DNA of 64,000 bases, taken from Desulfurivibrio alkaliphilus AHT 2 (GTDB lineage: Bacteria; Desulfobacterota; Desulfobulbia; Desulfobulbales; Desulfurivibrionaceae). The translations under genes and the position numbers were made by a program. Below are positions 1-64,000 of this stretch, one piece after another; position 1 is the stretch's first letter; every line of letters starts with the position of its first letter. The DNA lies in NCBI RefSeq assembly GCF_000092205.1, contig NC_014216.1:2175742-2239741 (forward strand), read 5' to 3'. The notes under the pieces are model-generated. The model searched no databases and had not been told where the DNA came from. It saw nothing but the letters and a program-made list of their open reading frames with translations.

Positions 1-968
1 TCGATGCGGATCCGCTCCTTGGTGATCCGCTCGCGGATCATCTTTTTCTTCAGTTCCTTGAGCAGTCCCTTGGCCTCCTGCAGCTTGACCGGCAACTGCT
101 CGCCGGCGGCCTCGGCCAGCTCGCCTTCAAGGGCTGCCAGCACCTTCTCTTCCAGCATAGCCGAAGCCTCGCCCCGCTGCTGCTTGTCCACGGTGGTGAT
201 TACCTGGGCCATCTCGGTGGCGGCCAGCTCCTGCACCCGCTGGCGCAGGGCCTCATCCACCTGGCGCGGTTTGACCTCCAGCTTGGGCTTGCCCGCCGCC
301 GCCTGCAGCTCTTTCTGCATGGCCAGCAGCGGCTGGAGGGATTCGTGGGCAAAGAAGATGCCGTTTTTGACCTCTTCTTCCGACAGGCTGTCGGCCCCGC
401 CTTCCACCATTACCACCGCCTTTTCACTGCCGGCGACGATCAGGTCCAGGCGGGAGTTTTTGCGCTGCTCCTGGCTGGGGTTGAGCACATACTGGCCGTC
501 GATCATCCCCACCCGCACCCCGGCGATGGGGCCCAAAAACGGCACCTGGGAAACGCTCAGGGCGGCGGAGGCCCCCAGCATGGCCATCAGGTCGGGATCG
601 TTCTCCTGGTCGGCGGACAAAACGGTGGCGATGATCTGGGTTTCATGCTGGTAGCCCTGGGCAAAGAGCGGCCGCAGGGGCCGGTCGATGATCCGGCAGG
701 CCAACGTCTCGTTTTCGGTGGGGCGCCCGATCTCGCGCCGGAAGAAGCTGCCGGGAATCCGGCCCACGGCATAAAAACGCTCCTGATATTCGATGGTCAA
801 CGGCAAAAAGTCGATGTTTTCCTTGGGCTCGCGGGCGGCGGTGGCGGTTACCAGCACCACGCTCTGACCGTAGGTTACCAGCACCGAGCCGCCGGCCTGC
901 TTGGCCAGACGTCCGGTTTCGATGGTGAGTTTTCTGCCGGCCAATTCAATACTTACTTTCTTTTCCAT
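1..968 (-). CDS. pnp: polyribonucleotide nucleotidyltransferase (PNPase), 5' part only
   Basis: PNPase degrades RNA 3'->5' by phosphorolysis and is a core component of bacterial RNA turnover. About 322 N-terminal codons are present and the gene runs off the left edge. The translation starts MEKKVSIELAGRKLTIETGR and continues through the first RNase PH-like domain, with typical stretches such as RFYAVGRIPGSFFRRE and CRIIDRPLRPLF, into the all-helical linker. The second RNase PH domain and the KH and S1 domains lie outside the window. The purine-rich stretch AAGGAAGGATAAGGA precedes the ATG at 968. It follows rpsO, the usual rpsO-pnp arrangement, but about 300 nt separate the two and hold a terminator and a palindromic repeat. 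The family assignment is secure. Confidence 0.96.
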   Translation of the reverse strand, partial: MEKKVSIELAGRKLTIETGRLAKQAGGSVLVTYGQSVVLVTATAAREPKENIDFLPLTIEYQERFYAVGRIPGSFFRREIGRPTENETLACRIIDRPLRPLFAQGYQHETQIIATVLSADQENDPDLMAMLGASAALSVSQVPFLGPIAGVRVGMIDGQYVLNPSQEQRKNSRLDLIVAGSEKAVVMVEGGADSLSEEEVKNGIFFAHESLQPLLAMQKELQAAAGKPKLEVKPRQVDEALRQRVQELAATEMAQVITTVDKQQRGEASAMLEEKVLAALEGELAEAAGEQLPVKLQEAKGLLKELKKKMIRERITKERIRI

Positions 969-1062
969 GATTTTCCTTATCCTTCCTTTTCCTTAACTGC
1001 TGATTACTCCTTGCATCCATCTACAGGCAACAATCCCTTGACCGCCGCCCAGCACAAAAACA

Positions 1063-1169
1063 GTAATCGTTCAGCCGCACCGCACCTTCGGGCGATCAGC
1101 CAGGCTTGAGTACCGATGTACGCTACGCCTGGCTGCTTACCCGAATCTGCGGCACTGCTGAACGATTAC
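1063..1169. repeat. GTAA cloverleaf element, copy F (rpsO-pnp spacer)
   Basis: Imperfect palindrome of 107 nt. The outer arms GTAATCGTTCAGC and GCTGAACGATTAC pair perfectly over 13 bp. Inside lie a CCGCA/TGCGG pair and a central stem CAGCCAGGC/GCCTGGCTG capped by a GTAC-cgat-GTAC hairpin. The core layout matches the other copies (CCGCA, then GGGCGATC, then the GTAC hairpin), but its sequence is the most diverged of the full-length copies. It has no T-run, so it is not a standard rho-independent terminator. Partial arm-like sequences (GGTAACCGTTCACC near 1200-1213 and GTAACTGCTGCC at the end of rpsO) occur between it and rpsO. Confidence 0.75.
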
Positions 1170-1211
1170 GGCCCGTTACACCGGGAAGTTAGTACCCCTG
1201 GTGAACGGTTA

Positions 1212-1254
1212 CCAAAAACATGGGGGGCCAGATCCTTTACAGACCTGACCCCCC
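1212..1254 (-). terminator. rho-independent terminator downstream of rpsO
   Basis: On the minus strand, GGGGGGTCAG (1254-1245) pairs with CTGGCCCCCC (1231-1222) around a 13-nt loop. It is followed by ATGTTTTTGG. It lies 21 nt past the rpsO stop codon, so pnp downstream may rely on read-through or on its own promoter. Confidence 0.75.
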
Positions 1255-1275
1255 GTTTGCGGCACCCGGCAGCAG

Positions 1276-1545
1276 TTACTTGCGGATGCCCAGACGTTGA
1301 ATCAAGTTGCGGTATCGTTCAACGTCCTTGCTTTTCACATAATCCAGCAACCGCCGGCGCTGGCCGACCAGCTTCAGCAGCCCCCGGCGAGAGTGGTGGT
1401 CTTTCTTGTTAATCTTGAAATGCTCGGTCAAGTAGCTGATCCGGGCGCTCAACAGAGCCACCTGCACCTCGGGGGAACCGGTGTCGTTGTCGTGGGTGCC
1501 GTAGTCGGCGATGATGGCCTGCTTGTCTTCCGTTTTCAGAGTCAC
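1276..1545 (-). CDS. rpsO: 30S ribosomal protein S15
   Basis: S15 binds the 16S rRNA central domain early in 30S assembly. I take the GTG at 1545 as the start. It gives exactly 89 residues ([16 protein letters not shown] onward), the family's usual length, and has TTAAGGAG seven bases upstream. A longer ATG reading would add ten unconserved residues and ignore this ribosome-binding site. Conserved stretches include [35 protein letters not shown] and a C-terminal LIQRLGIRK. The gene lies between truB and pnp. Its stop codon reads AAGTAACTG, and the sequence beyond resembles an arm of the GTAA repeats. Autoregulation of rpsO is known in E. coli; I see no leader structure that would demonstrate it here. 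Confidence 0.97.
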
Positions 1546-1651
1546 GATGAAGCTCCTTAAATATAATTGAAACATTCAGGAAGCGGCCAGCCGCGCCAGC
1601 CACCCCTACTAAATCTTCAGCCGCAGTAAATACTCAAATCGGGCCAGACCG

Positions 1652-2377
1652 TCAAGGTTTTAGTAACCGGCCCTCGACTTCCGGCACCGGCAGGGCGCCG
1701 GCCGCCACGGCGGCGGCGGCCTGGGGTTCCAGCAGGCGTTCGCCGGCCAGGGCCTGCTCCACCCGGAAGTCGCCGCTGGCCAGGCGGCGCAGGGCCGCCA
1801 GATGGGCACCGCAGCCCAAGGCTTGCCCCAAATCGTGGGCCAGGCTGCGAATATAGGTGCCCTTGCTGCAGCAGACCCGCAGCACCACCCGGTGTTGCCG
1901 GTGGTCCCGGCTTACCACTTCCAGCCGGTGGATCAGCACCCGGCGGGGCGGCTTGCTGATCATCTCGCCCCGGCGCGCGTAGCTGTACAGCGGTTTACCC
2001 TGGTGTTTGGCGGCGGAAAAGGCCGGCGGGCTTTGCCAGAGCTCGCCCCGGAAGTTATCCAGGGCCGCTTCCAGGGCGTCGAAATGGGCTGCCGTCACCG
2101 GACGACGGTCCAGGATCTCACCTTCGGGATCATGGGTGGCGGTGGTCACACCCAGTTGCACCGTGGCTTCATATTCCTTATCGCCCACCATCAGGCGATC
2201 CACCAGGCGGGTGGCCGGGCGGCCGATGCAGACCAGCAGCAGGCCGGAGGCGAAGGGGTCCAGGGTGCCGGCATGGCCCACCTTTTTAATGCCGGTGGCC
2301 CGCCGCACCAGTTGCACCATGCGAAAAGAGGATGGCCCCGCCGGCTTGTCCACCGGCAGCACCCCCGGGTCTAACAT
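1652..2377 (-). CDS. truB: tRNA pseudouridine(55) synthase
   Basis: TruB isomerises U55 in the T-loop of elongator tRNAs to pseudouridine. The 241-residue product opens GVLPVDKPAGPSSF and carries the catalytic motif HAGTLDPFASGLLL, whose Asp (about residue 40) is the nucleophile in the family. The segments KEYEATVQLG and SKGTYIRSLAHDLG are also typical. The gene overlaps the 3' end of nrnA by a few bases, indicating translational coupling in the nusA-infB operon. Its C-terminus (VEGRLLKP) is short, without an appended PUA domain of the archaeal kind. Confidence 0.96.
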   Translation of the reverse strand: MLDPGVLPVDKPAGPSSFRMVQLVRRATGIKKVGHAGTLDPFASGLLLVCIGRPATRLVDRLMVGDKEYEATVQLGVTTATHDPEGEILDRRPVTAAHFDALEAALDNFRGELWQSPPAFSAAKHQGKPLYSYARRGEMISKPPRRVLIHRLEVVSRDHRQHRVVLRVCCSKGTYIRSLAHDLGQALGCGAHLAALRRLASGDFRVEQALAGERLLEPQAAAAVAAGALPVPEVEGRLLKP

Positions 2378-3351
2378 TTTTCCACCAGGGGCTCCAGGGC
2401 CCGTAGCAGTTCGCCGGAGAGTTGCTCGATGGTGGTATTGAAACGCTTGAAGCCGGCGGCGTTGCGGTGGCCGCCGCCGCCGAACATGGCCGCCACTTTG
2501 GCCACATCATAGGTTGCCCCTTTGGAGCGCAGACTCACCGAAACCATGCCGGCTTCGGCCTCTTTCAGAAAGGCCGCCACTTTGACGCTGGTCAGGGCCC
2601 GGGGGTAGTTGATGAAGCCTTCGGTATCCTGCGGTGCGGCCCCGGTTTCGCCAAAAAAACGCTGAGGGGCGCTGATCATGGCGATCCGGCCGTTGCAGTG
2701 CAGGCTCAAGCCTTCCAACACCCGTTGGAACAGGCGCAGCCGGGCCAGGCTGTAGTTATCGAACAGCTTGCCGGCCACCTCCGCCGGTTTTACCCCTTTC
2801 AGCACCAGTTCCCTGGCGACCCGGAAGGTTTCGGCGGTGGTGGAGGAGTACTTGAAGGAACCGGTATCGGAAACAATGGCGGTGTAGAGGCAATAGGCCG
2901 CCTCGCTTGAAATATCCGCCTCCAGCGCCACCGCCAGGTCATAAACCATCTCGCCGGTGGAAGCCCGGTGGGGATCGACCCAGCGCTGATCGCCGAACTC
3001 CTGGTGACCGGCGTGATGATCCAGCACCAGAAAGGGCTTGATGGCCAGCAGGGCGGTCATGTTGTCGCCCAGGCGGTGGGCATCGCCGCAGTCCAGGGCA
3101 ACGGCGCAATCAAAGGAGTCCAGGTCGGGCAACTCGGTGGTAATCTCGTTGGCGCCGGGCAAAAAGTCGTAGAGGTGGGAAACCTCAGCCTCGCCGAACA
3201 GAGAAACCTCTTTGCCCAGCCCCCGCAGGACCATCCCCAGGGCCAGTTGCGAGCCCAGGGCATCGCCGTCGGGATGAATATGGGTCAGCACCAGCACCCG
3301 CCGGGCTTGCTTCAGGGCCGCAGCTATCTCCATTACCGGCAAGGTATTCAT
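2371..3351 (-). CDS. nrnA: DHH/DHHA1 phosphoesterase, NrnA-like oligoribonuclease / pAp phosphatase
   Basis: NrnA-type enzymes degrade short RNA oligonucleotides and often dephosphorylate pAp, using Mn2+. The protein has the DHH signatures THIHPDGDALGSQLALG (N-terminal, metal-binding), VALDCGD, and LDHHAGH (the namesake DHH), followed by a DHHA1 domain with the GGGGHRNAAGF motif near the C-terminus. I place the start at MNTLPVMEIAAALKQARR (3351). A second ATG lies at 3333, and neither has a convincing Shine-Dalgarno. The frame also stays open upstream to an ATG at 3492 whose ATGA overlaps the rbfA stop. That longer reading adds 47 residues encoded entirely by spacer and palindromic repeat A. 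The gene sits between rbfA and truB, its usual place in deltaproteobacterial nusA-infB operons. Confidence 0.9.
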   Translation of the reverse strand: MNTLPVMEIAAALKQARRVLVLTHIHPDGDALGSQLALGMVLRGLGKEVSLFGEAEVSHLYDFLPGANEITTELPDLDSFDCAVALDCGDAHRLGDNMTALLAIKPFLVLDHHAGHQEFGDQRWVDPHRASTGEMVYDLAVALEADISSEAAYCLYTAIVSDTGSFKYSSTTAETFRVARELVLKGVKPAEVAGKLFDNYSLARLRLFQRVLEGLSLHCNGRIAMISAPQRFFGETGAAPQDTEGFINYPRALTSVKVAAFLKEAEAGMVSVSLRSKGATYDVAKVAAMFGGGGHRNAAGFKRFNTTIEQLSGELLRALEPLVEKC

Positions 3352-3353
3352 TC

Positions 3354-3462
3354 GTAAGCGATCACAGGGCACCGCATCTTGCGGCGATCGAGCCGGCTCA
3401 CGTACTGAGGTACGCTTCGCCGTCTCGCTTGCCGCAACCTGCGGCACCCTGTGACCGCTTAC
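3354..3462. repeat. GTAA cloverleaf element, copy A (rbfA-nrnA)
   Basis: Full-length 109-nt copy. Arm GTAAGCGATCACAGGG pairs with CCCTGTGACCGCTTAC, 15 of 16 positions, with one A-C mismatch at position 8. Inner hairpins: CCGCA-tct-TGCGG, a central imperfect stem capped by CGTAC-tgag-GTACG, and GCCGCA-acc-TGCGGC. Compared with copy B it differs at 6 of 109 positions. Two of these are a compensated A-T to G-C swap in the outer stem. It is open in frame with nrnA and may be translated if the upstream ATG at 3492 is used. Confidence 0.88.
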
Positions 3463-3488
3463 CCCGGGAGCCCCGCGATCATTTGCGC

Positions 3489-3896
3489 TCATTCTTCTTC
3501 TCCGGCCTTGATTTCCTGGAAAATTCTTTCCAGTTTCTCCTGTTCAGCCAAGGAACGGTCGTGTTCAAAGATCAGGGCCGGGACCACCCGCAGGGCAAGA
3601 TTTTTGGCCAGGCTGCTGCGAATGAAGCCTTTGGCGCTGGCCAGCCCCTTGGCCGCCTCGGCGGCGGCGGCCTCGTCGAAAACGCTGTAATAGAGGCGGG
3701 CCTGGCTGAGATCCGGGGTTACCGTGGCGCGCAGGATGGTTACTTTGGCCACCCGGGGATCCTGGACCTTGGCCACCAGCAGGGCCGCCACTTCCTGGCG
3801 GATCTCGTCGGCGATCCGGTCCGGCCGGCGCTTGCCGGTGCGGGCCGGCAAACCCGGCAGCGGGGGTAAACTGGTTTTGCGACGGGCGGCACTCAT
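3489..3896 (-). CDS. rbfA: 30S ribosome-binding factor A
   Basis: RbfA is a KH-like protein that binds the immature 30S subunit and assists 16S rRNA maturation. The 135-residue product has the typical core RPDRIADEIRQEVAALL, VQDPRVAKVTILRATVTPDLSQARLYYSV and LRVVPALIFEHDRSL. The N-terminus carries a basic, proline-containing extension of about 20 residues (MSAARRKTSLPPLPGLPART), longer than in E. coli. It lies 3 bases downstream of infB in the usual operon order. Its stop codon overlaps a potential ATG (ATGA) that opens the extended nrnA frame. Confidence 0.94.
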   Translation of the reverse strand: MSAARRKTSLPPLPGLPARTGKRRPDRIADEIRQEVAALLVAKVQDPRVAKVTILRATVTPDLSQARLYYSVFDEAAAAEAAKGLASAKGFIRSSLAKNLALRVVPALIFEHDRSLAEQEKLERIFQEIKAGEEE

Positions 3897-3899
3897 GCT

Positions 3900-6638
3900 T
3901 TACAACTCCGGCTGGATTTCCTTCATCACGAAGAACTCCAAGACGTCCCCTTCCTTGATATCGTTGTAGTTACGCAGGGAAATACCACACTCGTAACCGC
4001 TGGCCACTTCCTTGGCGTCGTCCTTGAACCGCTTCAGCGAGCTGAGCTGGCCGGTGTGCACCACCACCCCGTCGCGCAGCAGCCGTACCTGGGCGTTGCG
4101 CTCGGCCTTGCCGTCGGTGACATAGCAACCGGCGATGGTTCCCACCTTGGAGACATGGAAGGTCTGGCGCACCTCGGCGGTACCGATGACCTCTTCGATG
4201 AACTCCGGCTCCAGCAACCCTTCCATGGCCTTTTTGATGTCTTCCAGGGCGTGGTAGATAACGTCGTAAAAACGCATATCCACCTTTTCCCGCTTGGCCA
4301 GCTCCTGGATCCGGGCGTTGGGCCGCACATTGAAGCCGATGATCAGGGCATCGGAGGCGGCAGCCAGCAACACGTCGGACTCATTGACCGTGCCGGTGCC
4401 GGAGTTGAGCACCCGGACCTTGACGTTGTCGGTGGAAAGCTGTTCCAGCGAGGAACTGAAGGCCTCCAGGGTGCCCTGCACGTCGGCCCGCAGGACCACC
4501 ATCAGTTCTTTGACCTCGCCTTCCTGCATCCGATCGAAGAGGTTCTCCAGCGAGATCTTGCTGTCGGTGGCCAGCTCCTTTTCCCGCAGCTTCAACTGCC
4601 GCTCGGCACTGACGTTTTTGGCCATCTTGTCGTCCCGGACCACGATAAACTCGTCACCGGCCTGGGGCACGCCGCTCAAACCCTGAATCTCAACGGGAAA
4701 GGAAGGGCCGGCCTCCTGCACCTGCTCACCCTTGTCGTTGATCAGCGAGCGGACCTTACCGGCAAACTGCCCGGCCACAAAGGCGTCGCCCACCCGCAAG
4801 GTGCCCTGCTGAACCAGCACCGTGGCCACCGGGCCGCGCCCTTTATGCAACTGGGCCTCGATCACGTGGCCCTTGGCGTGGCGTTGGGGGTCGGCTTTAA
4901 GTTCCAGCACCTCCGACTGCAATAGGATGTTGTCCAACAGGGTGTCGATGCCGATACCCTTTTTGGCCGAGGTTTCGCAGTAAATGGTATCGCCGCCCCA
5001 CTCTTCGCTCATCAGCCCCAAGTCCGCCAGCTCGCGCTTAACCCGCATGGGGTCGGCATTTTCCTTATCGATTTTGTTGATGCAGACCAGAATGGGCACT
5101 TCCGCCGCCCGGGCGTGGTTGATGGCCTCCCGGGTCTGATCCATCACCGAATCGTCGGCGGCCACCACCAGCACCACGATATCGGTGACCTGGGCGCCGC
5201 GGGAACGCATTTCGGTGAAGGCCTCATGCCCCGGTGTATCCAGGAAGACCACCTCGCCCTGGGGGGCCCGCACATGATGGGCCCCGATGTGCTGGGTAAT
5301 GCCCCCGGCCTCGCCGGCGGCCACATCTGATTTGCGAATGGCGTCCAGGATCGAGGTCTTGCCGTGGTCGACATGCCCCATCACGGTAACCACCGGCGGG
5401 CGGGGTTTGAGCTCGCCGCCGGTCTCTTCCTCTTCCAGGGTGAGGATGGTCTGCTCCTCGGTTTTGCCCTGCTCCACTTCGTAGCCGAATTCGGCCGCCA
5501 CCAGGGCGGCGGTATCGAAATCCATGGCCTGGTTGACGGTGGCCATGACCCCCAGCCCCATCAGCTTGGCGATCACCTCGTTGGCCTTGGCCCCCATGCG
5601 GTGGGCCAGATCGCCCACCGAAATGGTTTCATAAACGGTGATTCTTTTCTTGATGGCCTTGGTTTCGGCGGCAAACTGCGGCTTGTCATGCTGCTGCTTG
5701 CGCTTGCCGCCGCCCCGGCCACCCCGGCCCAGGCGGACGCCGGCCGGCACCAGACCCAGTTCGTCGAAATCTTCGGCCACCACTTCGGCCTTGCGCTTGC
5801 GCTTGCCCGCCGCCCCTTTCTTGGCCGGACCACGATCGACCTCCGGGGTGAACTTGACAAAGCGCTTGCCCTTCTTTTTCCCGGCGGCATCATCAAAATC
5901 GGGCTCTCCGGCCGCCACGGCCGGTTTCTTGCCTTTCTCCGGCTTACGGGGCCGGGGACGCTCCTCGGGAGAGGGGGTAATGGTAATGGCCGCCCGCTTG
6001 ATCACCCGGGCCAAGCCCTTGCGCTCCGGGGCTTGGGCGGGGGTGGCCGGCTCTGCCGCCGGGGCCTCTGCCGCCGCGGCGGCGGGAGCTTCAGTGGCGG
6101 GAGCAGGCGGCGGTTCCTCGGCGGCGGCCGGCGCCGGTTCGGCTGCCGCGGCGGGAGCTTCTTCTGCTGCCGTCTTCGGCGCCTTTTCCGCCTCGACCTC
6201 CGGGGCGGCCTCTGCGGCCGGAGCTTCGACAGAAGCTTTGGCGGGCCCGGCTTCCGGGGCCGCGCTTACCGGCGGGGCAACACCTTCCGCCGGAGCGGCG
6301 GGAGCCTCGGGGGCTGCGGCTGGTTGTTCCGCCTCTTCGGCGGCCGGGGCAGTGCTTTCTGCCGGAGATTCCGGGGCTGCCGGGGCCTCTTCCGCCGGTG
6401 GCTGCACCACCGCCTTGCGGCGGCGGATAATGGTGCGACGCCCCTGGTCCTGGATCCTTTTTTCCTTGGTTTCCGTCTGCAGCAGCCCAAGTTTAACGCG
6501 AATCTCCCGGGCCTCGTCCTCAGTCAGGGTGGAGCTGTGGGATTTCACCTGGTATCCATCTTCCTGCAGACGGGCTACCAGAACCTTGTTTTCCAGCCCT
6601 GCTTCTTTGGCCAACTCGTATACGCGAATTTTCTTCAT
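3900..6638 (-). CDS. infB: translation initiation factor IF-2
   Basis: IF-2 is the GTPase that brings initiator fMet-tRNA to the 30S subunit. I start at [18 protein letters not shown] (6638), which is the IF2_N domain; the open frame extends 14 codons further without family support. GGGAG lies about ten bases upstream. About 912 residues: N-terminal IF2_N, a long Ala/Pro/Glu-rich low-complexity linker (roughly 6000-6420 on the DNA), a Lys/Arg-rich stretch, a second IF2_N-like segment ([19 protein letters not shown]), then the G domain with [14 protein letters not shown] (G1), [15 protein letters not shown] (G3) and [10 protein letters not shown] (G4), followed by the beta-barrel and C-terminal domains that bind fMet-tRNA. 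Located between nusA and rbfA, as is usual. Confidence 0.97.
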
Positions 6639-6796
6639 TCCTAAAGCTCCCGAAGAGATTTCCCGACTCTTCGTCAACATCCCGGGGCGGGGCGGCTCAA
6701 GCGCCGCCCAATTACACCGAAACTTATATTTTCACTTCCCTATCGCTTTTTACCCAGCCGGCTAGCTTATCATGAACGCTCGCCGCTGTCATCCTC

Positions 6797-6859
6797 GTAA
6801 GCGTTCAGCAGCACCGCATCTTCGGGCAAGCAGCCAGGCTTACGTACAGGGACGGTTAC
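6797..6859. repeat. GTAA element, half copy G (nusA-infB)
   Basis: A left half of the cloverleaf element: GTAAGCGTTCAGCAGCACCG, then CATCTTCGGGC, a CAGCCAGGC stem half, and the ACGTAC of the central hairpin. It breaks off into GACGGTTAC. The matching right arm is absent. The terminal GTTAC on the plus strand is GTAAC on the minus strand, and its TAA is the nusA stop codon (AAG TAA CCG). Its left arm is closest to that of copy F. The rest of the spacer up to infB shows no other clear signal. Confidence 0.6.
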
Positions 6860-8205
6860 TTATCCTCCGCCGGCTCGTCCTCGCCGGCTTGCTTTGCCGC
6901 TTCCGCCTCGGGCTTTTCTTCCTCGACCGGGGCGTTTGTTCCCGTTTCCTCTTCTTGGGGCTCCTCCTCCCGGGGCTCAACCAGGGAGGCTGCGCTTACC
7001 AAAGCTTGCGCCTCTGGTTCTTCCAGACCCAGGGTCGTGGCCACTTCTGCCGGGTCCGCCGCTGCCAGCTCGGCGGCCGATGAAATCCCGCCGTCGTAAA
7101 GCTTTTCCGCCTGTTTCTCGCTGATCCCCGCCACATCCAGCAAGGATTGGAAACCCTCTTCAATGGAACGGGAATACCTGGTCTCGCTCTTAACGTCGAT
7201 CCGCCAGCCCAGCAGGGCCGAGGCCAGCCGCACGTTCTGGCCCTGGCGGCCGATGGCCAGCGACAGCTGATCGTCGGGCACCACCACCAGCAGGGTATTG
7301 TTTTCCTCGTCCACCACCACCATGGAAACCTGGGCCGGGGCCAGGGCATTGGAGACATAACGGGCCGGGTCCGGGCTCCAGGGCACAATGTCGATCTTCT
7401 CGCCCTGCAGCTCCTGCACCACATTCTGCACCCGGGACCCCTTCATGCCGACACAGGCGCCCACCGGATCGACATCGCTCTCGGTGGAGCTGACGGCGAT
7501 CTTGGCCCGGGAACCGGGCTCGCGGGCCACGCCCATGACCTTGACGATGCCTTCGGCGATCTCCGGCACCTCCATGGTGAATAGCTTGGTCAAGAACTCG
7601 TTGCAGGTCCGGCTGAGAACCAACTGGGGTTCCTTGGACGACTGGCGAACGTCAAGCAGGTAGGCCCGAATCCGATCGCCCTGGCGGTAGGATTTGCGGG
7701 GCATCTGCTCGCGGGAAGGTAAAATGGCGTCGGTGCGACCCAGGTTGACGATCATGTTACCCCGTTCGAAGCGCTGCACGATACCGTTGACGATATCGCC
7801 CTTGCGCTCCTTGAAGAGGTCGTAAACCACATCGCTTTCCGCTTCCTTCATCTTTTGAATGATGACCTGCTTGGCGGACTGGGCGGCGATCCGGCCCAGG
7901 TCGGCGGCAGAATCCATCTTGCTGCCCAGCTCATCACCCATCTCCACTTCCGGGTCCAGCTCCTTGGCCTCGGCCAGCGAGATTTCCGTCTGCTCGTCGG
8001 TTACTTCATCCACCACGGTGCGGAACTGGAAGAGCTCGATCTCGCCGTACTCATCGTTATAACGGGCCTCGATCTCGCGGCGGTGGCCGTATTTCTTCTT
8101 GGCCGCGCTCATCACCGCCTCTTCGATGGCCTCAATAAGCAGATCGCGGTTAATTCCTTTGTCGCGACTGATCTGATCGATGATTCTTTTAAGCTCTGAT
8201 ATCAT
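6856..8205 (-). CDS. nusA: transcription termination/antitermination factor NusA
   Basis: NusA binds RNA polymerase and nascent RNA and modulates pausing, termination and antitermination. The 449-residue protein starts MISELKRIIDQISRDKGI (NusA N-terminal domain), continues with an S1 domain (GDIVNGIVQRFERGNMIVNLG), then KH1 and KH2 (VGACVGMKGSRVQNVVQEL and LSLAIGRQGQNVRLASALLGW). The C-terminal part has one helix-hairpin-helix-type repeat (LLDVAGISEKQAEKLYDGGI) and an acidic Glu/Ala-rich tail. It lies in the rimP-nusA-infB operon. The stop codon is formed by the end of palindromic half-element G, so the acidic tail may have been altered by that insertion. Confidence 0.96.
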   Translation of the reverse strand: MISELKRIIDQISRDKGINRDLLIEAIEEAVMSAAKKKYGHRREIEARYNDEYGEIELFQFRTVVDEVTDEQTEISLAEAKELDPEVEMGDELGSKMDSAADLGRIAAQSAKQVIIQKMKEAESDVVYDLFKERKGDIVNGIVQRFERGNMIVNLGRTDAILPSREQMPRKSYRQGDRIRAYLLDVRQSSKEPQLVLSRTCNEFLTKLFTMEVPEIAEGIVKVMGVAREPGSRAKIAVSSTESDVDPVGACVGMKGSRVQNVVQELQGEKIDIVPWSPDPARYVSNALAPAQVSMVVVDEENNTLLVVVPDDQLSLAIGRQGQNVRLASALLGWRIDVKSETRYSRSIEEGFQSLLDVAGISEKQAEKLYDGGISSAAELAAADPAEVATTLGLEEPEAQALVSAASLVEPREEEPQEEETGTNAPVEEEKPEAEAAKQAGEDEPAEDK

Positions 8206-8236
8206 TTGTCAACTCCAAACGTATTTAAAATGGGCG

Positions 8237-8704
8237 CTACCACTCCACCACCAACCTGGCCCGCCGTACCGCCGCCAAGGGCACCTTTACCGGTCCGGCG
8301 TCGGTTTCCACCGTTACGGCGCCGTCGGCCACCTCGCCCAAACGGCCGATGACCACATTCTGGCCCTCGATCTGCCGAGTGCAGACGATTTTGGCCATTT
8401 TCCCGCGACAGCGAACATAGTCGCGCTCACGCCGCAAAGGGCGATCCAGCCCCGGCGAAGAAACCTCCAGGGTGAAGGCCTGCTCAATGGGGTCTTCCAC
8501 CTCCAGCAGGTGGGAAACCTCGCGGCTGACCCGGGTACAGTCGTCGAGGCCGACCCCGTCGTCGGCATCGATGATCAGGCGCAGCACCCAGCCCGGGGCC
8601 TCGCGGCGAAACTGCAGTTCCGCCAGCTCAAGGCCATGGTCCAGCACCACCGGCTCCAACAGTTCATGAAGGCGTTGGATAAGGGCTGATTCTCCGGCCG
8701 ACAT
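8237..8704 (-). CDS. rimP: ribosome maturation factor RimP
   Basis: RimP assists late 30S maturation. The 155-residue product has the two-domain RimP pattern: an N-terminal alpha/beta domain (IQRLHELLEPVVLDHGLELAELQFRR, LRLIIDADDGVGLDDCTRVSREVSHLLEVEDPI, LEVSSPGLDRPLRRERDYVRCRG) and a C-terminal SH3-like barrel ending RRARLVVEW. It is the first gene of the rimP-nusA-infB-rbfA-nrnA-truB-rpsO-pnp run. GGGAG lies about twelve bases before the ATG. I found no convincing sigma70-type promoter in the short stretch between the tRNA terminator and this gene. Confidence 0.95.
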   Translation of the reverse strand: MSAGESALIQRLHELLEPVVLDHGLELAELQFRREAPGWVLRLIIDADDGVGLDDCTRVSREVSHLLEVEDPIEQAFTLEVSSPGLDRPLRRERDYVRCRGKMAKIVCTRQIEGQNVVIGRLGEVADGAVTVETDAGPVKVPLAAVRRARLVVEW

Positions 8705-8772
8705 AGTTCTTTAAACTCCCACTCAACTCCCCGGGTTGTTACCAGGAGGCGGCAGCCCCAGGGACCAAAAAC

Positions 8773-8796
8773 AAAAAAAGCGGGCTTGCGGCCCAC
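8773..8796 (-). terminator. rho-independent terminator after tRNA-Gly
   Basis: On the minus strand, GTGGGC (8796-8791) pairs with GCCCGC (8785-8780) around loop CGCAA, followed by seven T residues (8779-8773). It lies between the tRNA-Gly gene and rimP and probably ends the tRNA transcript. Confidence 0.75.
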
Positions 8797-8908
8797 TTTC
8801 AAAATTCCACCCGACACGGATGGCTCTGAAAAACAGCAGACGGTTAAAAAGCGGCTCTGCCACCTTCTGCCGGCAAATCAGGAAAAGACCACACAAAAAA
8901 AGGGGTCT

Positions 8909-8984
8909 TGGAGCGGACAACGGGATTCGAACCCGCGACACCAAGCTTGGGAAGCTTGTACTCTACCAGCTGAGCTATGTCCGC
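8909..8984 (-). tRNA. tRNA-Gly (anticodon CCC)
   Basis: The 76-nt cloverleaf starts GCGGACATAGCTCAGCTGGT. The acceptor stem GCGGACA/TGTCCGC, anticodon stem CAAGC/GCTTG with loop TTCCCAA (anticodon CCC, reading GGG), and T arm GCGGGTTCGAATCCCG are all present. Discriminator U and an encoded CCA complete the 3' end. It has its own promoter (9142-9169). Palindromic element B ends 5 nt before the mature 5' end, so a long structured leader must be removed by RNase P or another nuclease. A transfer or insertion event at this tRNA is possible, but I see no integrase. Confidence 0.97.
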
Positions 8985-8989
8985 CCATC

Positions 8990-9098
8990 GTAAGCGATCA
9001 CGGGGCACCACATCTTGCGGCGATCGAGCCGGCTCACGTACCGGGGTACGCTTCGCCGTCTCGCTTGCCGCAAGCTGCGGCACCCCGTGACCGCTTAC
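8990..9098. repeat. GTAA cloverleaf element, copy B (tRNA-Gly leader)
   Basis: Full-length 109-nt copy in the same orientation as copy A and differing from it at 6 positions. Arms GTAAGCGATCACGGGG and CCCCGTGACCGCTTAC, with the same A-C mismatch at position 8. The central hairpin CGTAC-cggg-GTACG and the hairpin GCCGCA-agc-TGCGGC are intact, while the first inner hairpin is weakened (CCACA instead of CCGCA). A second arm-like sequence, CCCGTGATCA, follows at about 9108-9117 and can pair with the left arm instead. It lies between the tRNA-Gly promoter and the tRNA. Confidence 0.88.
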
Positions 9099-9141
9099 CC
9101 AGTGGAACCCGTGATCAGTCATCACATTCCTGATGCCGACG

Positions 9142-9169
9142 AATATACAGGTTTTCGCGAAGATGTCAA
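9142..9169 (-). promoter_or_regulatory. sigma70-type promoter for tRNA-Gly
   Basis: Minus strand: -35 TTGACA (9169-9164), 16-bp spacer, -10 TATATT (9147-9142). The predicted transcript starts near 9135 and carries a leader of about 150 nt, filled mainly by element B, before the tRNA. Confidence 0.75.
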
Positions 9170-9304
9170 GGGCTGGGCGGATTAAGTAGAGAACGAAAAA
9201 AGGACCGGGCAAAAAAAATCTGATGCGTTATATTGTCGTGCCGGTAAAAATCGGCAACCTTACCCTTAAAATAAAACGCCACCAACAGTCTTAAGGAGCC
9301 CAGT

Positions 9305-12295
9305 ATGCTTGCCCGCATCGAGGTTGGCCTGAAAACCCGCGTTAACGATTCATATGGCGAAGCGACCGGCAAACGGATCGCCGCCGACCTGCAGCTGGCC
9401 GTGGATGAGGTGCGCACCATCAAGGTGTTCACCGTGGAGGCCGACATCACCCCGGAACAACTCCAGGCGGCGGCCGCCGGCCCCTACTGCGACCCGGTGA
9501 CCCAGGATTACTCCCTGGACGCTTTGGCCCTGCGCCAGGAACTGCCCTTCGACTGGTGCATCGAGGTGGGCTTTCGGCCGGGGGTTACCGACAATGAAGG
9601 GCGCACCGCCAGCCAGGCCCTGGCCTTGCTGCTGGGCCGTCCCTTAAGCGACCGGGAGGCGGTTTACACCTCCATGCAGTACCTGCTCAAGGGCGAGTTG
9701 AGCCGCGAGCAGGCAACCACCATCGCCGCCAAGCTGCTGGCCAACGAGTTGATCGAGCGGTTCACCATTCTCAGCCACCAGGAGTTTGTCGATCAGGGCG
9801 GCATACCGGCCTACGCGCCCCGGGTAACCGGCGACGATCAGTGGCGGGTGGCGGAGATCGACCTTAACGTCGACGATGACACCCTGCAAAAAATCAGCCG
9901 GGACGGGGTACTGGCCCTGACCCTCGACGAGATGCAGGTAATCCGGGATCACCTGCAGGACCCGCAGGTGGTTAAACAGCGCCGCCGGGTGGGGCTGGGG
10001 GAAAAGATCACCGACGTGGAACTGGAAGTTCTCGCCCAGAGCTGGTCGGAGCACTGCAAACACAAGATCTTCAACGCCGAAATCCACTACGAGGACACCG
10101 CAAGCGGGCAACAGACCGTTTTTCACAGCCTGTTCGACACCTTCATCAAGGCCCCGACCGCGGAAATTCGCCGCCGCATGGGGGATAACGACTGGTGCCT
10201 GTCGGTCTTCAAAGACAACGCCGGGGTTATCCGCTTCACCCAGGACTGGAACGTGGCCTTCAAGGTGGAAACCCACAACAGCCCTTCCGCCCTCGATCCC
10301 TACGGTGGCGCGCTGACCGGGATTGTCGGGGTCAACCGCGACCCCTTCGGCACCGGCATGGGCGCCAAACTGATCGCCAACACCGATGTTTTCTGCTTTG
10401 CCTCGCCTTTCTACGAAGATCCCCTGCCGGCCCGGCTGCTGCATCCCAAGCGGATCTTTGAAGGCGTGCGGCTGGGGGTGGAGCATGGCGGCAACAAAAG
10501 CGGGATTCCCACGGTCAACGGCTCGCTGGTCTTCGACTCCCGTTTTGCCGGCAAACCCCTGGTTTTCTGCGGCACGGTGGGGATCATGCCGGCCCTGGTG
10601 AACGGCCGGCCGTCGGAACACAAAAAGGCCAACCCCGGCGACCTGATCGTGATGACCGGCGGCCGCATCGGCAAGGACGGCATCCACGGGGCCACCTTTT
10701 CCTCCGAGGAATTGCATGAGGGCTCGCCGGCCACGGCGGTGCAGATCGGCGACCCCATTACCCAGAAACGGATGTTCGATTGCCTGCTTAAAGCCCGCGA
10801 CCTGGGGCTTTACAGTTGCATCACCGACAACGGCGCCGGCGGGCTTTCCTCCTCGGTGGGCGAGATGGCCGAAGATACCGGCGGCTTTGAGTTGCACCTG
10901 GACAAGGCGCCGCTCAAATACCCGGGCCTGCAGCCCTGGGAGATCATGATCTCCGAGGCCCAGGAACGGATGACCCTGGCCGTGCCGCCGGGCAAAATAG
11001 ACGAATTCATGGCCCTGTGCCAACGCATGGAGGTGGAGGCCACGGTGCTGGGCACCTTCACCGATTCCGGCAAGTTCCACGTGCTTTATCAAGGCCAAAC
11101 GGTGGCCTGCCTGGAGATGGCCTTTGTCCACCACGGCCTGCCCCCCATGCAGCTTTCGGCCCGCTGGACGCCGCCGGTACACCCCGAGCTGCAACTGCCC
11201 GACCACCCCGATCTTGGCGCCGAACTCCACACCCTGCTGGGCCGGCTCAACGTCTGCAGCAAGGAGTATGTGGTACGGCAGTACGACCACGAGGTGCAGG
11301 CCGGCAGCGTGGTCAAGCCGCTGACCGGGGCGGCCAACGACGGCCCCTCGGATGCGGCGGTGATCCGCCCCTTGCTGGACTCCTGCCAGGGGCTGGTGAT
11401 CGCCCACGGTATCTGCCCCAAGTACTCGGACATCGACACTTACCACATGGCGGCCTGCGCGGTGGATGAAGCCATCCGCAACGCGGTGGCCACCGGGGCC
11501 GGGCTGAACCACATGGCGGGGCTGGACAACTTTTGCTGGTGTGACCCGGTGCTGTCGGAAAAGACCCCGGACGGTCCCTACAAACTGGCTCAACTGGTCC
11601 GGGCCAACCAGGCCCTGGCGGCCTGCGCCGTGGCCTTCGGAGTGCCCTGCATCTCCGGCAAGGACTCGATGAAAAACGATTACATGATGAACAACGTCAA
11701 GATTTCGATCCCGCCCACCCTGCTCTTTTCGGTGGTGGCCAAAATCGACGACGTCAACCGGGCGGTGACCATGGACGCCAAAAAACCCGGCGATCTGGTC
11801 TACCTGCTGGGCACCACCTACGACGAACTGGGCGGTTCGGAATACGCCGCCCTGCTGGGAGGGGTGGGCAACAACGTGCCCAAGGTGAACCCCGAAACCG
11901 CCCGCCGCCGTTACGAGGCCCTCCACCAGGCCATGACCCGGGGCCTGGTGGCCTCGGCCCACGACCTTTCCGACGGCGGCCTGGCGGTGGCGGCGGCGGA
12001 GAGTGCCTTTGCCGGCGGACTGGGGCTGGATATCGACCTGGGGCTGGCGCTTACCCAAGAGGTCTACCGCGACGATGTGCTGCTTTTTTCCGAAAGCGCC
12101 AGCCGTCTGCTGGTCACCGTGGCCCCCGCCGACGCCGACGCCTTTGAACAGACCATGGCCGGCGCCGAATGCAGCCGGATCGGGGTGGTGACCTCGGAAC
12201 CGGTGCTGCGCATCTCCGGCCTGGGCGGCGAGACGGTGCTGGTGGAGCGTATCGAGGATCTTAAGAAAAGCTGGCAAACAACCCTGGACTTCTAA
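9305..12295 (+). CDS. purL: phosphoribosylformylglycinamidine synthase, PurS-PurL fusion
   Basis: FGAM synthase converts FGAR to FGAM in step 4 of purine synthesis using ATP and ammonia from glutamine. The 996-residue product begins with a PurS-like segment (about residues 1-90; RIEVGLKTRVNDSYGEATGK). The PurL body follows, with AQSWSEHCKHK (about residue 240), FKVETHNSPSALDPYGGA, DNGAGGLSSSVGEMAEDTGG and TGAANDGPSDAAVIRPLLDS. The glutaminase domain at the C-terminus of the 1300-residue enterobacterial enzyme is absent, so a separate PurQ must exist outside the window. TTAAGGAG precedes the ATG. This is the first gene of a plus-strand run; yhaM starts three bases after its stop. Confidence 0.93.
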   Translation: MLARIEVGLKTRVNDSYGEATGKRIAADLQLAVDEVRTIKVFTVEADITPEQLQAAAAGPYCDPVTQDYSLDALALRQELPFDWCIEVGFRPGVTDNEGRTASQALALLLGRPLSDREAVYTSMQYLLKGELSREQATTIAAKLLANELIERFTILSHQEFVDQGGIPAYAPRVTGDDQWRVAEIDLNVDDDTLQKISRDGVLALTLDEMQVIRDHLQDPQVVKQRRRVGLGEKITDVELEVLAQSWSEHCKHKIFNAEIHYEDTASGQQTVFHSLFDTFIKAPTAEIRRRMGDNDWCLSVFKDNAGVIRFTQDWNVAFKVETHNSPSALDPYGGALTGIVGVNRDPFGTGMGAKLIANTDVFCFASPFYEDPLPARLLHPKRIFEGVRLGVEHGGNKSGIPTVNGSLVFDSRFAGKPLVFCGTVGIMPALVNGRPSEHKKANPGDLIVMTGGRIGKDGIHGATFSSEELHEGSPATAVQIGDPITQKRMFDCLLKARDLGLYSCITDNGAGGLSSSVGEMAEDTGGFELHLDKAPLKYPGLQPWEIMISEAQERMTLAVPPGKIDEFMALCQRMEVEATVLGTFTDSGKFHVLYQGQTVACLEMAFVHHGLPPMQLSARWTPPVHPELQLPDHPDLGAELHTLLGRLNVCSKEYVVRQYDHEVQAGSVVKPLTGAANDGPSDAAVIRPLLDSCQGLVIAHGICPKYSDIDTYHMAACAVDEAIRNAVATGAGLNHMAGLDNFCWCDPVLSEKTPDGPYKLAQLVRANQALAACAVAFGVPCISGKDSMKNDYMMNNVKISIPPTLLFSVVAKIDDVNRAVTMDAKKPGDLVYLLGTTYDELGGSEYAALLGGVGNNVPKVNPETARRRYEALHQAMTRGLVASAHDLSDGGLAVAAAESAFAGGLGLDIDLGLALTQEVYRDDVLLFSESASRLLVTVAPADADAFEQTMAGAECSRIGVVTSEPVLRISGLGGETVLVERIEDLKKSWQTTLDF

Positions 12296-12297
12296 CG

Positions 12298-13443
12298 ATG
12301 GGTGCAGAGAAAGGGATTTTTATCGCGGAGATCGCTGAAGGCCGGGAAGTTGAGGGAATTTTCCTGGTCAAGGAGTTGAACCGCGGGGAGACCCGGGCCG
12401 GCAAGCCCTTTTTGCGCCTCACCCTGGTGGACAACAGCGGCGAGATCGGCGGGCCGGTGTGGGATGACGCCGAGGAGCTGGCACCGCTGTGCCAACCGGG
12501 CAGCTATCTCCAGGTCAGCGGCCGGGGAGACAGCTACCAGGGCAGCCCCCAACTTAAAATCGGCCGGATAAGCCCGGTGGACCCGAGCAGCGTTGATCCG
12601 GCCGATTTCATGCCCAGCGGCGATTTCGACCGCCGGGAGCTGGAAGCGGAGCTTGAACGGCTGCTGGCCGGGGTGCAGAGCCCGCCGGTGCGCCGGCTGC
12701 TGGACGCCTTCTTCAGCGACCGGGAGTTTTACCAGCGCTTCACCACCGCCCCGGCGGCCAAAAGCATGCACCATGCCTACCTGGGCGGGCTGCTGGAACA
12801 CACGGTGGCGGTGGCTCGCCTGGCCGAGGCGGTGAGCCGGCTCTACCCGGGCCTGGATGCCGACCTGCTGCTGGCCGGCGCCCTGCTCCACGACCTGGGC
12901 AAGACCGAGGAGTTGACCTACCGGGAATACCCTTTCGGCTACAGCAACCGGGGCCGGCTGGTGGGGCACCTGGTGATCGGCACCGAAATGATCAGTCAAA
13001 AGGCGGCGGCCATCGACGACTTTCCGCCCGAGCTGCTGGAGCGCCTGCAACACCTGGTGCTGAGCCACCACGGCTACCACGAGTTCGGCACCCCCACCCT
13101 GCCCATGATGCAGGAGGCCTTTATCCTCCATTTTCTCGACAATCTTGATGCCAAGGCCAATTATTTCCACCGCTTGAACCGGCAAACCACCGAACCCGGC
13201 TACCAGTGGAGCGACTACCAGCGCAACCTGGAACGTTTTCTCTATTTGCCGGGCCCGGCCCAGGAGCCTGGCCAGGAGCCGGGCCGAAATCCCGGCCCGG
13301 AAAGTGATCCGCCCCCCGCCCCCCGGCAGGCAACCAGGAAGAAGAAAGCCGCTCCCCGGCCTGACCCGCCTGCTGCACCGCCGGCCATGGAGGACGAAAG
13401 CAGCAACCCCGTCGACCCCCGGCAAAAACCCCTGTGGGGCTAA
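12298..13443 (+). CDS. YhaM-like 3'->5' exoribonuclease (OB-fold plus HD domain)
   Basis: YhaM-type enzymes remove nucleotides from RNA or DNA 3' ends. Seen here: an N-terminal OB-fold (about residues 15-95; FLVKELNRGETRAGKPFLRLTLVDNSGEIGG), then an HD domain with MHHAYLGGLLEHTV, LLLAGALLHDLGKTEEL (the metal-binding HD), LSHHGYHEFGTPTLPMMQEA and LHFLDNLDAKA. The last 70 or so residues are a Pro/Gly/Lys-rich, probably disordered tail not typical of the family. It starts three bases after purL and runs to the holB start. The family assignment is good; whether the in vivo substrate is RNA is inferred. Confidence 0.85.
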   Translation: MGAEKGIFIAEIAEGREVEGIFLVKELNRGETRAGKPFLRLTLVDNSGEIGGPVWDDAEELAPLCQPGSYLQVSGRGDSYQGSPQLKIGRISPVDPSSVDPADFMPSGDFDRRELEAELERLLAGVQSPPVRRLLDAFFSDREFYQRFTTAPAAKSMHHAYLGGLLEHTVAVARLAEAVSRLYPGLDADLLLAGALLHDLGKTEELTYREYPFGYSNRGRLVGHLVIGTEMISQKAAAIDDFPPELLERLQHLVLSHHGYHEFGTPTLPMMQEAFILHFLDNLDAKANYFHRLNRQTTEPGYQWSDYQRNLERFLYLPGPAQEPGQEPGRNPGPESDPPPAPRQATRKKKAAPRPDPPAAPPAMEDESSNPVDPRQKPLWG

Positions 13444-13451
13444 CCCCCCTC

Positions 13452-14510
13452 ATGCTTACCACTTTTTCGCAAATCATCGAGCAGCAGCAGGCCAAGGAGA
13501 TACTGCGCCGGGCCGTGGGCGGCGGCAAACTGGCCCATGCTTATCTGTTTCGCGGCCCGGCCGGGGTGGGCAAGAAAACCGCCGCCCGGGCCCTGGCCGC
13601 TGCCTTGAATTGCCAAGGCGATCGTCCAGAGCCGTTGGAGGCCTGCGGCCGGTGTCCGTCCTGCCGCAAGTTTGCTTCCGCTAATCACCCCGATTTTCTG
13701 GAGATTATGCCTGAAGGGGCGGGGATCAAGATCCAGCAGGTGCGGGAACTCAAAAAAGCGCTGCAATTCCCTCCTCTCGAGGCCGGGCGCCGGGTGGTGG
13801 TGTTGGGGGAGGTCCACACCATGCGCCGGGAGGCGGCCAACAGCCTGCTGAAAACCCTGGAAGAACCACCGGCCGACACCATCCTGCTGCTTACCGGCGA
13901 CGAGGCCGGGGGGATTCTGCCCACCATCCTTTCCCGCTGCCAGATCATCCCCTTTTATCCCCTGCCGGTGGAAACCCTGGCCAGAACCCTGTATCAGGAA
14001 GCAACTGACCATCGCCAGGAGCTGGAAATGGCGACTGATTGGTCAAGCGACCCGGTTTTCCAGAACTGCCTTACCCTGGCGACGGTGGCCGAAGGCAGCC
14101 TGGGCCGGGCCCGGCAGTTGCAAGAGCAGGAGTTGTTGCCCCTGCGCCGGCAGGTGCTGGAGAGTCTGCTCAACCTGCAGCCCGAGGCCCCGGCGGCCCC
14201 CGCAGTGGTGTTGTACTGGGCGGAACGGTGCGCCCAACTCAAGGAAGAGCTGCCGGACTTTCTCGACCTGCTGACCTCCTGCTACCATGATCTGGCCCTG
14301 CTGCAAACGCTAAGCCCGCAAGACCCGGCCAATCGGCACAACCCGATCATCAACCGCGACCTCCTGCCGCTGCTCTCTGCGGCGGCGGCGCATCGGGGGC
14401 CGGCCACGCTGGAAAGCTGCCGCCAACATTTACGCCGGGCCCAAGGCCGGCTGCGACGCAACTGCAACCGCACCCTGGTCTGCGAAGTGCTTTTCTTTGA
14501 CCTGCTTTAA
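13452..14510 (+). CDS. holB: DNA polymerase III subunit delta'
   Basis: Delta' is part of the clamp loader that places the beta sliding clamp on DNA. I use the ATG at 13452 (MLTTFSQIIEQQQAKEIL). An in-frame GTG at 13434 overlaps the previous gene and adds six residues. Motifs: Walker A-like GPAGVGKK (residues 35-42), a zinc-binding CGRCPSCRKF stretch, VVVLGEVHTMRREAANSLLKTLEEPP and the sensor region ILSRCQIIPFYPLP. The C-terminal helical domain ends CNRTLVCEVLFFDLL. ricT follows 18 nt downstream, the same pairing seen in many bacteria. Confidence 0.9.
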   Translation: MLTTFSQIIEQQQAKEILRRAVGGGKLAHAYLFRGPAGVGKKTAARALAAALNCQGDRPEPLEACGRCPSCRKFASANHPDFLEIMPEGAGIKIQQVRELKKALQFPPLEAGRRVVVLGEVHTMRREAANSLLKTLEEPPADTILLLTGDEAGGILPTILSRCQIIPFYPLPVETLARTLYQEATDHRQELEMATDWSSDPVFQNCLTLATVAEGSLGRARQLQEQELLPLRRQVLESLLNLQPEAPAAPAVVLYWAERCAQLKEELPDFLDLLTSCYHDLALLQTLSPQDPANRHNPIINRDLLPLLSAAAAHRGPATLESCRQHLRRAQGRLRRNCNRTLVCEVLFFDLL

Positions 14511-14528
14511 TGGTATCTTGATAAACTT

Positions 14529-15635
14529 ATGGAAAACCTCAGCCCTCAACCCGCATCTTCTTCGCCTTCACCGCCGGCCCCCCTGCTGCCACGGTGCTGC
14601 ACCATCCGCTTTCGCCTCGGGGATCAGCCCGTTGCCGCCGTCAGCCGCATTATCGACCTGCGGCGGGATGAAGTGGTCATGCTGCAGACCGACCACGGCT
14701 TGGAACCGGGGGTGGTGATCGGCCAGATTCCCGCCGAACGGCCCGATCTTGACCAGCCCCAGGACCACCAGGCCGAAGGGGAATCTCCCCGCCCCGCCCA
14801 AAACCATAAAGCCCAAAACCATAAAGATGGCGGCGAGCAGAAAAAGGAGAAATCCCCACCGCGGATTACCCCCACAGTGATCCGCCGGGCCTCGCCGGAA
14901 GAACAGGAAAAGTACCGCAGCCTGCTGCAACGGGAACGGGAAGATTTCCTCCTGGCTCAGCAGTTGATCAGCAAACACCAACTCCCCATGAAGCTGATCC
15001 GGGCCGAACGTTTTTTCAGCGGCGGCAAGATCATCTTTTACTTCACCGCCGAAAACCGGGTTGACTTTCGCGGGCTGGTCAAGGATATGGTGCAGGAGTT
15101 TCGCACCCGGGTGGAGATCCGCCAGGTGGGGGTGCGCCATGAAACCAAGATGATCGGCGGCCTAGGCTGCTGCGGCCGGGAGCTGTGCTGCAGTTCATAC
15201 ATCAACCAGTTTGCCCCAGTTTCCATCAAGATGGCCAAAGAGCAGGGGTTGCCGTTGAACCCCGCCAAAATCTCGGGGATCTGCAACCGGCTGCTCTGCT
15301 GCTTGACCTACGAGTTTGAAACCTACCAGAAAATGCGCCGCATAATGCCCAAGGCCGGCAAAATGGTAACCCTGGACGGCCGCCGCTTCAAAGTGCTGAA
15401 GCTGAATATCCTGGAGGAAAACGTTGAGGTCTGCGACCTGGAAGAGCCGGAACGGGTGATCATCTGGCAGGCCAGCGAATGGCGACGTTGCGAACCGGCC
15501 AAGGTAAGCGGCAAACCGGGAGCGGACCAGGCGGCCGCCGACAAGGGCGGCGAGCGCAAAAAAGGAGAACGCAGCCGGCGACAGCCGCCACCTGACTCCG
15601 CGAGGAAAAAAAGTAAATCCGGGACCGAGCAATGA
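14529..15635 (+). CDS. ricT: PSP1-domain protein RicT (YaaT)
   Basis: In Bacillus, RicT works with RicA and RicF in an FeS-containing complex that assists RNase Y and phosphorelay functions. The 368-residue protein has a Pro/Gln/Lys-rich linker (about residues 78-112), then the PSP1 C-terminal domain with KLIRAERFFSGGKIIFYFTAENRVDFRGL. The Cys-rich motifs GLGCCGRELCCSSYI and CNRLLCCLTYE are the likely cluster ligands. A basic, low-complexity tail of about 45 residues ends the protein. It lies between holB and metG, and its stop overlaps the metG start (ATGA). The role in this anaerobe is inferred from the family. Confidence 0.9.
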   Translation: MENLSPQPASSSPSPPAPLLPRCCTIRFRLGDQPVAAVSRIIDLRRDEVVMLQTDHGLEPGVVIGQIPAERPDLDQPQDHQAEGESPRPAQNHKAQNHKDGGEQKKEKSPPRITPTVIRRASPEEQEKYRSLLQREREDFLLAQQLISKHQLPMKLIRAERFFSGGKIIFYFTAENRVDFRGLVKDMVQEFRTRVEIRQVGVRHETKMIGGLGCCGRELCCSSYINQFAPVSIKMAKEQGLPLNPAKISGICNRLLCCLTYEFETYQKMRRIMPKAGKMVTLDGRRFKVLKLNILEENVEVCDLEEPERVIIWQASEWRRCEPAKVSGKPGADQAAADKGGERKKGERSRRQPPPDSARKKSKSGTEQ

Positions 15636-17164
15636 CCCTTTATCTGACCACGCCGATTTTCTACGTTAACGCCCAACCCCACCTCGGCCACGCCTACACG
15701 GCGGTGGTGGCGGATACCGTGAGCCGCTTTAACCGGCTGGACGGCCGAGAGGTCTTTTTGCAGACCGGCACCGACGAGCACGGCGACAAGATCGCCCAGG
15801 CAGCCGCCACCGCCGGCACCGAAGCAAGGGACTACGTGGACCGGATCAGCGCCATGTTCCGGGCGGCCTGGCCGCCGCTGCTGGTGGAACCGGACAACTT
15901 CATCCGCACCACCGACCCCCACCACGTCGCCGTGGTGCAGCAGATTCTGCAAAAGGTTTACGACCGGGGCGACATCTATTTCAGCGATTATGACGGCCTT
16001 TACTGCAAAGGCTGTGAGCGGTTCCTGACCGAAAAGGAATTGGTCGACGGCAAATGCCCCGATCATCTCACCGCCCCGGAGCAGGTGGCCGAGCAAAACT
16101 ACTTTTTCGCCATGAGCCGCTACCAGCAATGGCTCATCGACCACATCAAGGCCAACCCGGAGTTCATCACCCCGGAGCGCTACCGCAACGAGGTGCTCTC
16201 CTTTTTGAGCGAGCCCCTGGAAGACCTCTGCATCTCCCGGCCGGTCAGCCGGCTGGCGTGGGGGATTCCCCTGCCCTTTGACCAGCGTTTCGTTACTTAT
16301 GTCTGGTTCGACGCCCTGATTAACTACGTCAGCGGCATCGGCTACCCCGACGGCCCCGACTTTGCCCGGCGCTGGGCCGGGGCCGAGCACCTGATCGCCA
16401 AGGACATTTTAAAACCCCATGCCATTTTCTGGCCCACCATGCTCAAGGCCATGGGACTGGAGCCTTACCGCCGGCTGCATGTGCACGGCTACTGGAACGT
16501 GGGTGAGACCAAGATGTCCAAAAGCATCGGCAACGTGGTGCGCCCCGAAGAGATGGTGGCCGCCTTCGGCGCCGACACCATCCGTTATTTTCTGCTGCGG
16601 GAGATGTCTTTCGGGCTTGATTCTTCCTACTCCGACGAGGCGGTGCTGGCCCGCCGCAACTCGGATCTGGCCAACGACCTGGGCAACCTCTTTGCCCGCA
16701 GCTTGACCATGGTGAAAAACTTTGCCGACTCCCAGGTGCCCGCCCCGGGACCCTTGAACGACGAGGATCGGGAGTTGCGGGACGCCGCCCTGGCGATGCT
16801 GGCGGAGTACCGCCGGCAAATGCAGGCCTGGTCCTTCCGCCAGGCCCTGGAGGCGGTCTGGGAAGTGATCGGCCGCGCCAATCGTTATATCGTGCATAAC
16901 GCCCCCTGGGAATTGGCCAAGGATCCGGCCCAGGCCCAACGCCTGGCCACGGTGCTCAACACCCTGCTGGAAACCCTGCGCTGCATCACCTGCGCCTTGA
17001 AGCCGGTAATGCCGGCGGCGGCGGGCAAAATGTCGCTTGCTTTAGGCCTGCCGCCGGAAGGCCGGCTGGCCGAACAGCAGTCCTGGGGCTTGCTGCCGGT
17101 GGGCAACACCGTTACCCTGGGGGAAAACATGTTTCCCCGGATAAAGGCGCCCGGCAAAAAATAA
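15632..17164 (+). CDS. metG: methionine--tRNA ligase
   Basis: Class I synthetase charging tRNA-Met. The 510-residue protein begins MTLYLTTPIFYVNAQPHLGH, containing the HIGH-type motif PHLGH, and carries TGTDEHGDKIAQAA, a zinc/knuckle region with YCKGCERFLTEKELVDGKC, and KMSKSIGNVV (the KMSKS loop). The anticodon-binding helical domain follows. There is no C-terminal EMAP/Trbp111-like dimerisation domain, making this the shorter, Thermus/Bacillus-like form; such a domain could be encoded elsewhere. It overlaps ricT by four bases. Confidence 0.96.
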   Translation: MTLYLTTPIFYVNAQPHLGHAYTAVVADTVSRFNRLDGREVFLQTGTDEHGDKIAQAAATAGTEARDYVDRISAMFRAAWPPLLVEPDNFIRTTDPHHVAVVQQILQKVYDRGDIYFSDYDGLYCKGCERFLTEKELVDGKCPDHLTAPEQVAEQNYFFAMSRYQQWLIDHIKANPEFITPERYRNEVLSFLSEPLEDLCISRPVSRLAWGIPLPFDQRFVTYVWFDALINYVSGIGYPDGPDFARRWAGAEHLIAKDILKPHAIFWPTMLKAMGLEPYRRLHVHGYWNVGETKMSKSIGNVVRPEEMVAAFGADTIRYFLLREMSFGLDSSYSDEAVLARRNSDLANDLGNLFARSLTMVKNFADSQVPAPGPLNDEDRELRDAALAMLAEYRRQMQAWSFRQALEAVWEVIGRANRYIVHNAPWELAKDPAQAQRLATVLNTLLETLRCITCALKPVMPAAAGKMSLALGLPPEGRLAEQQSWGLLPVGNTVTLGENMFPRIKAPGKK

Positions 17165-17187
17165 CCGCGAACCAGATACAACCAATC

Positions 17188-17529
17188 ATGACCCAACCAC
17201 TGCAAGCAAGCAATACCGACTCTTTCCTGGCCCAAGTCTGCCGCCAGGCAGAGCAGTGGCCCCTGCGAGTGCTGCCGCTGGAGGGGGGGCTGGTGCTGCT
17301 GCGGGAAGGGCTGTCCGGCGGGCAGCGCCAACGGTTGCTGGCTTTGTTGAGCCGGGAAATCGCCCCCCCGGGGCTGCTGATGGCCGCCGACACCACGGGC
17401 TGGAACGCCCACACCCCCGTAGCACCCCCGGTAACTGAACAAGGTGAGGACTACGGGGTAAGCGGTCACTGCCAGGTTACGGTGGAGGAGCGCCAACAAC
17501 TGTTTTCCTGTTTTCAGGCCGACAATTAG
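17188..17529 (+). CDS. hypothetical protein of 113 residues
   Basis: I do not recognise this protein. It starts MTQPLQASNTDSFLAQVC and has amphipathic stretches (LRVLPLEGGLVLLREGLSGG; RQRLLALLSREIAPPGLLMA), no membrane segment and no known catalytic motif. It is tightly placed between metG (24 nt upstream) and yggT (13 nt downstream) on the same strand, which favours a real gene, although no clear Shine-Dalgarno precedes the ATG. Near its 3' end (about 17453-17467) the 15 bases GGGGTAAGCGGTCAC equal the arm end of palindromic copy A read on the minus strand. The C-terminal residues YGVSGH may therefore be repeat-derived. Confidence 0.55.
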   Translation: MTQPLQASNTDSFLAQVCRQAEQWPLRVLPLEGGLVLLREGLSGGQRQRLLALLSREIAPPGLLMAADTTGWNAHTPVAPPVTEQGEDYGVSGHCQVTVEERQQLFSCFQADN

Positions 17530-17542
17530 TAAGGAGATTTTG

Positions 17543-17839
17543 ATGTTTATTATCAGCAACTTTCTTAACGCCCTGGCCGGGGTGATCAATATCGTTTTCA
17601 GCGTTTACATCTGGGTGATTCTGGGCCGGGTGATTATCTCCTGGGTCAATGCCGACCAGTACAACCCCATTGTTCGTTTTCTCTACGAGATCACCGAACC
17701 GCCGTTGCGGGTCATCCGCCGTTACCTGCCGGTGATGGGCGGTTTTGACTTTGCCCCCCTGGTGTTGATTATGGGCATCATCTTTTTGCAAAGCTTCCTG
17801 GTCCCAACCCTGCAGCAGCTTGCCCGGGCCTTGGGGTAA
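17543..17839 (+). CDS. YggT family integral membrane protein
   Basis: Small membrane protein of 98 residues with two YggT-type hydrophobic segments (about residues 5-28 and 70-92) separated by the conserved NPIVRFLYEITEPPLRVIRRYLP stretch. YggT proteins are linked by genomic context to cell division and membrane processes (SepF/DivIVA neighbourhoods) and to osmotic stress; the biochemical role is unsettled. TAAGGAG lies directly upstream of ATG 17543; a TTG codon just before it is a less likely start. divIVA follows, matching that context. Confidence 0.88.
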   Translation: MFIISNFLNALAGVINIVFSVYIWVILGRVIISWVNADQYNPIVRFLYEITEPPLRVIRRYLPVMGGFDFAPLVLIMGIIFLQSFLVPTLQQLARALG

Positions 17840-17923
17840 GCCCACAGGGAAATTGAAAGCTTGCCGGTCCTGGGGTAAATGGAACGGTTACAACGGATAC
17901 CAACTCAACAAGGAGCGCATGCC

Positions 17924-18841
17924 ATGCTTGACCACCAAGACATCCAAAACCAGCAGTTTCATGTGCGTTTCCGTGGCTTCGACACTGAAGAGGTAGACGA
18001 CTTCCTGGAACAGGTGGCGGCCACGGTACAGAAACTCAGCGAGGAAAACAAGGAGCTGAAGGAACGGCTGGAAGCCGCCGAGCGCCGGGTGGCGGCCTAC
18101 AAGCGCCAGGAAAAATCATCCATGAGCGCCATTCTGTCGGCCCAGAACGTGGCCCAGGAGATGAAGGAAAAGGCCCGGGAAGAGGCCCGCGAGGTGCTGG
18201 CCAAGGCCCGCCAGGAGGCCAAGGAACTGGAGGAAAGCGCCAGCCGGGAAATTTCAGACCTGGAGCGTGAACTGGATCGCCTGCGGGCCATCAAGGATCA
18301 GGTGAAAGATGAGGTGCGGGGGGTGCTCGAATCATACCTGTCCAAACTTGACGCAGAACCCGCCGGCCGGCCGGCCGCTCCATCGCGGGACACCACGGCG
18401 GAGCCCAAGGCGGCCGTTGCCGACAAGCCGGCCCCGGCGGTCGGCCCGGCAGTAGCGGCAGGTGCGGCGGCGGCAGCAACCGGGACCAGTGATCTTTATC
18501 AGCACATCGAACTCACCGACGATATGTTGCCCCCACTGAAAGAGGACGCCCCGGCCGCCGGCGAACCGGAGGTCATCGAAGACCTTTCCACCGAGGATTT
18601 TACCCCCGAGGACCTTACCGGCGACGACCTTCCAACCACCGGCATCTTTGAAACCGGGGCCGGGGAGGAGGTGAGCAGCGACAACGGCACCACCCTGCCC
18701 GACCTTGACGGCGATCTGGTCTTCAGCCTGGAAGACCCGCTGGACGATGAAGAGGAGAGCGGCCAAGAGGCAGGTGACCAGGGCCTGGAACCGATGATCA
18801 GCCTCGAGGATGAACCGGAGCAGTCGCCGCAAAAGCCGTAA
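17924..18841 (+). CDS. DivIVA-domain protein
   Basis: DivIVA proteins bind curved membranes through an N-terminal motif and organise division or polar growth. Start chosen at MLDHQDIQNQQFHVRFRGF (17924), with AAGGAG upstream; an in-frame ATG 45 nt earlier lacks a ribosome-binding site. Residues 1-50 match the DivIVA N-terminus (FDTEEVDDFLEQVAATVQKL). A long coiled coil of about 100 residues rich in Glu/Lys/Ala follows, then an Ala/Pro linker and a very acidic tail (residues about 200-305). The tail is longer than in Bacillus. Neighbours are yggT and mutS. The domain is certain; the cellular role is inferred. Confidence 0.87.
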   Translation: MLDHQDIQNQQFHVRFRGFDTEEVDDFLEQVAATVQKLSEENKELKERLEAAERRVAAYKRQEKSSMSAILSAQNVAQEMKEKAREEAREVLAKARQEAKELEESASREISDLERELDRLRAIKDQVKDEVRGVLESYLSKLDAEPAGRPAAPSRDTTAEPKAAVADKPAPAVGPAVAAGAAAAATGTSDLYQHIELTDDMLPPLKEDAPAAGEPEVIEDLSTEDFTPEDLTGDDLPTTGIFETGAGEEVSSDNGTTLPDLDGDLVFSLEDPLDDEEESGQEAGDQGLEPMISLEDEPEQSPQKP

Positions 18842-18844
18842 GTA

Positions 18845-21499
18845 ATGAAAATCACCCCCATGCTCCAGCAGTATCTGGAGATTAAAAATCAGCACTCCGA
18901 AGCCATCTTGTTTTACCGGATGGGCGACTTCTACGAGATGTTCTTCGACGACGCCGTGGAAGCCGCCAGAATTTTGGGGATCACCCTCACCGCCCGGGGC
19001 AACAAAGGCGACGAGGAGAAGATTCCCATGTGCGGGGTGCCCTACCACTCCGCCTCCTCCTATCTGGCACGCTTGATCAAGGCCGGCAAACGGGTGGCGA
19101 TCTGCGAGCAGATGGAGGACCCCGCCCAGGCCAAGGGCCTGGTCCGGCGCGAGGTGGTACGGGTGGTCAGCCCCGGCCTGGTGCTGGAAGAGCAACTGCT
19201 GGAGGACAAGGAAAACCTTTACCTGGCCGCGATCACCAGGCACGACAAGCTCTTTGGGCTGAGCCTGCTGGATCTTTCCACCGGCGAGTTCGCCGCCGGA
19301 GAATTCGGCACCACAGAAGAGCTGCTGGATGAATTGAACCGGCTGAACCCTTCGGAAATTTTGCTGCCCGCCGCCGATGAGCTTCATGAAGGGCCGGGCG
19401 ACGGCAATCCCGGCGCTGGTTTACTTCTCAGTGCAGAGCTCGCCGCCCGCCTGCCCCACTGCTGCCTCACCTCTCACCCGGCCACGGCCTTTCAACCTCC
19501 ACGGGGCCGTGAACTGCTGCTGGAACATTTTCAAACCACCAGCCTGGCTGGTTTCGGCTGCGAGCATTTTCAGGCCGGGCTGGGCGCCGCCGGGGCCCTG
19601 CTGGCTTACCTGCAGGAGACCCAGAAAAGCGCCTTAAGCCACCTGGAAAAACTGCGGCCCATCGAACAGGAGCATGTTTTGCTGCTGGACGAGGCCACCC
19701 GCCGCAACCTGGAGCTTACCACTTCCATCAGCGACGGTCGCCGGGATGGCTCCCTGCTGGCGGCCCTGGATCTTACCCGCACCCCCATGGGGGCGCGGCA
19801 GTTGAAAAAAAGCCTGCTTTCCCCCTTAAAAGATGTCGAGGCCATCAACCGGCGGTTGGACGCGGTGGAGCAACTGCTGACCGAGCAGGAGCTGGGGCGG
19901 CAACTGGATGAGGCTTTAGCTGCCATCTACGATCTCGAACGGCTCAACAGCCGGGCGGTGCTGGGTCGGGCCAATGCCCGGGATCTTAGCGCCCTGGGCG
20001 TTTCTTTAGGCCGCTTGCCCCTGATCCGGCAACTGCTGGCCTCACAGCCAGGGCTTTTGGGGCAGCTGGGGCAACAGATCGATGAACTGGCCGACTTGCA
20101 CCAGTTGCTCACCTCCGCCATCCGCGATGACGCCCCGGTGGGGTTGCGGGAGGGCAACCTGATCCGCCCGGGCTTTAACGCCGAGCTTGATGAGCTGGTT
20201 GCCATGCAACGGGACGGCAAGCAGCTCATCGCCGGACTGGAGGCCCGGGAGCGGGAACGCACCGGTATTGCCAACCTTAAGGTGGGTTACAACAAGGTTT
20301 TCGGTTACTACCTGGAAGTCAGCCGAGGCAAGCTGGCGGAAGTGCCGGAAGACTTCATCCGCAAGCAGACGCTGGTCAACGCCGAGCGCTTCATTACCCC
20401 GGAGCTCAAGGAGTTTGAAAGCAAGGTCAGCGGCGCCGAGGAAAAGCGCCTTGAGCTTGAATACCGCCTGTTTTGCCAAATCCGCGAGCAGGTGGCGGCG
20501 GCGGGGTCGCGCATTATGCAAAGCGCCGGCTGCCTGGCGATGATCGACCTGCTGGCCGCTCTGGCCCGGGGCGCGGCGCGCTTCAATTACGTTCGCCCGG
20601 TGGTTAACGCCGGCGAGGAAATCAGGATCGTTGAAGGGCGCCATCCGGTGATTGAGCGGAACTTGCCACCGGGTCGCTTTGTCCCCAATGATGTCCACCT
20701 GGACCAGGACAGCAAAGAGGTGATGATCATCACCGGGCCCAACATGGCGGGCAAATCCACGGTGCTGCGCCAGACCGCCCTGATCGTGCTGATGGCCCAG
20801 ATGGGCGGCTTCGTGCCGGCCGCCGAGGCCGGCATCGGGGTGGTGGACAGGATCTTCACCCGGGTGGGAGCTATGGATGATTTGCGCCGGGGGCAATCCA
20901 CCTTCATGGTGGAGATGAACGAGACCGCCAACATCCTAAACAACGCCACCCCGCAAAGCCTGGTAATTTTAGATGAAATCGGCCGGGGCACCTCCACCTT
21001 CGACGGCCTGGCCATCGCCTGGGCGGTGGCCGAGGCCCTGGTGCAGAAGGGCGGCAAGGGGGTCAAGACCATGTTTGCCACCCATTACCACGAGCTGACC
21101 GAACTGGCGGCCACCGAACCGCGGATTCACAACTTCCATATCGCGGTGCGGGAATGGAACGACACCATTGTCTTTCTCCATAAGCTGCTGCCCGGCGGGG
21201 TCAGCCGCAGCTACGGCATCCAGGTGGCGGCGCTGGCCGGGGTGCCGGCAACAGTGGTTGCCAGAGCCAAGGAGTTGTTGCATAATATCGAGCAGGGTGA
21301 GTTCACCCGCCAGGGCCAACCCCGGATCGCCGTCGGGGCCCAAAAAACCGCCGCTCCCGGTGAGACCGGCAAACCCAGCCAGTTGCGGCTGTTTGCCGAA
21401 GACGACCCGCTGCGCCGCCGGCTTGAGGAGATCAACCCGGACAACCTGGCGCCGCTGGAGGCCTTGAAACTTCTTTACGAGTTGAAGCAGATGCCATGA
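18845..21499 (+). CDS. mutS: DNA mismatch repair protein MutS
   Basis: MutS recognises mismatches and small loops and starts methyl-independent or MutL-nick-directed repair. The 884-residue protein begins MKITPMLQQYLEIKNQHSEA and has the mismatch-wedge motif FYRMGDFYEMFFDDA near residue 26, connector and lever domains, and the ATPase with Walker A TGPNMAGKSTVLRQ (about residue 630), DLRRGQSTFMVEM and Walker B LVILDEIGRGTSTFDG, plus FATHYHEL. The C-terminal region ends with a dimerisation-type helix. It starts 3 nt after the divIVA stop and overlaps the amidase gene by four bases. Confidence 0.98.
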   Translation: MKITPMLQQYLEIKNQHSEAILFYRMGDFYEMFFDDAVEAARILGITLTARGNKGDEEKIPMCGVPYHSASSYLARLIKAGKRVAICEQMEDPAQAKGLVRREVVRVVSPGLVLEEQLLEDKENLYLAAITRHDKLFGLSLLDLSTGEFAAGEFGTTEELLDELNRLNPSEILLPAADELHEGPGDGNPGAGLLLSAELAARLPHCCLTSHPATAFQPPRGRELLLEHFQTTSLAGFGCEHFQAGLGAAGALLAYLQETQKSALSHLEKLRPIEQEHVLLLDEATRRNLELTTSISDGRRDGSLLAALDLTRTPMGARQLKKSLLSPLKDVEAINRRLDAVEQLLTEQELGRQLDEALAAIYDLERLNSRAVLGRANARDLSALGVSLGRLPLIRQLLASQPGLLGQLGQQIDELADLHQLLTSAIRDDAPVGLREGNLIRPGFNAELDELVAMQRDGKQLIAGLEARERERTGIANLKVGYNKVFGYYLEVSRGKLAEVPEDFIRKQTLVNAERFITPELKEFESKVSGAEEKRLELEYRLFCQIREQVAAAGSRIMQSAGCLAMIDLLAALARGAARFNYVRPVVNAGEEIRIVEGRHPVIERNLPPGRFVPNDVHLDQDSKEVMIITGPNMAGKSTVLRQTALIVLMAQMGGFVPAAEAGIGVVDRIFTRVGAMDDLRRGQSTFMVEMNETANILNNATPQSLVILDEIGRGTSTFDGLAIAWAVAEALVQKGGKGVKTMFATHYHELTELAATEPRIHNFHIAVREWNDTIVFLHKLLPGGVSRSYGIQVAALAGVPATVVARAKELLHNIEQGEFTRQGQPRIAVGAQKTAAPGETGKPSQLRLFAEDDPLRRRLEEINPDNLAPLEALKLLYELKQMP

Positions 21500-23241
21500 A
21501 ACGCTATTTCCCCCTTTTGTTCTGCTGGCTGCTGCTCCTGCCGGCCGTCGCTTTCGCGGCGGCCGGGAGCGACCCGGAAGAACAGTTTCAACGCCTGCAC
21601 GGTTATTACCAGCGGCTGCTCAACACCGATGAGGGTGAGAAGCGGGAAAACTGGCAGCGGGCCGCCAGGGCCTTGCAGGAGTTACACCGGCAGCAGGCCA
21701 GGCAGGAAGTGGGCGCCAAAAGCCTTTACCTGCTGGGCAACCTCTACCACCAGCTTTACCGCCGCAGCGGCATCCCTTTGGACCTGGCCGAGGCCATCAC
21801 CAGCCTCCAGGAGGTGCAGGGGCTCTATCCCAACCACCCCCTGGCCGATGACGCCCTGTTCTATGTCGCCCATATTTTCCTCTATGAACAGCAGGACTGG
21901 CAGCGGGCCGAGCAGGTGCTGAAGCGCCTGCTGGATTTGTATCCGGCCGGGGATGTGGCCCCGGGCGCCCGGGAGATGCTGGCGACCATCGGTGGCGGCC
22001 GGGCGGGTTCCACCGGCAGCGAAAGACCGGTACTTCAAGCCGACGGCAGGTATAAACGGCCGGTGGCCCCGGCCCAACCGCCGGAAACCCGCCGGTCCGC
22101 CAGCACTGATCAAAAGGCGGAGCGTAGAATAGCGGTACTGCCGGTGCGGCACTGGTCCAGCGAACGCTACACCAGGGTGGTCGTCGAAACCGAAGCGCCG
22201 CTGAACTTTCGCAGTCATCTGCAAGAAAACGGGGATGGCCCCCAACGGCTTTACCTTGACTTGGATGGCGCGCGCCTCAGCCCCCGGATCGACAGCCCGG
22301 TCAAGCAGGTGGCCGACGGCCTGCTGCAACGGATTCACCATCTCCAGACCGCAGCCGGCGGGGTCCGCCTGATCCTGGATACCCAGACCAGGCTTGATGA
22401 CTACAAGATCTTCAGCCTGGACAACCCCCATCGGGTGGTGATCGACCTGATCGGCCAACCCGCCCCCACGCCGCCGCCGCTGCCGACCCCGCCACCGGTA
22501 ATGGCTCGCCCGGCCACCGGCGAGAGCCTTTCCCTGGCCCAGCAATTGGGCATGGGGGTGCGGCGCATTGTCATTGACCCCGGCCACGGCGGCAAGGACC
22601 CCGGCGCCATCAGCCCTTCGGGAATCAAAGAAAAGGATGTGACCCTGCGAATCTCCCGCCTGCTGGCGGCCCAACTGCGCCGCCAGGGCAACGAGGTGAT
22701 CCTGACCCGCGATCGGGATATTTTTCTGCCCCTGGAAGAGCGCACCGCCATTGCCAACAGCCACGAGGCCGATCTTTTTATCTCGGTGCATGCCAACGCG
22801 GCGGCCAATCGCCAGGCGCGGGGAGTGGAGACCTATATTTTGGATGTGGTAGCCAGCGACGACCAGGCCATGCGGGTGGCGGCCCGGGAAAACGCCTCTT
22901 CGGCCCGCAGTTTCAGCGAATTGCAGGGAATTGTCCAGGAGTTGCTCAACCACGCCAAGCTGCAGGAGTCGCAGCAATTGGCGGAATTTGTCCACCAAAC
23001 CACCTTAACCAGCCTGCGCGGCGCTTTTGGCGGACAAATCGAGGACCGGGGAGTACGCCGGGCCCCCTTCGTGGTGCTGATCGGGGCCCAGATGCCGGCC
23101 CTGCTGGTGGAGGTGGGTTTTTTGAGCAACCCCGAGGAGGAACGCCTGCTGGCCGACGAACGTTATCTCAACCGGCTGGTGCAGGGCATTGCCGAGGGCA
23201 TCAATCACTACGCCAACAACCTGAGTCTCGCCGAACGCTAA
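21496..23241 (+). CDS. N-acetylmuramoyl-L-alanine amidase with AMIN domain (AmiC-like)
   Basis: Cleaves the amide bond between MurNAc and the stem peptide during cell separation. Signal peptide at residues 1-22 (KRYFPLLFCWLLLLPAVAFAAA). Residues about 30-165 form tetratricopeptide-like helices with SLYLLGNLYHQLY and DDALFYVAHIFLYEQQDWQRAEQVL, resembling YbgF-type repeats. An AMIN domain (about 215-320; YTRVVVETEAPLNF) follows, then a proline-rich linker. The amidase_3 domain has DPGHGGKDPG (about 360; Zn His), SVHANAA (about 430; Zn His) and LLVEVGFLSN with the catalytic Glu near 538. The N-terminal helical repeat module is an addition not found in E. coli AmiC. Overlaps mutS by four bases. 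Confidence 0.92.
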   Translation: MKRYFPLLFCWLLLLPAVAFAAAGSDPEEQFQRLHGYYQRLLNTDEGEKRENWQRAARALQELHRQQARQEVGAKSLYLLGNLYHQLYRRSGIPLDLAEAITSLQEVQGLYPNHPLADDALFYVAHIFLYEQQDWQRAEQVLKRLLDLYPAGDVAPGAREMLATIGGGRAGSTGSERPVLQADGRYKRPVAPAQPPETRRSASTDQKAERRIAVLPVRHWSSERYTRVVVETEAPLNFRSHLQENGDGPQRLYLDLDGARLSPRIDSPVKQVADGLLQRIHHLQTAAGGVRLILDTQTRLDDYKIFSLDNPHRVVIDLIGQPAPTPPPLPTPPPVMARPATGESLSLAQQLGMGVRRIVIDPGHGGKDPGAISPSGIKEKDVTLRISRLLAAQLRRQGNEVILTRDRDIFLPLEERTAIANSHEADLFISVHANAAANRQARGVETYILDVVASDDQAMRVAARENASSARSFSELQGIVQELLNHAKLQESQQLAEFVHQTTLTSLRGAFGGQIEDRGVRRAPFVVLIGAQMPALLVEVGFLSNPEEERLLADERYLNRLVQGIAEGINHYANNLSLAER

Positions 23242-23291
23242 ACACGCGTAAGCGATCGCTAGGCGAAGAGCAAGCCGGTCGGCTACTGGAC

Positions 23292-23423
23292 GGGGGCCGC
23301 GGCAACCGGTAGCGGCGGGTTCGCTGGCGGCCGGGCGCATGGACGCGCAGGAGGCCGCCAGCGCCTCGGAGGCGGGCATGGATGCCCGCCGAGAATGAGC
23401 CGCTACCGGTTGTCGCGGCCCCC
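23292..23423. repeat. long cloverleaf palindrome, second family, copy 1
   Basis: A 132-nt palindrome lying between the convergent amidase and gltD-like genes. The outer arms are GGGGGCCGCG-g-CAACCGG followed by TAGCGGC, and their complement. They pair over 25 positions with a single mismatch at position 11 (A-C when read in the orientation of copy 2). Inside are two hairpins: CGCTGGCGGCC/GGCCGCCAGCG (11 bp, perfect) and GGCGGGCAT-gg-ATGCCCGCC (9 bp, perfect). It has no T-run. The rest of the 220-nt spacer contains GTAAGCGATCGC at about 23251-23262, possibly a solo GTAA arm. Confidence 0.88.
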
Positions 23424-23464
23424 ACCCCGATGCCAAAACCGCAATCGCCCTGCGGTCAACAAGC

Positions 23465-24862
23465 TCACTCGGCGCTGCGGCCTTCTTTGAGGTCTTTGCC
23501 CTGGAGCAGGCGGTGGATGGATTCGGCTGCCTCCTTGGCCTGGAAGACCGCCTTGGCCACCGTCTGGGGGCCGAGGACCGCGTCGCCGGCGGCGAATACC
23601 CAGGGAACCGTGGTCTGCAGGGTGAGTTCATCCACCTCGAAGGTGCCCCAGCGGCTCAAAGCCAGGTCCAGCCCGCTGCCGGCTGTTACATCCACATCCT
23701 GGCTGATGGCCGGGATCACCGCATCGGCCTCGATGGTGAAGTTGCTTCCCTCCACCGGCTCGGGGCGGCAACGGCCGGAAGCATCACAGGCACCCAGTTG
23801 CATGCGGATGCACTCAATGCTTTTTAAGCGGCCATTTTCGCCATGCACCTTGATGGGCGCGGCCAGGGTTTCAATGCTCACCCCCTCTTCCTCCAGGTGA
23901 TGGATTTCGGCCTTGGAGGCCGGCATCTCTTCCCGCCCCCGGCGGTAGAGAATGAAGACGTTTTTGGAACCGGTCCGCAGGGCAGTACGGGCGCAGTCGA
24001 TGGCCACGTTGCCGCCGCCCACCACCACCACGTTTTCACCCAGGTTAAGCTTCTCGCCCAGGTTAACCCGGCGCAGGTAATCCACCCCGTGGACCACCCC
24101 TTCCACCTCCTCTCCATCCACCCCCAGCTTGCGGCTGACATGGGCCCCGGGGCCGAGGAAAACCGCCTCAAAGCCTTCATTTTTCAGATCGCTTAGGCTC
24201 TTGTCCTTACCGATGGTCACCCCGGAGATTACCTCCACCCCGCAATTGCGCAAAGCTTCAAACTCGGCGGCGATGACCGCGCGGGGCAGACGGTAGGGAG
24301 GAATACCCACCGTGAGCATACCACCGTTCAGCGGCAGGCTTTCAAAGATGGTACAGCTGTACCCTTCTTTGGCCAGGTAGTGGGCCACCGACATCCCGGC
24401 CGGGCCGGAGCCGACGATGGCCACTTTTTTGCCGTTGGGCAACGAGCAGGGCTGCAGGATGTTCTTGCCGTGGCTGACCATCCAGTCCACGATATAGCGC
24501 TCCAGCATGCCGATGGCCACCGGGTCACCCTTTTTCCCCAGCAGGCAGTGGCCCTCACACTGAAACTCGTGGGGACAGACCCTGGAGCAGACTGCGGGCA
24601 GGGTATTGGTCTGTCGATCCAGCCAGTAGGCCTCTTCGATTTTTCCCTCGCGGATCAACCGGATAAAACCGGGAATATCGTTGTGGATGGGACAACCTTG
24701 CCGGCATTTGGGCTTTTTGCACTGCAGGCAGCGCTCGGCCTCGCGGCGAGCCGTTTCATCATCAAAGCCGAAAACCACTTCATCAAAATTGCTGATCCGC
24801 TCGGACACCGGCAGCTCCCTGGGCTGCTGGCGCGGAATTGCCATGCGCTGTTTTGCATCCAT
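23465..24862 (-). CDS. GltD/NfnB-like NAD(P)H-dependent FAD oxidoreductase
   Basis: This resembles the small subunit of glutamate synthase and the related NfnB and dihydropyrimidine dehydrogenase N-terminal modules: FeS-linked flavoproteins exchanging electrons with NAD(P)H. Start at MDAKQRMAIPRQQPREL (24862) with GGAGGG upstream; 20 further open codons are unsupported. The N-terminal Cys-rich module has CLQCKKPKCRQGCPIHNDIP and CSRVCPHEFQCEGHC (two [4Fe-4S] clusters expected). FAD site AIVGSGPAGMSVAHYLAKEG, NAD(P) site VVVGGGNVAIDCARTALR, and a C-terminal AAGDAVLGPQTVAKA. No glutamate synthase large subunit or NfnA lies beside it, so the partner cannot be told from here. It converges with the amidase gene. 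Confidence 0.85.
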   Translation of the reverse strand: MDAKQRMAIPRQQPRELPVSERISNFDEVVFGFDDETARREAERCLQCKKPKCRQGCPIHNDIPGFIRLIREGKIEEAYWLDRQTNTLPAVCSRVCPHEFQCEGHCLLGKKGDPVAIGMLERYIVDWMVSHGKNILQPCSLPNGKKVAIVGSGPAGMSVAHYLAKEGYSCTIFESLPLNGGMLTVGIPPYRLPRAVIAAEFEALRNCGVEVISGVTIGKDKSLSDLKNEGFEAVFLGPGAHVSRKLGVDGEEVEGVVHGVDYLRRVNLGEKLNLGENVVVVGGGNVAIDCARTALRTGSKNVFILYRRGREEMPASKAEIHHLEEEGVSIETLAAPIKVHGENGRLKSIECIRMQLGACDASGRCRPEPVEGSNFTIEADAVIPAISQDVDVTAGSGLDLALSRWGTFEVDELTLQTTVPWVFAAGDAVLGPQTVAKAVFQAKEAAESIHRLLQGKDLKEGRSAE

Positions 24863-25008
24863 TTTACTGATTCCCTCCAAAATTAAGTTACGCCAACGCG
24901 TACTATTAAAATTACTTGACAAACCAGCCCGGCCCGACCAATCTTAGGCGCTGATGCCACACCGGAAAGCCAAACGAACCGCATATTCTCCGATGGAGTT
25001 TTTTAATT

Positions 25009-25488
25009 ATGAAAGCCGAGTTGATCAACCCTTTTCTTAAGGCCACCAAGAATGTCATCGAGACCATGGCCCAAACCAAGGTCAAAGCCGGCACCCCGCA
25101 CATCAAAGAGAATCGCAGTGCTTACGGCGAGGTCACCGGGATAATCGGCATGAGCTCGGAAACCATCAGCGGTTCGATGATTGTCAGTTTTACCGACCAA
25201 GCCATCCTCAAGATCGTTGCCAATATGTTGATGGAGCCACCCAAGAGCAAAATCGACGACGAGGTGGTGGACGCAGTGGGCGAAATTACCAACATGATCT
25301 GCGGTGGGGCCAAGGCGGAACTGGCCAAGATCAACCACAAGTTCGACCTGGCCACCCCCACCATGGTGGTGGGCAAAGGGGTTGAAATCTCCCACTACTC
25401 CAGTGACCCCACGGTGGTAATACCCTTTGAAACCGACAACGGCAGTTTCGTGGTCGAGGCCAACCTCAGCACCAAAACCCAGACCTGA
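25009..25488 (+). CDS. cheX: CheX-like chemotaxis phosphatase
   Basis: CheX dephosphorylates CheY-P and so resets chemotactic or gliding responses. The 159-residue protein has the CheC/CheX fold signature IDDEVVDAVGEITNMICGGAKAEL (about residues 82-105), in which the conserved Glu and Asn are the catalytic pair in characterised CheX proteins. The C-terminal half PTMVVGKGVEISHYSSDPTVVIPFETDNG is also typical. It is monocistronic, diverging from the gltD-like gene and converging on the atp operon. A TTGACA at 24916-24921 could be a -35 element, but no good -10 follows. No other chemotaxis genes are in the window. Confidence 0.9.
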   Translation: MKAELINPFLKATKNVIETMAQTKVKAGTPHIKENRSAYGEVTGIIGMSSETISGSMIVSFTDQAILKIVANMLMEPPKSKIDDEVVDAVGEITNMICGGAKAELAKINHKFDLATPTMVVGKGVEISHYSSDPTVVIPFETDNGSFVVEANLSTKTQT

Positions 25489-25578
25489 AATCCCCCGTTC
25501 CAGGGTTGCCTTAGCTTGACCTTGTCCGCGCCCAACCTGCTGCGCTATCCCCTCACTTACGCGAGATAAAAAGGCCAC

Positions 25579-25611
25579 AAAAAAGCCGCCCCGGCAACTG
25601 ACCCGGACGGC
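25579..25611 (-). terminator. rho-independent terminator of the atp operon
   Basis: On the minus strand, GCCGTCCGGG (25611-25602) pairs with CCGGGGCGGC (25594-25585) with one G-T wobble, followed by six T residues. It lies 26 nt beyond the atpC stop codon. Read from the plus strand it offers only a CTTTGGG tail, so it would be a weak terminator for cheX. Confidence 0.88.
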
Positions 25612-25637
25612 TTTGGGAACTAGATTTATGCTGTGGC

Positions 25638-26054
25638 TCAGACCTGCTGGCCAGCAGCCTTAAGCCTGGCCAGGGCCCTCTGGAGGGCGGCCTCGGCCCG
25701 GGCGCGGTCGATTTTCTCCTGTTGGGCGATGGCCTCGGCCAACCGTTTTTCGGCCCGCTCCTTGGCCCGCAGGGCCCGTTCGGTATCGATCTCCGCCCCC
25801 CGCTCGGCACTTTCCACCAGGAAAGTCACCTTGTTGTTGGAGACTTCGCAAAAACCGCCGCTGACCATGAGCGTGGCGTCCTGGCCGTCTTTTTTATAGA
25901 CCAAGGTGCCGATCTTGATGGTGCTGAGCAGCGGGGCATGATTGGCCAGCACCCCGAAAACCCCGGCATAACCGGGAGCGGTGACCATGTCCACCTGCTC
26001 ACTGATTACCGCGCCCTTGGGGGTCACCACTTCCAGCTGGATTTGTGTTGCCAT
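25638..26054 (-). CDS. atpC: ATP synthase F1 subunit epsilon
   Basis: Epsilon forms part of the central stalk and regulates ATP hydrolysis. The 138-residue product starts [18 protein letters not shown] and has the N-terminal beta-sandwich ([24 protein letters not shown]) and the C-terminal two-helix region ([25 protein letters not shown]). It is the last gene of the operon, 92 nt after atpD and followed by a strong terminator. Confidence 0.96.
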
Positions 26055-26146
26055 TTACTCTTCCTCGCCTGCTGAGCTCGCTAATTTAAGTGGCCGTCGT
26101 TATCCGACTTGTTCCGGCGTTGATCCCGCCTGAGCTGCAACTGTGC

Positions 26147-27607
<1,461 letters not shown>

Positions 27608-27671
27608 TTAACGTGTCAATATTCACAATTTTCATGCTATCTTTTTCCACTGCACACCGGCGAGCCCGGCG

Positions 27672-27778
27672 GTAAACTCGCAGCAGTGCCGCAGCTTGCG
27701 GCAAGCGGACCGGCGCCGCGTACATCAGTACGCAAGCCGGGCCGATCGCCGCAAGATGCGGTGCTGCTGTGAGTTTAC
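27672..27778. repeat. GTAA cloverleaf element, copy D (atpG-atpD)
   Basis: A 107-nt copy in the opposite orientation to A and B. Read on the minus strand, arms GTAAACTCACAGCAG and CTGCTGCGAGTTTAC pair with one A-C mismatch at position 9. The core is CCGCATCTTGCGGCGATCGG, then CCCGGCTTGCGTAC-tgat-GTACG, then GCCGCA-agc-TGCGGC. The core is clearly homologous to A and B while the arms share only GTAA with them. On the minus strand the element begins directly after the atpG stop codon (TAG-GTAA). Confidence 0.88.
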
Positions 27779-28657
27779 CTAGCCCTTAAGGGCTTCGGCG
27801 CCACCTACAATATCCATCAGTTCGCCGGTAATCCCGGCCTGGCGGGTTTTATTGTACACCAGGGTCAGGTTGTCGATCATGTCTTTGCAGGCCCTGGTGG
27901 CGTTATCCATGGCGGTCATCCGGGCGGCATGTTCGCTGGCGCTGACCTCGAGCATGGCGTGATAGACCATGACGTTGAGGTACATGGGCAGCAGCACCTC
28001 CATGATCTCTTCCTGGCTGGGCTCGTAGATGTATACCGCCTGGCTGCCTCCACCGGCGCCCTCTTCGCTGCTGCTTTCCATCGGTTTTACCGGCAGTAGT
28101 TCAAACTGTTCCGGCTTCTGCACCGCCACACTGTGAAAGCGGCCATAAATCACCCTTACCTCATCGGCCTCGCCGCTCAGAAAATTGCCGGCGGCGTCCT
28201 GGGCGATGGTCCGGGCGTTGAACATCTGGAACGTGCCCATGATATCCGCGTAGCTCTGGCGCACCTTACCGGTGCGCCGGAAGTGGTTGCGGGCCTTTTT
28301 ACCCACGCAGACCAGGCTGACCTTCTTGCCTTCGCCTTCCAGGGCGGCCATGGTTTTTTCCGCCATGCGCAGGATATTGCTGTTAAAGCTGCCACACAAG
28401 CCGCGATCGGAGGTGATCACCACCAGCTCCACGGTCCGCACCTCACGCGCTTCCATGAGGGGGAAGTTGGCGCCGCCGGTGCCGGCGGAAAGGTTGCGCA
28501 TGGCGGCATTGAACTGCTCGGCGTATGGGCGGAAGTCTTCCATCCGGGACTGGGCGCCGCGGAGCTTGGCCGCCGCCACCATGTTCATGGCCCGGGTAAT
28601 CTGAGAGGTCTTTTTCACCCCTCCGATCTTGTTCTTTACGTCTTTCAGGCTAGGCAT
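27779..28657 (-). CDS. atpG: ATP synthase F1 subunit gamma
   Basis: Gamma is the rotating central shaft of F1. The 292-residue protein begins MPSLKDVKNKIGGVKKTSQITRAM and ends with a helix containing EHAARMTAMDNATRACKDMIDNLTLVYNKTRQAGIT, the two conserved coiled-coil termini. The middle has VITSDRGLCGSFNSNI. A Glu/Gly/Ser-rich insertion (MESSSEEGAGGGSQ, about residues 194-207) interrupts the globular domain. It lies 48 nt after atpA, and the palindromic element D starts at its stop codon. Confidence 0.97.
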   Translation of the reverse strand: MPSLKDVKNKIGGVKKTSQITRAMNMVAAAKLRGAQSRMEDFRPYAEQFNAAMRNLSAGTGGANFPLMEAREVRTVELVVITSDRGLCGSFNSNILRMAEKTMAALEGEGKKVSLVCVGKKARNHFRRTGKVRQSYADIMGTFQMFNARTIAQDAAGNFLSGEADEVRVIYGRFHSVAVQKPEQFELLPVKPMESSSEEGAGGGSQAVYIYEPSQEEIMEVLLPMYLNVMVYHAMLEVSASEHAARMTAMDNATRACKDMIDNLTLVYNKTRQAGITGELMDIVGGAEALKG

Positions 28658-28705
28658 AAAAGCCCCTCCTTGAACGGCTCTAGGTTATCGGCCGGTTGGT
28701 TGCGC

Positions 28706-30229
28706 TTACTTAACGCCAAGGGCGGCCTGGAAGGATTCGCCGAAGGCATCCAGCGCTTTACGCAGCTTGGCCTCAAGGTCGCTGTCGATTTCCTGCTTGC
28801 TCTTGAGATCATCGAACACGGTGGGGTCGTTTTTCTCGATATAATCAAAGAGTTGAGCTTCGTAATCGGCGATGGCTTCCAGCGGCAGCTTGTCGAGATA
28901 ACCTTTGGTGCCGGCAAAAATGATTGACACCTGTTTTTCCATGGGCAGCGGCTGGTACTGGGGCTGCTTGAGAATCTCCACCAACCGCGCCCCGCGGGTC
29001 AACTGGGCCTGGGTGGCGGCATCGAGATCGGAGCCGAAGCCGGCAAAGGCGGCCAGCTCGCGGTACTGGGCCAGATCCAGACGCAGGGTACCGGCCACCT
29101 GCTTCATGGCCTTAACCTGGGCCGCACCACCAACCCGGGAAACCGAGAGACCGACGTTGATGGCGGGGCGCACCCCGGCAAAGAACAGGTTGGGCTCGAG
29201 ATAGACCTGACCGTCGGTGATGGAAATTACGTTGGTGGGGATGTAGGCGGAAACGTCACCGGCCTGGGTTTCGATGATGGGCAGGGCGGTAAGCGAGCCG
29301 GCGCCGAGTTCGTCGCTGAGTTTGGCGGACCGCTCCAGCAACCGGGAGTGGTTGAAGAAGATGTCGCCGGGGAAGGCCTCGCGGCCCGGCGGGCGACGCA
29401 GCAGCAGGGAAAGCTCGCGATAGGCCACCGCCTGCTTGGAAAGGTCGTCGTAGATGATCAGGGCATGCTTGCCGTTATCCCGGAAGTACTCGCCCATGGC
29501 GGTCCCGGCGAAGGCGGAGATGTACTGCATGGGCGCCGGGTCGGAGGCGCAGGCGGCCACCACGGTGGTGTACTCCATGGCCCCGTGCTTGCGCAGGGCC
29601 TCAACCACCAGGGCCACGGTGGATTTCTTCTGGCCGATGGCCACGTAGATGCAGTGCATATCGGTTTCCTTCTGCGCCAGGATCGCATCAACGCAGAGGG
29701 CGGTCTTGCCGATCTGGCGGTCACCGATGACCAGCTCACGCTGGCCCCGGCCCACCGGGGTCATGGCGTCAACCGCCTTGGAACCGGTGTAGCAGGGTTC
29801 ATGCACCGATTTCCGGGCGATAACACCGGGAGCCAGCATCTCGATCTTGCGGTTCTCCTTGGCGGTGATCGGGCCCTGGCCGTCGATGGGATTGCCCACC
29901 CCGTCCACCACCCGGCCCAGCATCTCGGGACCCACCGGAACCTCGGCGATGCGGCCGGTGCGCTTGACGATGTCGCCTTCTTTAATTTCGCGAACATCAC
30001 CGAGTACGGCGCAGCCGACGTTATCCTGCTCCAGGTTCAGGGCCACGCCCAGGATGTTGCCGGGGAACTCCAGCAGCTCCATGGCCATGCAGTTTTCCAC
30101 CCCGTAAACCCGGGCAATACCGTCACCCACCGAGAGCACGGTTCCGGTTTCACTCAGATCGACCTTGGCTTCGTACTCCTGGATCTGACCCTTGATAATC
30201 TGGCTGATTTCTTCGGCTTTGATCTGCAT
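28706..30229 (-). CDS. atpA: ATP synthase F1 subunit alpha
   Basis: Non-catalytic nucleotide-binding subunit of F1. The 507-residue protein starts [29 protein letters not shown] and has Walker [16 protein letters not shown] (about residue 170), [16 protein letters not shown] and the [17 protein letters not shown] stretch. It lies 3 nt after atpH. Its stop codon sits in AAGTAAGCG, which resembles the end of a GTAA repeat, but no partner arm follows. Confidence 0.98.
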
Positions 30230-30232
30230 TGT

Positions 30233-30778
30233 TTATTCTCTCCCCTTGATCGATTCCTTTAACCCTGCAAGTTGCGATTTAATGCTGCCATCAAGCACCA
30301 AATCACCCACTTTGGCCACCATCCCGCCGATGATGGCCGGGTCGATCCTGTTGCTCAGCTCGACCTGCTTGCCGGTGAGTTTTTCCATTGTAGCCTTAAT
30401 CTTGGCATTCACCTCGGGGGACAGCTCGGTGGCGGATGTCACCACACCCCGCACGACGTTGTTTTCCTCGTCCAGCATCTCCTGGTAGACCTGGGCAATC
30501 TCGGGCAGGATAGCGGCCCTTTTTTTCTCCACCAGCAGTTTGCAGAAATTAACCATCACCGGGGGGGCTTTAAGGGCCGCAGCCAGACTTTCCATCACCT
30601 TGAGGCGGACATCCTCGGGGTAGAGGGGGTTGGTCAGGGCATCGGGTACCTCGGGCATCCCGGTGTAAAGTTCGGTCAGCTCATTGAGCAGCTTGGCATA
30701 GTCGGCAAAGGCTCCATCTTCCTTGCCCACGGCAAACAAGGCCTTGGCATAGCGTTTGGCCAGTACGGTATTTTTCAC
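30233..30778 (-). CDS. atpH: ATP synthase F1 subunit delta
   Basis: Delta (OSCP) joins the peripheral stalk to the top of F1. The 181-residue protein starts MKNTVLAKRYAKALFAVG and has the C-terminal signature VTSATELSPEVNAKIKATMEKLTGKQVELSNRIDPAIIGGMVAKVGDLVLDGSIKSQL. It overlaps atpF by four bases and lies just ahead of atpA, the usual order. Confidence 0.96.
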   Translation of the reverse strand: MKNTVLAKRYAKALFAVGKEDGAFADYAKLLNELTELYTGMPEVPDALTNPLYPEDVRLKVMESLAAALKAPPVMVNFCKLLVEKKRAAILPEIAQVYQEMLDEENNVVRGVVTSATELSPEVNAKIKATMEKLTGKQVELSNRIDPAIIGGMVAKVGDLVLDGSIKSQLAGLKESIKGRE

Positions 30779-31350
30779 TGGACACCTCCCACCCGGTCAA
30801 GACTGCCGGCAATCATCCGTTCCTCGTCGGCCGGCTGCAGATTCTTGCGCACCAGCTCTTCAGCCGCCCGGGCGGCCTCTTCGGAAATTTCGGCCCGCAG
30901 CCGGGCGGTGGCCGTGGCCAGCTCATGCTGCACCGCCATCTCAGCCTGGCGCTTCATGTTTTCCGCCGCCCGCTCGGCCTCGGCCAGGATCCGTTCCCGC
31001 TCGACCTCACCCTGGCGCACCGCTTCGGCCACAATCTCCTGGGCCTTGCTTTCCAGCGAGGCCATCTTACTTTCACTCTCCCGGTAGGCCTGCTCCATTT
31101 CCTGCCGTCTGGACTCCAGTTCCTCCAACTCGGCCCGGATCGACTCCCGCCGGTTGGTGAAAAAGTTCACCGTTGGCCTTTTGAGGAAATAAATCAGGAT
31201 AAACAGCAGGGCGGCAAAGTTAAGCACCCGGTAAAAGAGATCCCAGACCTTTTCCGGTTTGATCTCTGCCGCCTGGGCCGCCGCCGCGGTTACCAGCACC
31301 AGTGCCGCCACCAGCAGCGCTACACCATATTTCGCTTTCAGGTATCGCAT
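30775..31350 (-). CDS. atpF: ATP synthase F0 subunit b
   Basis: Subunit b forms one strand of the peripheral stalk. Start taken at MRYLKAKYGVALLV (31350), one base after the b' stop; 17 further open codons lie inside the b' gene and are unlikely to be used. The product has an N-terminal hydrophobic segment ending AAAAQAAE that looks like a cleavable signal, a second membrane helix (VLNFAALLFILIYFL), then a long charged coiled coil. A signal-like extension before the membrane anchor is common in deltaproteobacterial b subunits. Pairs with the b' product as a heterodimer by inference. Confidence 0.92.
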   Translation of the reverse strand: MRYLKAKYGVALLVAALVLVTAAAAQAAEIKPEKVWDLFYRVLNFAALLFILIYFLKRPTVNFFTNRRESIRAELEELESRRQEMEQAYRESESKMASLESKAQEIVAEAVRQGEVERERILAEAERAAENMKRQAEMAVQHELATATARLRAEISEEAARAAEELVRKNLQPADEERMIAGSLDRVGGVQ

Positions 31351-31351
31351 C

Positions 31352-31777
31352 TTAGAGGGCCCTCCCCAGAACCTTGGCCGCCATCGCTTCGCCAAAGGCA
31401 CTTACCTGGCCCTGCAGGTCCTTGCGAGCGGCGGCGAACTGACTTTCAATTTCCTTAAGCTGACCGGCCTTGGCGCTTTCCACTTCACTGCGCAGGGCCG
31501 CCAGTTTCTCGTTGCTTTCAGACTGGGTGGCACTCTTCAGGGCGTCGAACTCCGCCTTGGCTTTGCCGCGGGCGTCCTGGAGTTTGCGCTCAAACTCTTC
31601 CAGGCGCTGCTGCCGGTTTTTTTCAAACTTGTCGATATCGGAATTGAGCGAGGAGATTTTTTCCTGCCGCTGCTCGAGGATGTTGCGGATGGGGCGGTAG
31701 AGGATGATATTGAGGATGACGGCCAACAACAGAATGTTGATGATGTGCAGCGGCATGGTCATGTCAATGGTGATCAT
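31352..31777 (-). CDS. ATP synthase F0 subunit b'
   Basis: A second, shorter b-type stalk subunit of 141 residues: membrane helix at about residues 8-28 (MPLHIINILLLAVILNIILY), RPIRNILEQRQEKI, then a coiled coil. GGAG lies eight bases upstream of the ATG. It is the first gene of the operon, which lacks the a and c subunits (atpB, atpE); these must be encoded elsewhere, as is usual in this phylum. The promoter and the palindromic site 31868-31881 lie upstream. Confidence 0.92.
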   Translation of the reverse strand: MITIDMTMPLHIINILLLAVILNIILYRPIRNILEQRQEKISSLNSDIDKFEKNRQQRLEEFERKLQDARGKAKAEFDALKSATQSESNEKLAALRSEVESAKAGQLKEIESQFAAARKDLQGQVSAFGEAMAAKVLGRAL

Positions 31778-31867
31778 ATGGCTGGCTCCTCTTCACTGAC
31801 TGTCGGTAAAGCGCAGCCGGGGGGTTTGAGCCTCCCCGCCGCACCGGGTCCATTCCACGCTTGAAAA

Positions 31868-31881
31868 TGAATGGTCATTCA
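31868..31881. promoter_or_regulatory. 14-bp perfect palindrome, probable operator for the atp operon
   Basis: TGAATGGTCATTCA: half-sites TGAATG and CATTCA. It lies immediately downstream of the predicted transcription start of the atp promoter (-10 at 31900-31895), a position suited to repression. An almost identical palindrome stands beside the nuo promoter at 63003-63016. Palindromes of this form are typical of TetR-type regulators, but the regulator is not in the window. Confidence 0.6.
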
Positions 31882-31894
31882 CAAACAATTTGGC

Positions 31895-31923
31895 GTTCTA
31901 ATCCATTAAAAAAACCCTGTCAA
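31895..31923 (-). promoter_or_regulatory. sigma70-type promoter of the atp operon
   Basis: Minus strand: -35 TTGACA (31923-31918), 17-bp spacer, -10 TAGAAC (31900-31895, four of six consensus positions). It starts about 20 nt after the alaS stop codon and leaves a leader of roughly 110 nt before the b' gene. Confidence 0.7.
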
Positions 31924-31944
31924 TATTATTTTTATAGACTTTTT

Positions 31945-34584
31945 TTACAACTCCGCCACAATCCCGGGCACCGCGGCCAGGGCGTGGTCGATTTTTTCCG
32001 GGTCGCCGCCGCCGGCCTGGGCCATGTCCGGGCGACCACCGCCGCTGCCGCCCACCAGTTGGGCCGCCTGCTTGACGATATCGCCGGCCCGGTAACGGTC
32101 GGTGAGATCCTTGCTGACCAGGGCCAGCAGGCTGACCTTGCCAGCCGGTTCGGCGGCCAGCACGGCGATACCGCTGCCCATTTTATCCCGCAGCTTGTCG
32201 CCGGCCTCCCGCAGGGTCTTGACCGAATCTACCTCCAGCCGGCAGGTTGCCACCTTGATACCGTTGACCTCGGTCGCCTGCCTGAGGACCGATTCAGCAT
32301 CGAAGCGGGAGGCCTTAGCCGCCAACTCGGCCAGTTGTCGCTCCAGCTCCTTTTGCCGGGCCAGCAGCTTGTCCAGCCTTACACCCAGTTCGGCGGGATT
32401 GGTCTTCAGCCGACCGGCCCACTGCTGCACCTCATCCTCCAGGGCATGGACCCGGGACAGGGCCAGGCCGCCGCAGCAGCCTTCAATGCGCCGGGTGGAG
32501 GCGGCAATCCCGCCTTCCGAAGTGATTTTGAACAGGCCGATTTCTCCGGTGGCCCCCACGTGGGTGCCCCCACAAAGCTCCTTGCTGAAGTCTCCCACCG
32601 CCACCACCCGGACCGTATCACCATATTTTTCTCCAAACAGGGCCGCCGCCCCGCTCTGCAGGGCCTCTTCCCGGGGCAGGGTCGCCACTTCCAGGCGGGT
32701 GTTGGCCCGGATCTCCTCGTTGACCAGTTCTTCCACCCGGCGGATTTCTTCCCGGCTTAAGGGCGAGAAATGGGTAAAGTCGAAGCGCAGGCGTTCGGCA
32801 TCCACCAAGGAGCCGGCCTGTTTGACATGTTCCCCCAGAACCCGGCGCAAAGCGGCATGCAGCAGGTGGGTGGCAGTGTGATGGGCGGCGGTTTGCCGCC
32901 GCCGGCCCTCGGCCACCGCCAGCAACACCTCTGCTCCGACCGCCAGCTTGCCCTCGGCCACCTCGGCCTGGTGCACCACCAGGTGTTCACCAATTTTCAA
33001 AGTGTTAAGAACTTTGGCCCGGCCCTGGCCGCCGGCGATTTCCCCCCAGTCACCCACCTGGCCGCCGGCCTCGGCGTAAAACGGGGTCTCGTCGCAGACC
33101 AGGCTGACCAGAGTGCCGGCGGCGGCCTCATCATGGAGCTCACCCCGCTGGTCGAGCACGGCCACCAGGGTTCCATGGTGCCGCCTGGTTTCATAGCCGA
33201 CAAAGCGGCTCTTCACCCCCCGCTCCAGCAGTTCTTTAAATCCCGGGCCAAGCTCGCCCAGGCCGCCTCCCTTCCAGGACCTGCGGGACTGTTCCCGCTG
33301 GCGGGCCATGGCGGCTCCAAAGCCTTCCTCGTCGGCCTGCAGCCCCTCCTCCTGGGCCACGTCCTTGGCGATATCCACCGGGAAACCGTAAGTATCGTAA
33401 AGCTTGAAGATAAAGTCCCCGGCAATGGTTTTGATCCCCTCACCCTGCAGGCGCTCGATCTCGCTGGCCAGCATCCCGAGGCCATGATCCAGGGTTTCCA
33501 GGAAACGTTCTTCCTCGTGGCGCACCACCTTGCCAAGCAACTCCCGGCTCTCGCCCAAATGGCCCCAAGCCGACCCCATGCCGTCGGCCACCGCAGAGCA
33601 GACCTCCCCCAGGAAGGGCTCGGTCAAGCCCAGGGAGCGGCCGAACCGCACCGCCCGGCGCATGATTCGCCGCAGCACGTAGCCCCGGCCCTCGTTGGAG
33701 GGCAACACCCCGTCGGCCACCAGAAAGGTGGTGGCCCGGGCGTGATCGGCAATCACCCGCAGGGCCGTGTCGGCGCGGAGGTTTGCGCCGTAGCTGATCC
33801 CGGCCAGCTGGCAGGTGCGCTGGATAATGGGCTGAAAAAGGTCGGAATCGTAGTTGTTGATTTTGCCCTGGGCCACGGCGGCGATCCGCTCCAGGCCCAT
33901 GCCGGTGTCGATGCTGGGCTTGGGCAGGGGGGTGAGATTGCCCTGCTCATCCCGCTCGTACTGCATGAAAACCAGGTTCCAGATCTCCAAAAAACGGTCG
34001 CAGTCGCAATCAACCCCGCAGTTTTCCTCGGGGCAGGCCACCGCCTCGCCCTGGTCGATGTGAATCTCTGAACAGGGACCGCAGGGGCCGGTGTCGCCCA
34101 TGGCCCAGAAGTTGTCCTTTTCGCCTAAACGAACGATCCGCCCCGGCGGCAGGTCTTCGATCTTTTCCCAGATTGCATAGGCCTCGTCGTCGTCTTCGTA
34201 GACCGACACCCAGAGCTTGGCCGGGGAGAGGCCGATCTCTTTGGTGAGGAAATCCCAGGCCATACGGATGGCCTCTTCCTTGAAGTAATCACCGAAGGAG
34301 AAGTTGCCCAGCATTTCAAAAAAGGTGTGGTGCCGGGCGGTATAGCCGACATTGTCGAGATCGTTGTGCTTGCCGCCGGCCCGCACGCAGCGCTGGCAGG
34401 TAACGGCCCGGGAGTAATCGCGTTTTTCCTCGCCGGTGAAGACCTTTTTAAACTGGACCATGCCGGCGTTGGTAAAGAGCAGGGTGGGGTCTTCGTGGGG
34501 CACCAGGGGCGAGCTTTCCACCAAGGTATGGCCGCGCTGGGTAAAGTACTCGATAAATCGTTGCCGGATTTCGTTGCCGTTCAT
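31945..34584 (-). CDS. alaS: alanine--tRNA ligase
   Basis: Charges tRNA-Ala and edits mischarged Ser and Gly. The 879-residue product begins MNGNEIRQRFIEYFTQRGHTLVESSPLVP and has class II motifs FKKVFTGEEKRDY, RHHTFFEMLGNFSFGDYFK and GMGLERIAAV. A Cys-rich insertion CPEENCGVDCDCDRFLEIWNLVFMQ precedes motif 3. The editing domain has HTATHLLHAAL and CGGTHV (zinc ligands His, His, Cys, His), and a C-terminal C-Ala domain (SGGGRPDMAQAGG) ends the protein. It lies 37 nt after recA on the same strand. Confidence 0.97.
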   Translation of the reverse strand: MNGNEIRQRFIEYFTQRGHTLVESSPLVPHEDPTLLFTNAGMVQFKKVFTGEEKRDYSRAVTCQRCVRAGGKHNDLDNVGYTARHHTFFEMLGNFSFGDYFKEEAIRMAWDFLTKEIGLSPAKLWVSVYEDDDEAYAIWEKIEDLPPGRIVRLGEKDNFWAMGDTGPCGPCSEIHIDQGEAVACPEENCGVDCDCDRFLEIWNLVFMQYERDEQGNLTPLPKPSIDTGMGLERIAAVAQGKINNYDSDLFQPIIQRTCQLAGISYGANLRADTALRVIADHARATTFLVADGVLPSNEGRGYVLRRIMRRAVRFGRSLGLTEPFLGEVCSAVADGMGSAWGHLGESRELLGKVVRHEEERFLETLDHGLGMLASEIERLQGEGIKTIAGDFIFKLYDTYGFPVDIAKDVAQEEGLQADEEGFGAAMARQREQSRRSWKGGGLGELGPGFKELLERGVKSRFVGYETRRHHGTLVAVLDQRGELHDEAAAGTLVSLVCDETPFYAEAGGQVGDWGEIAGGQGRAKVLNTLKIGEHLVVHQAEVAEGKLAVGAEVLLAVAEGRRRQTAAHHTATHLLHAALRRVLGEHVKQAGSLVDAERLRFDFTHFSPLSREEIRRVEELVNEEIRANTRLEVATLPREEALQSGAAALFGEKYGDTVRVVAVGDFSKELCGGTHVGATGEIGLFKITSEGGIAASTRRIEGCCGGLALSRVHALEDEVQQWAGRLKTNPAELGVRLDKLLARQKELERQLAELAAKASRFDAESVLRQATEVNGIKVATCRLEVDSVKTLREAGDKLRDKMGSGIAVLAAEPAGKVSLLALVSKDLTDRYRAGDIVKQAAQLVGGSGGGRPDMAQAGGGDPEKIDHALAAVPGIVAEL

Positions 34585-34621
34585 CTTGATTAGTGGTCCA
34601 ATTGGCTGTTTTTAATTAGTT

Positions 34622-35714
<1,093 letters not shown>

Positions 35715-35722
<8 letters not shown>

Positions 35723-36989
35723 GTTTTTCTCCTGTTGGTCTGCTGTCTTGGGTCGATAAAAGGTAGCGGCGCAGCAGGTCCAGCGCCCGGTGGGCGGTGG
35801 CTTCCTGGATCTGGCCGCGTTTGCCGTTGAAGGTAAAAAGTTCGGCCCGGACCCCGCCGGCGGCGGCCAGGCCGATGTAGACGGTACCCACCGGTTTTTC
35901 CTCGCTGCCACCGTCAGGACCGGCAATGCCGGTGGCGGACAAAGCGATGTCGGCACCGCTGGCCCGGCGGACACCGGCGGCCATCTCGGTTGCCACCTCG
36001 GCGCTTACCGCGCCGTGGGCGGCCAGGGTCTCGCCGGCCACCCCCAACAGCTTTTCCTTCAATAAATTGCTGTAAGCCACCACCCCGCCCAGGAAGTAGG
36101 CCGATGAGCCCGGCACCCGGGTAACGGCGGCGGCGATAAGGCCACCGGAGCAGGATTCGGCCACCGCCAGGCGCAAGTTACGCTGCCGGCAGAGTTCCCC
36201 CACCACTTCTTCCAGGCTCTCTTCCTCCAGGCCGTAAATATCCTGCCCCAACCGCCGCCTGATTTCGCCATCGAAGTCGGCCAGCAGGGCATCGGCTTCG
36301 GCGCCGCTGGCGGCCGAAATGGTCAGGCTTACCTGGACCTCGGGCGAGACCGGATAATAGCCGATTTTGGCCCGCTCGTCACGGGCTTCCAGGTCGGCCA
36401 GGCACTGGTTGATTTCCGCCTCGCCGGGGCCGCTTACCCGGTAAACCCGCTGCCGCACCCGGCGGGTGGGCTTGCCGTCCCAGACCGCCAGCCGGGGCAG
36501 CACCGCCTCCACCATCAGCTCCCGCATCTCGTGGGGCACCCCGGGGAGGAAAAAGACCGGTTTGCCCTGGTGGACCAGAAAATAGCCCGCACTTTTGGCC
36601 TCGCTGTGCAGGGCATGGGCCCCGTCGGGCAGCCAGGCCAGCTTTTCCAGCGAGGCCCGGGCCCGGGGGGAGAGATGTTCGCTATGGGCCTGGATTTTGC
36701 GCAAAATTTCCGGATACAGGGTCGCCGGCCGAGCCAGGGCGGCGGAGACCGCCTCGTTGGTCAAATCATCGCTGGTGGTGCCCAAGCCGCCGGTGACAAT
36801 GACAAAATCAGACCGGGCCAGGGCCTGGAGCAAGTTTTCACTGATCAACTCCAGGTCGTCGCTGATGGTGGTCAGTACCGGTACCTTATAGCCGGCGGCA
36901 AACAGCCGGGCAGCGGCAAAGCAACTGGTGGAGTTGAGAATCCGGCCGGTGGTAAGCTCGTCGCCGATGGCAATTATTTCCCCCCGCAT
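35715..36989 (-). CDS. cinA: CinA family protein (nicotinamide-nucleotide amidohydrolase / ADP-ribose pyrophosphatase)
   Basis: Full-length two-domain CinA of 424 residues. The N-terminal MoaB/COG1058 domain ([48 protein letters not shown]) hydrolyses ADP-ribose in characterised members. The C-terminal PncC domain ([49 protein letters not shown]) deamidates NMN. It is placed directly before recA with an eight-base overlap, the same cinA-recA coupling known from streptococci. It adjoins mtaB (the two genes share one base). Confidence 0.94.
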
Positions 36990-38371
36990 CAGGAACCTCC
37001 CGCCCCTTTGCCGTTATGCTCATCACCCCCGCCATCATCGCCGACCACCGGCACAGCCTGCACCGCCTCCTCCGCCAGGCCGCTCAGGCGCACCCGGATG
37101 ACCTGGTTGCCCCTTGCCGCCCCGTCGGGCAGTTGCACCGGAATGTAGTTATCGGTAAAGCCGCGCAGCGCCTTAGCGGCATCCTGGTCGCCGCCCTCCA
37201 CCAGCACCGGCCGGACAGTGTCCAGATGGCGGCGGTAAAAGGCCTCCCGCTTTTGCCGATCCAGGTTCCGCAGGCGGGCCGCCCGGCGCTGTTTCACCTT
37301 CTCCGGCACCTGGTCCGGCAGCTTGGCCGCCGGCGTGCCCGGGCGCGGTGAATAGGGAAAAACATGCAGGTAGCTCACCGGCAACTCCTTCAGCAGGGCC
37401 AGGGTGTTGGCAAAGGCCGCGTCATCTTCCCCCGGGAAGCCGGCCAAAACATCTACCCCAATGGCGGCGGCCGGCAACACCTGGGCGCAGCGGTTGACCA
37501 CGGCGGCAAAATCCTGCCGCCGGTAGGGACGGTTCATGGCCGCCAGAATCCGGTCATCACCACTTTGCAGGGGAATATGCAGATGTGGTTGCAAGGCGGC
37601 CTCGGCGGCCACCAACTCCAGCAATTCAGGGCTTACCTCCCGGGGTTCCAGCGAGCTTAAGCGGTAGCGCAGCGGCAACCGCCGGGCCAGCAGCTTTTCC
37701 AACAGCCCCACCAGCGGCAGGGTCGGCTGCAAATCCAGACCGTAGTGGCCCAGATGAATCCCGGTGAGCACCACCTCCCGGTAACCCTGCCCGGCGTATA
37801 TCTCCGCCTGGTCCAGCACCCGCTCCGGGGTTACGCTGCGGCTGGGCCCTCGGCTGATGGGCACGATGCAGTATGAACAGCGCTGGCTGCAGCCATCCTG
37901 CACCTTCAACACCGCCCGGGTACGTGACCCCCCCCGACGGACCACCAGGGGCGCCACCTCCCGGCAACCGGCCATGTCGGCCAGGTACATCTCCAGGTCG
38001 CAGGGAGAGGCGGCCAGCACCGCTTCGGTGACCAGATTTTTATGGCTATTGCCGACAATACATAAAGGACGGGCGGTGAGTTCCAGCACCTCCTGGGGGG
38101 CCACCTGGGCGTAGCAGCCGGTGACCACCAGGCGGCTGCCGCCTCTTTTGGCGGCCCGGCGGATCAACTGGCGGGACTGGGCGCCGGCCTTGGCCGTCAC
38201 CGCGCAGGTATTGATCACATAAACCTCGGCGGCCTCGCCAAAAGGAACGATCTCCACCTCTTTGCAATCAGCCAGCTCAGACAGAAAAGCGGCGGTCTCA
38301 TACTGGTTGACCTTGCACCCCAAGGTCGTCACCGCCACCCTTTTTTTACCCTTAACCCCAGATGTAACCAT
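36989..38371 (-). CDS. mtaB: tRNA (t6A37) methylthiotransferase MtaB
   Basis: Radical SAM enzyme converting t6A37 to ms2t6A37. N-terminal UPF0004 domain with VTTLGCKVNQYETAAF, NTCAVTAKAGAQSRQ and VVTGCYAQ (three Cys for the auxiliary cluster), the radical SAM CSQRCSYCIVPISRG motif, and a TRAM domain at the C-terminus (LDTVRPVLVEGG to GNQVIRVRLSG). The tail is rich in Gly/Asp/Asn. I place the start at MVTSGVKGKKRVAVTTLG (38371). Upstream in-frame ATG codons at 38407 and 38401 are possible, and no Shine-Dalgarno decides between them. First gene of the mtaB-cinA-recA-alaS run. Confidence 0.92.
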   Translation of the reverse strand: MVTSGVKGKKRVAVTTLGCKVNQYETAAFLSELADCKEVEIVPFGEAAEVYVINTCAVTAKAGAQSRQLIRRAAKRGGSRLVVTGCYAQVAPQEVLELTARPLCIVGNSHKNLVTEAVLAASPCDLEMYLADMAGCREVAPLVVRRGGSRTRAVLKVQDGCSQRCSYCIVPISRGPSRSVTPERVLDQAEIYAGQGYREVVLTGIHLGHYGLDLQPTLPLVGLLEKLLARRLPLRYRLSSLEPREVSPELLELVAAEAALQPHLHIPLQSGDDRILAAMNRPYRRQDFAAVVNRCAQVLPAAAIGVDVLAGFPGEDDAAFANTLALLKELPVSYLHVFPYSPRPGTPAAKLPDQVPEKVKQRRAARLRNLDRQKREAFYRRHLDTVRPVLVEGGDQDAAKALRGFTDNYIPVQLPDGAARGNQVIRVRLSGLAEEAVQAVPVVGDDGGGDEHNGKGAGGS

Positions 38372-38734
38372 GGTGATGGAAATAACCGTTTCCGGCTCCA
38401 TTTGCAACGCAAAAGCATGGTCGGCGGCAAAGCTGCGGAGGTGCCTAAGGCAATTTCTACAGCCGGTGGCGGCGACTTTTTCTCGGCATATTTTTTTGTA
38501 AATTATTTACCTCGTATTTACACGGCTTGTGGTACAACCAAAGCTAGTAAGACTTCACCTTAATCTGTTAGAAGAACAGGCCTTTTGCATGGTTTTCGCC
38601 ATAGATCGAGATGTACCGATTGTTGGTTATAAGTCATACCTTCAACGGATCGCCGACAACCGGGAAGCGCCGGTCCCGCGCCGGTGCCGGCCCTACTAAA
38701 CCCTACTTTATGTTCAAAGGAGAGGAGGTGGATG
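38372..38734. other. intergenic region between mtaB and the nap-like cluster
   Basis: About 360 nt of AT-richer spacer between divergent genes, the longest gene-free stretch in the window. It holds the palindrome GTAAATTATTTAC (38498-38510), a spaced repeat CTGTT-N5-AACAG (38565-38579), and a possible plus-strand promoter, TCGAGA (38606-38611), 16 bp, TATAAG (38628-38633). None is compelling alone. The region probably contains both the mtaB promoter and the promoter and control sites of the nap-like cluster. Confidence 0.4.
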
Positions 38735-39277
38735 ATGCTTAAAAAAATGTTTTTCCCCTGCACCCTGGTGGCCATGGTGGCCATGGGGGTGGCCCTGCAG
38801 GCCCCGCCGCCGGCCCACGGCTTTGCCAACAGCGCCCCCAGTTTTCAGTGTATGAGTTGTCATCCCGGGCCCATGCAGCCCGAGATGGTCAAACTCCGCA
38901 ACCTGCCTGAGAATTACCGCCCCGGCCAGACTTACACCTTTACCCTTGAACTTGACAGCGCCCTTGAAAGCCTGGGGGAACAGCAAGGCGGTTTCGCGAT
39001 CCAGGCCTCCGCCGGTGAACTGGTGGCCAAAGACCAGGCCCACACCCAGCTCATTGATGGCATTCTGACCCATACCCTGGAAGGTTCCCATCGCCGCTCC
39101 TGGTCTTTTTCCTGGCAGGCTCCGGGGGAAGCTACTGCCTGGTGGCAGTTCTGGCAGCGGCCCGAACCCGGCCCCGATGTCAGCATCACGGTGATGGCGG
39201 TGGCCGCCAACGGTGATTATTCCGCCATCGGCGACGAGATCGGCGCAGCCGGTTTCACTTTAAGGTCCAACCGCTAA
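38735..39277 (+). CDS. exported monohaem cytochrome-like protein (Reeler-like)
   Basis: A 180-residue exported protein. Start at the second of two adjacent ATGs (38735), six bases after a perfect AGGAGG. Signal peptide at residues 1-29 (KKMFFPCTLVAMVAMGVALQ). One c-type haem motif, CMSCHPGP, at residues 39-46, then a beta-rich domain (YRPGQTYTFTLELDSALESLG; GGFAIQASAGELV) that recalls Reeler-type domains of other exported cytochromes. It stands 84 nt before the NapA-like gene on the same strand and is probably its periplasmic redox partner or a haem-bearing subunit. The function is inferred; the single haem motif and export signal are seen directly. Confidence 0.75.
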   Translation: MLKKMFFPCTLVAMVAMGVALQAPPPAHGFANSAPSFQCMSCHPGPMQPEMVKLRNLPENYRPGQTYTFTLELDSALESLGEQQGGFAIQASAGELVAKDQAHTQLIDGILTHTLEGSHRRSWSFSWQAPGEATAWWQFWQRPEPGPDVSITVMAVAANGDYSAIGDEIGAAGFTLRSNR

Positions 39278-39361
39278 AAGCAGCCCGGCTGCAACGGTAG
39301 CCGGTTGCGCCAAGCCACCACTGTTTGCTCACAACCCGCACTTTATAGAGGGAGAATAATC

Positions 39362-42300
39362 ATGCAGATCAGCAGAAGAAATTTTCTCAGGGCCAGCGCC
39401 ATTACCGCCGCCGCCACCGCCGCCGGGGTCAAGCTCGACCCCAGCCTGGCCGTGGCCGCCAACTCGGTTAAAACCTTTCCTGTCGGCCAGTGCCGCTACT
39501 GCGCCGTGGGTTGCACCATTGTTGCCGACGCCCAGGTGGACGCCGCCGGCAAGGCCAAAAAAATTATCGCCATCAAGGGCGACATGCAAAGTACAGTCAA
39601 CCGCGGGGTGCTCTGCACCAAAGGCTTTTACCTGCACCGCGCCATGGACTACCAGGGCCGCCCCAAAGGGGCGCTGGTCCGCAAAGAGTGGATCAACCCG
39701 GCCACCGGCAAGCCGGACCTGGCCAACTCGCCGCGGGTCCGCGACGGGGTTACCACCAAAGACCCCCGGGGGATTACCCCTTCCGACGTGGACCTGAAAG
39801 AAAACTTCGCCCTGGTGCCTTGGGAAGACGCCATCGAGTTTGTCGCCGACGCGGTGGAAAAGACGGTGCGGGAAAACGGCAAGCACAGCGTGGCCTACTA
39901 CGGCAGTGGCCAGTTGGGCTCGGAAGAGACCCACATCATGAACAAGGCCTTCAAGGGCGGCGGCATGCTGGCCAACAACGCCATCGAGGGTCAGCCCCGG
40001 ACCTGCATGGCCTCGGCGGTGGTGGGCTACCTTTACACCTTCGGCAAGGACGAGCCCTACGGCTCCTACGACGACCTGGATGTGCCGGACCCCGATTTCA
40101 ACAAGCACGCCGACACTTTTTTCCTGATTGGCAGCAACACCGCCGAAGCCCACCCTATCCCCTTTAACCGGATCGCGGCGGTAAAGCAGAAAAACCCGGA
40201 CCAGGTCAAGGTGATCCTGGCCGATCCGCGCAAGACCCGTTCCGGCACCATCGCCGATCTATGGCTGCCCTTTGCCACCGGCCGCGACCTGGCCCTGCTC
40301 AACTCCATGGCCTACGTCATCGCCCGCGAGATGGACAACGCCGAGTATGACGTGGAAAAGGGCACGGTGAGCGCCGACTGGAACTACCTTGATCGCAAGT
40401 TCATCGAGCGGCACGCCAACTTCGGTATCCATGAAGACGTCAAAAAGACCTGGATCAAGACCGAGTACGGCGGCATCCGCGGCACCGCCCACGACATGAG
40501 CCACACCATGGGGCTGAAGCGGGCGGTCTACCCGGACCTGAAGAAGAAATACGGCTCCGAGCGGGAGATCATGGCCGACCTCTACAAGGGTTTTGCCATG
40601 TTCCTGGAGTTTCTCTCCGATTACAACCCGGACCAGATCGCCGATATTATCTTCGAGGGTGAATCACCCCTGCTCTATGATCGCGACACCCGCACCTGGA
40701 AGAAGATCAGCGGCCCCGAAGCCATTCGGCTGGCCGCCGAGTGGTTTGCCAAGGGTTACACCACCTCGGTCTGGTGCATGGGGGTCAACCAGAAGGTACA
40801 GGGCACCTGGACCAACGCCTCGCTGCACATGCTCAACCTGATCACCGGCAAGGCGGTCAAGCCCGGCCGCCACTCCTTCAGCTTCACCGGCCAACCCAAC
40901 GCCTGCGGCGGCATCCGGGCGCCCGGCGCCCTGTGTCATGCCCTGCCCTATGGCCGGGTGGTGGCCAACCCCATCCACCGGGGCCAGGTGGAAAACCTGT
41001 GGAAAGAACGGGCCGCGGCCTACCTCAAGAAACAGGGGGTCTCCGAGTCGGAGATCAAGGCGGAAACCGACAGGATCCAGATTCACCCCATACCCGGGCC
41101 GCATACCCAGGAGATGTTCCGCCGCCTGGCCTCCGGCCAGATCAAGGTCCAGTTCGTGGCCTGTGTCAACCCCGGTCAGTCCTTGGCCTATTCCTGGCCT
41201 TATCGCAAGGCCATGGGGGCGGCGGCAAAGGGCTCTTCCTGGCCCATAACCGTTACCCTGGAATCCTTCCCAACCGCCACCACCACCATTTCCGACGTGG
41301 TGCTGGGGGCCTCAAGCTGGTATGAAAAAGAGTTCATCTTCGGCAACCTGGAGCGTCGCTACCAGGTGATCAAACAGGTGGTCGAACCCGCCGGCGACAC
41401 AGTGCCCGACCACACCATCTTCGCCTGTCTGGTGCGGCGGCTGGAGGAGAAGGGGCTGGTGCCCAAGGGTCACGTATCCCAGTTCTGGCCGGAAGAGTAC
41501 GACGGGGCGGACTGGCTCAAAAAGACCATCAGCGCCGCCAAAACCCCCGAGTGGAACCGGCAGTTCTCCAGCAACATCTGGGAGGAAATGCAGGCCCTGT
41601 CCGGCGGCACCGGCTACAACTTCACCGGTATGAACCGCGACGTACTGCTGGATCGCAACCACGGCTACCGGATCCCCTTCCCCGCCGACGTCCATACCGA
41701 CCCGGCGATGAAGGCCCGTTACGACAAGTATGAATCACGGATCCAGTATGCCTACCCCTACGATCCCCTGGTGGAACGGATTACCAATGCCTACCTGGGC
41801 AACCAGAAGGCCATCAACCCGGCTTACGGCCGCTGGTTGGAGAAAAACATCAACGCCATGAAGGCGGACCGGGAGTACCAGCGGGCCAACAACGTACCGG
41901 AAGGTTGGTTTGCCAGCTTCTATAACTCCAACGCCTTCATTCACGGCTTCCTCGACCATCCCGACGGCCACCGGGTGCCTGGTTTCGACGGGCGGGCGAT
42001 CATCTGGGCCAACCCCTGGTGGGCCTGCAAGTTCGATGGCAAGAAGTTCGCCAAATACCAGACCGTGGACGTGGTGGAGCGCAAGTTCAACGCCGCCAAG
42101 GTCGATGAGTCCAGCGTGGCCCCCTTCGATGTCACCAGCCGTTACACCGTCAAGGTGGTGGGTGACCCCGACCGTGAGGTCACGGCGCTCAAGAGTATTG
42201 TCTTCAGCCCGGCCGATATCCAGAACCACAAGGAAGAGTTCATCAAGGACGACGGCTCGCGGCTGGTGATGTACGACACCACCGGTTACGTTTACGGTGC

Positions 42301-42697
42301 CTGTACCGGCCGGGTGGTGGAACACTGGCATACCGGCAGCATGACCACCCGGGTGGCGGAGCTTTCCCGGGCGGTGCCCAAGGCTTACGTGGAACTCAAC
42401 GCCGAGCTGGCGACCAAGCTCAACATCCGCGAGGGCGACCCGGTGATCGTCGAATCCCGCCGGGGCAAAGTGGAGTTGCCGGCCAAGGTGCTGGATGTCA
42501 CACGGGCCACCGGCGGGCCGCGCCACGATTACGTATTTATCCCCTGGTTCGACGAGTTCAAGCTGGTCAACATGATCATGAACGAGCATTTTGACCCGCT
42601 GAGCTTCCAGATGGATTACAAGATGTTCTCGGTTAAACTGAGCAAGGGTACCATCCGGGAGCAGACGCAAGCCGTGCCCGGCCCCATTATCGCTTAG
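39362..42697 (+). CDS. NapA-like periplasmic molybdopterin oxidoreductase, enlarged
   Basis: A DMSO-reductase-family molybdoenzyme closest in motif pattern to NapA. Start at MQISRRNFLRASAITAAATA with GGAG upstream; SRRNFLRA is a twin-arginine signal. A [4Fe-4S] site, CRYCAVGC, is followed by NRGVLCTKGFYLHR. The NapA-type molybdenum region QPRTCMASAVVGY supplies a Cys ligand (NapA of E. coli has RHCMASAVVG). WCMGVNQKVQGTW, FTGQPNACGG and the C-terminal TGRVVEHWHTGSMTTRV are also NapA-like. At 1111 residues it is nearly 300 longer than NapA, with extra segments after the FeS site (WINPATGKPDLANSPRVRDG) and in the C-terminal third. Nitrate is the likely substrate by similarity, but the insertions leave this open. 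Confidence 0.82.
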   Translation: MQISRRNFLRASAITAAATAAGVKLDPSLAVAANSVKTFPVGQCRYCAVGCTIVADAQVDAAGKAKKIIAIKGDMQSTVNRGVLCTKGFYLHRAMDYQGRPKGALVRKEWINPATGKPDLANSPRVRDGVTTKDPRGITPSDVDLKENFALVPWEDAIEFVADAVEKTVRENGKHSVAYYGSGQLGSEETHIMNKAFKGGGMLANNAIEGQPRTCMASAVVGYLYTFGKDEPYGSYDDLDVPDPDFNKHADTFFLIGSNTAEAHPIPFNRIAAVKQKNPDQVKVILADPRKTRSGTIADLWLPFATGRDLALLNSMAYVIAREMDNAEYDVEKGTVSADWNYLDRKFIERHANFGIHEDVKKTWIKTEYGGIRGTAHDMSHTMGLKRAVYPDLKKKYGSEREIMADLYKGFAMFLEFLSDYNPDQIADIIFEGESPLLYDRDTRTWKKISGPEAIRLAAEWFAKGYTTSVWCMGVNQKVQGTWTNASLHMLNLITGKAVKPGRHSFSFTGQPNACGGIRAPGALCHALPYGRVVANPIHRGQVENLWKERAAAYLKKQGVSESEIKAETDRIQIHPIPGPHTQEMFRRLASGQIKVQFVACVNPGQSLAYSWPYRKAMGAAAKGSSWPITVTLESFPTATTTISDVVLGASSWYEKEFIFGNLERRYQVIKQVVEPAGDTVPDHTIFACLVRRLEEKGLVPKGHVSQFWPEEYDGADWLKKTISAAKTPEWNRQFSSNIWEEMQALSGGTGYNFTGMNRDVLLDRNHGYRIPFPADVHTDPAMKARYDKYESRIQYAYPYDPLVERITNAYLGNQKAINPAYGRWLEKNINAMKADREYQRANNVPEGWFASFYNSNAFIHGFLDHPDGHRVPGFDGRAIIWANPWWACKFDGKKFAKYQTVDVVERKFNAAKVDESSVAPFDVTSRYTVKVVGDPDREVTALKSIVFSPADIQNHKEEFIKDDGSRLVMYDTTGYVYGACTGRVVEHWHTGSMTTRVAELSRAVPKAYVELNAELATKLNIREGDPVIVESRRGKVELPAKVLDVTRATGGPRHDYVFIPWFDEFKLVNMIMNEHFDPLSFQMDYKMFSVKLSKGTIREQTQAVPGPIIA

Positions 42698-42746
42698 GGT
42701 AATAGCACCGCAGCACCGCATCTTGCGGCACTGCGGCGCGATTACC
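42698..42746. repeat. short GTAA palindrome, copy H (after the NapA-like gene)
   Basis: A 49-nt reduced copy starting directly at the stop codon of the NapA-like gene. Arms GGTAAT-a-GC-a-CCGCAG and CTGCGG-c-GC-g-ATTACC pair with one A-G and one A-C mismatch around CACCGCATCTTGCGGCA, which keeps the core's first hairpin. A T-rich stretch (about 42754-42779) follows, so it might also terminate or attenuate transcription before the NapG-like gene. Confidence 0.7.
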
Positions 42747-42858
42747 CCCTTCTTTGTTGGGTTGTTTTTTATTTTATTGCTCCTCCCTTGGTGGGCGGGA
42801 AAAGTTTTTTGGTTGTACTTTTCCCGCCCGCCGTTTTTGGTTGTTATGTGGTGTGATT

Positions 42859-43635
42859 ATGGGTCTTAACAGGCGAACTTTTTTGAAGGTGGTGGCGGCC
42901 GCCGGGGCGGCCGGGGTGGCCGGGAGCAGCGGGCTGTTGCTGCGGGAAGATGCCAGGCGGCGGCAAGCGGCGGCGGCCGAGCGGCACCTTAGCCCCCTTC
43001 CGGAGATTACCGAAACCGGCCTGGTGCGGCCACCCGGCGCCCTGCCGGATCGGCAGTTTCGCAGTAACTGCAGCGGCTGTGGCGCTTGCCTCAATGTCTG
43101 CCACACCATGGGCTACGACGCCATTGCCATGGCCGGACCACGCCACGGCCTCCAGGGCGCAACCCCTTATATCAAAGATATGCGGGATTTTCCCTGCACC
43201 CTGTGCATGGAATGCCCGAGTCAATGCCCCACCGGGGCCTTGCAGCCGGTGGAAAAGCCTGAAGTAAAGATGGGAATCGCCCTGATCGACCTCAAGCTCT
43301 GCTTCGGCTGGAACGGTGATGTCTGCCTTTCCTGCAGCAAGGCCTGCCCCCTGGGCGCCTCGGTGTTTGATTTCTACTACGGGGCCTGGGGTAACCAGCC
43401 CTACATCAACGAGAAATGCGTGGGTTGCGGGCTGTGTGTAAAATACTGCCCCCTGGGCGGCTCGGCGGTGAAGGTGGTGACCACGGAGGTTTATGCCGGT
43501 CTCAAGGATGAGTACCTTGCGGAGGTGGAGCAAACGCTGCACGTCTCCGGCGAGGAGCGCTACGAAATGGTTTACGGCCATAATCTGCCGGAGATAATGG
43601 CCCGGGGAAGGTTGGTGGAACGTGAATACCGCTAA
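42859..43635 (+). CDS. NapG-like ferredoxin-type protein, twin-arginine exported
   Basis: Electron-transfer protein with four predicted [4Fe-4S] clusters. Start taken at MGLNRRTFLKVVAAAGAAG (42859), which places the twin-arginine motif NRRTFLKVV at the N-terminus; the 35 upstream open codons are unlikely to be coding. Cys motifs: CSGCGACLNVC, CTLCMECPSQCP, CLSCSKACP and CVGCGLCVKYCP. In the Nap system NapG and NapH pass quinol electrons to the periplasm. It overlaps the napH-like gene by 14 nt and follows the NapA-like gene after about 160 nt holding palindrome H. Confidence 0.86.
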   Translation: MGLNRRTFLKVVAAAGAAGVAGSSGLLLREDARRRQAAAAERHLSPLPEITETGLVRPPGALPDRQFRSNCSGCGACLNVCHTMGYDAIAMAGPRHGLQGATPYIKDMRDFPCTLCMECPSQCPTGALQPVEKPEVKMGIALIDLKLCFGWNGDVCLSCSKACPLGASVFDFYYGAWGNQPYINEKCVGCGLCVKYCPLGGSAVKVVTTEVYAGLKDEYLAEVEQTLHVSGEERYEMVYGHNLPEIMARGRLVEREYR

Positions 43636-44473
43636 AGATAACGCCCCCAAAACCCCCGGCCGGGGAATCCCCTGGACTCTGCTGCGGCGCACGGTGATGC
43701 TGGCCATCCTGGCCCTGTTCATGCTCCAGTACTTCGAGATCAAGCTGCTGGTGGGCAGCCTTTCCGGCTCCACCCTGCTGGGAAGCATCAAGCTGCTGGA
43801 TGTCTTTGCCTTTTTCGAGATCTCGGCGGCGGCCAAAGGGATCAGCCTGACCCTGATCACCGCCGTGCTGCCGGTGGCCCTGCTTTACCTGGTGCTGGGC
43901 CGGGCCTTCTGCGGCTGGGTCTGCCCCATGGACCTGCTTTTTTCCCTGGTGGACAAGTTGCGCCCCGGCGACCAGCAGGGGCCGGCCAGGCTCCCCCTGC
44001 CGCCCAGAGTCGGCTACTGGCTGGCCGGCGGCCTGCTGCTGCTGGCTTTGCTCTTCAGCCTGCCGCTATTCACCAATTACCTGTCGCACCTGACCAATTT
44101 TTTCCGGACCATCGCCGGCCTGGTCTTTCTGGCCGGCGACCTGCCGGTGGAGCCGGCGATGATCGCCTGGTCGCTGCTGACCCTGCTGGCCCTGCTGGTG
44201 CTGCACTATTTCTACCCCCGGCTCTGGTGCCGGGTACTCTGCCCGGTGGGCAAGACCTACGGCCTGTTCAACCGGCTCAGCCTGCTCAAACTGCGCTTCA
44301 ACCAAGGCGATTGCGAAGGCTGCGAGTTATGCGAGCACAAATGCTACATGGGGGTTAAAATTGTCCGCAACCTGGACCGGGGCCAACTGCGCGATCCCAA
44401 CTGCATCTACTGCGGCCGCTGCATCGAGGGTTGCCGCCGGAAGGGCAAACTGATCAGGATGAGTTTAAAATAA
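43622..44473 (+). CDS. NapH-like membrane quinol dehydrogenase subunit
   Basis: Membrane protein with four hydrophobic helices and ferredoxin motifs. It starts at GTG 43622 (MNTAKDNAPKTPGRGIP), inside the end of the napG-like gene. Cytoplasmic Cys-Pro motifs CGWVCPMD and CRVLCPVGK, characteristic of NapH/CcoG-type proteins, are followed by two C-terminal [4Fe-4S] sets, CEGCELCEHKCY and CIYCGRCIEGCRRKG. The last Pro of the second set is replaced by Arg. It probably takes electrons from menaquinol and hands them to the NapG-like protein. Confidence 0.87.
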   Translation: MNTAKDNAPKTPGRGIPWTLLRRTVMLAILALFMLQYFEIKLLVGSLSGSTLLGSIKLLDVFAFFEISAAAKGISLTLITAVLPVALLYLVLGRAFCGWVCPMDLLFSLVDKLRPGDQQGPARLPLPPRVGYWLAGGLLLLALLFSLPLFTNYLSHLTNFFRTIAGLVFLAGDLPVEPAMIAWSLLTLLALLVLHYFYPRLWCRVLCPVGKTYGLFNRLSLLKLRFNQGDCEGCELCEHKCYMGVKIVRNLDRGQLRDPNCIYCGRCIEGCRRKGKLIRMSLK

Positions 44474-44514
44474 CCGGCGCTTGCGCCGGTCAATCTCTCG
44501 ACAAGGAGTAAACC

Positions 44515-44772
44515 ATGCTGGTAGCCAGCGGCTATGTGGAAGTAAACGAAGAGAGTGAGCTGGAACAGGTAAAGGCCACCCTGGAGGCGGATAATATTGA
44601 GGTAACCGAGGCCCAGGGGGTAAAAATCGTCTTCCTGATCGAGCGGGACCGGGCCGGAGAGGTCAAAGCGGCCCTGGACGGCCTGAAGGACATCCCCGGG
44701 GTGCGTACCGTTTACCTGGCCTACTACAGCCTGGAATGCAGCGACCAGGAGAAGGATGAACTGCTGGCCTAG
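44515..44772 (+). CDS. NapD-like twin-arginine signal-binding chaperone
   Basis: An 85-residue protein of ferredoxin-like fold: LVASGYVEVNEESELEQVKATLEADNIEV and FLIERDRAGEVKAALDGLKDIPGVRTVYLAYYSLE match the NapD pattern, including the closing VRTVYLAYYSLE strand. NapD binds the NapA signal peptide and holds the enzyme back from export until the cofactor is inserted. AAGGAG lies upstream of the ATG. The position at the end of the cluster supports the NapA assignment of the large enzyme. It converges with mnmA after only 3 nt. Confidence 0.83.
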   Translation: MLVASGYVEVNEESELEQVKATLEADNIEVTEAQGVKIVFLIERDRAGEVKAALDGLKDIPGVRTVYLAYYSLECSDQEKDELLA

Positions 44773-44775
44773 GCC

Positions 44776-45852
44776 CTAAGAAAGGATCTCACCGCCGCCC
44801 AGGAGTTGGTCTTCCTGGTAGAAGGCGGCGTACTGACCGGGGGCCGGAGCCCGTTGAGGTTGGTCGAAATCAAGGGTGAAGGTGCCGTCGGCGGCGGGGG
44901 TCAGCAGGGCCGGGGCCGGGCGGTGGCGGTGCCTTAACTGAACGCTGAAGCGGGCGGGCAACCGGGGCGGGTCGATGAGCCAGTTCAGCGCGCCCAGGCG
45001 AATCTGCCGACGCAACAGGTCTTCGGGCTTGCCCACCACCACCCGGTTGCTTTGCGCGTCCAGGGCCACCACGTAGTAGGGGGTGTCGTCGGGAATGCCC
45101 AGGCCCCGACGCTGGCCGATGGTATAGCGAAACACCCCGCGATGTCGCCCCACCTCCCGGCCGTCGGTGGTGACAATGAGACCCCCGGCGGGACCCTCGG
45201 CCGGCGCCTCTTGCCCAGCGTAAGCGGCCAGGAAATCGGCCACCGTCTGCTCACCCAGGAAACAGACATCCTGGCTTTCCGGGCCGTGGCGGCCGCTCAG
45301 GCCCAAAGAGGCGGCGAGTTCATAAACCTCGGTCTTGCGTTTCTCCCCCAGCGGGAAGAGAATGCGGGGCAGCACCTCCCTTTTCAGCCGACAGAGAAAG
45401 TAAGACTGGTCCTTGCGGGGATCAAGCCCCCGGCACAGTAAGCGGTCAAGGGGCAGCGCCGGGGTCAGGCGAACATAATGGCCGGTGGCCAGGAAATCGA
45501 CCCCGCGGGAGAGCATGGCCTCCAGCAGCAGGCCAAACTTGATCTGCCGGTTGCAGAACACGCAGGGGTTGGGGGTCAGCCCGGCCAGATAGGCCGCGAC
45601 AAAGGGCTGCAAAACCTTTTGCCCGAAGGGCTCGGCCAGATCCAGCACGGTCAGGGGAATACCCAGATGGGCCGCCACCCCCTCGACCCGCCGCTGATGA
45701 TCCTCGATTCCCGGCTGCGCCAGGCGCATGAAGACCCCTTCCACCTCGGCCCCGGCCTGCAACATCAGGGCGGCGGTAACCGAGCTGTCCACCCCACCGC
45801 TCATGGCAACAGCGACACGTTTCTGGTATAAGGAAGTTTTATCCGCCGACAT
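44776..45852 (-). CDS. mnmA: tRNA-specific 2-thiouridylase MnmA
   Basis: Thiolates U34 of tRNA-Lys, -Glu and -Gln. PP-loop motif AVAMSGGVDSSVTAALML, NPCVFCNRQIKFGLLL (first catalytic Cys), ATGHYVRL, DQSYFLCRL and SQDVCFLGE (second catalytic Cys), then the central and C-terminal beta-barrel domains. About 358 residues. Start placed at MSADKTSLYQKRVAVAM (45852); an in-frame ATG at 45888 adds 12 residues with no clear ribosome-binding site for either. It diverges from the U32 peptidase gene with about 110 nt between them. Confidence 0.94.
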   Translation of the reverse strand: MSADKTSLYQKRVAVAMSGGVDSSVTAALMLQAGAEVEGVFMRLAQPGIEDHQRRVEGVAAHLGIPLTVLDLAEPFGQKVLQPFVAAYLAGLTPNPCVFCNRQIKFGLLLEAMLSRGVDFLATGHYVRLTPALPLDRLLCRGLDPRKDQSYFLCRLKREVLPRILFPLGEKRKTEVYELAASLGLSGRHGPESQDVCFLGEQTVADFLAAYAGQEAPAEGPAGGLIVTTDGREVGRHRGVFRYTIGQRRGLGIPDDTPYYVVALDAQSNRVVVGKPEDLLRRQIRLGALNWLIDPPRLPARFSVQLRHRHRPAPALLTPAADGTFTLDFDQPQRAPAPGQYAAFYQEDQLLGGGEILS

Positions 45853-45962
45853 GCCTGCCACTTTACCAGAACCAGCCGGCGGCGGCAAAACATTGCTGCC
45901 CCCGGCCAGGGCACTTGTGGCGCCTGGACGGGTGCCGTTAAAACCAGGAGAACCAAGACCCG

Positions 45963-47273
45963 ATGCCGCCAGCCAATGACCCAGCCCAATCGCCTCTCCC
46001 CAACCGCTGGCCCGAATTGCTGGCCCCGGCGGGAAATCTGGAAAAGCTGCAGGTGGCCATCCATTACGGGGCCGATGCCGTATATTTGGGCGGCAGCCGC
46101 TTCGGCCTGCGGGCCCATGCCGGCAACTTCAGCGACGAGGAACTGCGCACAGCCACCGCCCTGGCCCATGAACACGGGGTCAGGGTCTATGTTACGGTCA
46201 ACATCTTTGCCCACCAGCAGGACTTTGCCGGCCTGCCGGAGTACCTGGTTTTTTTACGGGAGTTGGGAGTGGATGGGCTGATCATCGCCGACCCCGGTAT
46301 TCTGGCGGTGGCCCGCCGGACGGTGCCGGAGTTGCCGGTGCACTTAAGCACCCAGGCCAACGTCACCAACCCGGAAAGCGCCGCCTTCTGGGAGGCCTGC
46401 GGGGTCAGCCGGATCAATCCGGCCCGGGAACTCTCTTTGGCGGAGATCAAGGGTTTACGGCAACGGGTGCGCGCCGAGTTGGAGATTTTCGTCCATGGGG
46501 CGCTTTGTATTTCCTACTCCGGCCGCTGCTTCTTAAGCCTTTATCTCACCGGCCGGGATGCCAACCGGGGCGACTGCGCCCATCCCTGTCGCTACCGCTA
46601 CCGGCTGCTGGAAGAAAAACGGCCGGGGCAGTTTTTCCCCCTGGAGGAGGACGAACGGGGCAGTTACATCTTCAACGCTAAGGATCTTTGCCTGTTGAAC
46701 CGCCTGCCGGAGTTGATCCGGACCGGGGCCGACGCCCTGAAGATCGAGGGGCGGATGAAAAGCCTCTTTTACGTGGGCACGGTGGTCCGCCTTTACCGGG
46801 CGGCGCTTGATTTCTGGCAGCAACAGGGGTTGGACACCCCCCTGCCGCCGGCCTTTGCCGAGGAGCTGAGCAAGATCGGCGGCCGGGGGCAGAGCGAAAA
46901 TTTTTTCGAGCAGCAGCCGGAGGCCACCGAGATGCTTTACGACGGCACCACGGCCAATCCCCGCGGGGTGCCGGCGGCGATTGTGCGCAAAGGCGGGCCG
47001 GCGCCGCTGGTGGAAGCCCGCAACCCTTTCCAGTGCGGGGATACCATCGAATTTCTCGAGCGGGGGCTCAACAATATCCCTTGCCGGGTCACGGCCATTC
47101 ATGACCTGGAAGGCCAAGCGCTGGCCCGGGCCAACCCCAACAGTCTGCTGCGTCTTACCCTGGACCGGCCCGGCAATTACTCCCGCCACGGCCTGTTCCG
47201 GCGTGTAAGCGATCACGGGGCACCCCGTGACCGCTTACCCCTTGGAAGATCGTCACACAGGGGGTTCCCGTGA
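45963..47273 (+). CDS. U32 family peptidase / tRNA hydroxylation-type protein, 3' end altered by repeat
   Basis: U32 proteins include the collagenase PrtC and TrhP, which hydroxylates tRNA U34. The 436-residue frame has ELLAPAGNLEKLQVAIHYGADAVYLGG, the U32 signature EIFVHGALCISYSGRCFLSLYL, CAHPCRYRYRLLEE (Cys pair), FNAKDLCLLNRLPEL and DALKIEGRMKS. It ends RHGLFRRVSDHGAPRDRLPLG and about 8 more residues. The stretch from VSDHG onward is translated from the minimal palindrome C and its flank, so the natural C-terminus was probably near RHGLFRR. Enzymatic role inferred from the family. Confidence 0.88.
   Translation: MPPANDPAQSPLPNRWPELLAPAGNLEKLQVAIHYGADAVYLGGSRFGLRAHAGNFSDEELRTATALAHEHGVRVYVTVNIFAHQQDFAGLPEYLVFLRELGVDGLIIADPGILAVARRTVPELPVHLSTQANVTNPESAAFWEACGVSRINPARELSLAEIKGLRQRVRAELEIFVHGALCISYSGRCFLSLYLTGRDANRGDCAHPCRYRYRLLEEKRPGQFFPLEEDERGSYIFNAKDLCLLNRLPELIRTGADALKIEGRMKSLFYVGTVVRLYRAALDFWQQQGLDTPLPPAFAEELSKIGGRGQSENFFEQQPEATEMLYDGTTANPRGVPAAIVRKGGPAPLVEARNPFQCGDTIEFLERGLNNIPCRVTAIHDLEGQALARANPNSLLRLTLDRPGNYSRHGLFRRVSDHGAPRDRLPLGRSSHRGFP
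47205..47238. repeat. minimal GTAA palindrome, copy C (inside the end of the U32 gene)
   Basis: Only 34 nt: the arm GTAAGCGATCACGGGG, then CA, then CCCCGTGACCGCTTAC. The arms are identical to those of copy B, with the same A-C mismatch, and the whole inner core is missing. Downstream, GGTTCCCGTGATCAGTTAC (about 47262-47280) repeats the complement of the left arm, as also seen beside copy B. It is translated as part of the U32 protein. Confidence 0.88.
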
Positions 47274-47356
47274 TCAGTTACTCCGGCATCGATAAGAGGG
47301 TACGCGCGGGCGGGTGGTATCCGTACGGTTGTAACCACAACCAAAGGGTAAGATTA

Positions 47357-47686
47357 TCAGCCGCCGGCCGGTCTGGCCATGCCCAGATCCTGGCTGACCG
47401 GGCCCATGATGTAGGGCCGGGCTACCTTGACCCTGGTCTTGTCGGCAATCTCCAGGGTGACCACGTTATCGGACAGGCCGGTAATCGTCCCCTGGATGCC
47501 GCCGCTGGTGATGACCTCGTCACCGATCTTCATGGCCGCCAAAAACTGCTGGTGTTCCTTGGCTTTTTTCTGCTGGGGCCGAATGAGCAGAAAATAGAAG
47601 ATAACAAAAATAAGAATCAGGGGGATAAAAGCCCCGAAACCGCCGGCCGCCGGCGCCGCTTCCGCGGCGTGCGCTACGCTTACCAT
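47357..47686 (-). CDS. yajC: preprotein translocase subunit YajC
   Basis: Accessory subunit of SecDF-YajC. 109 residues with one membrane helix (GAFIPLILIFVIFYFLLIRPQQKKAKEHQ, about residues 18-37), the RPQQKK motif and a soluble domain MKIGDEVITSGGIQGTITGLSDN. GGAGGA precedes the ATG. It follows tgt by 34 nt, the usual tgt-yajC order; secD and secF are not next in line and must be elsewhere. Confidence 0.95.
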   Translation of the reverse strand: MVSVAHAAEAAPAAGGFGAFIPLILIFVIFYFLLIRPQQKKAKEHQQFLAAMKIGDEVITSGGIQGTITGLSDNVVTLEIADKTRVKVARPYIMGPVSQDLGMARPAGG

Positions 47687-47720
47687 AAAGATTCCTCCAG
47701 TAATTTCAGTAATTTTGCTT

Positions 47721-49929
<2,209 letters not shown>

Positions 49930-49938
49930 GGGGCGACT

Positions 49939-50199
49939 TTAGTGGAGAAAATGAACAAAGACCTTCACTCCGTAAGGAAATAATTTGCCGTGCAAGTGCT
50001 GCAGGGCCCGGGTGGGGTCGGCCTGGCCGAAGTCGACCTGGTAGCGGAAAGGTTTGTCGAGCTCCTGCAGGTATTCAAACCGATGCCGCCCGTATCTGGC
50101 TTCACTCCCCTCGTCGTACCACTTGCGGAAACGCTGTTCCACCTGGGGCAGATCTTCGGGTTTTACCTCATCCACATCCAGCAGGATCTCTACTTCCAT
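49939..50199 (-). CDS. hypothetical protein of 86 residues
   Basis: I do not recognise this protein. It is 86 residues, acidic in its first third (MEVEILLDVDEVKPEDLPQV), with aromatic and basic positions later (YGRHRFEYLQELDKPFRYQV) and a hydrophobic C-terminus (KLFPYGVKVFVHFLH). No signal, membrane helix or Cys motif. It starts 42 nt after the gene at 50242 and ends 9 nt before the M24 peptidase gene, so it is probably co-transcribed with both. Confidence 0.6.
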   Translation of the reverse strand: MEVEILLDVDEVKPEDLPQVEQRFRKWYDEGSEARYGRHRFEYLQELDKPFRYQVDFGQADPTRALQHLHGKLFPYGVKVFVHFLH

Positions 50200-50241
50200 G
50201 GTCCCACCTCACCGAGAGTTATTTATGTTCCAGGCCGCTTT

Positions 50242-50844
50242 TCAGGCCCCAAGAAACTGCCGGATCTGCTCTTTGTACTGCTCCAGGGCACGGCCGTACT
50301 GGCTGTTCAGTTCATCAAGCACCCGCTGCCATTCCTCCTGGAATTTGGGGTGCTGTTCCGGGCGCAGGTTGGGCGACATCCCGGTCTGAGCGGCAAGCTG
50401 ACCCTCCAGCCGGGCCATCTCCTGGGCAAACTGCTCGGCCAGTTGCTGGCGCAGTTGCTTCTGATGATTCAGGTACTGCTCCAGCACCTTCTTCAACTCG
50501 CCCAGGAAACGCAGCAATTCACCACTGCCCCCGGCCAGCGCGACCATGCCGGCCATGGCCCGTTCCGCCGGGCCAAGCTGTTCCTCGTCCCGGGGCAGGA
50601 AAATGTTGCGGGCCAGTGTCTGAAACATCCCCCGCCGCAAAGCCGCTTGCTTTTCCGGCGGTGCGGCGGTCAGGTCGGCGGCCAGGTCAAGCTGTTCACC
50701 GTTCAGGTACGCGGCGGCCCGCCGCATCCCCTCCCGAACCAGTTCTTCCTCGGCCAGGCCGGTGTCGGCCCGGTCGGCACCTTTGGCGTCCATGGCCGCC
50801 AGCCGCTCCATCACCTTTTCCATGCTGCTTTTAATTTCACTCAC
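50242..50844 (-). CDS. hypothetical coiled-coil protein of 200 residues
   Basis: I do not recognise a family. The protein (MSEIKSSMEKVMERLAAMDA) is almost entirely helical by composition, rich in Glu, Gln, Leu and Ala, with a long Gln-rich coiled-coil stretch from about residue 110 (FLGELKKVLEQYLNHQKQLR) to the end (YKEQIRQFLGA). No signal peptide or membrane helix. It is the first gene of the run leading to tgt, placed after the nuo terminator on the same strand. A structural or scaffolding role is possible but is a guess. Confidence 0.65.
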   Translation of the reverse strand: MSEIKSSMEKVMERLAAMDAKGADRADTGLAEEELVREGMRRAAAYLNGEQLDLAADLTAAPPEKQAALRRGMFQTLARNIFLPRDEEQLGPAERAMAGMVALAGGSGELLRFLGELKKVLEQYLNHQKQLRQQLAEQFAQEMARLEGQLAAQTGMSPNLRPEQHPKFQEEWQRVLDELNSQYGRALEQYKEQIRQFLGA

Positions 50845-50958
50845 TGCGATCTGTCTCCTGGTACCCTATGGCCAGAGTTGCCTTCCGGTCAATTAACCCT
50901 GATCCTCGTTGCCGTCATCTGACTTGCATGATACCCCGTTTACCCTTTTGGCTAAAGC

Positions 50959-51002
50959 AAAAAACGGCCACCCCGCCGCCAAAAAGGCGATCGGGGTGGC
51001 CG
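50959..51002 (-). terminator. rho-independent terminator of the nuo operon
   Basis: On the minus strand, CGGCCACCCCG (51002-50992) pairs perfectly with CGGGGTGGCCG (50975-50965), followed by six T residues (50964-50959). It lies about 220 nt after the nuoN stop, with the second copy of the long palindrome between the two. Confidence 0.88.
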
Positions 51003-51036
51003 GAACACTTTAGGTGATTGGTTGTTGCACCGGGGT

Positions 51037-51179
51037 GGGGGCCGCGACAACCGGTAGCGGCTCATTCTCGGCGGGTTGCCTGCCCGTCCCCAAATCATCT
51101 ATGGGGGTGGCGTCGGCCTCCTGCACGTCCATGTGCCCGGCCGCCGCCAAACCCGCCGCTACCGGTTGCCGCGGCCCCC
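51037..51179. repeat. long cloverleaf palindrome, second family, copy 2
   Basis: A 143-nt palindrome between nuoN and its terminator, in the opposite orientation to copy 1. Outer arms GGGGGCCGCG-a-CAACCGG plus TAGCGGC, and the complement, pair over 25 positions with one A-C mismatch. Inner region: GGCGGG-ttgcct-GCCCGTC and a CCCC-N11-GGGG hairpin replace the clean 9-bp hairpin of copy 1, while CGGCCTCCTGC-ACGTCCATG closely follows its other hairpin. The flanks CGGGGTG and CGTTCAG also match copy 1, so the element may extend a few bases further on both sides. Confidence 0.87.
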
Positions 51180-51221
51180 GTTCAGGCTTCAAGCGACGTT
51201 GGTGTTGCCTCTTTTGGTTTA

Positions 51222-52649
51222 TTAGCCCAAAGAGCGAACCGCCATGGCTGCTGTGTCCAGGGCCATGCCGGGCAGGACGCCCAGGGCGATGATGATCAGC
51301 ACCAGGGCCACGCCCAGGGTCCGGGTGGGCAGGTTTAGTCCGATGGCCGGTCTTGACTCCGGTTCGGCGGTGTAGACCACCCGCACCACCGACAGGTAGT
51401 AGTAGATGGCGATGGCGGTGTTGATCGCCGCCAGGATTACCAGGGCCAGGTGGCCCTGCTGCAGGGCGCTGGTCAGCAGGAAGAACTTGCCCATGAAACC
51501 AACAAAGGGCGGGATGCCGGCCAGGGCAAAGAGCCCCACCGCCAGCACCAGGGCCAGCAGCGGTGCCCGCCGATAGAGGCCGCTGAGGTCTTCGATTTTG
51601 ACATTTTCACCGGCCCGGGAGACATTGCAGATCACCAGGAAGCAGGCCAAGCTCATCACCACGTAACCGGTGGCGTAGTACAGGGCGGCGGCGTAGCCCA
51701 TCACATCCAGGGTCAAAACCCCCACCAAGATAAAGCCGGCGTGGGCGATGCCGGAAAAGCCCAGCATCCGCTTAATATCGGTCTGCACCAGCGCCGAGAG
51801 GTTGCCGTAGAACATGGAAATTACCGCCAGCATGGTCAACAGCGTCACCAGGGTTCCGGTGCCGGCCCCCGGCGCGGCCAGGGTGGAAATTTTGATCAGC
51901 ATGGCGGCGGCGGCGATCTTGGGCAGGGAGGCGATGAAGGTTGTGGTCTCGTTGGAGGCCCCCTGGTAGACATCGGGTACCCAGAAATGGAAGGGGAAGA
52001 TGGCCAGCTTGTAGAAAAAGCCCGCCATCACCATCACGATCCCCACCAGCACCGCCGGGTTATCGAGCATCCCGGCCAGCACCGGTACCATTTCCGGCAG
52101 ATGGGTGGTGCCGCTTAAGGCAAACAGGTAGCTCATGCCAAAGAGCATGATGCCGCTGGCCACCACCCCGAAGATTACGTACTTGACCGCCGCCTCCATT
52201 TGGATGCGCAGCCCTTTACGGTCATCCCGCATGGGGACCATCAGGTAGAGGCAGTAGGAGGATAGCTCCAGGGCCATGAACAGGGTCAGCAACTCGGCGC
52301 TGCTGACCAGCATCATCAGCCCAACCACCGAACAGAGCATGAAGAGGTAGTATTCCGGCCGCACGCCGTCGGCAATGTCTTTGAGTTCCCGACCGATCAC
52401 CAGCACCGCCACCAGGCCCAGGGCCAGGATCAGTTTGACCAACTGGGAGAAAAAGTCCATCCGCAGAGCTTCAAAGAAGATGGTGCCCTGCTGCCCAAGG
52501 CAGGCCAAGGCCGCAACCGCCGCCACGGCGGCAAAAAGCAGTGCCGTCAGGCGGGCCTTGCGGCCGTCGGCGCCGGCCACACTCAGGTTAAAAAGCACCA
52601 GAGCGCCCAGCAGGAGAAATAATTCGGGAAGAAAAAGAAGAATTTTCAT
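51222..52649 (-). CDS. nuoN: NADH-quinone oxidoreductase-type subunit N
   Basis: Antiporter-like proton-channel subunit of complex I. The 475-residue protein has about 14 hydrophobic helices and the conserved ELSSYCLYLMV (Glu and neighbouring residues of helix 5), KLAIFPFHFWVPDVYQGASNETTTFIASLPK (Lys in helix 7-8) and MLGFSGIAHAGFILVG. It is the last gene of the operon, 19 nt after nuoM. In this complex it forms the pump nearest to NuoK/J/A by analogy with known structures. Confidence 0.95.
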   Translation of the reverse strand: MKILLFLPELFLLLGALVLFNLSVAGADGRKARLTALLFAAVAAVAALACLGQQGTIFFEALRMDFFSQLVKLILALGLVAVLVIGRELKDIADGVRPEYYLFMLCSVVGLMMLVSSAELLTLFMALELSSYCLYLMVPMRDDRKGLRIQMEAAVKYVIFGVVASGIMLFGMSYLFALSGTTHLPEMVPVLAGMLDNPAVLVGIVMVMAGFFYKLAIFPFHFWVPDVYQGASNETTTFIASLPKIAAAAMLIKISTLAAPGAGTGTLVTLLTMLAVISMFYGNLSALVQTDIKRMLGFSGIAHAGFILVGVLTLDVMGYAAALYYATGYVVMSLACFLVICNVSRAGENVKIEDLSGLYRRAPLLALVLAVGLFALAGIPPFVGFMGKFFLLTSALQQGHLALVILAAINTAIAIYYYLSVVRVVYTAEPESRPAIGLNLPTRTLGVALVLIIIALGVLPGMALDTAAMAVRSLG

Positions 52650-52668
52650 ACCAATCCTGTTCCGTACT

Positions 52669-54195
52669 TTACGGTATTAAGCGGGCCAATCCCATGCCCT
52701 CGGTCTGGGCCGCCATACCCACCTGCTCCAGCAGATGGGCCACACTGACCTCCATCACCGCCAGGAAGGGGCCGGGCGAGAGGCCGATCCAGAAGACAAA
52801 GAGCAACAGAGGAGCCAGGATAACGATTTCCCGGGCGTTCAAGTCCGTCAGCCCGGTGTGCCTGGGGTTGTCGGTGCCGCCCCAGACCACCCGCTGCAGC
52901 AGGCGGAACATGTAAGCGGCGGCCAGTACCGCGCCGGGAATGGCAAAAGCGGCGATCAGGATCGAACGCTCGAAACCCCCGGCTAAAATCATGAACTCAC
53001 CGACAAAGGAGTTGGTGCCAGGGAAGGCCAGGGATGAGAGCGAGAAGAAGCCCAGAAAGATAACATAGATCGGCATCAGCTTGCCGACCCCGGCGTTGAG
53101 CACCAACTCCCGGCTGTGGGTCCGCTCATAGAGCATGCCCACGCAGAAGAACAGCGCCCCGGTGGTGATCCCATGGTTGACCATCTGCAAAATCGAGCCC
53201 TCGATCCCCTGGGCGTTGAGAACAAAAATCCCCAGGGTGACAAAGCCCATGTGCCCGACACTGGAATAGGCGATCAGCTTCTTCATGTCCTGCTGGGCCA
53301 GGGCGGTGAAGCCGCCGTAGAGGATCCCGATAATGGAGAGCCAGAGGATGTAGGGCATGAATATAAAGGTGGCCTCGGGGGTGATGGGCAGGCAGAAACG
53401 GAGAAAGCCGTAGGTGCCCATTTTCAGCAGCACCGAAGCCAGGATCACGCTGCCGGCGGTGGGGGCCTCGACGTGGGCGGCCGGCAACCAGGTGTGGAAG
53501 GGGAACATGGGTACCTTGATGGCAAAGGCCAGGAAGAAGGCCAAAAAGACCCAGATCTGGAAGGTGGTGGAGAAATGCTGTTCCATCAGCAGCGGAATGC
53601 TGAAGGTCTGGGGCTCGGAGGTGAGAAAGAGGGCGATGATGGCCACCAGCAGCAGCACCGAGCCGGCCAGGGTGTAAAGGAAAAACTTGATGGAGGCGTA
53701 CATTTTGCGCGGCCCGCCCCAGACGGCGATCAGCAGGTACATGGGAATCAGCATCGCTTCCCAGAAGATGTAGAAAAGCACGAAATCAAGGGCCATGAAA
53801 ACCCCCAGCATGGCGGTTTCCATGAGCAGCAGGCAAAACATGAATTCCTTGACCCGGGTGGTGATATAACGCCAGGAGCCCAGCACACACAGCGGCATGA
53901 TGATGGTGGTCATCAGCACCAGCAGCAGGCTGATGCCGTCCACCCCCAGGGTGTAATTGATATCCCAGGCGGCGATCCAGCTGCGATGCTCCCCAAACTG
54001 GTAGAGGTGGGTGCTGGTGTCGAACATGAAGAAAAGCGGCAGACTGACCAGCGCCGTAGCCACGGTGACAATCAGACTCCAACTGCGGCAGGCATTGTCA
54101 CCCGGCATGACCAGCAAAACCAGCGCCCCCAGCAGCGGCAAAAACACCAGGGCGCTCAGAATCGGGAACCCTTGGTTGATCAGCAGAAAATCCAT
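52669..54195 (-). CDS. nuoM: NADH-quinone oxidoreductase-type subunit M
   Basis: Antiporter-like pump subunit, 508 residues with about 14 helices. Motifs: FYIFWEAMLIPMYLLIAVWGG with the conserved helix-5 Glu, AIKVPMFPFHTWLPAAHVEAPTAGSVILASVLLKMGTYGFLRF with the broken-helix Lys, and IAYSSVGHMGFVTLG. It lies 18 nt after the nuoL-like gene and 19 nt before nuoN. Confidence 0.96.
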   Translation of the reverse strand: MDFLLINQGFPILSALVFLPLLGALVLLVMPGDNACRSWSLIVTVATALVSLPLFFMFDTSTHLYQFGEHRSWIAAWDINYTLGVDGISLLLVLMTTIIMPLCVLGSWRYITTRVKEFMFCLLLMETAMLGVFMALDFVLFYIFWEAMLIPMYLLIAVWGGPRKMYASIKFFLYTLAGSVLLLVAIIALFLTSEPQTFSIPLLMEQHFSTTFQIWVFLAFFLAFAIKVPMFPFHTWLPAAHVEAPTAGSVILASVLLKMGTYGFLRFCLPITPEATFIFMPYILWLSIIGILYGGFTALAQQDMKKLIAYSSVGHMGFVTLGIFVLNAQGIEGSILQMVNHGITTGALFFCVGMLYERTHSRELVLNAGVGKLMPIYVIFLGFFSLSSLAFPGTNSFVGEFMILAGGFERSILIAAFAIPGAVLAAAYMFRLLQRVVWGGTDNPRHTGLTDLNAREIVILAPLLLFVFWIGLSPGPFLAVMEVSVAHLLEQVGMAAQTEGMGLARLIP

Positions 54196-54213
54196 AAGTC
54201 ACTAGTCCTTAGG

Positions 54214-55998
54214 TCAGTTGGCAAAGACATAGAGGATCAGCAGCACGGCCACAAAGGCAACAGTGGTAAACACGTTGACCTGAATCCGGGCCGCCTGCAG
54301 GTGGCGAACCCGGTCGCCGACCCCCCGCACCGTCCGGGCCAGCCCATCCACCACCCCATCAATGGCGTGCCAGTCGAACCAGGACCAGAAACGGGAGACG
54401 GTCATCAGAGGATTAAGTCCCCAGGTGTTGTAGGCATTGTTCACTGCGGTATCGGCGCCCTGGATGGGTTTTCTGGCCAGCCACAGAACGATGAGCCCGC
54501 CCTTGCGGTAGAGCCAATCCAGATCCAGGGTAATGGTCGGGATGGGCAGCAGCATTTTGCGCATGACATAAAACGCCAGGGCGGTGAAGCCGAGCAGTTG
54601 CAAGGTTTCCGCCAGCTGGTAGGCATTGTAGGGTTGATACTCGACCGGGTTGGGCAGCATACCGTAGAGGTAAGGGTAGTAAACCCCGACCAGCACACAG
54701 AAAAAGGCGCCCATCCCCATGGCCAGCTGCATGTGCCAGGGCGGATCGGCGGCCCGCTCATAAGTTTCCTGCGAGCAGCGGGACTCGCCGAACCAGATCA
54801 GGTAAGGCAGCTTCAGCCCGTTGTAGAGAAAGGTGCCGGCGGAGGCGGCCAGCAGGATGAAGGTGGCCCAGTAGTGCTCGCCGTAAAAGCCCGCCGAGAT
54901 AATCATCGACTTGCTGACAAAGCCGGAAAAGAGCGGGAAGGCGGCAATGGAGGCACAACCCACCAGGGTAAAGAGCAGGGTCCGGGGCATCTTCTTATAC
55001 AACCCGCCCAGCTCGGTGAACTTGCTGGTGCCGGTCATGTGCAACACCGAACCCACCCCCATGAACAAAAGGCCCTTGTATAAAATGTGGGCAAAGGCGT
55101 GGGCGGCGGCGCCGTTGATGGCCAGGCTGCTGCCGATCCCCACCGCCGCCACCATGTAGCCCACCTGGCTGATGATACTGTAGGCCAGCAGCCGCCGGGC
55201 ATCGTTTTCCAGCACCGCGTAAATCACCCCCACCACCGCCATGATCACCCCCAGGGGGATCAGGATCTCCATGCCGGCAAACCCTCGGGCCAGGGTATAG
55301 ACCGCGGTCTTGGTGGTAAAGGCGCACATGAACACCGCCCCCACCACCGAGGCCTCACCATAGGCATCGGGCAGCCAGGAGTGGAGCGGGAAGACGGCGG
55401 CGTTGAGCATGAAGCCGATGAGGATCAGCCAGGTGGCAACGGTGGGCTGGCTGATATCGAGTGCGTTAAAGCTCAAATCGCCACCGGTGGCGTGGTAATG
55501 CAGGACGATGCCGGCCAGCAGGGCCAGGCCGCCGGCGGTGTGCACCAGCAGGTAGCGGTAACCGGCCCCCAGCGACTGGGCCCGGCCCCGGAACCAGATC
55601 AGGAAGGTGGAGGCAAAGGCCATGATCTCCCAGAAGAGAAAGAGCACCAGGAAATCGCCGGCAAAAATAACCCCCAGCGAGCCGGCCACGTAAAACCAGG
55701 CGGCCATGTGCTGGTATGGATCCCGGACATGCAGCCCGTAAAGGGTGCCCAGAATGCACATCAGGGCCATGATGTAAGCAAATACCAGGCTTAATGAGTC
55801 GACCCGGCCAAAGACCAGTTCCCAGTCGGCAAAGCTGAAGACCCCGTAAACCCCCGGCGTCATGCTCAGCACCGCCCCGAATGACAGGGTCGGGATCAGC
55901 AGCAGGAAGGGCACTCGCAGCGCCCCACGGAAGAAAGGCACGGCGCAGGCACCGATGATCAGAATTAAGGCCGGGTGCAGCCAGATATTACTTATCAT
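54214..55998 (-). CDS. nuoL: NuoL-type antiporter-like subunit
   Basis: 594-residue polytopic protein. It has the pump signature FLFWEIMAFASTFLIW (helix-5 Glu), NAAVFPLHSWLPDAYGEASVVGAVFMCAFTTKTAVY and AYSIISQVGYMVAAVG. After the antiporter core a long extension contains DLDWLYRKGG, an amphipathic stretch and a final membrane helix (VFTTVAFVAVLLILYVF). This resembles the C-terminal lateral helix arrangement of NuoL and is the reason I call it NuoL rather than a second NuoM. Its start overlaps the end of the 83-residue gene by 11 nt. Confidence 0.85.
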   Translation of the reverse strand: MISNIWLHPALILIIGACAVPFFRGALRVPFLLLIPTLSFGAVLSMTPGVYGVFSFADWELVFGRVDSLSLVFAYIMALMCILGTLYGLHVRDPYQHMAAWFYVAGSLGVIFAGDFLVLFLFWEIMAFASTFLIWFRGRAQSLGAGYRYLLVHTAGGLALLAGIVLHYHATGGDLSFNALDISQPTVATWLILIGFMLNAAVFPLHSWLPDAYGEASVVGAVFMCAFTTKTAVYTLARGFAGMEILIPLGVIMAVVGVIYAVLENDARRLLAYSIISQVGYMVAAVGIGSSLAINGAAAHAFAHILYKGLLFMGVGSVLHMTGTSKFTELGGLYKKMPRTLLFTLVGCASIAAFPLFSGFVSKSMIISAGFYGEHYWATFILLAASAGTFLYNGLKLPYLIWFGESRCSQETYERAADPPWHMQLAMGMGAFFCVLVGVYYPYLYGMLPNPVEYQPYNAYQLAETLQLLGFTALAFYVMRKMLLPIPTITLDLDWLYRKGGLIVLWLARKPIQGADTAVNNAYNTWGLNPLMTVSRFWSWFDWHAIDGVVDGLARTVRGVGDRVRHLQAARIQVNVFTTVAFVAVLLILYVFAN

Positions 55999-56239
55999 AA
56001 TAATCCTCGTCGGTCTGCAGGCCGATCAGACCAATGGTTTTGGCCACCACAATGATCACCACCGCCGCGCCAAACCCGAATAACGACCAGAAGCCCGGCA
56101 ACAGCTCGGCGGCGGTATAGGCCTTGGTCTTGTCCAGCAGCAAAATATCCCACAGCAGCAACAGCGCCAGCAGGGCCAGAGCAAGCTTGGCCAGCAGGGG
56201 CAGGCGGGCACGCAATTTATCGATAATTTCCACAATCAT
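55988..56239 (-). CDS. small two-helix membrane protein of the nuo operon
   Basis: 83 residues with two membrane helices (LLAKLALALLALLLLWDILLL and FWSLFGFGAAVVIIVVAKTIGL) and a short acidic tail (QTDEDYYDK). I do not recognise a named family. It lies 12 nt after the extra antiporter-like gene and overlaps the nuoL-like gene by 11 nt, so it is surely co-translated with them. It could be a small accessory subunit beside the additional pump. Confidence 0.75.
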   Translation of the reverse strand: MIVEIIDKLRARLPLLAKLALALLALLLLWDILLLDKTKAYTAAELLPGFWSLFGFGAAVVIIVVAKTIGLIGLQTDEDYYDK

Positions 56240-56251
56240 GGCCGGCCTCTC

Positions 56252-57739
56252 TTACATCAATCCCGCAGTAACCATTTTGACAAACTGCAGCATAAAATCA
56301 GGATAAATACCGATAATCACCGAAATGGTGGCGGCAATCACAATGGGAATCACCATGGTCAGCGGCGCTTCCTTGATCCCGGCGGGCAGGGTCTCGCCGG
56401 CCGGCGGTTTGCCGAAGAAGGCCTTGTAGGTGATGGGGGCAAAGTAACCGACATTGAGCAGGGTGGAGACCAGCAGCACCAGCACAATGCCCAACTGGGC
56501 GGCATCCAGGGAGCCGATCAGCAGGTACCATTTGGTGACAAAGCCGGCCACCGGCGGCGCCCCGATCATGGATAGCGAGGCAATGGCAAAGGCCCCGAAG
56601 GTAAAGGGCATCACCCGGCCCAGGCCCCCCATCTCGGAGATATTCTTCTTGTGGGCGGCGACGTAGATCGCCCCGGCGCAGAAGAAGAGAGTGATCTTGG
56701 CAAAGGCGTGGTTGGTGATATGGATCAACCCGCCTTCCACCGCCGCCGGGGTCAGCAGGGCCACCCCGAGGATGATGTAGCTGAGCTGGCTGACGGTGGA
56801 GTAGGCCAGCCGGGCCTTGAGATTGTCCTTGGTCAGGGCGATGATGGAGGCCGTCAGGATGGTGAAGGAAACAAAGTAGGCGGTGATAATCCCCAGGTTG
56901 AGATCATCCATGATGTCGACGCCGAAGACGTAGAGCATCACCCGGGTGGTGCAGAAGACCCCGACCTTGACCACCGCCACCGCGTGCAACAGGGCGGAAA
57001 CCGGGGTGGGGGCCACCATGGCGCCGGGTAACCAGCCGTGGAACGGCATCACCCCGTTTTTGGCAAAGCCCAGCAGGCAGAAGAAGTAGAGCACCGTAAC
57101 CAGGGCCGCATTGGCGCCCTCGGGAAGAATGCCGGTGCTGACGTTGTCGGCAAATTCCAGGGTGCCGGTGAGCACATAGATCAGGATCATGGCCGGCAAC
57201 ACCAGCCCCTTGGCGGTGGCGGTCAGGTAAACGATGTACTTCTTGGCTCCTTCATAGCCCTCTTGGTCCTGGTGGTGGGCCACCAGGGGGTAGGTGCCGA
57301 TACTGACGATCTCGTAGAAGAGATAGAGGGTGAAGAGGTTGTCGGCAAAAGCCACCCCCATGGCTCCGAACAGGGCCAGGGCGAAACAGGTGTTGAACCT
57401 GGTCTGGGCATGCTCGTGCAGCCCCCGCATGTAGCCGGCTGAGTAGGAAACCGCCAGAATCCAGAGGAAGGAGGCGGCCAGGGCGAAGATCAGCGAAAAG
57501 GCATCCACCCGCAGGGTCACCGAAACCCCGGGCAGGATTTGAAAAATGGGATAAACCAGGGTCTTGCCGGCCAGAATCACCGGCACCATGGAGGCGATGA
57601 TGGTGAACATCACCACCGCCGCCAGCATGGACCACGATTCCCGGATATTGGGGTTGCGCCCGGAAAGCATCACCAGGATGGCCCCGATCAGGGCGGCCAG
57701 CAGAGCCAGCAACGGTTTTGACGAAACAATTGGTTCCAT
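56252..57739 (-). CDS. additional antiporter-like subunit (MrpD/NuoM/NuoN-like) in the nuo operon
   Basis: 495-residue polytopic protein: about 14 helices, with LYLFYEIVSIGTYPLVAHHQ (helix-5 Glu), FAKNGVMPFHGWLPGAMVAPTPVSALLHAVAVVKVGVFCTTRV and AYSTVSQLSYIILG. It lacks the C-terminal lateral-helix extension of NuoL. It is a fourth pump-like subunit beside L, M and N. It stands between nuoK and the nuoL-like gene, starting 18 nt after nuoK. In Mrp terms it is nearest to MrpD; the antiporter family assignment is firm, its role in this complex is inferred. Confidence 0.85.
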   Translation of the reverse strand: MEPIVSSKPLLALLAALIGAILVMLSGRNPNIRESWSMLAAVVMFTIIASMVPVILAGKTLVYPIFQILPGVSVTLRVDAFSLIFALAASFLWILAVSYSAGYMRGLHEHAQTRFNTCFALALFGAMGVAFADNLFTLYLFYEIVSIGTYPLVAHHQDQEGYEGAKKYIVYLTATAKGLVLPAMILIYVLTGTLEFADNVSTGILPEGANAALVTVLYFFCLLGFAKNGVMPFHGWLPGAMVAPTPVSALLHAVAVVKVGVFCTTRVMLYVFGVDIMDDLNLGIITAYFVSFTILTASIIALTKDNLKARLAYSTVSQLSYIILGVALLTPAAVEGGLIHITNHAFAKITLFFCAGAIYVAAHKKNISEMGGLGRVMPFTFGAFAIASLSMIGAPPVAGFVTKWYLLIGSLDAAQLGIVLVLLVSTLLNVGYFAPITYKAFFGKPPAGETLPAGIKEAPLTMVIPIVIAATISVIIGIYPDFMLQFVKMVTAGLM

Positions 57740-57757
57740 AATCAGGCAATCCTTGGG

Positions 57758-58084
57758 TTACCCCGCCAGCTCCGCCGTCTCTTCGGGGTCGATGGACTTG
57801 TAGTTACGGTAAACCGCGACGATGATACTTAGAATAATGGCCGCTTCCGCCGCCGCCAGCCCCATGATAAAGAGGGCGAAGATCTGCCCCACCGCCGGGT
57901 CGGCCACCAGGAAGCGGTTGAAGGCCATGAAGTTCACCGAAGCGGCACAAAGCACCAGTTCGGCGGAGATCAGAATCCCGATCAGGCTGCGGTTTTTCAG
58001 CATCCCATAAATCCCGAAGCCAAACAGCAGCGCGGCAATCAGCAAATAGGTCTCAAGCGTATTGTAAACAACCGGTATTTCCAT
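57758..58084 (-). CDS. nuoK: NADH-quinone oxidoreductase-type subunit K
   Basis: Three-helix membrane subunit of 108 residues, MrpC-like. Conserved ISAELVLCAASVNFMAFNRF with the membrane Glu (helix 2) and LFIMGLAAAEAAIILSIIVAVYRN with a second Glu (helix 3). It follows nuoJ after a 200-nt spacer that carries palindromic element E, an unusual gap since nuoJ and nuoK normally abut. Confidence 0.95.
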   Translation of the reverse strand: MEIPVVYNTLETYLLIAALLFGFGIYGMLKNRSLIGILISAELVLCAASVNFMAFNRFLVADPAVGQIFALFIMGLAAAEAAIILSIIVAVYRNYKSIDPEETAELAG

Positions 58085-58179
58085 GGTCTCTCCACAGTGC
58101 GCGGCCCCATCGGGCCAAACAAACTGGCAAGTTGCCCCCCATCACTACCAAGTCACCCGCAAACACCCCCGACAGTGGC

Positions 58180-58288
58180 GTAAAACTTTCGCCGGTGCCG
58201 CAGGTTGCGGCAAGCGGACCGGCGCCGCGTACATCAGTACGCAAGCCGGGCCGATCGCCGCAAGATGCGGCGCCGGCGGAAGTTTTAC
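58180..58288. repeat. GTAA cloverleaf element, copy E (nuoJ-nuoK)
   Basis: Full-length 109-nt copy in the same orientation as D. Read on the minus strand, arms GTAAAACTTCCGCCGG and CCGGCGAAAGTTTTAC pair with one C-A mismatch at position 10. The core is nearly identical to that of D (GCCGATCGGCC-type stem, GTAC-tgat-GTAC hairpin, GCCGCA-acc-TGCGGC). The first TAA of the element is the stop codon of nuoJ (CGG TAA AAC). The remaining 95 nt to nuoK show no other clear signal. Confidence 0.88.
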
Positions 58289-58806
58289 CGGCGGCCGCGG
58301 CGGGCCAGGACTAGTGAACCGATGATGGCCACCAGCAAAATCAGGGAAATCAGTTCAAAACTGACCACAAAGGTGGTCATCATCGCCCGCCCCACATCTT
58401 CCAGGGCACCGGCATTAACCTGACTGGACGCTTCCGGCCAGGAGGTCCGCAGGGCCAGGGCGGCCAGCCCCCAGGCCATCAGGGCGGCGGCGGCAAAAGC
58501 CCCCGGCCCGGCCAGGGGATGGGCCCGTTCCAGCCTTTTTGCCCCCTGGGGTTCGGCCAGCATCACCGCAAAGACAATGGCCACACAGACCGCTCCGGCA
58601 TAAATCAGAACCTGCATCAGGGCCAGGAAGGGGCTTTGCAGGAAATAATAAATCCCGGCCACCCCCACCAGGCAAAGGGCCAGACCGCACACCGCCCGGA
58701 TCAGGTTGACGGCGTTGGTGGCCACCAGGGCGCCGAAGATGATCAGCAGGATGAAGCCGAAGAAAACCACCCCGGCCAGTCCTTCTACGGTAAATAATGG
58801 CGTCAT
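58285..58806 (-). CDS. nuoJ: NADH-quinone oxidoreductase-type subunit J
   Basis: Membrane subunit of 173 residues with five helices. Start at MTPLFTVEGLAGVVF (58806), overlapping the nuoI stop as ATGA; an ATG six codons upstream is less likely. LMQVLIYAGAVCVAIVFAVML is the helix-3 region with a pi-bulge in known structures. Its stop codon belongs to palindromic element E, so the last residues (LARRGRR) may be newly acquired. Confidence 0.94.
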   Translation of the reverse strand: MTPLFTVEGLAGVVFFGFILLIIFGALVATNAVNLIRAVCGLALCLVGVAGIYYFLQSPFLALMQVLIYAGAVCVAIVFAVMLAEPQGAKRLERAHPLAGPGAFAAAALMAWGLAALALRTSWPEASSQVNAGALEDVGRAMMTTFVVSFELISLILLVAIIGSLVLARRGRR

Positions 58807-59243
58807 CGCCTCCGTTCCTCGCAACGTTTTAGCAGGTCAAAGACAAAATCTTCGGCCTTGAAACCGGCCAGGTTGTATTCTTTGGAAAAATCCAGGGCGT
58901 CGGTGGGACAGCTTTCCACACAGAGCCCGCAGAGGCTGCATTTGGTAAAATCCAGCCGGTAGCCGGTGAGCACCTTTTTCTTGGCCCCTTCGGGTTTTTC
59001 ACTCTTAAGCGTGATGCAGCCCGACGGGCAGTTGCGCTGGCACATGCCGCAGGCGATGCACTTGTTGCCGCTCTCGGCATCCGGCACCAGATCGATATGG
59101 CCCCGGTAGCGCGGCGCCATTTTCACCGCCTGGCGGGGGTACTGCAGGGTCACCACCGGCCGGATCATGTACTTGAAGGTGATCCCCAGGCCTACTACCA
59201 GGCTTTTACAGCCATCGTAAATTTCTTTAAAATAGCCGCTCAT
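58803..59243 (-). CDS. nuoI: NADH-quinone oxidoreductase-type subunit I
   Basis: Peripheral-arm subunit with two [4Fe-4S] clusters (N6a and N6b): CIACGMCQRNCPSGCI and CSLCGLCVESCPTDAL. 146 residues with an N-terminal amphipathic helix region (YFKEIYDGCKSLVVGLGITF). It lies 1 nt after nuoH and overlaps nuoJ. In a complex without NuoEFG this would be close to the electron entry point, and a ferredoxin-like donor is possible. Confidence 0.95.
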   Translation of the reverse strand: MSGYFKEIYDGCKSLVVGLGITFKYMIRPVVTLQYPRQAVKMAPRYRGHIDLVPDAESGNKCIACGMCQRNCPSGCITLKSEKPEGAKKKVLTGYRLDFTKCSLCGLCVESCPTDALDFSKEYNLAGFKAEDFVFDLLKRCEERRR

Positions 59244-59244
59244 C

Positions 59245-60234
59245 TTAAAACACCTTCAGCATGGCCGCGGTAACCACCAGGACGGCCAGGGAAAAGGGCA
59301 CCAGCACCTTCCAGGAGAGGTTCAGCAAGCCGTAAAGGGTGGTCCGGGGGTAGGTCCAGCGAATCCACATCACCACGAAGACCAGCAGGTAAGTCTTGAT
59401 CAGCAGCCAGTGTACCCCGGGCAGGATGCCCAAGGGACATTGCCAGCCGCCGAGAAAGAGGATGCTGGCCAGGGCGCAGCCGACAAAGACATGGCCGTAC
59501 TCACCCAGGAAGAACAGGCCGAAGCCCATGCCCCCGTACTCGGTATGAAAGCCGGCCACCAGCTCGCTTTCCGCCTCGCCCAGGTCAAACGGGGCCCGGT
59601 TGGTTTCGGCCATGGCGCAGACAAAGAAGATCAGGAAGGCCACCGGCAGCAGAATACTGCCGTTCCAGGGGAAGATGTACCACTGCAGCAGGTTTTGCTG
59701 CTGGCCGACGATGGTGTTGAGGTTCATGGTGCCGGTGATCATCACCACGCTCACCACGGTGATCAGCATCGGCACCTCGTAGGCGACGTTCTGCGAAACC
59801 GCCCGGGTGGCGGAGATCACCGCGTACTTGTTGTTGGAACCCCAGCCACCCATGAGCAGGGCCAGGACGTTGACCGAGGCGATGGCGAAGACCAGCAGCA
59901 GGCCAATGTTGAGGTCGACGGCCACCAGGGCCGGGCCGAAGGGAATCACCACAAAGACCATCACCGCGGTGATCATGGTCAGGGCCGGGGCCAGGCGGTA
60001 GAGGATGGGGTCGGCCTTGGCCGGCACCACCAACTGCTTGCTCATCAGCTTAATACCGTCGGCCAGCGACTGGATAATACCGAACGGCCCGACCTCCTTG
60101 GGTCCGATGCGGCGCTGAATATGGCCGGCCACCTTCCGTTCCAGCCAGACCGAGAAGGCAGCGTTAAGCCCCACCAGGGCCATGATGCCGCCGACAAAGG
60201 CCAAAACCCGGAATATTTCTGGCATCTCACTCAT
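59245..60234 (-). CDS. nuoH: NADH-quinone oxidoreductase-type subunit H
   Basis: Membrane anchor near the quinone site, 329 residues with eight helices. Conserved loop motifs: ERKVAGHIQRRIGPKEVGPFGIIQSLADGIKL (first matrix loop), ETNRAPFDLGEAESELVAGFHTEYGGMGF (acidic loop shaping the quinone channel) and IRWTYPRTTLYGLLNLSWKVLVPF. It lies 13 nt after nuoD; nuoG, which precedes nuoH in enterobacteria, is absent. Confidence 0.97.
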   Translation of the reverse strand: MSEMPEIFRVLAFVGGIMALVGLNAAFSVWLERKVAGHIQRRIGPKEVGPFGIIQSLADGIKLMSKQLVVPAKADPILYRLAPALTMITAVMVFVVIPFGPALVAVDLNIGLLLVFAIASVNVLALLMGGWGSNNKYAVISATRAVSQNVAYEVPMLITVVSVVMITGTMNLNTIVGQQQNLLQWYIFPWNGSILLPVAFLIFFVCAMAETNRAPFDLGEAESELVAGFHTEYGGMGFGLFFLGEYGHVFVGCALASILFLGGWQCPLGILPGVHWLLIKTYLLVFVVMWIRWTYPRTTLYGLLNLSWKVLVPFSLAVLVVTAAMLKVF

Positions 60235-60247
60235 AAATTCATCACTC

Positions 60248-61366
60248 CTAACGGTCGATGTCCGGAATTACCAGGTCCAGGCTACCAAACAGGGCCACCG
60301 CATCGGCCAGCAGCAGGCCGCGAGCCGCCTCGCCGAAAAGGCTGACATTGCTGAAACAGGGTGAGCGCAGCTTGAGGCGATAGGGAGTGTTGCTGCCGTC
60401 GCTGACCAGCCGCACCCCGAAGGAACCCCGAGCCGCCTCGACGGCGTGGTAATAATCCCCCTTGGGCGGCTTGATGATCTTGGGCACCTTTTCCGCCATT
60501 ACCGGCCCGTCTGGCAGTTTATCCAGCCCCTGTTCTACGATGCGCAGGCTCTGCTCGATTTCATCCATCCGCACCAGGTAGCGGGCCATGGAGTCGCCCT
60601 GCTCGTACACCGGGATATCAAAATCAAACTCCGGGTAGACCGAATAGGGCTCGTGCTTGCGCACGTCGTAGGGAATGCCCGAGCCGCGGGCCACCGGTCC
60701 GGTGGCGCCGTACTTGCGGCACATCTCCCCGGTCACCACGCCGATACCCTCCAGCCGTTGGCGCAGGATGATGTTCTTAGTGATCAGGTTGTGATACATG
60801 GGCAGCGCTTCCCGGATCCGCTTAACCACCGCCCGGGCGCCGGCCTCGAACTGGTCGTCGACGTCGTTGTACAGACCGCCAAAGCGGAAATAACAGTAAG
60901 TCAGGCGGGAACCGGTGACCCGTTCCAGCAGGTCGAGAATCTGCTCACGATCGTCCATGGTGTACAGCAGGGGGGTGAAGCCGCCCAGGTCAAGCACGAA
61001 GGCGCCCAACCAGAGCAGATGACTGGAAACCCGGTTCAACTCCACGGTGATCACCCGCAGGTACTCAGCCCGTTCCGGCACGGCAATGCCGGCGGCCCGC
61101 TCCACCGCGGCCACATAACCGTGGTTGTAAGCCATGGCCGAAAGATAGTCCAACCGGCTGGGGTTGGGCAAAAACTGATGGTAGGTACGATTTTCCCCCA
61201 TCTTTTCGTGCATCCGGTGGATATAGCCCAAAACCGGCTCGGCCTCGACGATAAACTCGCCATCCATCAGGAGTTTGACCCGCAGGGCCCCATGGGTGGC
61301 CGGATGCTGCGGCCCCATGTTGAGGACGAAGGTTTCGTAGGCGGGATCGGCGGCCAGTTGGCTCAT
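60248..61366 (-). CDS. nuoD: NADH-quinone oxidoreductase-type subunit D
   Basis: 49-kDa quinone-binding subunit, 372 residues. Motifs: NMGPQHPATHGALRVKLLMDGE, LGYIHRMHEKMGE, YLSAMAYNHGYVAAVE, ELNRVSSHLLWLGAFVLDLG, and a C-terminal SLDLVIPDIDR in place of the usual final Arg. The family is related to NiFe-hydrogenase large subunits, but the hydrogenase metal-binding Cys pairs are missing, as in all NuoD. Its start overlaps the nuoC stop (ATGA). Confidence 0.97.
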   Translation of the reverse strand: MSQLAADPAYETFVLNMGPQHPATHGALRVKLLMDGEFIVEAEPVLGYIHRMHEKMGENRTYHQFLPNPSRLDYLSAMAYNHGYVAAVERAAGIAVPERAEYLRVITVELNRVSSHLLWLGAFVLDLGGFTPLLYTMDDREQILDLLERVTGSRLTYCYFRFGGLYNDVDDQFEAGARAVVKRIREALPMYHNLITKNIILRQRLEGIGVVTGEMCRKYGATGPVARGSGIPYDVRKHEPYSVYPEFDFDIPVYEQGDSMARYLVRMDEIEQSLRIVEQGLDKLPDGPVMAEKVPKIIKPPKGDYYHAVEAARGSFGVRLVSDGSNTPYRLKLRSPCFSNVSLFGEAARGLLLADAVALFGSLDLVIPDIDR

Positions 61367-61980
61367 GGCTTATAATCCTTGCGCAGGGGGTGAAAATCGG
61401 CGTCTTCCGGCAACAGCAACGGCGACAGATCGGGATGCCCGGTAAAGACCAAGCCGAAAAAGTCGTGGGTTTCCCGCTCATGCCAGTTGGCGCCGGGGTA
61501 AATATCGGAGATGGTCGGCAGCTGAGGCTGGCTGCGGGGGACCCGGGTGCGGAGGACGACCCGGCAAAGCTCCTGGTAGTGGTTAAAATCGTACACCACC
61601 TCAAAGCTGTCTTCCACCGGCTCCGGTGCCGCTGCCGGCTCCTCTGCCGCCGGCGCCGGCGGTGATTCTGAAGCTGCTGCCGGCGCCGCTGCCGCTTCGC
61701 CCTGCTCAGCCGCCTCAGCGGCGGCTTTTTCCGCCGCTTTTTTAGCCGCCTCCGCCTTCTTGGCCGCTTCCTTGGCCAGGGCCTCCTGTTCACCCAGCCA
61801 GTCGACCCCGGTAATGGCCTCGATGAAGTAACCCTCCTGGTCGAGCACCCGCGCCGCTGCCGCGATCTCCCCGGAAGGAACGCTTACCTCAAGATGGACA
61901 CCACGGGCGGGGTGATCGCCGGTGGTCACCCGGGCGCCGGGCACTGCTGCCAGGGCCTTTTCCAGCGCAACGGCCTTCAT
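61363..61980 (-). CDS. nuoC: NADH-quinone oxidoreductase-type subunit C with low-complexity insertion
   Basis: 30-kDa subunit of the peripheral arm. Start at [18 protein letters not shown] (61980), overlapping the nuoB stop as ATGA; the frame is open 34 codons further into nuoB without support. 205 residues. The conserved halves are [13 protein letters not shown] (about residues 50-62) and [59 protein letters not shown]. Between them lies an Ala/Glu/Lys then Ala/Pro-rich stretch (about residues 63-125; 61606-61794) that is not part of the NuoC fold. Its start is helix-prone and its later part probably disordered. Confidence 0.93.
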
Positions 61981-62510
61981 GGGCCCACCTCCGGTTCCAC
62001 CCTGGGGAAACGGCGGCTGCCGGTGAGTTTTTCCTCCAGCAGCAGCAGGCCTTCGATGAGGGCCTCGGGCCGGGGCGGGCAACCGGGAATGTACACATCC
62101 ACCGGTAAAATCTTATCGGCCCCTTCGACAATGCCGTACTGGCCTTCAAAGACAAAGGGCCCCCCGGAAATGGCACAGTTGCCCATGGCGATCACCCACT
62201 TGGGGTGCGGCATCTGTTCGTACAGGGTAACGATGGCCGGGGCCATTTTTTTACTGATGGTGCCGGCCACGATCATCACGTCGGACTGCTTGGGAGCGGG
62301 GCGGAAGACCCCGGCCCCGAAACGGTCCAGGTCAAAACGAGAAGCGCCGGTGGCCATCATCTCGATGGCGCAGCAGGCCAGGCCGAAGGTCATGGGCCAC
62401 AGCGAGTTGGCCCGGCCCAGGTTGAGCAGTTTGTCCAGAACCGCGAACTGCACCACCGGGGGGTGGTCGTCCTGCGGCCGCTGTTCGGAGTGGTTGGGCA
62501 GTTTAATCAT
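61977..62510 (-). CDS. nuoB: NADH-quinone oxidoreductase-type subunit B
   Basis: Subunit carrying cluster N2. Start at [20 protein letters not shown] (62510), overlapping the nuoA stop as ATGA; a GTG 15 nt upstream is less likely. 177 residues. Cluster ligands: the tandem Cys of [18 protein letters not shown], Cys in [11 protein letters not shown] and Cys in [12 protein letters not shown]. The C-terminus ([12 protein letters not shown]) is typical. Confidence 0.97.
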
Positions 62511-62899
62511 ACTCTCCGTTCCCACTGAAAAATTCCTTTTTTCCAGGCGTAAACCACGGCCAGCGCCAAGGTGTCAATAAACAGAAAAACGACGATGAAA
62601 TCGAGCAGGGCGGAGCCGAGGATAACTTCTTTGGCGTAGATCAGGGCTACCGGGAGAAGAAACAGGACGTCGACGGCGAAAGCGAGAAAAATCAGGGCAT
62701 AGAGATAGTAGACAATACCGAAGCGAACCCAGGCTTCGCCGATGGGCTGCATGCCGCACTCGTAAAGGGTGTCGGTTTGGACTTGGCGGGTGCGGGGAGC
62801 GAGCAGCAGGGAGATGATGACCGGACCCAGGGCGAAGGCCACACCTCCGAGGAAAAAAGCCACCACGTACAAGAGATTAATCAGGTATTCCTGTTCCAC
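62507..62899 (-). CDS. nuoA: NADH-quinone oxidoreductase-type subunit A
   Basis: Three-helix membrane subunit. I choose GTG 62899 ([19 protein letters not shown]): it has AAGGAG seven bases upstream and gives 130 residues, near the usual length; an ATG-started reading adds 21 unconserved residues. Motif [40 protein letters not shown] carries the loop Cys and membrane acidic residues of the family. First gene of the operon; promoter and palindromic site lie upstream. Confidence 0.94.
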
Positions 62900-62965
62900 T
62901 CTTTCTCTCCTTATCCCCACGGAAGCTACTTCCCGAACCCCTCCGGAAAACAGAATCTGCACTTG

Positions 62966-62994
62966 CTTTTAGCCGGGGTGCAAGGCAAGGTCAA
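62966..62994 (-). promoter_or_regulatory. sigma70-type promoter of the nuo operon
   Basis: Minus strand: -35 TTGACC (62994-62989), 17-bp spacer, -10 TAAAAG (62971-62966, four of six consensus positions). The predicted leader before nuoA is about 60 nt. The palindrome 63003-63016 lies just upstream of the -35 element. Confidence 0.6.
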
Positions 62995-63002
62995 GAAAAA
63001 AA

Positions 63003-63016
63003 TGAATAGTTATTCA
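63003..63016. promoter_or_regulatory. 14-bp perfect palindrome, probable operator for the nuo operon
   Basis: TGAATAGTTATTCA: half-sites TGAATA and TATTCA. It differs from the palindrome at the atp promoter by one base in each half (a compensated pair). It lies upstream of the -35 element, at roughly -45 to -58, a position more usual for activation or for a site controlling the divergent side. A shared regulator is inferred. Confidence 0.6.
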
Positions 63017-63059
63017 GAAAAATACCGACCGGCGGCGCCACCTGACCGGCCACAGATGA

Positions 63060-64000
63060 TTAATCACGCCCCCCGCGCTCGGTGCCCCCGAGACGCGCCA
63101 GCAACCGCTGGTGGATGTTATCGAAACCGCCGTTACTGAGAATCGCCACCACATCGCCGGGGCGACTGTCGACTGCCAGTTGGTCGATGATCTCCTGCAC
63201 CTCGGCAAAGGCCCGGGCCGGAAGCCCGGCGGCGGTCAGGTCGGCGGCCAGGCGCTGGACGGAAAAGCGTTCGTCGACCGGGATCGCCTCCAGCCCTTCC
63301 GGCTCGCGGATCAGCACCCGGTCGGCGGCGGCAAAGACCGACACATACGCCTCCTGGAAAACCCGGCGGCGGCTGGAGTTGGTGCGGGGCTCGAAAACCG
63401 CCACCAGCCGGCGACCGGGGTAGGCCGCCTTGAGCGCGGCCAAGGTTTCCCGCACCGCCGTGGGGTGATGGGCAAAATCGTCAATCACCGTGACGCCGCC
63501 CACCTCGCCGCGCACCTCCTGGCGCCGGCGCACCCCGGTGAAAGCAGCCAGACCGGCGGCAATTTCCGCCGGCGGCACCCCAAGATGATCAAGCACGGCG
63601 ATCACCGCCAGGGCGTTAAGGGCGTTATGCCGGCCCGGCATGGGACTGAAAAATTCACCGAAAAGCTCACCCTGCCGCAACACCGTAAACCCGGTGCCCC
63701 CGGGGCTGACCGTCAGCTTGTCCAGTCGCCAGTCGGCACCCTCTCCTGCCCCCTCCCCGTAACCCAGCACCGGACAAGGGGCGACGGCCACCAGTTCCCG
63801 CACCACCGGGTCATCGACAAAGGCCACCAGCCGCCCTTGGGGCGGCATCAGGGCCACCAGACGGGCAAAGGCGGTCTTGACCGCCGCCAGATCGGCGTAG
63901 ATATCGGCGTGATCAAACTCCACCCCGGTGAGAATGCAGACCTCCGGGGCGTAGTGGAGAAACTTGGGGCCTTTATCGAAAAAGGCGGTGTCGTACTCAT
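63060..64000 (-). CDS. mpl: UDP-N-acetylmuramate--tripeptide ligase Mpl, 3' part
   Basis: Mur-ligase family enzyme that joins recycled L-Ala-gamma-D-Glu-mesoDAP to UDP-MurNAc. The gene enters from the right edge; about 313 codons are present. The first readable residues are EYDTAFFDKGPKFLHYAPEV, the Mpl-type central motif, then ILTGVEFDHADIYADLAAVK, GRHNALNALAVIAVLDHLG and the C-terminal domain with RRRQEVRGEVGGVTVIDDFAHHPTAV. The ending AILSNGGFDNIHQRLLARL is typical of Mpl. The N-terminal nucleotide-binding part lies outside. It ends about 160 nt upstream of nuoA on the same strand, with the nuo promoter between. Confidence 0.92.
   Translation of the reverse strand, partial: EYDTAFFDKGPKFLHYAPEVCILTGVEFDHADIYADLAAVKTAFARLVALMPPQGRLVAFVDDPVVRELVAVAPCPVLGYGEGAGEGADWRLDKLTVSPGGTGFTVLRQGELFGEFFSPMPGRHNALNALAVIAVLDHLGVPPAEIAAGLAAFTGVRRRQEVRGEVGGVTVIDDFAHHPTAVRETLAALKAAYPGRRLVAVFEPRTNSSRRRVFQEAYVSVFAAADRVLIREPEGLEAIPVDERFSVQRLAADLTAAGLPARAFAEVQEIIDQLAVDSRPGDVVAILSNGGFDNIHQRLLARLGGTERGGRD

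Follow-up and report, generated by a model that had tools for sequence, protein, structure and literature searches.

Two questions are raised by a compact gene cluster of Desulfurivibrio alkaliphilus AHT 2: whether an enzyme that resembles NapA and is far longer than its classical counterparts reduces nitrate, and which protein hands it electrons when no NapB is encoded. The organism is a relative of cable bacteria and serves as a model of how sulfide oxidation is coupled to nitrate ammonification. The enzyme and its operon have already been published. The accessible portions of Thorup et al. 2017 (PMC5516251) describe the same napAGHD operon with a 'novel type' NapA and no napB, note the resemblance of this NapA to that of Ca. 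Kryptonia, infer a monomeric NapA and state that its 'electron donor is unknown'. Expression of napAGHD is described there as high during sulfide oxidation with nitrate and as not high in nitrate-independent sulfur disproportionation (PMC5516251), and the corresponding portions of Sorokin 2025 report from the D. dismutans proteome that NapA is strongly up on nitrate (PMC12142623). Neither of the two texts (PMC5516251, PMC12142623) refers in those portions, supplements aside, to the monohaem gene, to how widely it is conserved or how its product folds, or to the linkage with an octahaem gene across the clade. What is added here is a dedicated monohaem partner, its predicted fold and a conserved nitrate-to-ammonium module.

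Gene content of the cluster

The window, that is, the whole stretch of 64,000 nucleotides that was analysed, comes from a genome of 3,097,763 bp in a single contig. Between positions 38,732 and 44,772, five co-directional genes lie close together on the + strand, with flanking genes on the opposite strand (Table 1). An earlier note, made from the sequence of the window, had listed a monohaem protein, a 1111-residue NapA-like enzyme and NapG-, NapH- and NapD-like proteins, and open reading frames, strand and family scans agree with that list. The monohaem gene has a second ATG at 38735, while the NapH-like gene begins with GTG and overlaps napG. Pfam and NCBIfam models recognise Tat signal, Fe4S4, molybdopterin and MGD-binding domains in the catalytic subunit. 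The NapG/NapH-like pair gives MauM/NapG and NapH/MauN matches that are clear yet lie below the curated NCBIfam cut-offs; by these family matches, the Tat signal on NapG and the FeS motifs, the pair qualifies as a NapGH quinol dehydrogenase. One simple pattern search upstream of the cluster returned no palindromic FNR/Crp-type sites.

Table 1. Genes of the nap cluster, in window coordinates
Product	Position	Strand	Features
Monohaem c protein, exported, 181 aa	38732..39277	+	Signal peptide, single CXXCH (C40-H44), NCBIfam choice-of-anchor V (Reeler-like)
NapA-like catalytic subunit, 1111 aa	39362..42697	+	Tat signal, [4Fe-4S] Cys, Mo-ligand Cys215
NapG-like periplasmic ferredoxin, 258 aa	42859..43635	+	Twin-arginine signal, several [4Fe-4S] motifs
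NapH-like membrane quinol-dehydrogenase subunit, 283 aa	43622..44473	+	Two CxxxCP and two [4Fe-4S] motifs
NapD-like maturation chaperone, 85 aa	44515..44772	+	PF03927, 31 bits against a cut-off of 28

The lack of NapB, which the note had claimed for the cluster and which a dedicated copy elsewhere might have offset, extends to the whole D. alkaliphilus genome: a search with a positive E. coli control found no NapB there, and no protein over the cut-off in any of 30 genomes of the clade, so that a hidden NapB is ruled out for D. alkaliphilus and for 29 other genomes. NapC is likewise missing from the cluster, as the note had said, and the genome holds one NapC/NirT-family domain far off, at 490 kb.

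Residues, fold and clade of the oversized NapA

The catalytic subunit has 1111 residues, against 723 in the mature chain of the D. desulfuricans enzyme and 828 in the E. coli enzyme, and its complete relatives are likewise about 1110 residues long. Some 303 extra residues, most of them within 109-142, 324-449 and 813-973, are distributed over 16 clade-specific segments that most reference NapAs lack. Nevertheless, the residues of real NapAs are conserved, namely the FeS cysteines 44/47/51/85, Lys87, Cys215-Met216, Gln511 and Arg519; in 32 clade sequences the cysteines and the Gln511 and Arg519 positions do not vary. Counted along a pairwise alignment, Cys215, Gln511 and Arg519 correspond to Cys140, Gln346 and Arg354 of D. 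desulfuricans NapA, which is also the top PDB match by sequence (E 1e-114). The excess of about 300 residues over classical NapA and the retention of the Tat signal, FeS cysteines and molybdenum cysteine, both pointed out in the note, are thus borne out by residue conservation and by the length of the relatives. In the predicted structure, Foldseek ranks NapA (4e-47) above the best formate dehydrogenase (3e-30); the model has pLDDT below 50 around the active site (205-232 and 509-533). Judged by its Tat signal, four FeS cysteines, molybdenum cysteine in the motif (R)xCMASAV and Gln/Arg pair, the enzyme is a member of the periplasmic NapA family in the broad sense.

That such a protein might be an ordinary NapA, made to look long and NapB-less by faulty annotation or assembly, scarcely deserves credence. 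No point in its favour was found, and it is already refuted by comparative data, with open frames of about 1110 codons in more than 30 independent genomes and the genome-wide NapB search.

The enzyme is rare, being found in 5 of 395 Desulfobacterota genomes and in 18 of 295 Nitrospirota genomes. A scan of genome contigs gave about 35 loci, mostly from Nitrospirota (Thermodesulfovibrionales), with others from Desulfobacterota, Caldimicrobium, Kryptonia, Ignavibacteriales and one DPANN-labelled bin. The 32 full-length oversized NapAs all group in a single clade (SH-aLRT 100), set off by a long stem of 2.4 changes per site, in a tree whose distant outgroups and long branches limit the claim to the unity of this large clade. 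Within the tree the Desulfurivibrio sequences nest among those of Nitrospirota, which suggests that Desulfurivibrio may have acquired the gene laterally.

The distance from ordinary NapA marked by this stem is one of two points that could favour the reduction of some other oxyanion (selenate, arsenate, chlorate, polysulfide or similar), with nitrate as an incidental substrate; the other is that the NapA equivalogs TIGR01706 and NF010055 are not reached (422 of 904 and 397 of 931 bits, respectively). However, other Desulfobacterota NapAs of the D. desulfuricans type also fall under the equivalog cut-off, and the miss therefore marks divergence and not another function. The Nap-type active-site residues, the ammonifying nitrite reductases found as neighbours and an expression that tracks nitrate argue against it as well, and another main substrate is very improbable. 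Arr, Ttr, Ser and Aio identities were ruled out by residues, fold ranking and neighbours. Of the two options left side by side in the note, a divergent nitrate reductase agrees with the Nap residues, with NapA structures as the closest, with the ammonifying neighbours and with the nitrate-linked transcription and proteome in the published portions cited above, while action on another oxyanion gains no support from residues, fold ranking, neighbours or expression. The note had also weighed expression independent of any oxyanion; the published expression is nitrate-dependent in those same portions (PMC5516251).

Linkage and predicted fold of the monohaem protein

The gene for the monohaem choice-of-anchor V protein lies directly before napA, on the same strand, in all 34 loci with upstream DNA. 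Its family is present in 30 of 30 clade genomes tested, as a single copy in 29. Among Nitrospirota, it occurs in 18 of 18 genomes with oversized NapA and in 2 of 277 without, and among Desulfobacterota in 5 of 5 and 5 of 385, respectively (Fisher 7e-27 and 3e-9, values that ignore kinship). One of the two Nitrospirota genomes that have the gene without the enzyme (G673) carries it pointing off the end of a contig, so that its napA may be unassembled. Chance linkage is ruled out by the 34 loci and the co-occurrence. A mirror-tree comparison gave r 0.70 (0 of 2000 shuffles), a value that is to be read as co-inheritance, with interaction and operon linkage not separable by it. The family also exists without oversized NapA, which counts against a role as electron donor.

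An octahaem cytochrome c gene is found near at least 27 of 36 loci, mostly directly upstream of the monohaem gene. Its product matches Cytochrom_C552 and carries seven CXXCH motifs and one CXXCK, which, as a motif pattern, is that of ammonifying nitrite reductases. The D. alkaliphilus homologue, 49% identical, lies at genome position 80,037-81,602, unlinked to the nap cluster, and locus L031 encodes NrfA with an NrfH/NapC-type protein. For neighbours of about 227 and about 550 residues, identities as Hcp regulator and hybrid-cluster protein were rejected, Pfam giving a response regulator and a Tll0287-type sensor kinase.

The main rival explanation draws on this neighbourhood. It holds that NapG reduces a monomeric NapA directly, as has been proposed for systems of the D. 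desulfuricans type, and that the monohaem protein is accessory, serving assembly, the handling of nitrite or NO, or the passage of electrons to the octahaem reductase, whose gene immediately precedes the monohaem gene at most loci. A monomeric NapA is what Thorup et al. inferred in the accessible text (PMC5516251), and direct transfer from NapGH to NapA has been proposed for NapB-less systems (PMC5317091). On the other hand, the monohaem gene stays beside napA even where the octahaem gene is absent or has moved (Desulfurivibrio, Kryptonia and L031), and the likeliest partner is therefore NapA; the near-perfect co-occurrence with oversized NapA points the same way, and a haem together with a dedicated position in the operon suggests a redox function. 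On this genomic evidence the partner of the monohaem protein is most likely NapA rather than the nitrite reductase, and direct reduction by NapG appears rather unlikely.

With regard to the protein itself, it scores 81.5 bits against the choice-of-anchor V model (NF041895; cut-off 42), and all 35 homologues carry its CXXCH unchanged. Candidates for the sixth haem ligand are His114, conserved in 34 of 35 (Gln in L040), and Met155, in 33 of 35. The AlphaFold model, built without haem, has pLDDT 84 and finds its best structural match in the F-spondin Reeler domain (Z 11.9), followed by cytochrome f (Z 9.4, rmsd 3.3, 134 residues aligned) and, nearly equal, a non-haem cohesin (9.3). A profile search gave a weak Spondin-1 match (E 0.01), and Pfam, cytochrome f families included, gave no match at E 0.1. 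The protein is thus predicted to be a Reeler-like beta-sandwich. Foldseek relates the model to cytochrome f with E 2.6e-4, and several of the cytochrome f structural alignments begin at residue 37 of the model and 18 of cytochrome f, so that C40-H44 would fall, apparently in register, on C21-H25, the haem motif of cytochrome f. Since cohesins score almost as high, this likeness between a model and cytochrome f is no more than suggestive. Family members encoded outside nap clusters bear CXXCH as well, and a haem-bearing Reeler domain therefore seems to be a wider architecture.

Proposed electron route and comparison with known systems

Taken together, the cluster probably encodes a nitrate reductase of a distinct clade of oversized NapA that is fed from menaquinol through NapHG and the monohaem protein. 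This reading builds on the gene content, clade, residues, linkage and absence of NapB observed here and on the published nitrate-dependent expression. Menaquinol would be oxidised at NapH, and electrons would pass to the FeS clusters of NapG and on to the monohaem Reeler/cytochrome-f-like protein, which would dock on NapA and reduce its [4Fe-4S] cluster and then the Mo-bisMGD. NapA would convert nitrate into nitrite, NapD would act as the chaperone for the Tat signal, and the octahaem cytochrome c reductase, whose gene lies at about 80 kb of the D. alkaliphilus genome, would then turn nitrite into ammonium. The route through the monohaem protein had been put forward in the note as plausible; linkage, co-occurrence and the absence of NapB give it strong genomic support, the electron transfer itself being inferred.

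A broader proposal, for which the chances appear evenly balanced, is that this is a third, independently evolved way of feeding NapA. A dedicated Reeler/cytochrome-f-like monohaem cytochrome would have replaced NapB and NapM, co-evolved with the enlarged NapA and travelled with the octahaem reductase as a nitrate-to-ammonium module from Nitrospirota to sulfur-cycling Desulfobacterota. In that case, the monohaem protein would be an electron carrier akin to cytochrome f but found outside b6f complexes. The 181-residue protein is likely the missing carrier to NapA, a question that can now be tested by simple protein biochemistry. Additionally, the comparative data provide a marker by which nitrate ammonifiers among subsurface Nitrospirota could be recognised; papers have called these Nitrospirota napAB-bearing, yet NapB is absent from the tested genomes of the oversized-NapA clade.

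Among known systems, the napAGHD of D. alkaliphilus and D. dismutans is the same locus and operon, without NapB and with nitrate-linked expression in the accessible texts (PMC5516251, PMC12142623). NapM systems are encoded by napCMADGH in D. desulfuricans and by napMADGH in Thermosulfurimonas dismutans and Dissulfuribacter thermophilus (PMC5276818), and Caldithrix abyssi also has a monomeric Nap with a NapM system (PMC5317091). The present cluster resembles them in being NapB-less, in having a small cytochrome gene by napA together with NapG, NapH and NapD, often with an octahaem nitrite reductase beside them, and in its nearest solved structure, that of D. desulfuricans NapA. In contrast, its catalytic subunit has about 1110 residues against about 750-800, its small cytochrome is monohaem and Reeler-like where NapM is tetrahaem, and its NapA forms a clade separate from the D. 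desulfuricans type with 100% SH-aLRT. With canonical NapAB (E. coli, Rhodobacter sphaeroides, Paracoccus) it shares the Mo-bisMGD/[4Fe-4S] core, the Nap motifs and NapG, NapH and NapD, but it is without dihaem NapB, NapC and NapF, has 16 extra insertions and is about 30% identical. The ONR/TaNiR octahaem reductases have eight haem motifs, one of them CXXCK, and adjoin the nap cluster in most relatives, unlike in D. alkaliphilus. A possible likeness of the monohaem protein to cytochrome f lies in its N-terminal CXXCH followed by a predicted beta-sandwich, whereas it is shorter, has no b6f partner genes in its cluster and, in its predicted fold, fits the haem-free F-spondin Reeler domain better.

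Octahaem cytochrome c of Desulfurivibrio

The octahaem cytochrome c of D. alkaliphilus carries seven CXXCH motifs and one CXXCK and shares 49% identity with the octahaem protein encoded beside the nap cluster in Nitrospirota; in Desulfurivibrio it probably serves as the ammonifying nitrite reductase.

Features outside the window (G000:C1, D. alkaliphilus contig; L, loci, those other than L067 from other genomes)
Feature	Coordinates	Position
Octahaem cytochrome c gene, single copy	G000:C1:80037-81602 (L067)	outside the window
Response regulator and Tll0287-domain sensor kinase genes	L022:13596-15937	directly downstream of napD
ResB-like protein and PPIC-type isomerase genes	L029:11460-13822	between napA and napG
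Two-gene insertion	L040:11471-13485	napA-napG gap, same place as in L029

Regulator pair downstream of napD

The response regulator and sensor kinase, identified in L022, may form a regulator responsive to nitrate, nitrite or NO. Similar gene pairs, recognised by size, lie immediately 3' of napD in L016, L023, L029, L030, L032, L034 and L041.

Divergent NapA and haem-bearing Reeler domains

The most divergent oversized NapA (55% identity) is found, together with the monohaem gene, on L037, a contig, probably bacterial and misbinned, from a DPANN-labelled bin. A Rhodocyclaceae contig (L048) encodes two divergent NapA proteins of ordinary length, near each other and in opposite directions, one of them containing the motif CRYCAVGC.

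Further choice-of-anchor V proteins with CXXCH are encoded in Desulfobacterota (L077, L080, L083), distant from the nap cluster with the oversized NapA. A Reeler domain that bears haem seems to be a more widespread type of c-type cytochrome, as yet unstudied.

Follow-up and report, generated by a model that had tools for sequence, protein, structure and literature searches.

The window analysed here, a stretch of 64,000 nucleotides of the Desulfurivibrio alkaliphilus AHT 2 genome, carries on its minus strand one tight run of 13 genes, from position 62962 down to 51222. The genes are nuoABCDHIJK, followed by three genes here called X (495 aa), S (83 aa) and Y (594 aa), and by nuoM and nuoN. They are listed below with the profile matches (bit scores and, where given, model cut-offs) on which the assignments are based.

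62507..62962, minus strand: NuoA (151 aa); PF00507, 91 bits
61977..62525, minus strand: NuoB (182 aa); PF01058, 104 bits; NF005012, 230 bits (cut-off 116)
61363..62082, minus strand: NuoC (ORF of 239 aa counted from the first start codon); PF00329, 110 bits
60248..61366, minus strand: NuoD (372 aa); PF00346, 304 bits
59245..60234, minus strand: NuoH (329 aa); NF004741, 336 bits (cut-off 305)
58803..59243, minus strand: NuoI (146 aa, two 4Fe-4S motifs); TIGR01971, 118 bits (cut-off 113)
58285..58824, minus strand: NuoJ (179 aa); PF00499, 106 bits
57758..58084, minus strand: NuoK (108 aa); PF00420, 75 bits; NF004320, 78 bits (cut-off 57)
56252..57739, minus strand: X, MrpD-like antiporter subunit without lateral helix (495 aa); NF006236, 870 bits (cut-off 663); own clade
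55988..56239, minus strand: S, small conserved two-helix membrane protein (83 aa); no named family; homologue alignment and AlphaFold model
54214..55998, minus strand: Y, antiporter-like subunit with long lateral helix (594 aa); NF009310, 752 bits (cut-off 564)
52669..54195, minus strand: NuoM (508 aa); TIGR01972, 608 bits (cut-off 264); clusters with E. coli NuoM
51222..52649, minus strand: NuoN (475 aa); TIGR01770, 361 bits (cut-off 333); clusters with E. coli NuoN

The intergenic gaps from nuoK to nuoN are 18, 12, −11 (an overlap), 18 and 19 nucleotides, and a single operon is therefore likely. Judged by their Pfam and NCBIfam matches, A, B, C, D, H, I, J, K, M and N are ordinary complex I subunits. 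The genes, their order and their coordinates as given in a preliminary description of the window agreed with the operon as re-read, and the four antiporter-like subunits that it had counted in one complex I operon (X, Y, M and N) are indeed present.

The same description had taken Y for a NuoL with an extended lateral helix and X for an extra subunit on top of NuoL; neither assignment held. Y scored 169 bits on the NuoL model TIGR01974, which is below the cut-off of 407.5, and the identification of Y as NuoL was rejected; it passed NF009310, as X passed NF006236. Both of these models are titled antiporter subunit D. The Mrp-family origin proposed for the extra part is supported. A profile search of the whole host genome (a single contig of 3,097,763 bases) found no protein that reached the NuoL model at E≤1e-60. 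The genome encodes ten Proton_antipo_M proteins, four of them in the nuo operon and three in each of two Mrp-like clusters. Among the 56 genomes searched, a NuoL over the cut-off was present in 12.

In a joint tree of 42 rows, hand-picked from the fetched sequences and each trimmed to 520 residues, X, Y, NuoL, NuoM, NuoN and the MrpD-position proteins formed six clades, each set off from the rest by a branch of 100% bootstrap support; several long branches leave the deeper order unsure, and no characterised MrpA or MrpD was included. Canonical MrpA was sought as a source of reference rows and was not found in 28 relatives. X formed its own clade, apart from the four MrpD rows, and did not group with the MrpD-position protein of Mrp operons. 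Y differs from canonical NuoL in having Asn for the Lys of TM7 (E. coli Lys229) and Gly for Asp178 in the TM6 region; it shares with NuoL a C-terminal lateral helix followed by the last transmembrane helix, the lateral helix being modelled at low confidence. Since the genome has no NuoL and X, Y and NuoL fall into separate clades, NuoL has been replaced rather than supplemented: the X-S-Y triad together stands in for it. X and S as additions beside NuoL were rejected, the genome being without canonical NuoL.

The homologues of S are 33–83% identical to it in the alignment, with I6, E45, W51, G55, I63, G70, E78, D79 and Y81 invariant. Neither a named family nor a structure match above the cut-off was found in Pfam, NCBIfam, the PDB sequences or Foldseek, and scattered sub-threshold Pfam matches were judged to be due to chance. 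In the AlphaFold model (pLDDT 86), a short helix at the N-terminus (residues 2–11) is followed by two helices of membrane length (13–33 and 50–71), in agreement with the small two-helix membrane partner of the preliminary description; from the charge distribution we infer that both ends lie inside. A profile of S found a homologue in 108 of 247 genomes of the phylum. When 20 of the S regions were inspected, X and/or Y was seen in 17, and in the remaining three the neighbouring genes were masked by a long overlapping frame; as read, the context was nuo in 12, Mrp in 6 and ambiguous in 2. Frames of 549–584 aa that might suggest an S-antiporter fusion cover, in the regions inspected, the expected place of X and are probably overlapping frames; a fused protein was set aside. 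Literature searches found no earlier report of S, which we regard as an uncatalogued, conserved two-helix subunit candidate, new in this work.

Conservation of the operon was assessed in the best 80 of 410 related loci in a set of genome contigs. The order K-X-S-Y-M was complete in 67 of these, two (L082 and L093) had K-M-X-S-Y-N, and 11 were cut by a contig end or broken; an order kept in 67 of 80 loci excludes chance. In a count over 58 genomes, based on the extent of the Y match itself, 49 had one unbroken match that extended to the end of Y and three more a split match, leaving six without a full-length match (G001, G015, G019, G022, G025 and G036). Mrp-type Y match only to about residue 510–540 of the window Y. 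Among named relatives, Desulfurivibrio sp. AMeS2 is the nearest, with 95% identity in Y, and the system is widespread in the Desulfobulbales. Culturable carriers are found in Desulfurivibrio, Fundidesulfovibrio and the rhizobia.

In green complex I (Degli Esposti & Martinez Romero 2016), as passages of later papers describe it, two MrpD-like subunits replace the single canonical NuoL (PMC9040806, PMC7415380, PMC5419562). The window operon has just this arrangement, with two MrpD-like subunits between NuoK and NuoM and no canonical NuoL. The design had been thought unlike those described, but its module is shared with the green complex I of rhizobia (PMC9040806, in the part concerned with this enzyme). 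On rhizobial symbiotic plasmids the genes run J-K-X-S-Y-M-N and then A-B-C-D-E-F-G, H and I being encoded on the opposite strand; the first part reads J, K, 'antiporter D', an 84-aa hypothetical protein, 'antiporter D', M and N, and the order K-X-S-Y-M-N is the same as in the window. The rhizobial X rows lie inside the clade of the window X (support 96/97 in the X tree), whereas the rhizobial Y belongs to another Y branch than the window Y, the best plasmid matches being about 50–52% identical. The rhizobial operons also have NuoE, F and G, unlike the ABCDHIJK-X-S-Y-M-N operon of the window; the passages of PMC9040806 on green complex I do not state NuoEFG as defining it. Because NuoEFG are absent, the window operon is a variant and not the rhizobial form itself; it has the same gene run as the rhizobial green complex I, and therefore a green-type arm without the N module.

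Complex_I_3 of Candidatus Manganitrophaceae likewise has an MrpD-like pair in place of NuoL, with the lateral helix on MrpD2, as set out in part of PMC9040806. According to the same part, it differs from the window complex in having a second NuoM too, for five antiporter-like subunits, and its lateral helix has a further insert of 26 residues relative to rhizobia (PMC9040806). The window operon has one NuoM and no NuoL and on both counts differs from 2M complex I. The latter, reported by Chadwick et al. (2018) from Nitrospira and others, is said to have a fourth antiporter-like subunit and a longer lateral helix; the extra subunit is reportedly a second NuoM, with NuoL kept. A close described counterpart of the window operon is the Nuo cluster of the sister species D. 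dismutans AMeS2 (L014), which is the same operon with 90–97% identity in most subunits. It was described as NuoAHJKLMN plus NuoBCDI, and the passages on the cluster mention neither X nor S nor the replacement of NuoL (PMC12142623). The locus tags given there, RS03515-03575, correspond to thirteen genes if numbered in fives (PMC12142623).

The triad is also found outside complex I. A stand-alone Mrp-like operon in the same genome (L012) ends in paralogues of 494, 84 and 596 aa, which are 70%, 54% and 63% identical to the window X, S and Y, respectively (BLASTP); there the triad follows MrpC/MrpD-like genes and, unlike in the window operon, no redox subunits are present. Trees, again of hand-picked rows, were made for X (59 rows, L063 having been dropped for lack of a full-length X) and for Y (59 rows, cut before the lateral helix), with L181 in neither. 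Three Desulfurivibrio Mrp copies fell inside the Desulfobulbales nuo clade in both trees (100/100), and most other Mrp copies fell outside it. The likeliest reading of these topologies is that the Mrp operon of a Desulfurivibrio ancestor took the triad from a nuo operon. The lateral helix of the L012 Y is unlike that of the nuo Y, and looks as if it had been re-fitted. Movement of another kind is suggested by L082 and L093, in which the A–K core and N are only 26–42% identical to the window (NuoB 62–63%), as against 72–76% for M, 74–77% for X, 43–46% for S and 62–64% for Y. M-X-S-Y appears to have been grafted onto another complex I. Overall, the comparisons indicate that X, S and Y make up a cassette that also occurs in stand-alone Mrp operons; this and the probable transfer into the Desulfurivibrio Mrp operon are new in this work.

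The length of the lateral helix was taken as the distance between the D.[LF]Y and QxG anchors. It was 70–71 residues in 75 of 80 Y sequences, 45–46 in canonical NuoL (n=11) and 41 in the E. coli protein; the remaining five Y gave 75, the C-terminal anchor having been placed at the next Gln, and the value for the window, by reading, is 70. L048 and L072 were left out of this count, and L112 gave no length. The extension noted in the preliminary description is thus borne out, and the lateral helix of Y is estimated to be about 24 residues (24–25) longer than that of canonical NuoL, a difference new in this work. Some 24 residues of helix correspond to about 36 Å, roughly one further subunit. The tail after the first anchor was 96–102 residues in most nuo Y and 68–73 in canonical NuoL, and the Mrp Y tails were mostly 93–102 residues, with one of 73 and two more unmeasured. 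Because the Mrp Y are equally long, the helix length supports a four-subunit arm and does not prove it, and its use as proof was dropped. In the structure model the lateral helix of Y is of low confidence. The longest tail, of 122 residues, was that of L161 (G116), 26 residues more; this operon has only four antiporter genes, with two others elsewhere in the genome.

The charged residues of the proton relay set Y apart from the other three antiporter-like subunits. X keeps the TM5 Glu, TM7 Lys, TM8 Lys, TM11 His/His/Lys and TM12 Lys. The TM7 residue that corresponds to E. coli NuoL Lys229 is a Lys in X, NuoL, M and N alike, and Asn199 in the window Y. Asn was found here in 82 of 82 Y (72 by pattern match, the remaining 10 read by eye as N-A-A; the X fragments L073 and L090 were left out), and in the overlapping tree set in 40/40 nuo Y and 16/16 Mrp Y. 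In Y, the TM5 Glu, TM8 Lys and TM12 Lys are invariant and the TM11 His/His/Lys almost invariant; all 40 nuo Y have His153, at a position occupied by Ala in X and by Asn in NuoL. When the TM7 Lys of E. coli L, M or N was changed, function was abolished, according to the passages on these mutants (PMC3046159), and in Thermus NuoL, as part of PMC11496545 describes, this Lys belongs to a Lys-Asp/Arg-Glu pair set that tunes proton transfer. Y is without the Asp partner of that set as well. With Asn for the TM7 Lys in every Y checked and the Asp gone, Y would therefore not be a standard pump, and four antiporter-like subunits need not mean four pumps. The expectation that a fourth subunit raises the number of ions per electron pair accordingly does not follow, Y having Asn at the essential position. 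The full relay is kept in N, M and X and not in Y; the latter may be silent, may carry another ion, or may make use of His153. The TM7 Lys-to-Asn exchange is family-wide in the sequences checked; literature searches found no earlier report of it, and it is presented here as new.

The absence of NuoE, F and G was confirmed: no such gene was found near the operon within the window. The single NuoG-like tblastn match in the window (41093-41515, 152 aa, 29%) lies inside a gene for a molybdopterin oxidoreductase of 1130 aa, and the only 51K (NuoF) protein of the genome is encoded at 1.67 Mb, next to genes that resemble NuoE, the NuoG N-terminus and [NiFe] hydrogenase. When the E, F and G proteins of E. 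coli and Sinorhizobium served as queries, the best 80 related loci gave one match of >100 aa (L034, NuoG, 30%); contig ends cut many of these loci, and the absence is valid only within the available sequence. In D. dismutans AMeS2, NuoEFG are likewise described as absent from the Nuo cluster, with homologues adjoining a hydrogenase, and the cluster was strongly upregulated in sulfur disproportionation, according to the passages of PMC12142623 concerned. Part of PMC5016858 notes that D. alkaliphilus also has a sodium-pumping Nqr for NADH. A low-potential electron donor for the complex is plausible. The Fd- or F420-linked 11-subunit complex I is marked by an electron donor other than NADH; the observation on the window operon that bears on this is the absence of NuoEFG.

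Taken together, the operon probably encodes a complex I that has a membrane arm of the green type and is without the NADH module; in it N, M and X would pump and Y would be terminal. A low-potential carrier (ferredoxin or a dedicated oxidoreductase) would feed electrons at NuoI/B, and menaquinone would be reduced. The arm would have the order N-M-X-Y, which places Y outermost, with S packed between X and Y and the longer lateral helix of Y running along X, M and N. Having a complete charged relay, N, M and X would take on the pumping that N, M and L perform in other complexes. Y has no TM7 Lys for the Glu-Lys switch and would chiefly serve as a clamp at the end of the arm or as a modified path for ions. 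The stoichiometry would then lie closer to 4 H+ per 2 e−, the canonical value, than to 5.

In principle, the triad could be a separate Mrp antiporter that is merely located in the nuo operon, given that its paralogues sit in the stand-alone Mrp operon of the same genome. This is very improbable, as no MrpB/E/F/G-like genes lie beside the window triad, the genome is otherwise without NuoL, the gene order is kept in 67 of 80 loci, and the nuo Y has a NuoL-like lateral-helix ending (ID-G-V--G ... QxG) which the Mrp paralogue does not have. The outcome that would have spoken against the preliminary description, namely that X is part of a separate Mrp antiporter, was not observed; the two Mrp clusters have antiporter genes of their own. 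A greater claim on attention, while still a doubtful one, is made by four working pumps, with Y using a rearranged relay (for example TM5 Glu plus His153 of TM6) to move a fifth ion for each electron pair, in line with the preliminary description and with proposals in the literature on enlarged complexes. Y may have a proton path that is rearranged and still works: the TM5, TM8, TM11 and TM12 charges are kept, and the invariant His153 is absent from X and NuoL. The lateral helix is lengthened, too. Passages of PMC9040806 also give green complex I a fourth ion-pumping subunit and list 5–6 ions for enlarged complexes. What tells against it is the Asn in place of the TM7 Lys in every Y checked, the equivalent Lys being essential in E. 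coli L, M and N in the mutants described in PMC3046159.

On the electron-input side, the Hox-like NuoE/F/G homologues at 1.67 Mb could associate with the complex and turn it into a dehydrogenase for NADH or H2. NuoE-, NuoF- and NuoG-N-terminus-like genes do exist there, and the relevant passages of PMC12142623 leave docking open, but we consider it improbable with the homologues beside a [NiFe]-hydrogenase large-subunit-like gene, far from nuo, and with Nqr available for NADH (noted in part of PMC5016858). It is somewhat easier to imagine, although we would not expect it, that the complex runs backwards, the ion-motive force lifting menaquinol electrons to ferredoxin or NAD for CO2 fixation in sulfur disproportionation. 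The strong upregulation of the sister-species cluster under these conditions (PMC12142623, in the passages on expression) would fit, as would the reverse use proposed in part of PMC9040806 for a related enlarged complex and the presence of Nqr for NADH as well in D. alkaliphilus (PMC5016858, same part); the authors of PMC12142623, in those passages, nevertheless interpret the same upregulation as energy conservation. We retain, as the preferred reading, a complex I with a green-type arm, pumping through N, M and X and fed by a low-potential donor.

The chief points of note are an overlooked S subunit, the swap of a cassette, and the family-wide loss of the TM7 Lys in a supposed fourth pump. 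Whether each antiporter-like subunit maps to one pumped proton is a central open question for complex I, and here is a natural four-subunit complex in which one subunit, throughout its family, is without a residue that is essential in the others. The H+/e− ratio of this enzyme would bear on the one-subunit-one-proton rule and on the claim that enlarged complexes pump more. The 83-aa protein gains a place as a conserved, unnamed candidate subunit that annotation has missed. We would suggest, tentatively and with less confidence than for the window complex itself, that throughout the green-type complex I, and likewise in every Mrp system of the X-S-Y type, Y could be a pseudo-pump that acts as an end clamp and S a universal linker to the last pump, X, the triad being exchangeable between redox-driven complex I and ion-driven Mrp, with the lateral helix rewritten for each host. 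If true, an added antiporter-like subunit would alter the architecture of the arm or the type of ion, and would add no proton.

The distal-arm subunits of the nuo operon, namely the antiporter-like X and Y, the two-helix protein S, and NuoM, recur in two loci, L082 and L093, which are second complex I operons with the gene order ABCDHIJK-M-X-S-Y-N. Their core subunits and NuoN are mostly 26–42% identical to those of the window, whereas M-X-S-Y are much closer; judged from these sequence identities, the distal arm of L082 and L093 is an apparent graft. In a further related operon, L161 (G116:C17), the lateral helix of Y is longer again by some 26 residues and contains a repeated (V)DGxVNG unit; despite this extra length, no more than four antiporter-like genes are present in its operon.

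Antiporter-like proteins also occur in two other clusters:

L188, G036:C1:2056000-2068000, four antiporter-like proteins in a row (496, 590, 502 and 772 aa)
L011, G000:C1:2741956-2745865, second Mrp-like cluster of the window's own genome, three divergent antiporter proteins

The L188 proteins show 31–37% identity to X, Y, M and N, and no redox complex I gene was recognised within 12 kb. The 601-aa protein of L011 has kept the TM7 Lys but lacks the TM5 Glu.

Within the window, the following features were recorded:

58193-58275, 83-bp hairpin repeat between nuoJ and nuoK
27668-27764, further match to this repeat
50242-50844, DUF6657 protein gene just downstream of nuoN (PF20362, 55 bits)
39305-44772, operon including a TAT-type molybdopterin oxidoreductase (1130 aa)

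The hairpin lies in a gap of 200 nt, and its folding energy is about −61 kcal/mol (z score −7.5). The genome search yielded 253 candidates, of which 40 were scored, with 43 further matches among the matches listed; no Rfam family scored above threshold. The element looks like a dispersed palindrome of the REP or MITE type. The DUF6657 gene also follows nuoN in the close relative Desulfurivibrio dismutans AMeS2 (L014). The oxidoreductase operon additionally encodes a multi-cluster ferredoxin-type subunit and, as judged by eye, a membrane protein of NapH type and a small one that resembles NapD. An Arr-like nitrate system has been discussed for D. dismutans, and this operon may correspond to it.
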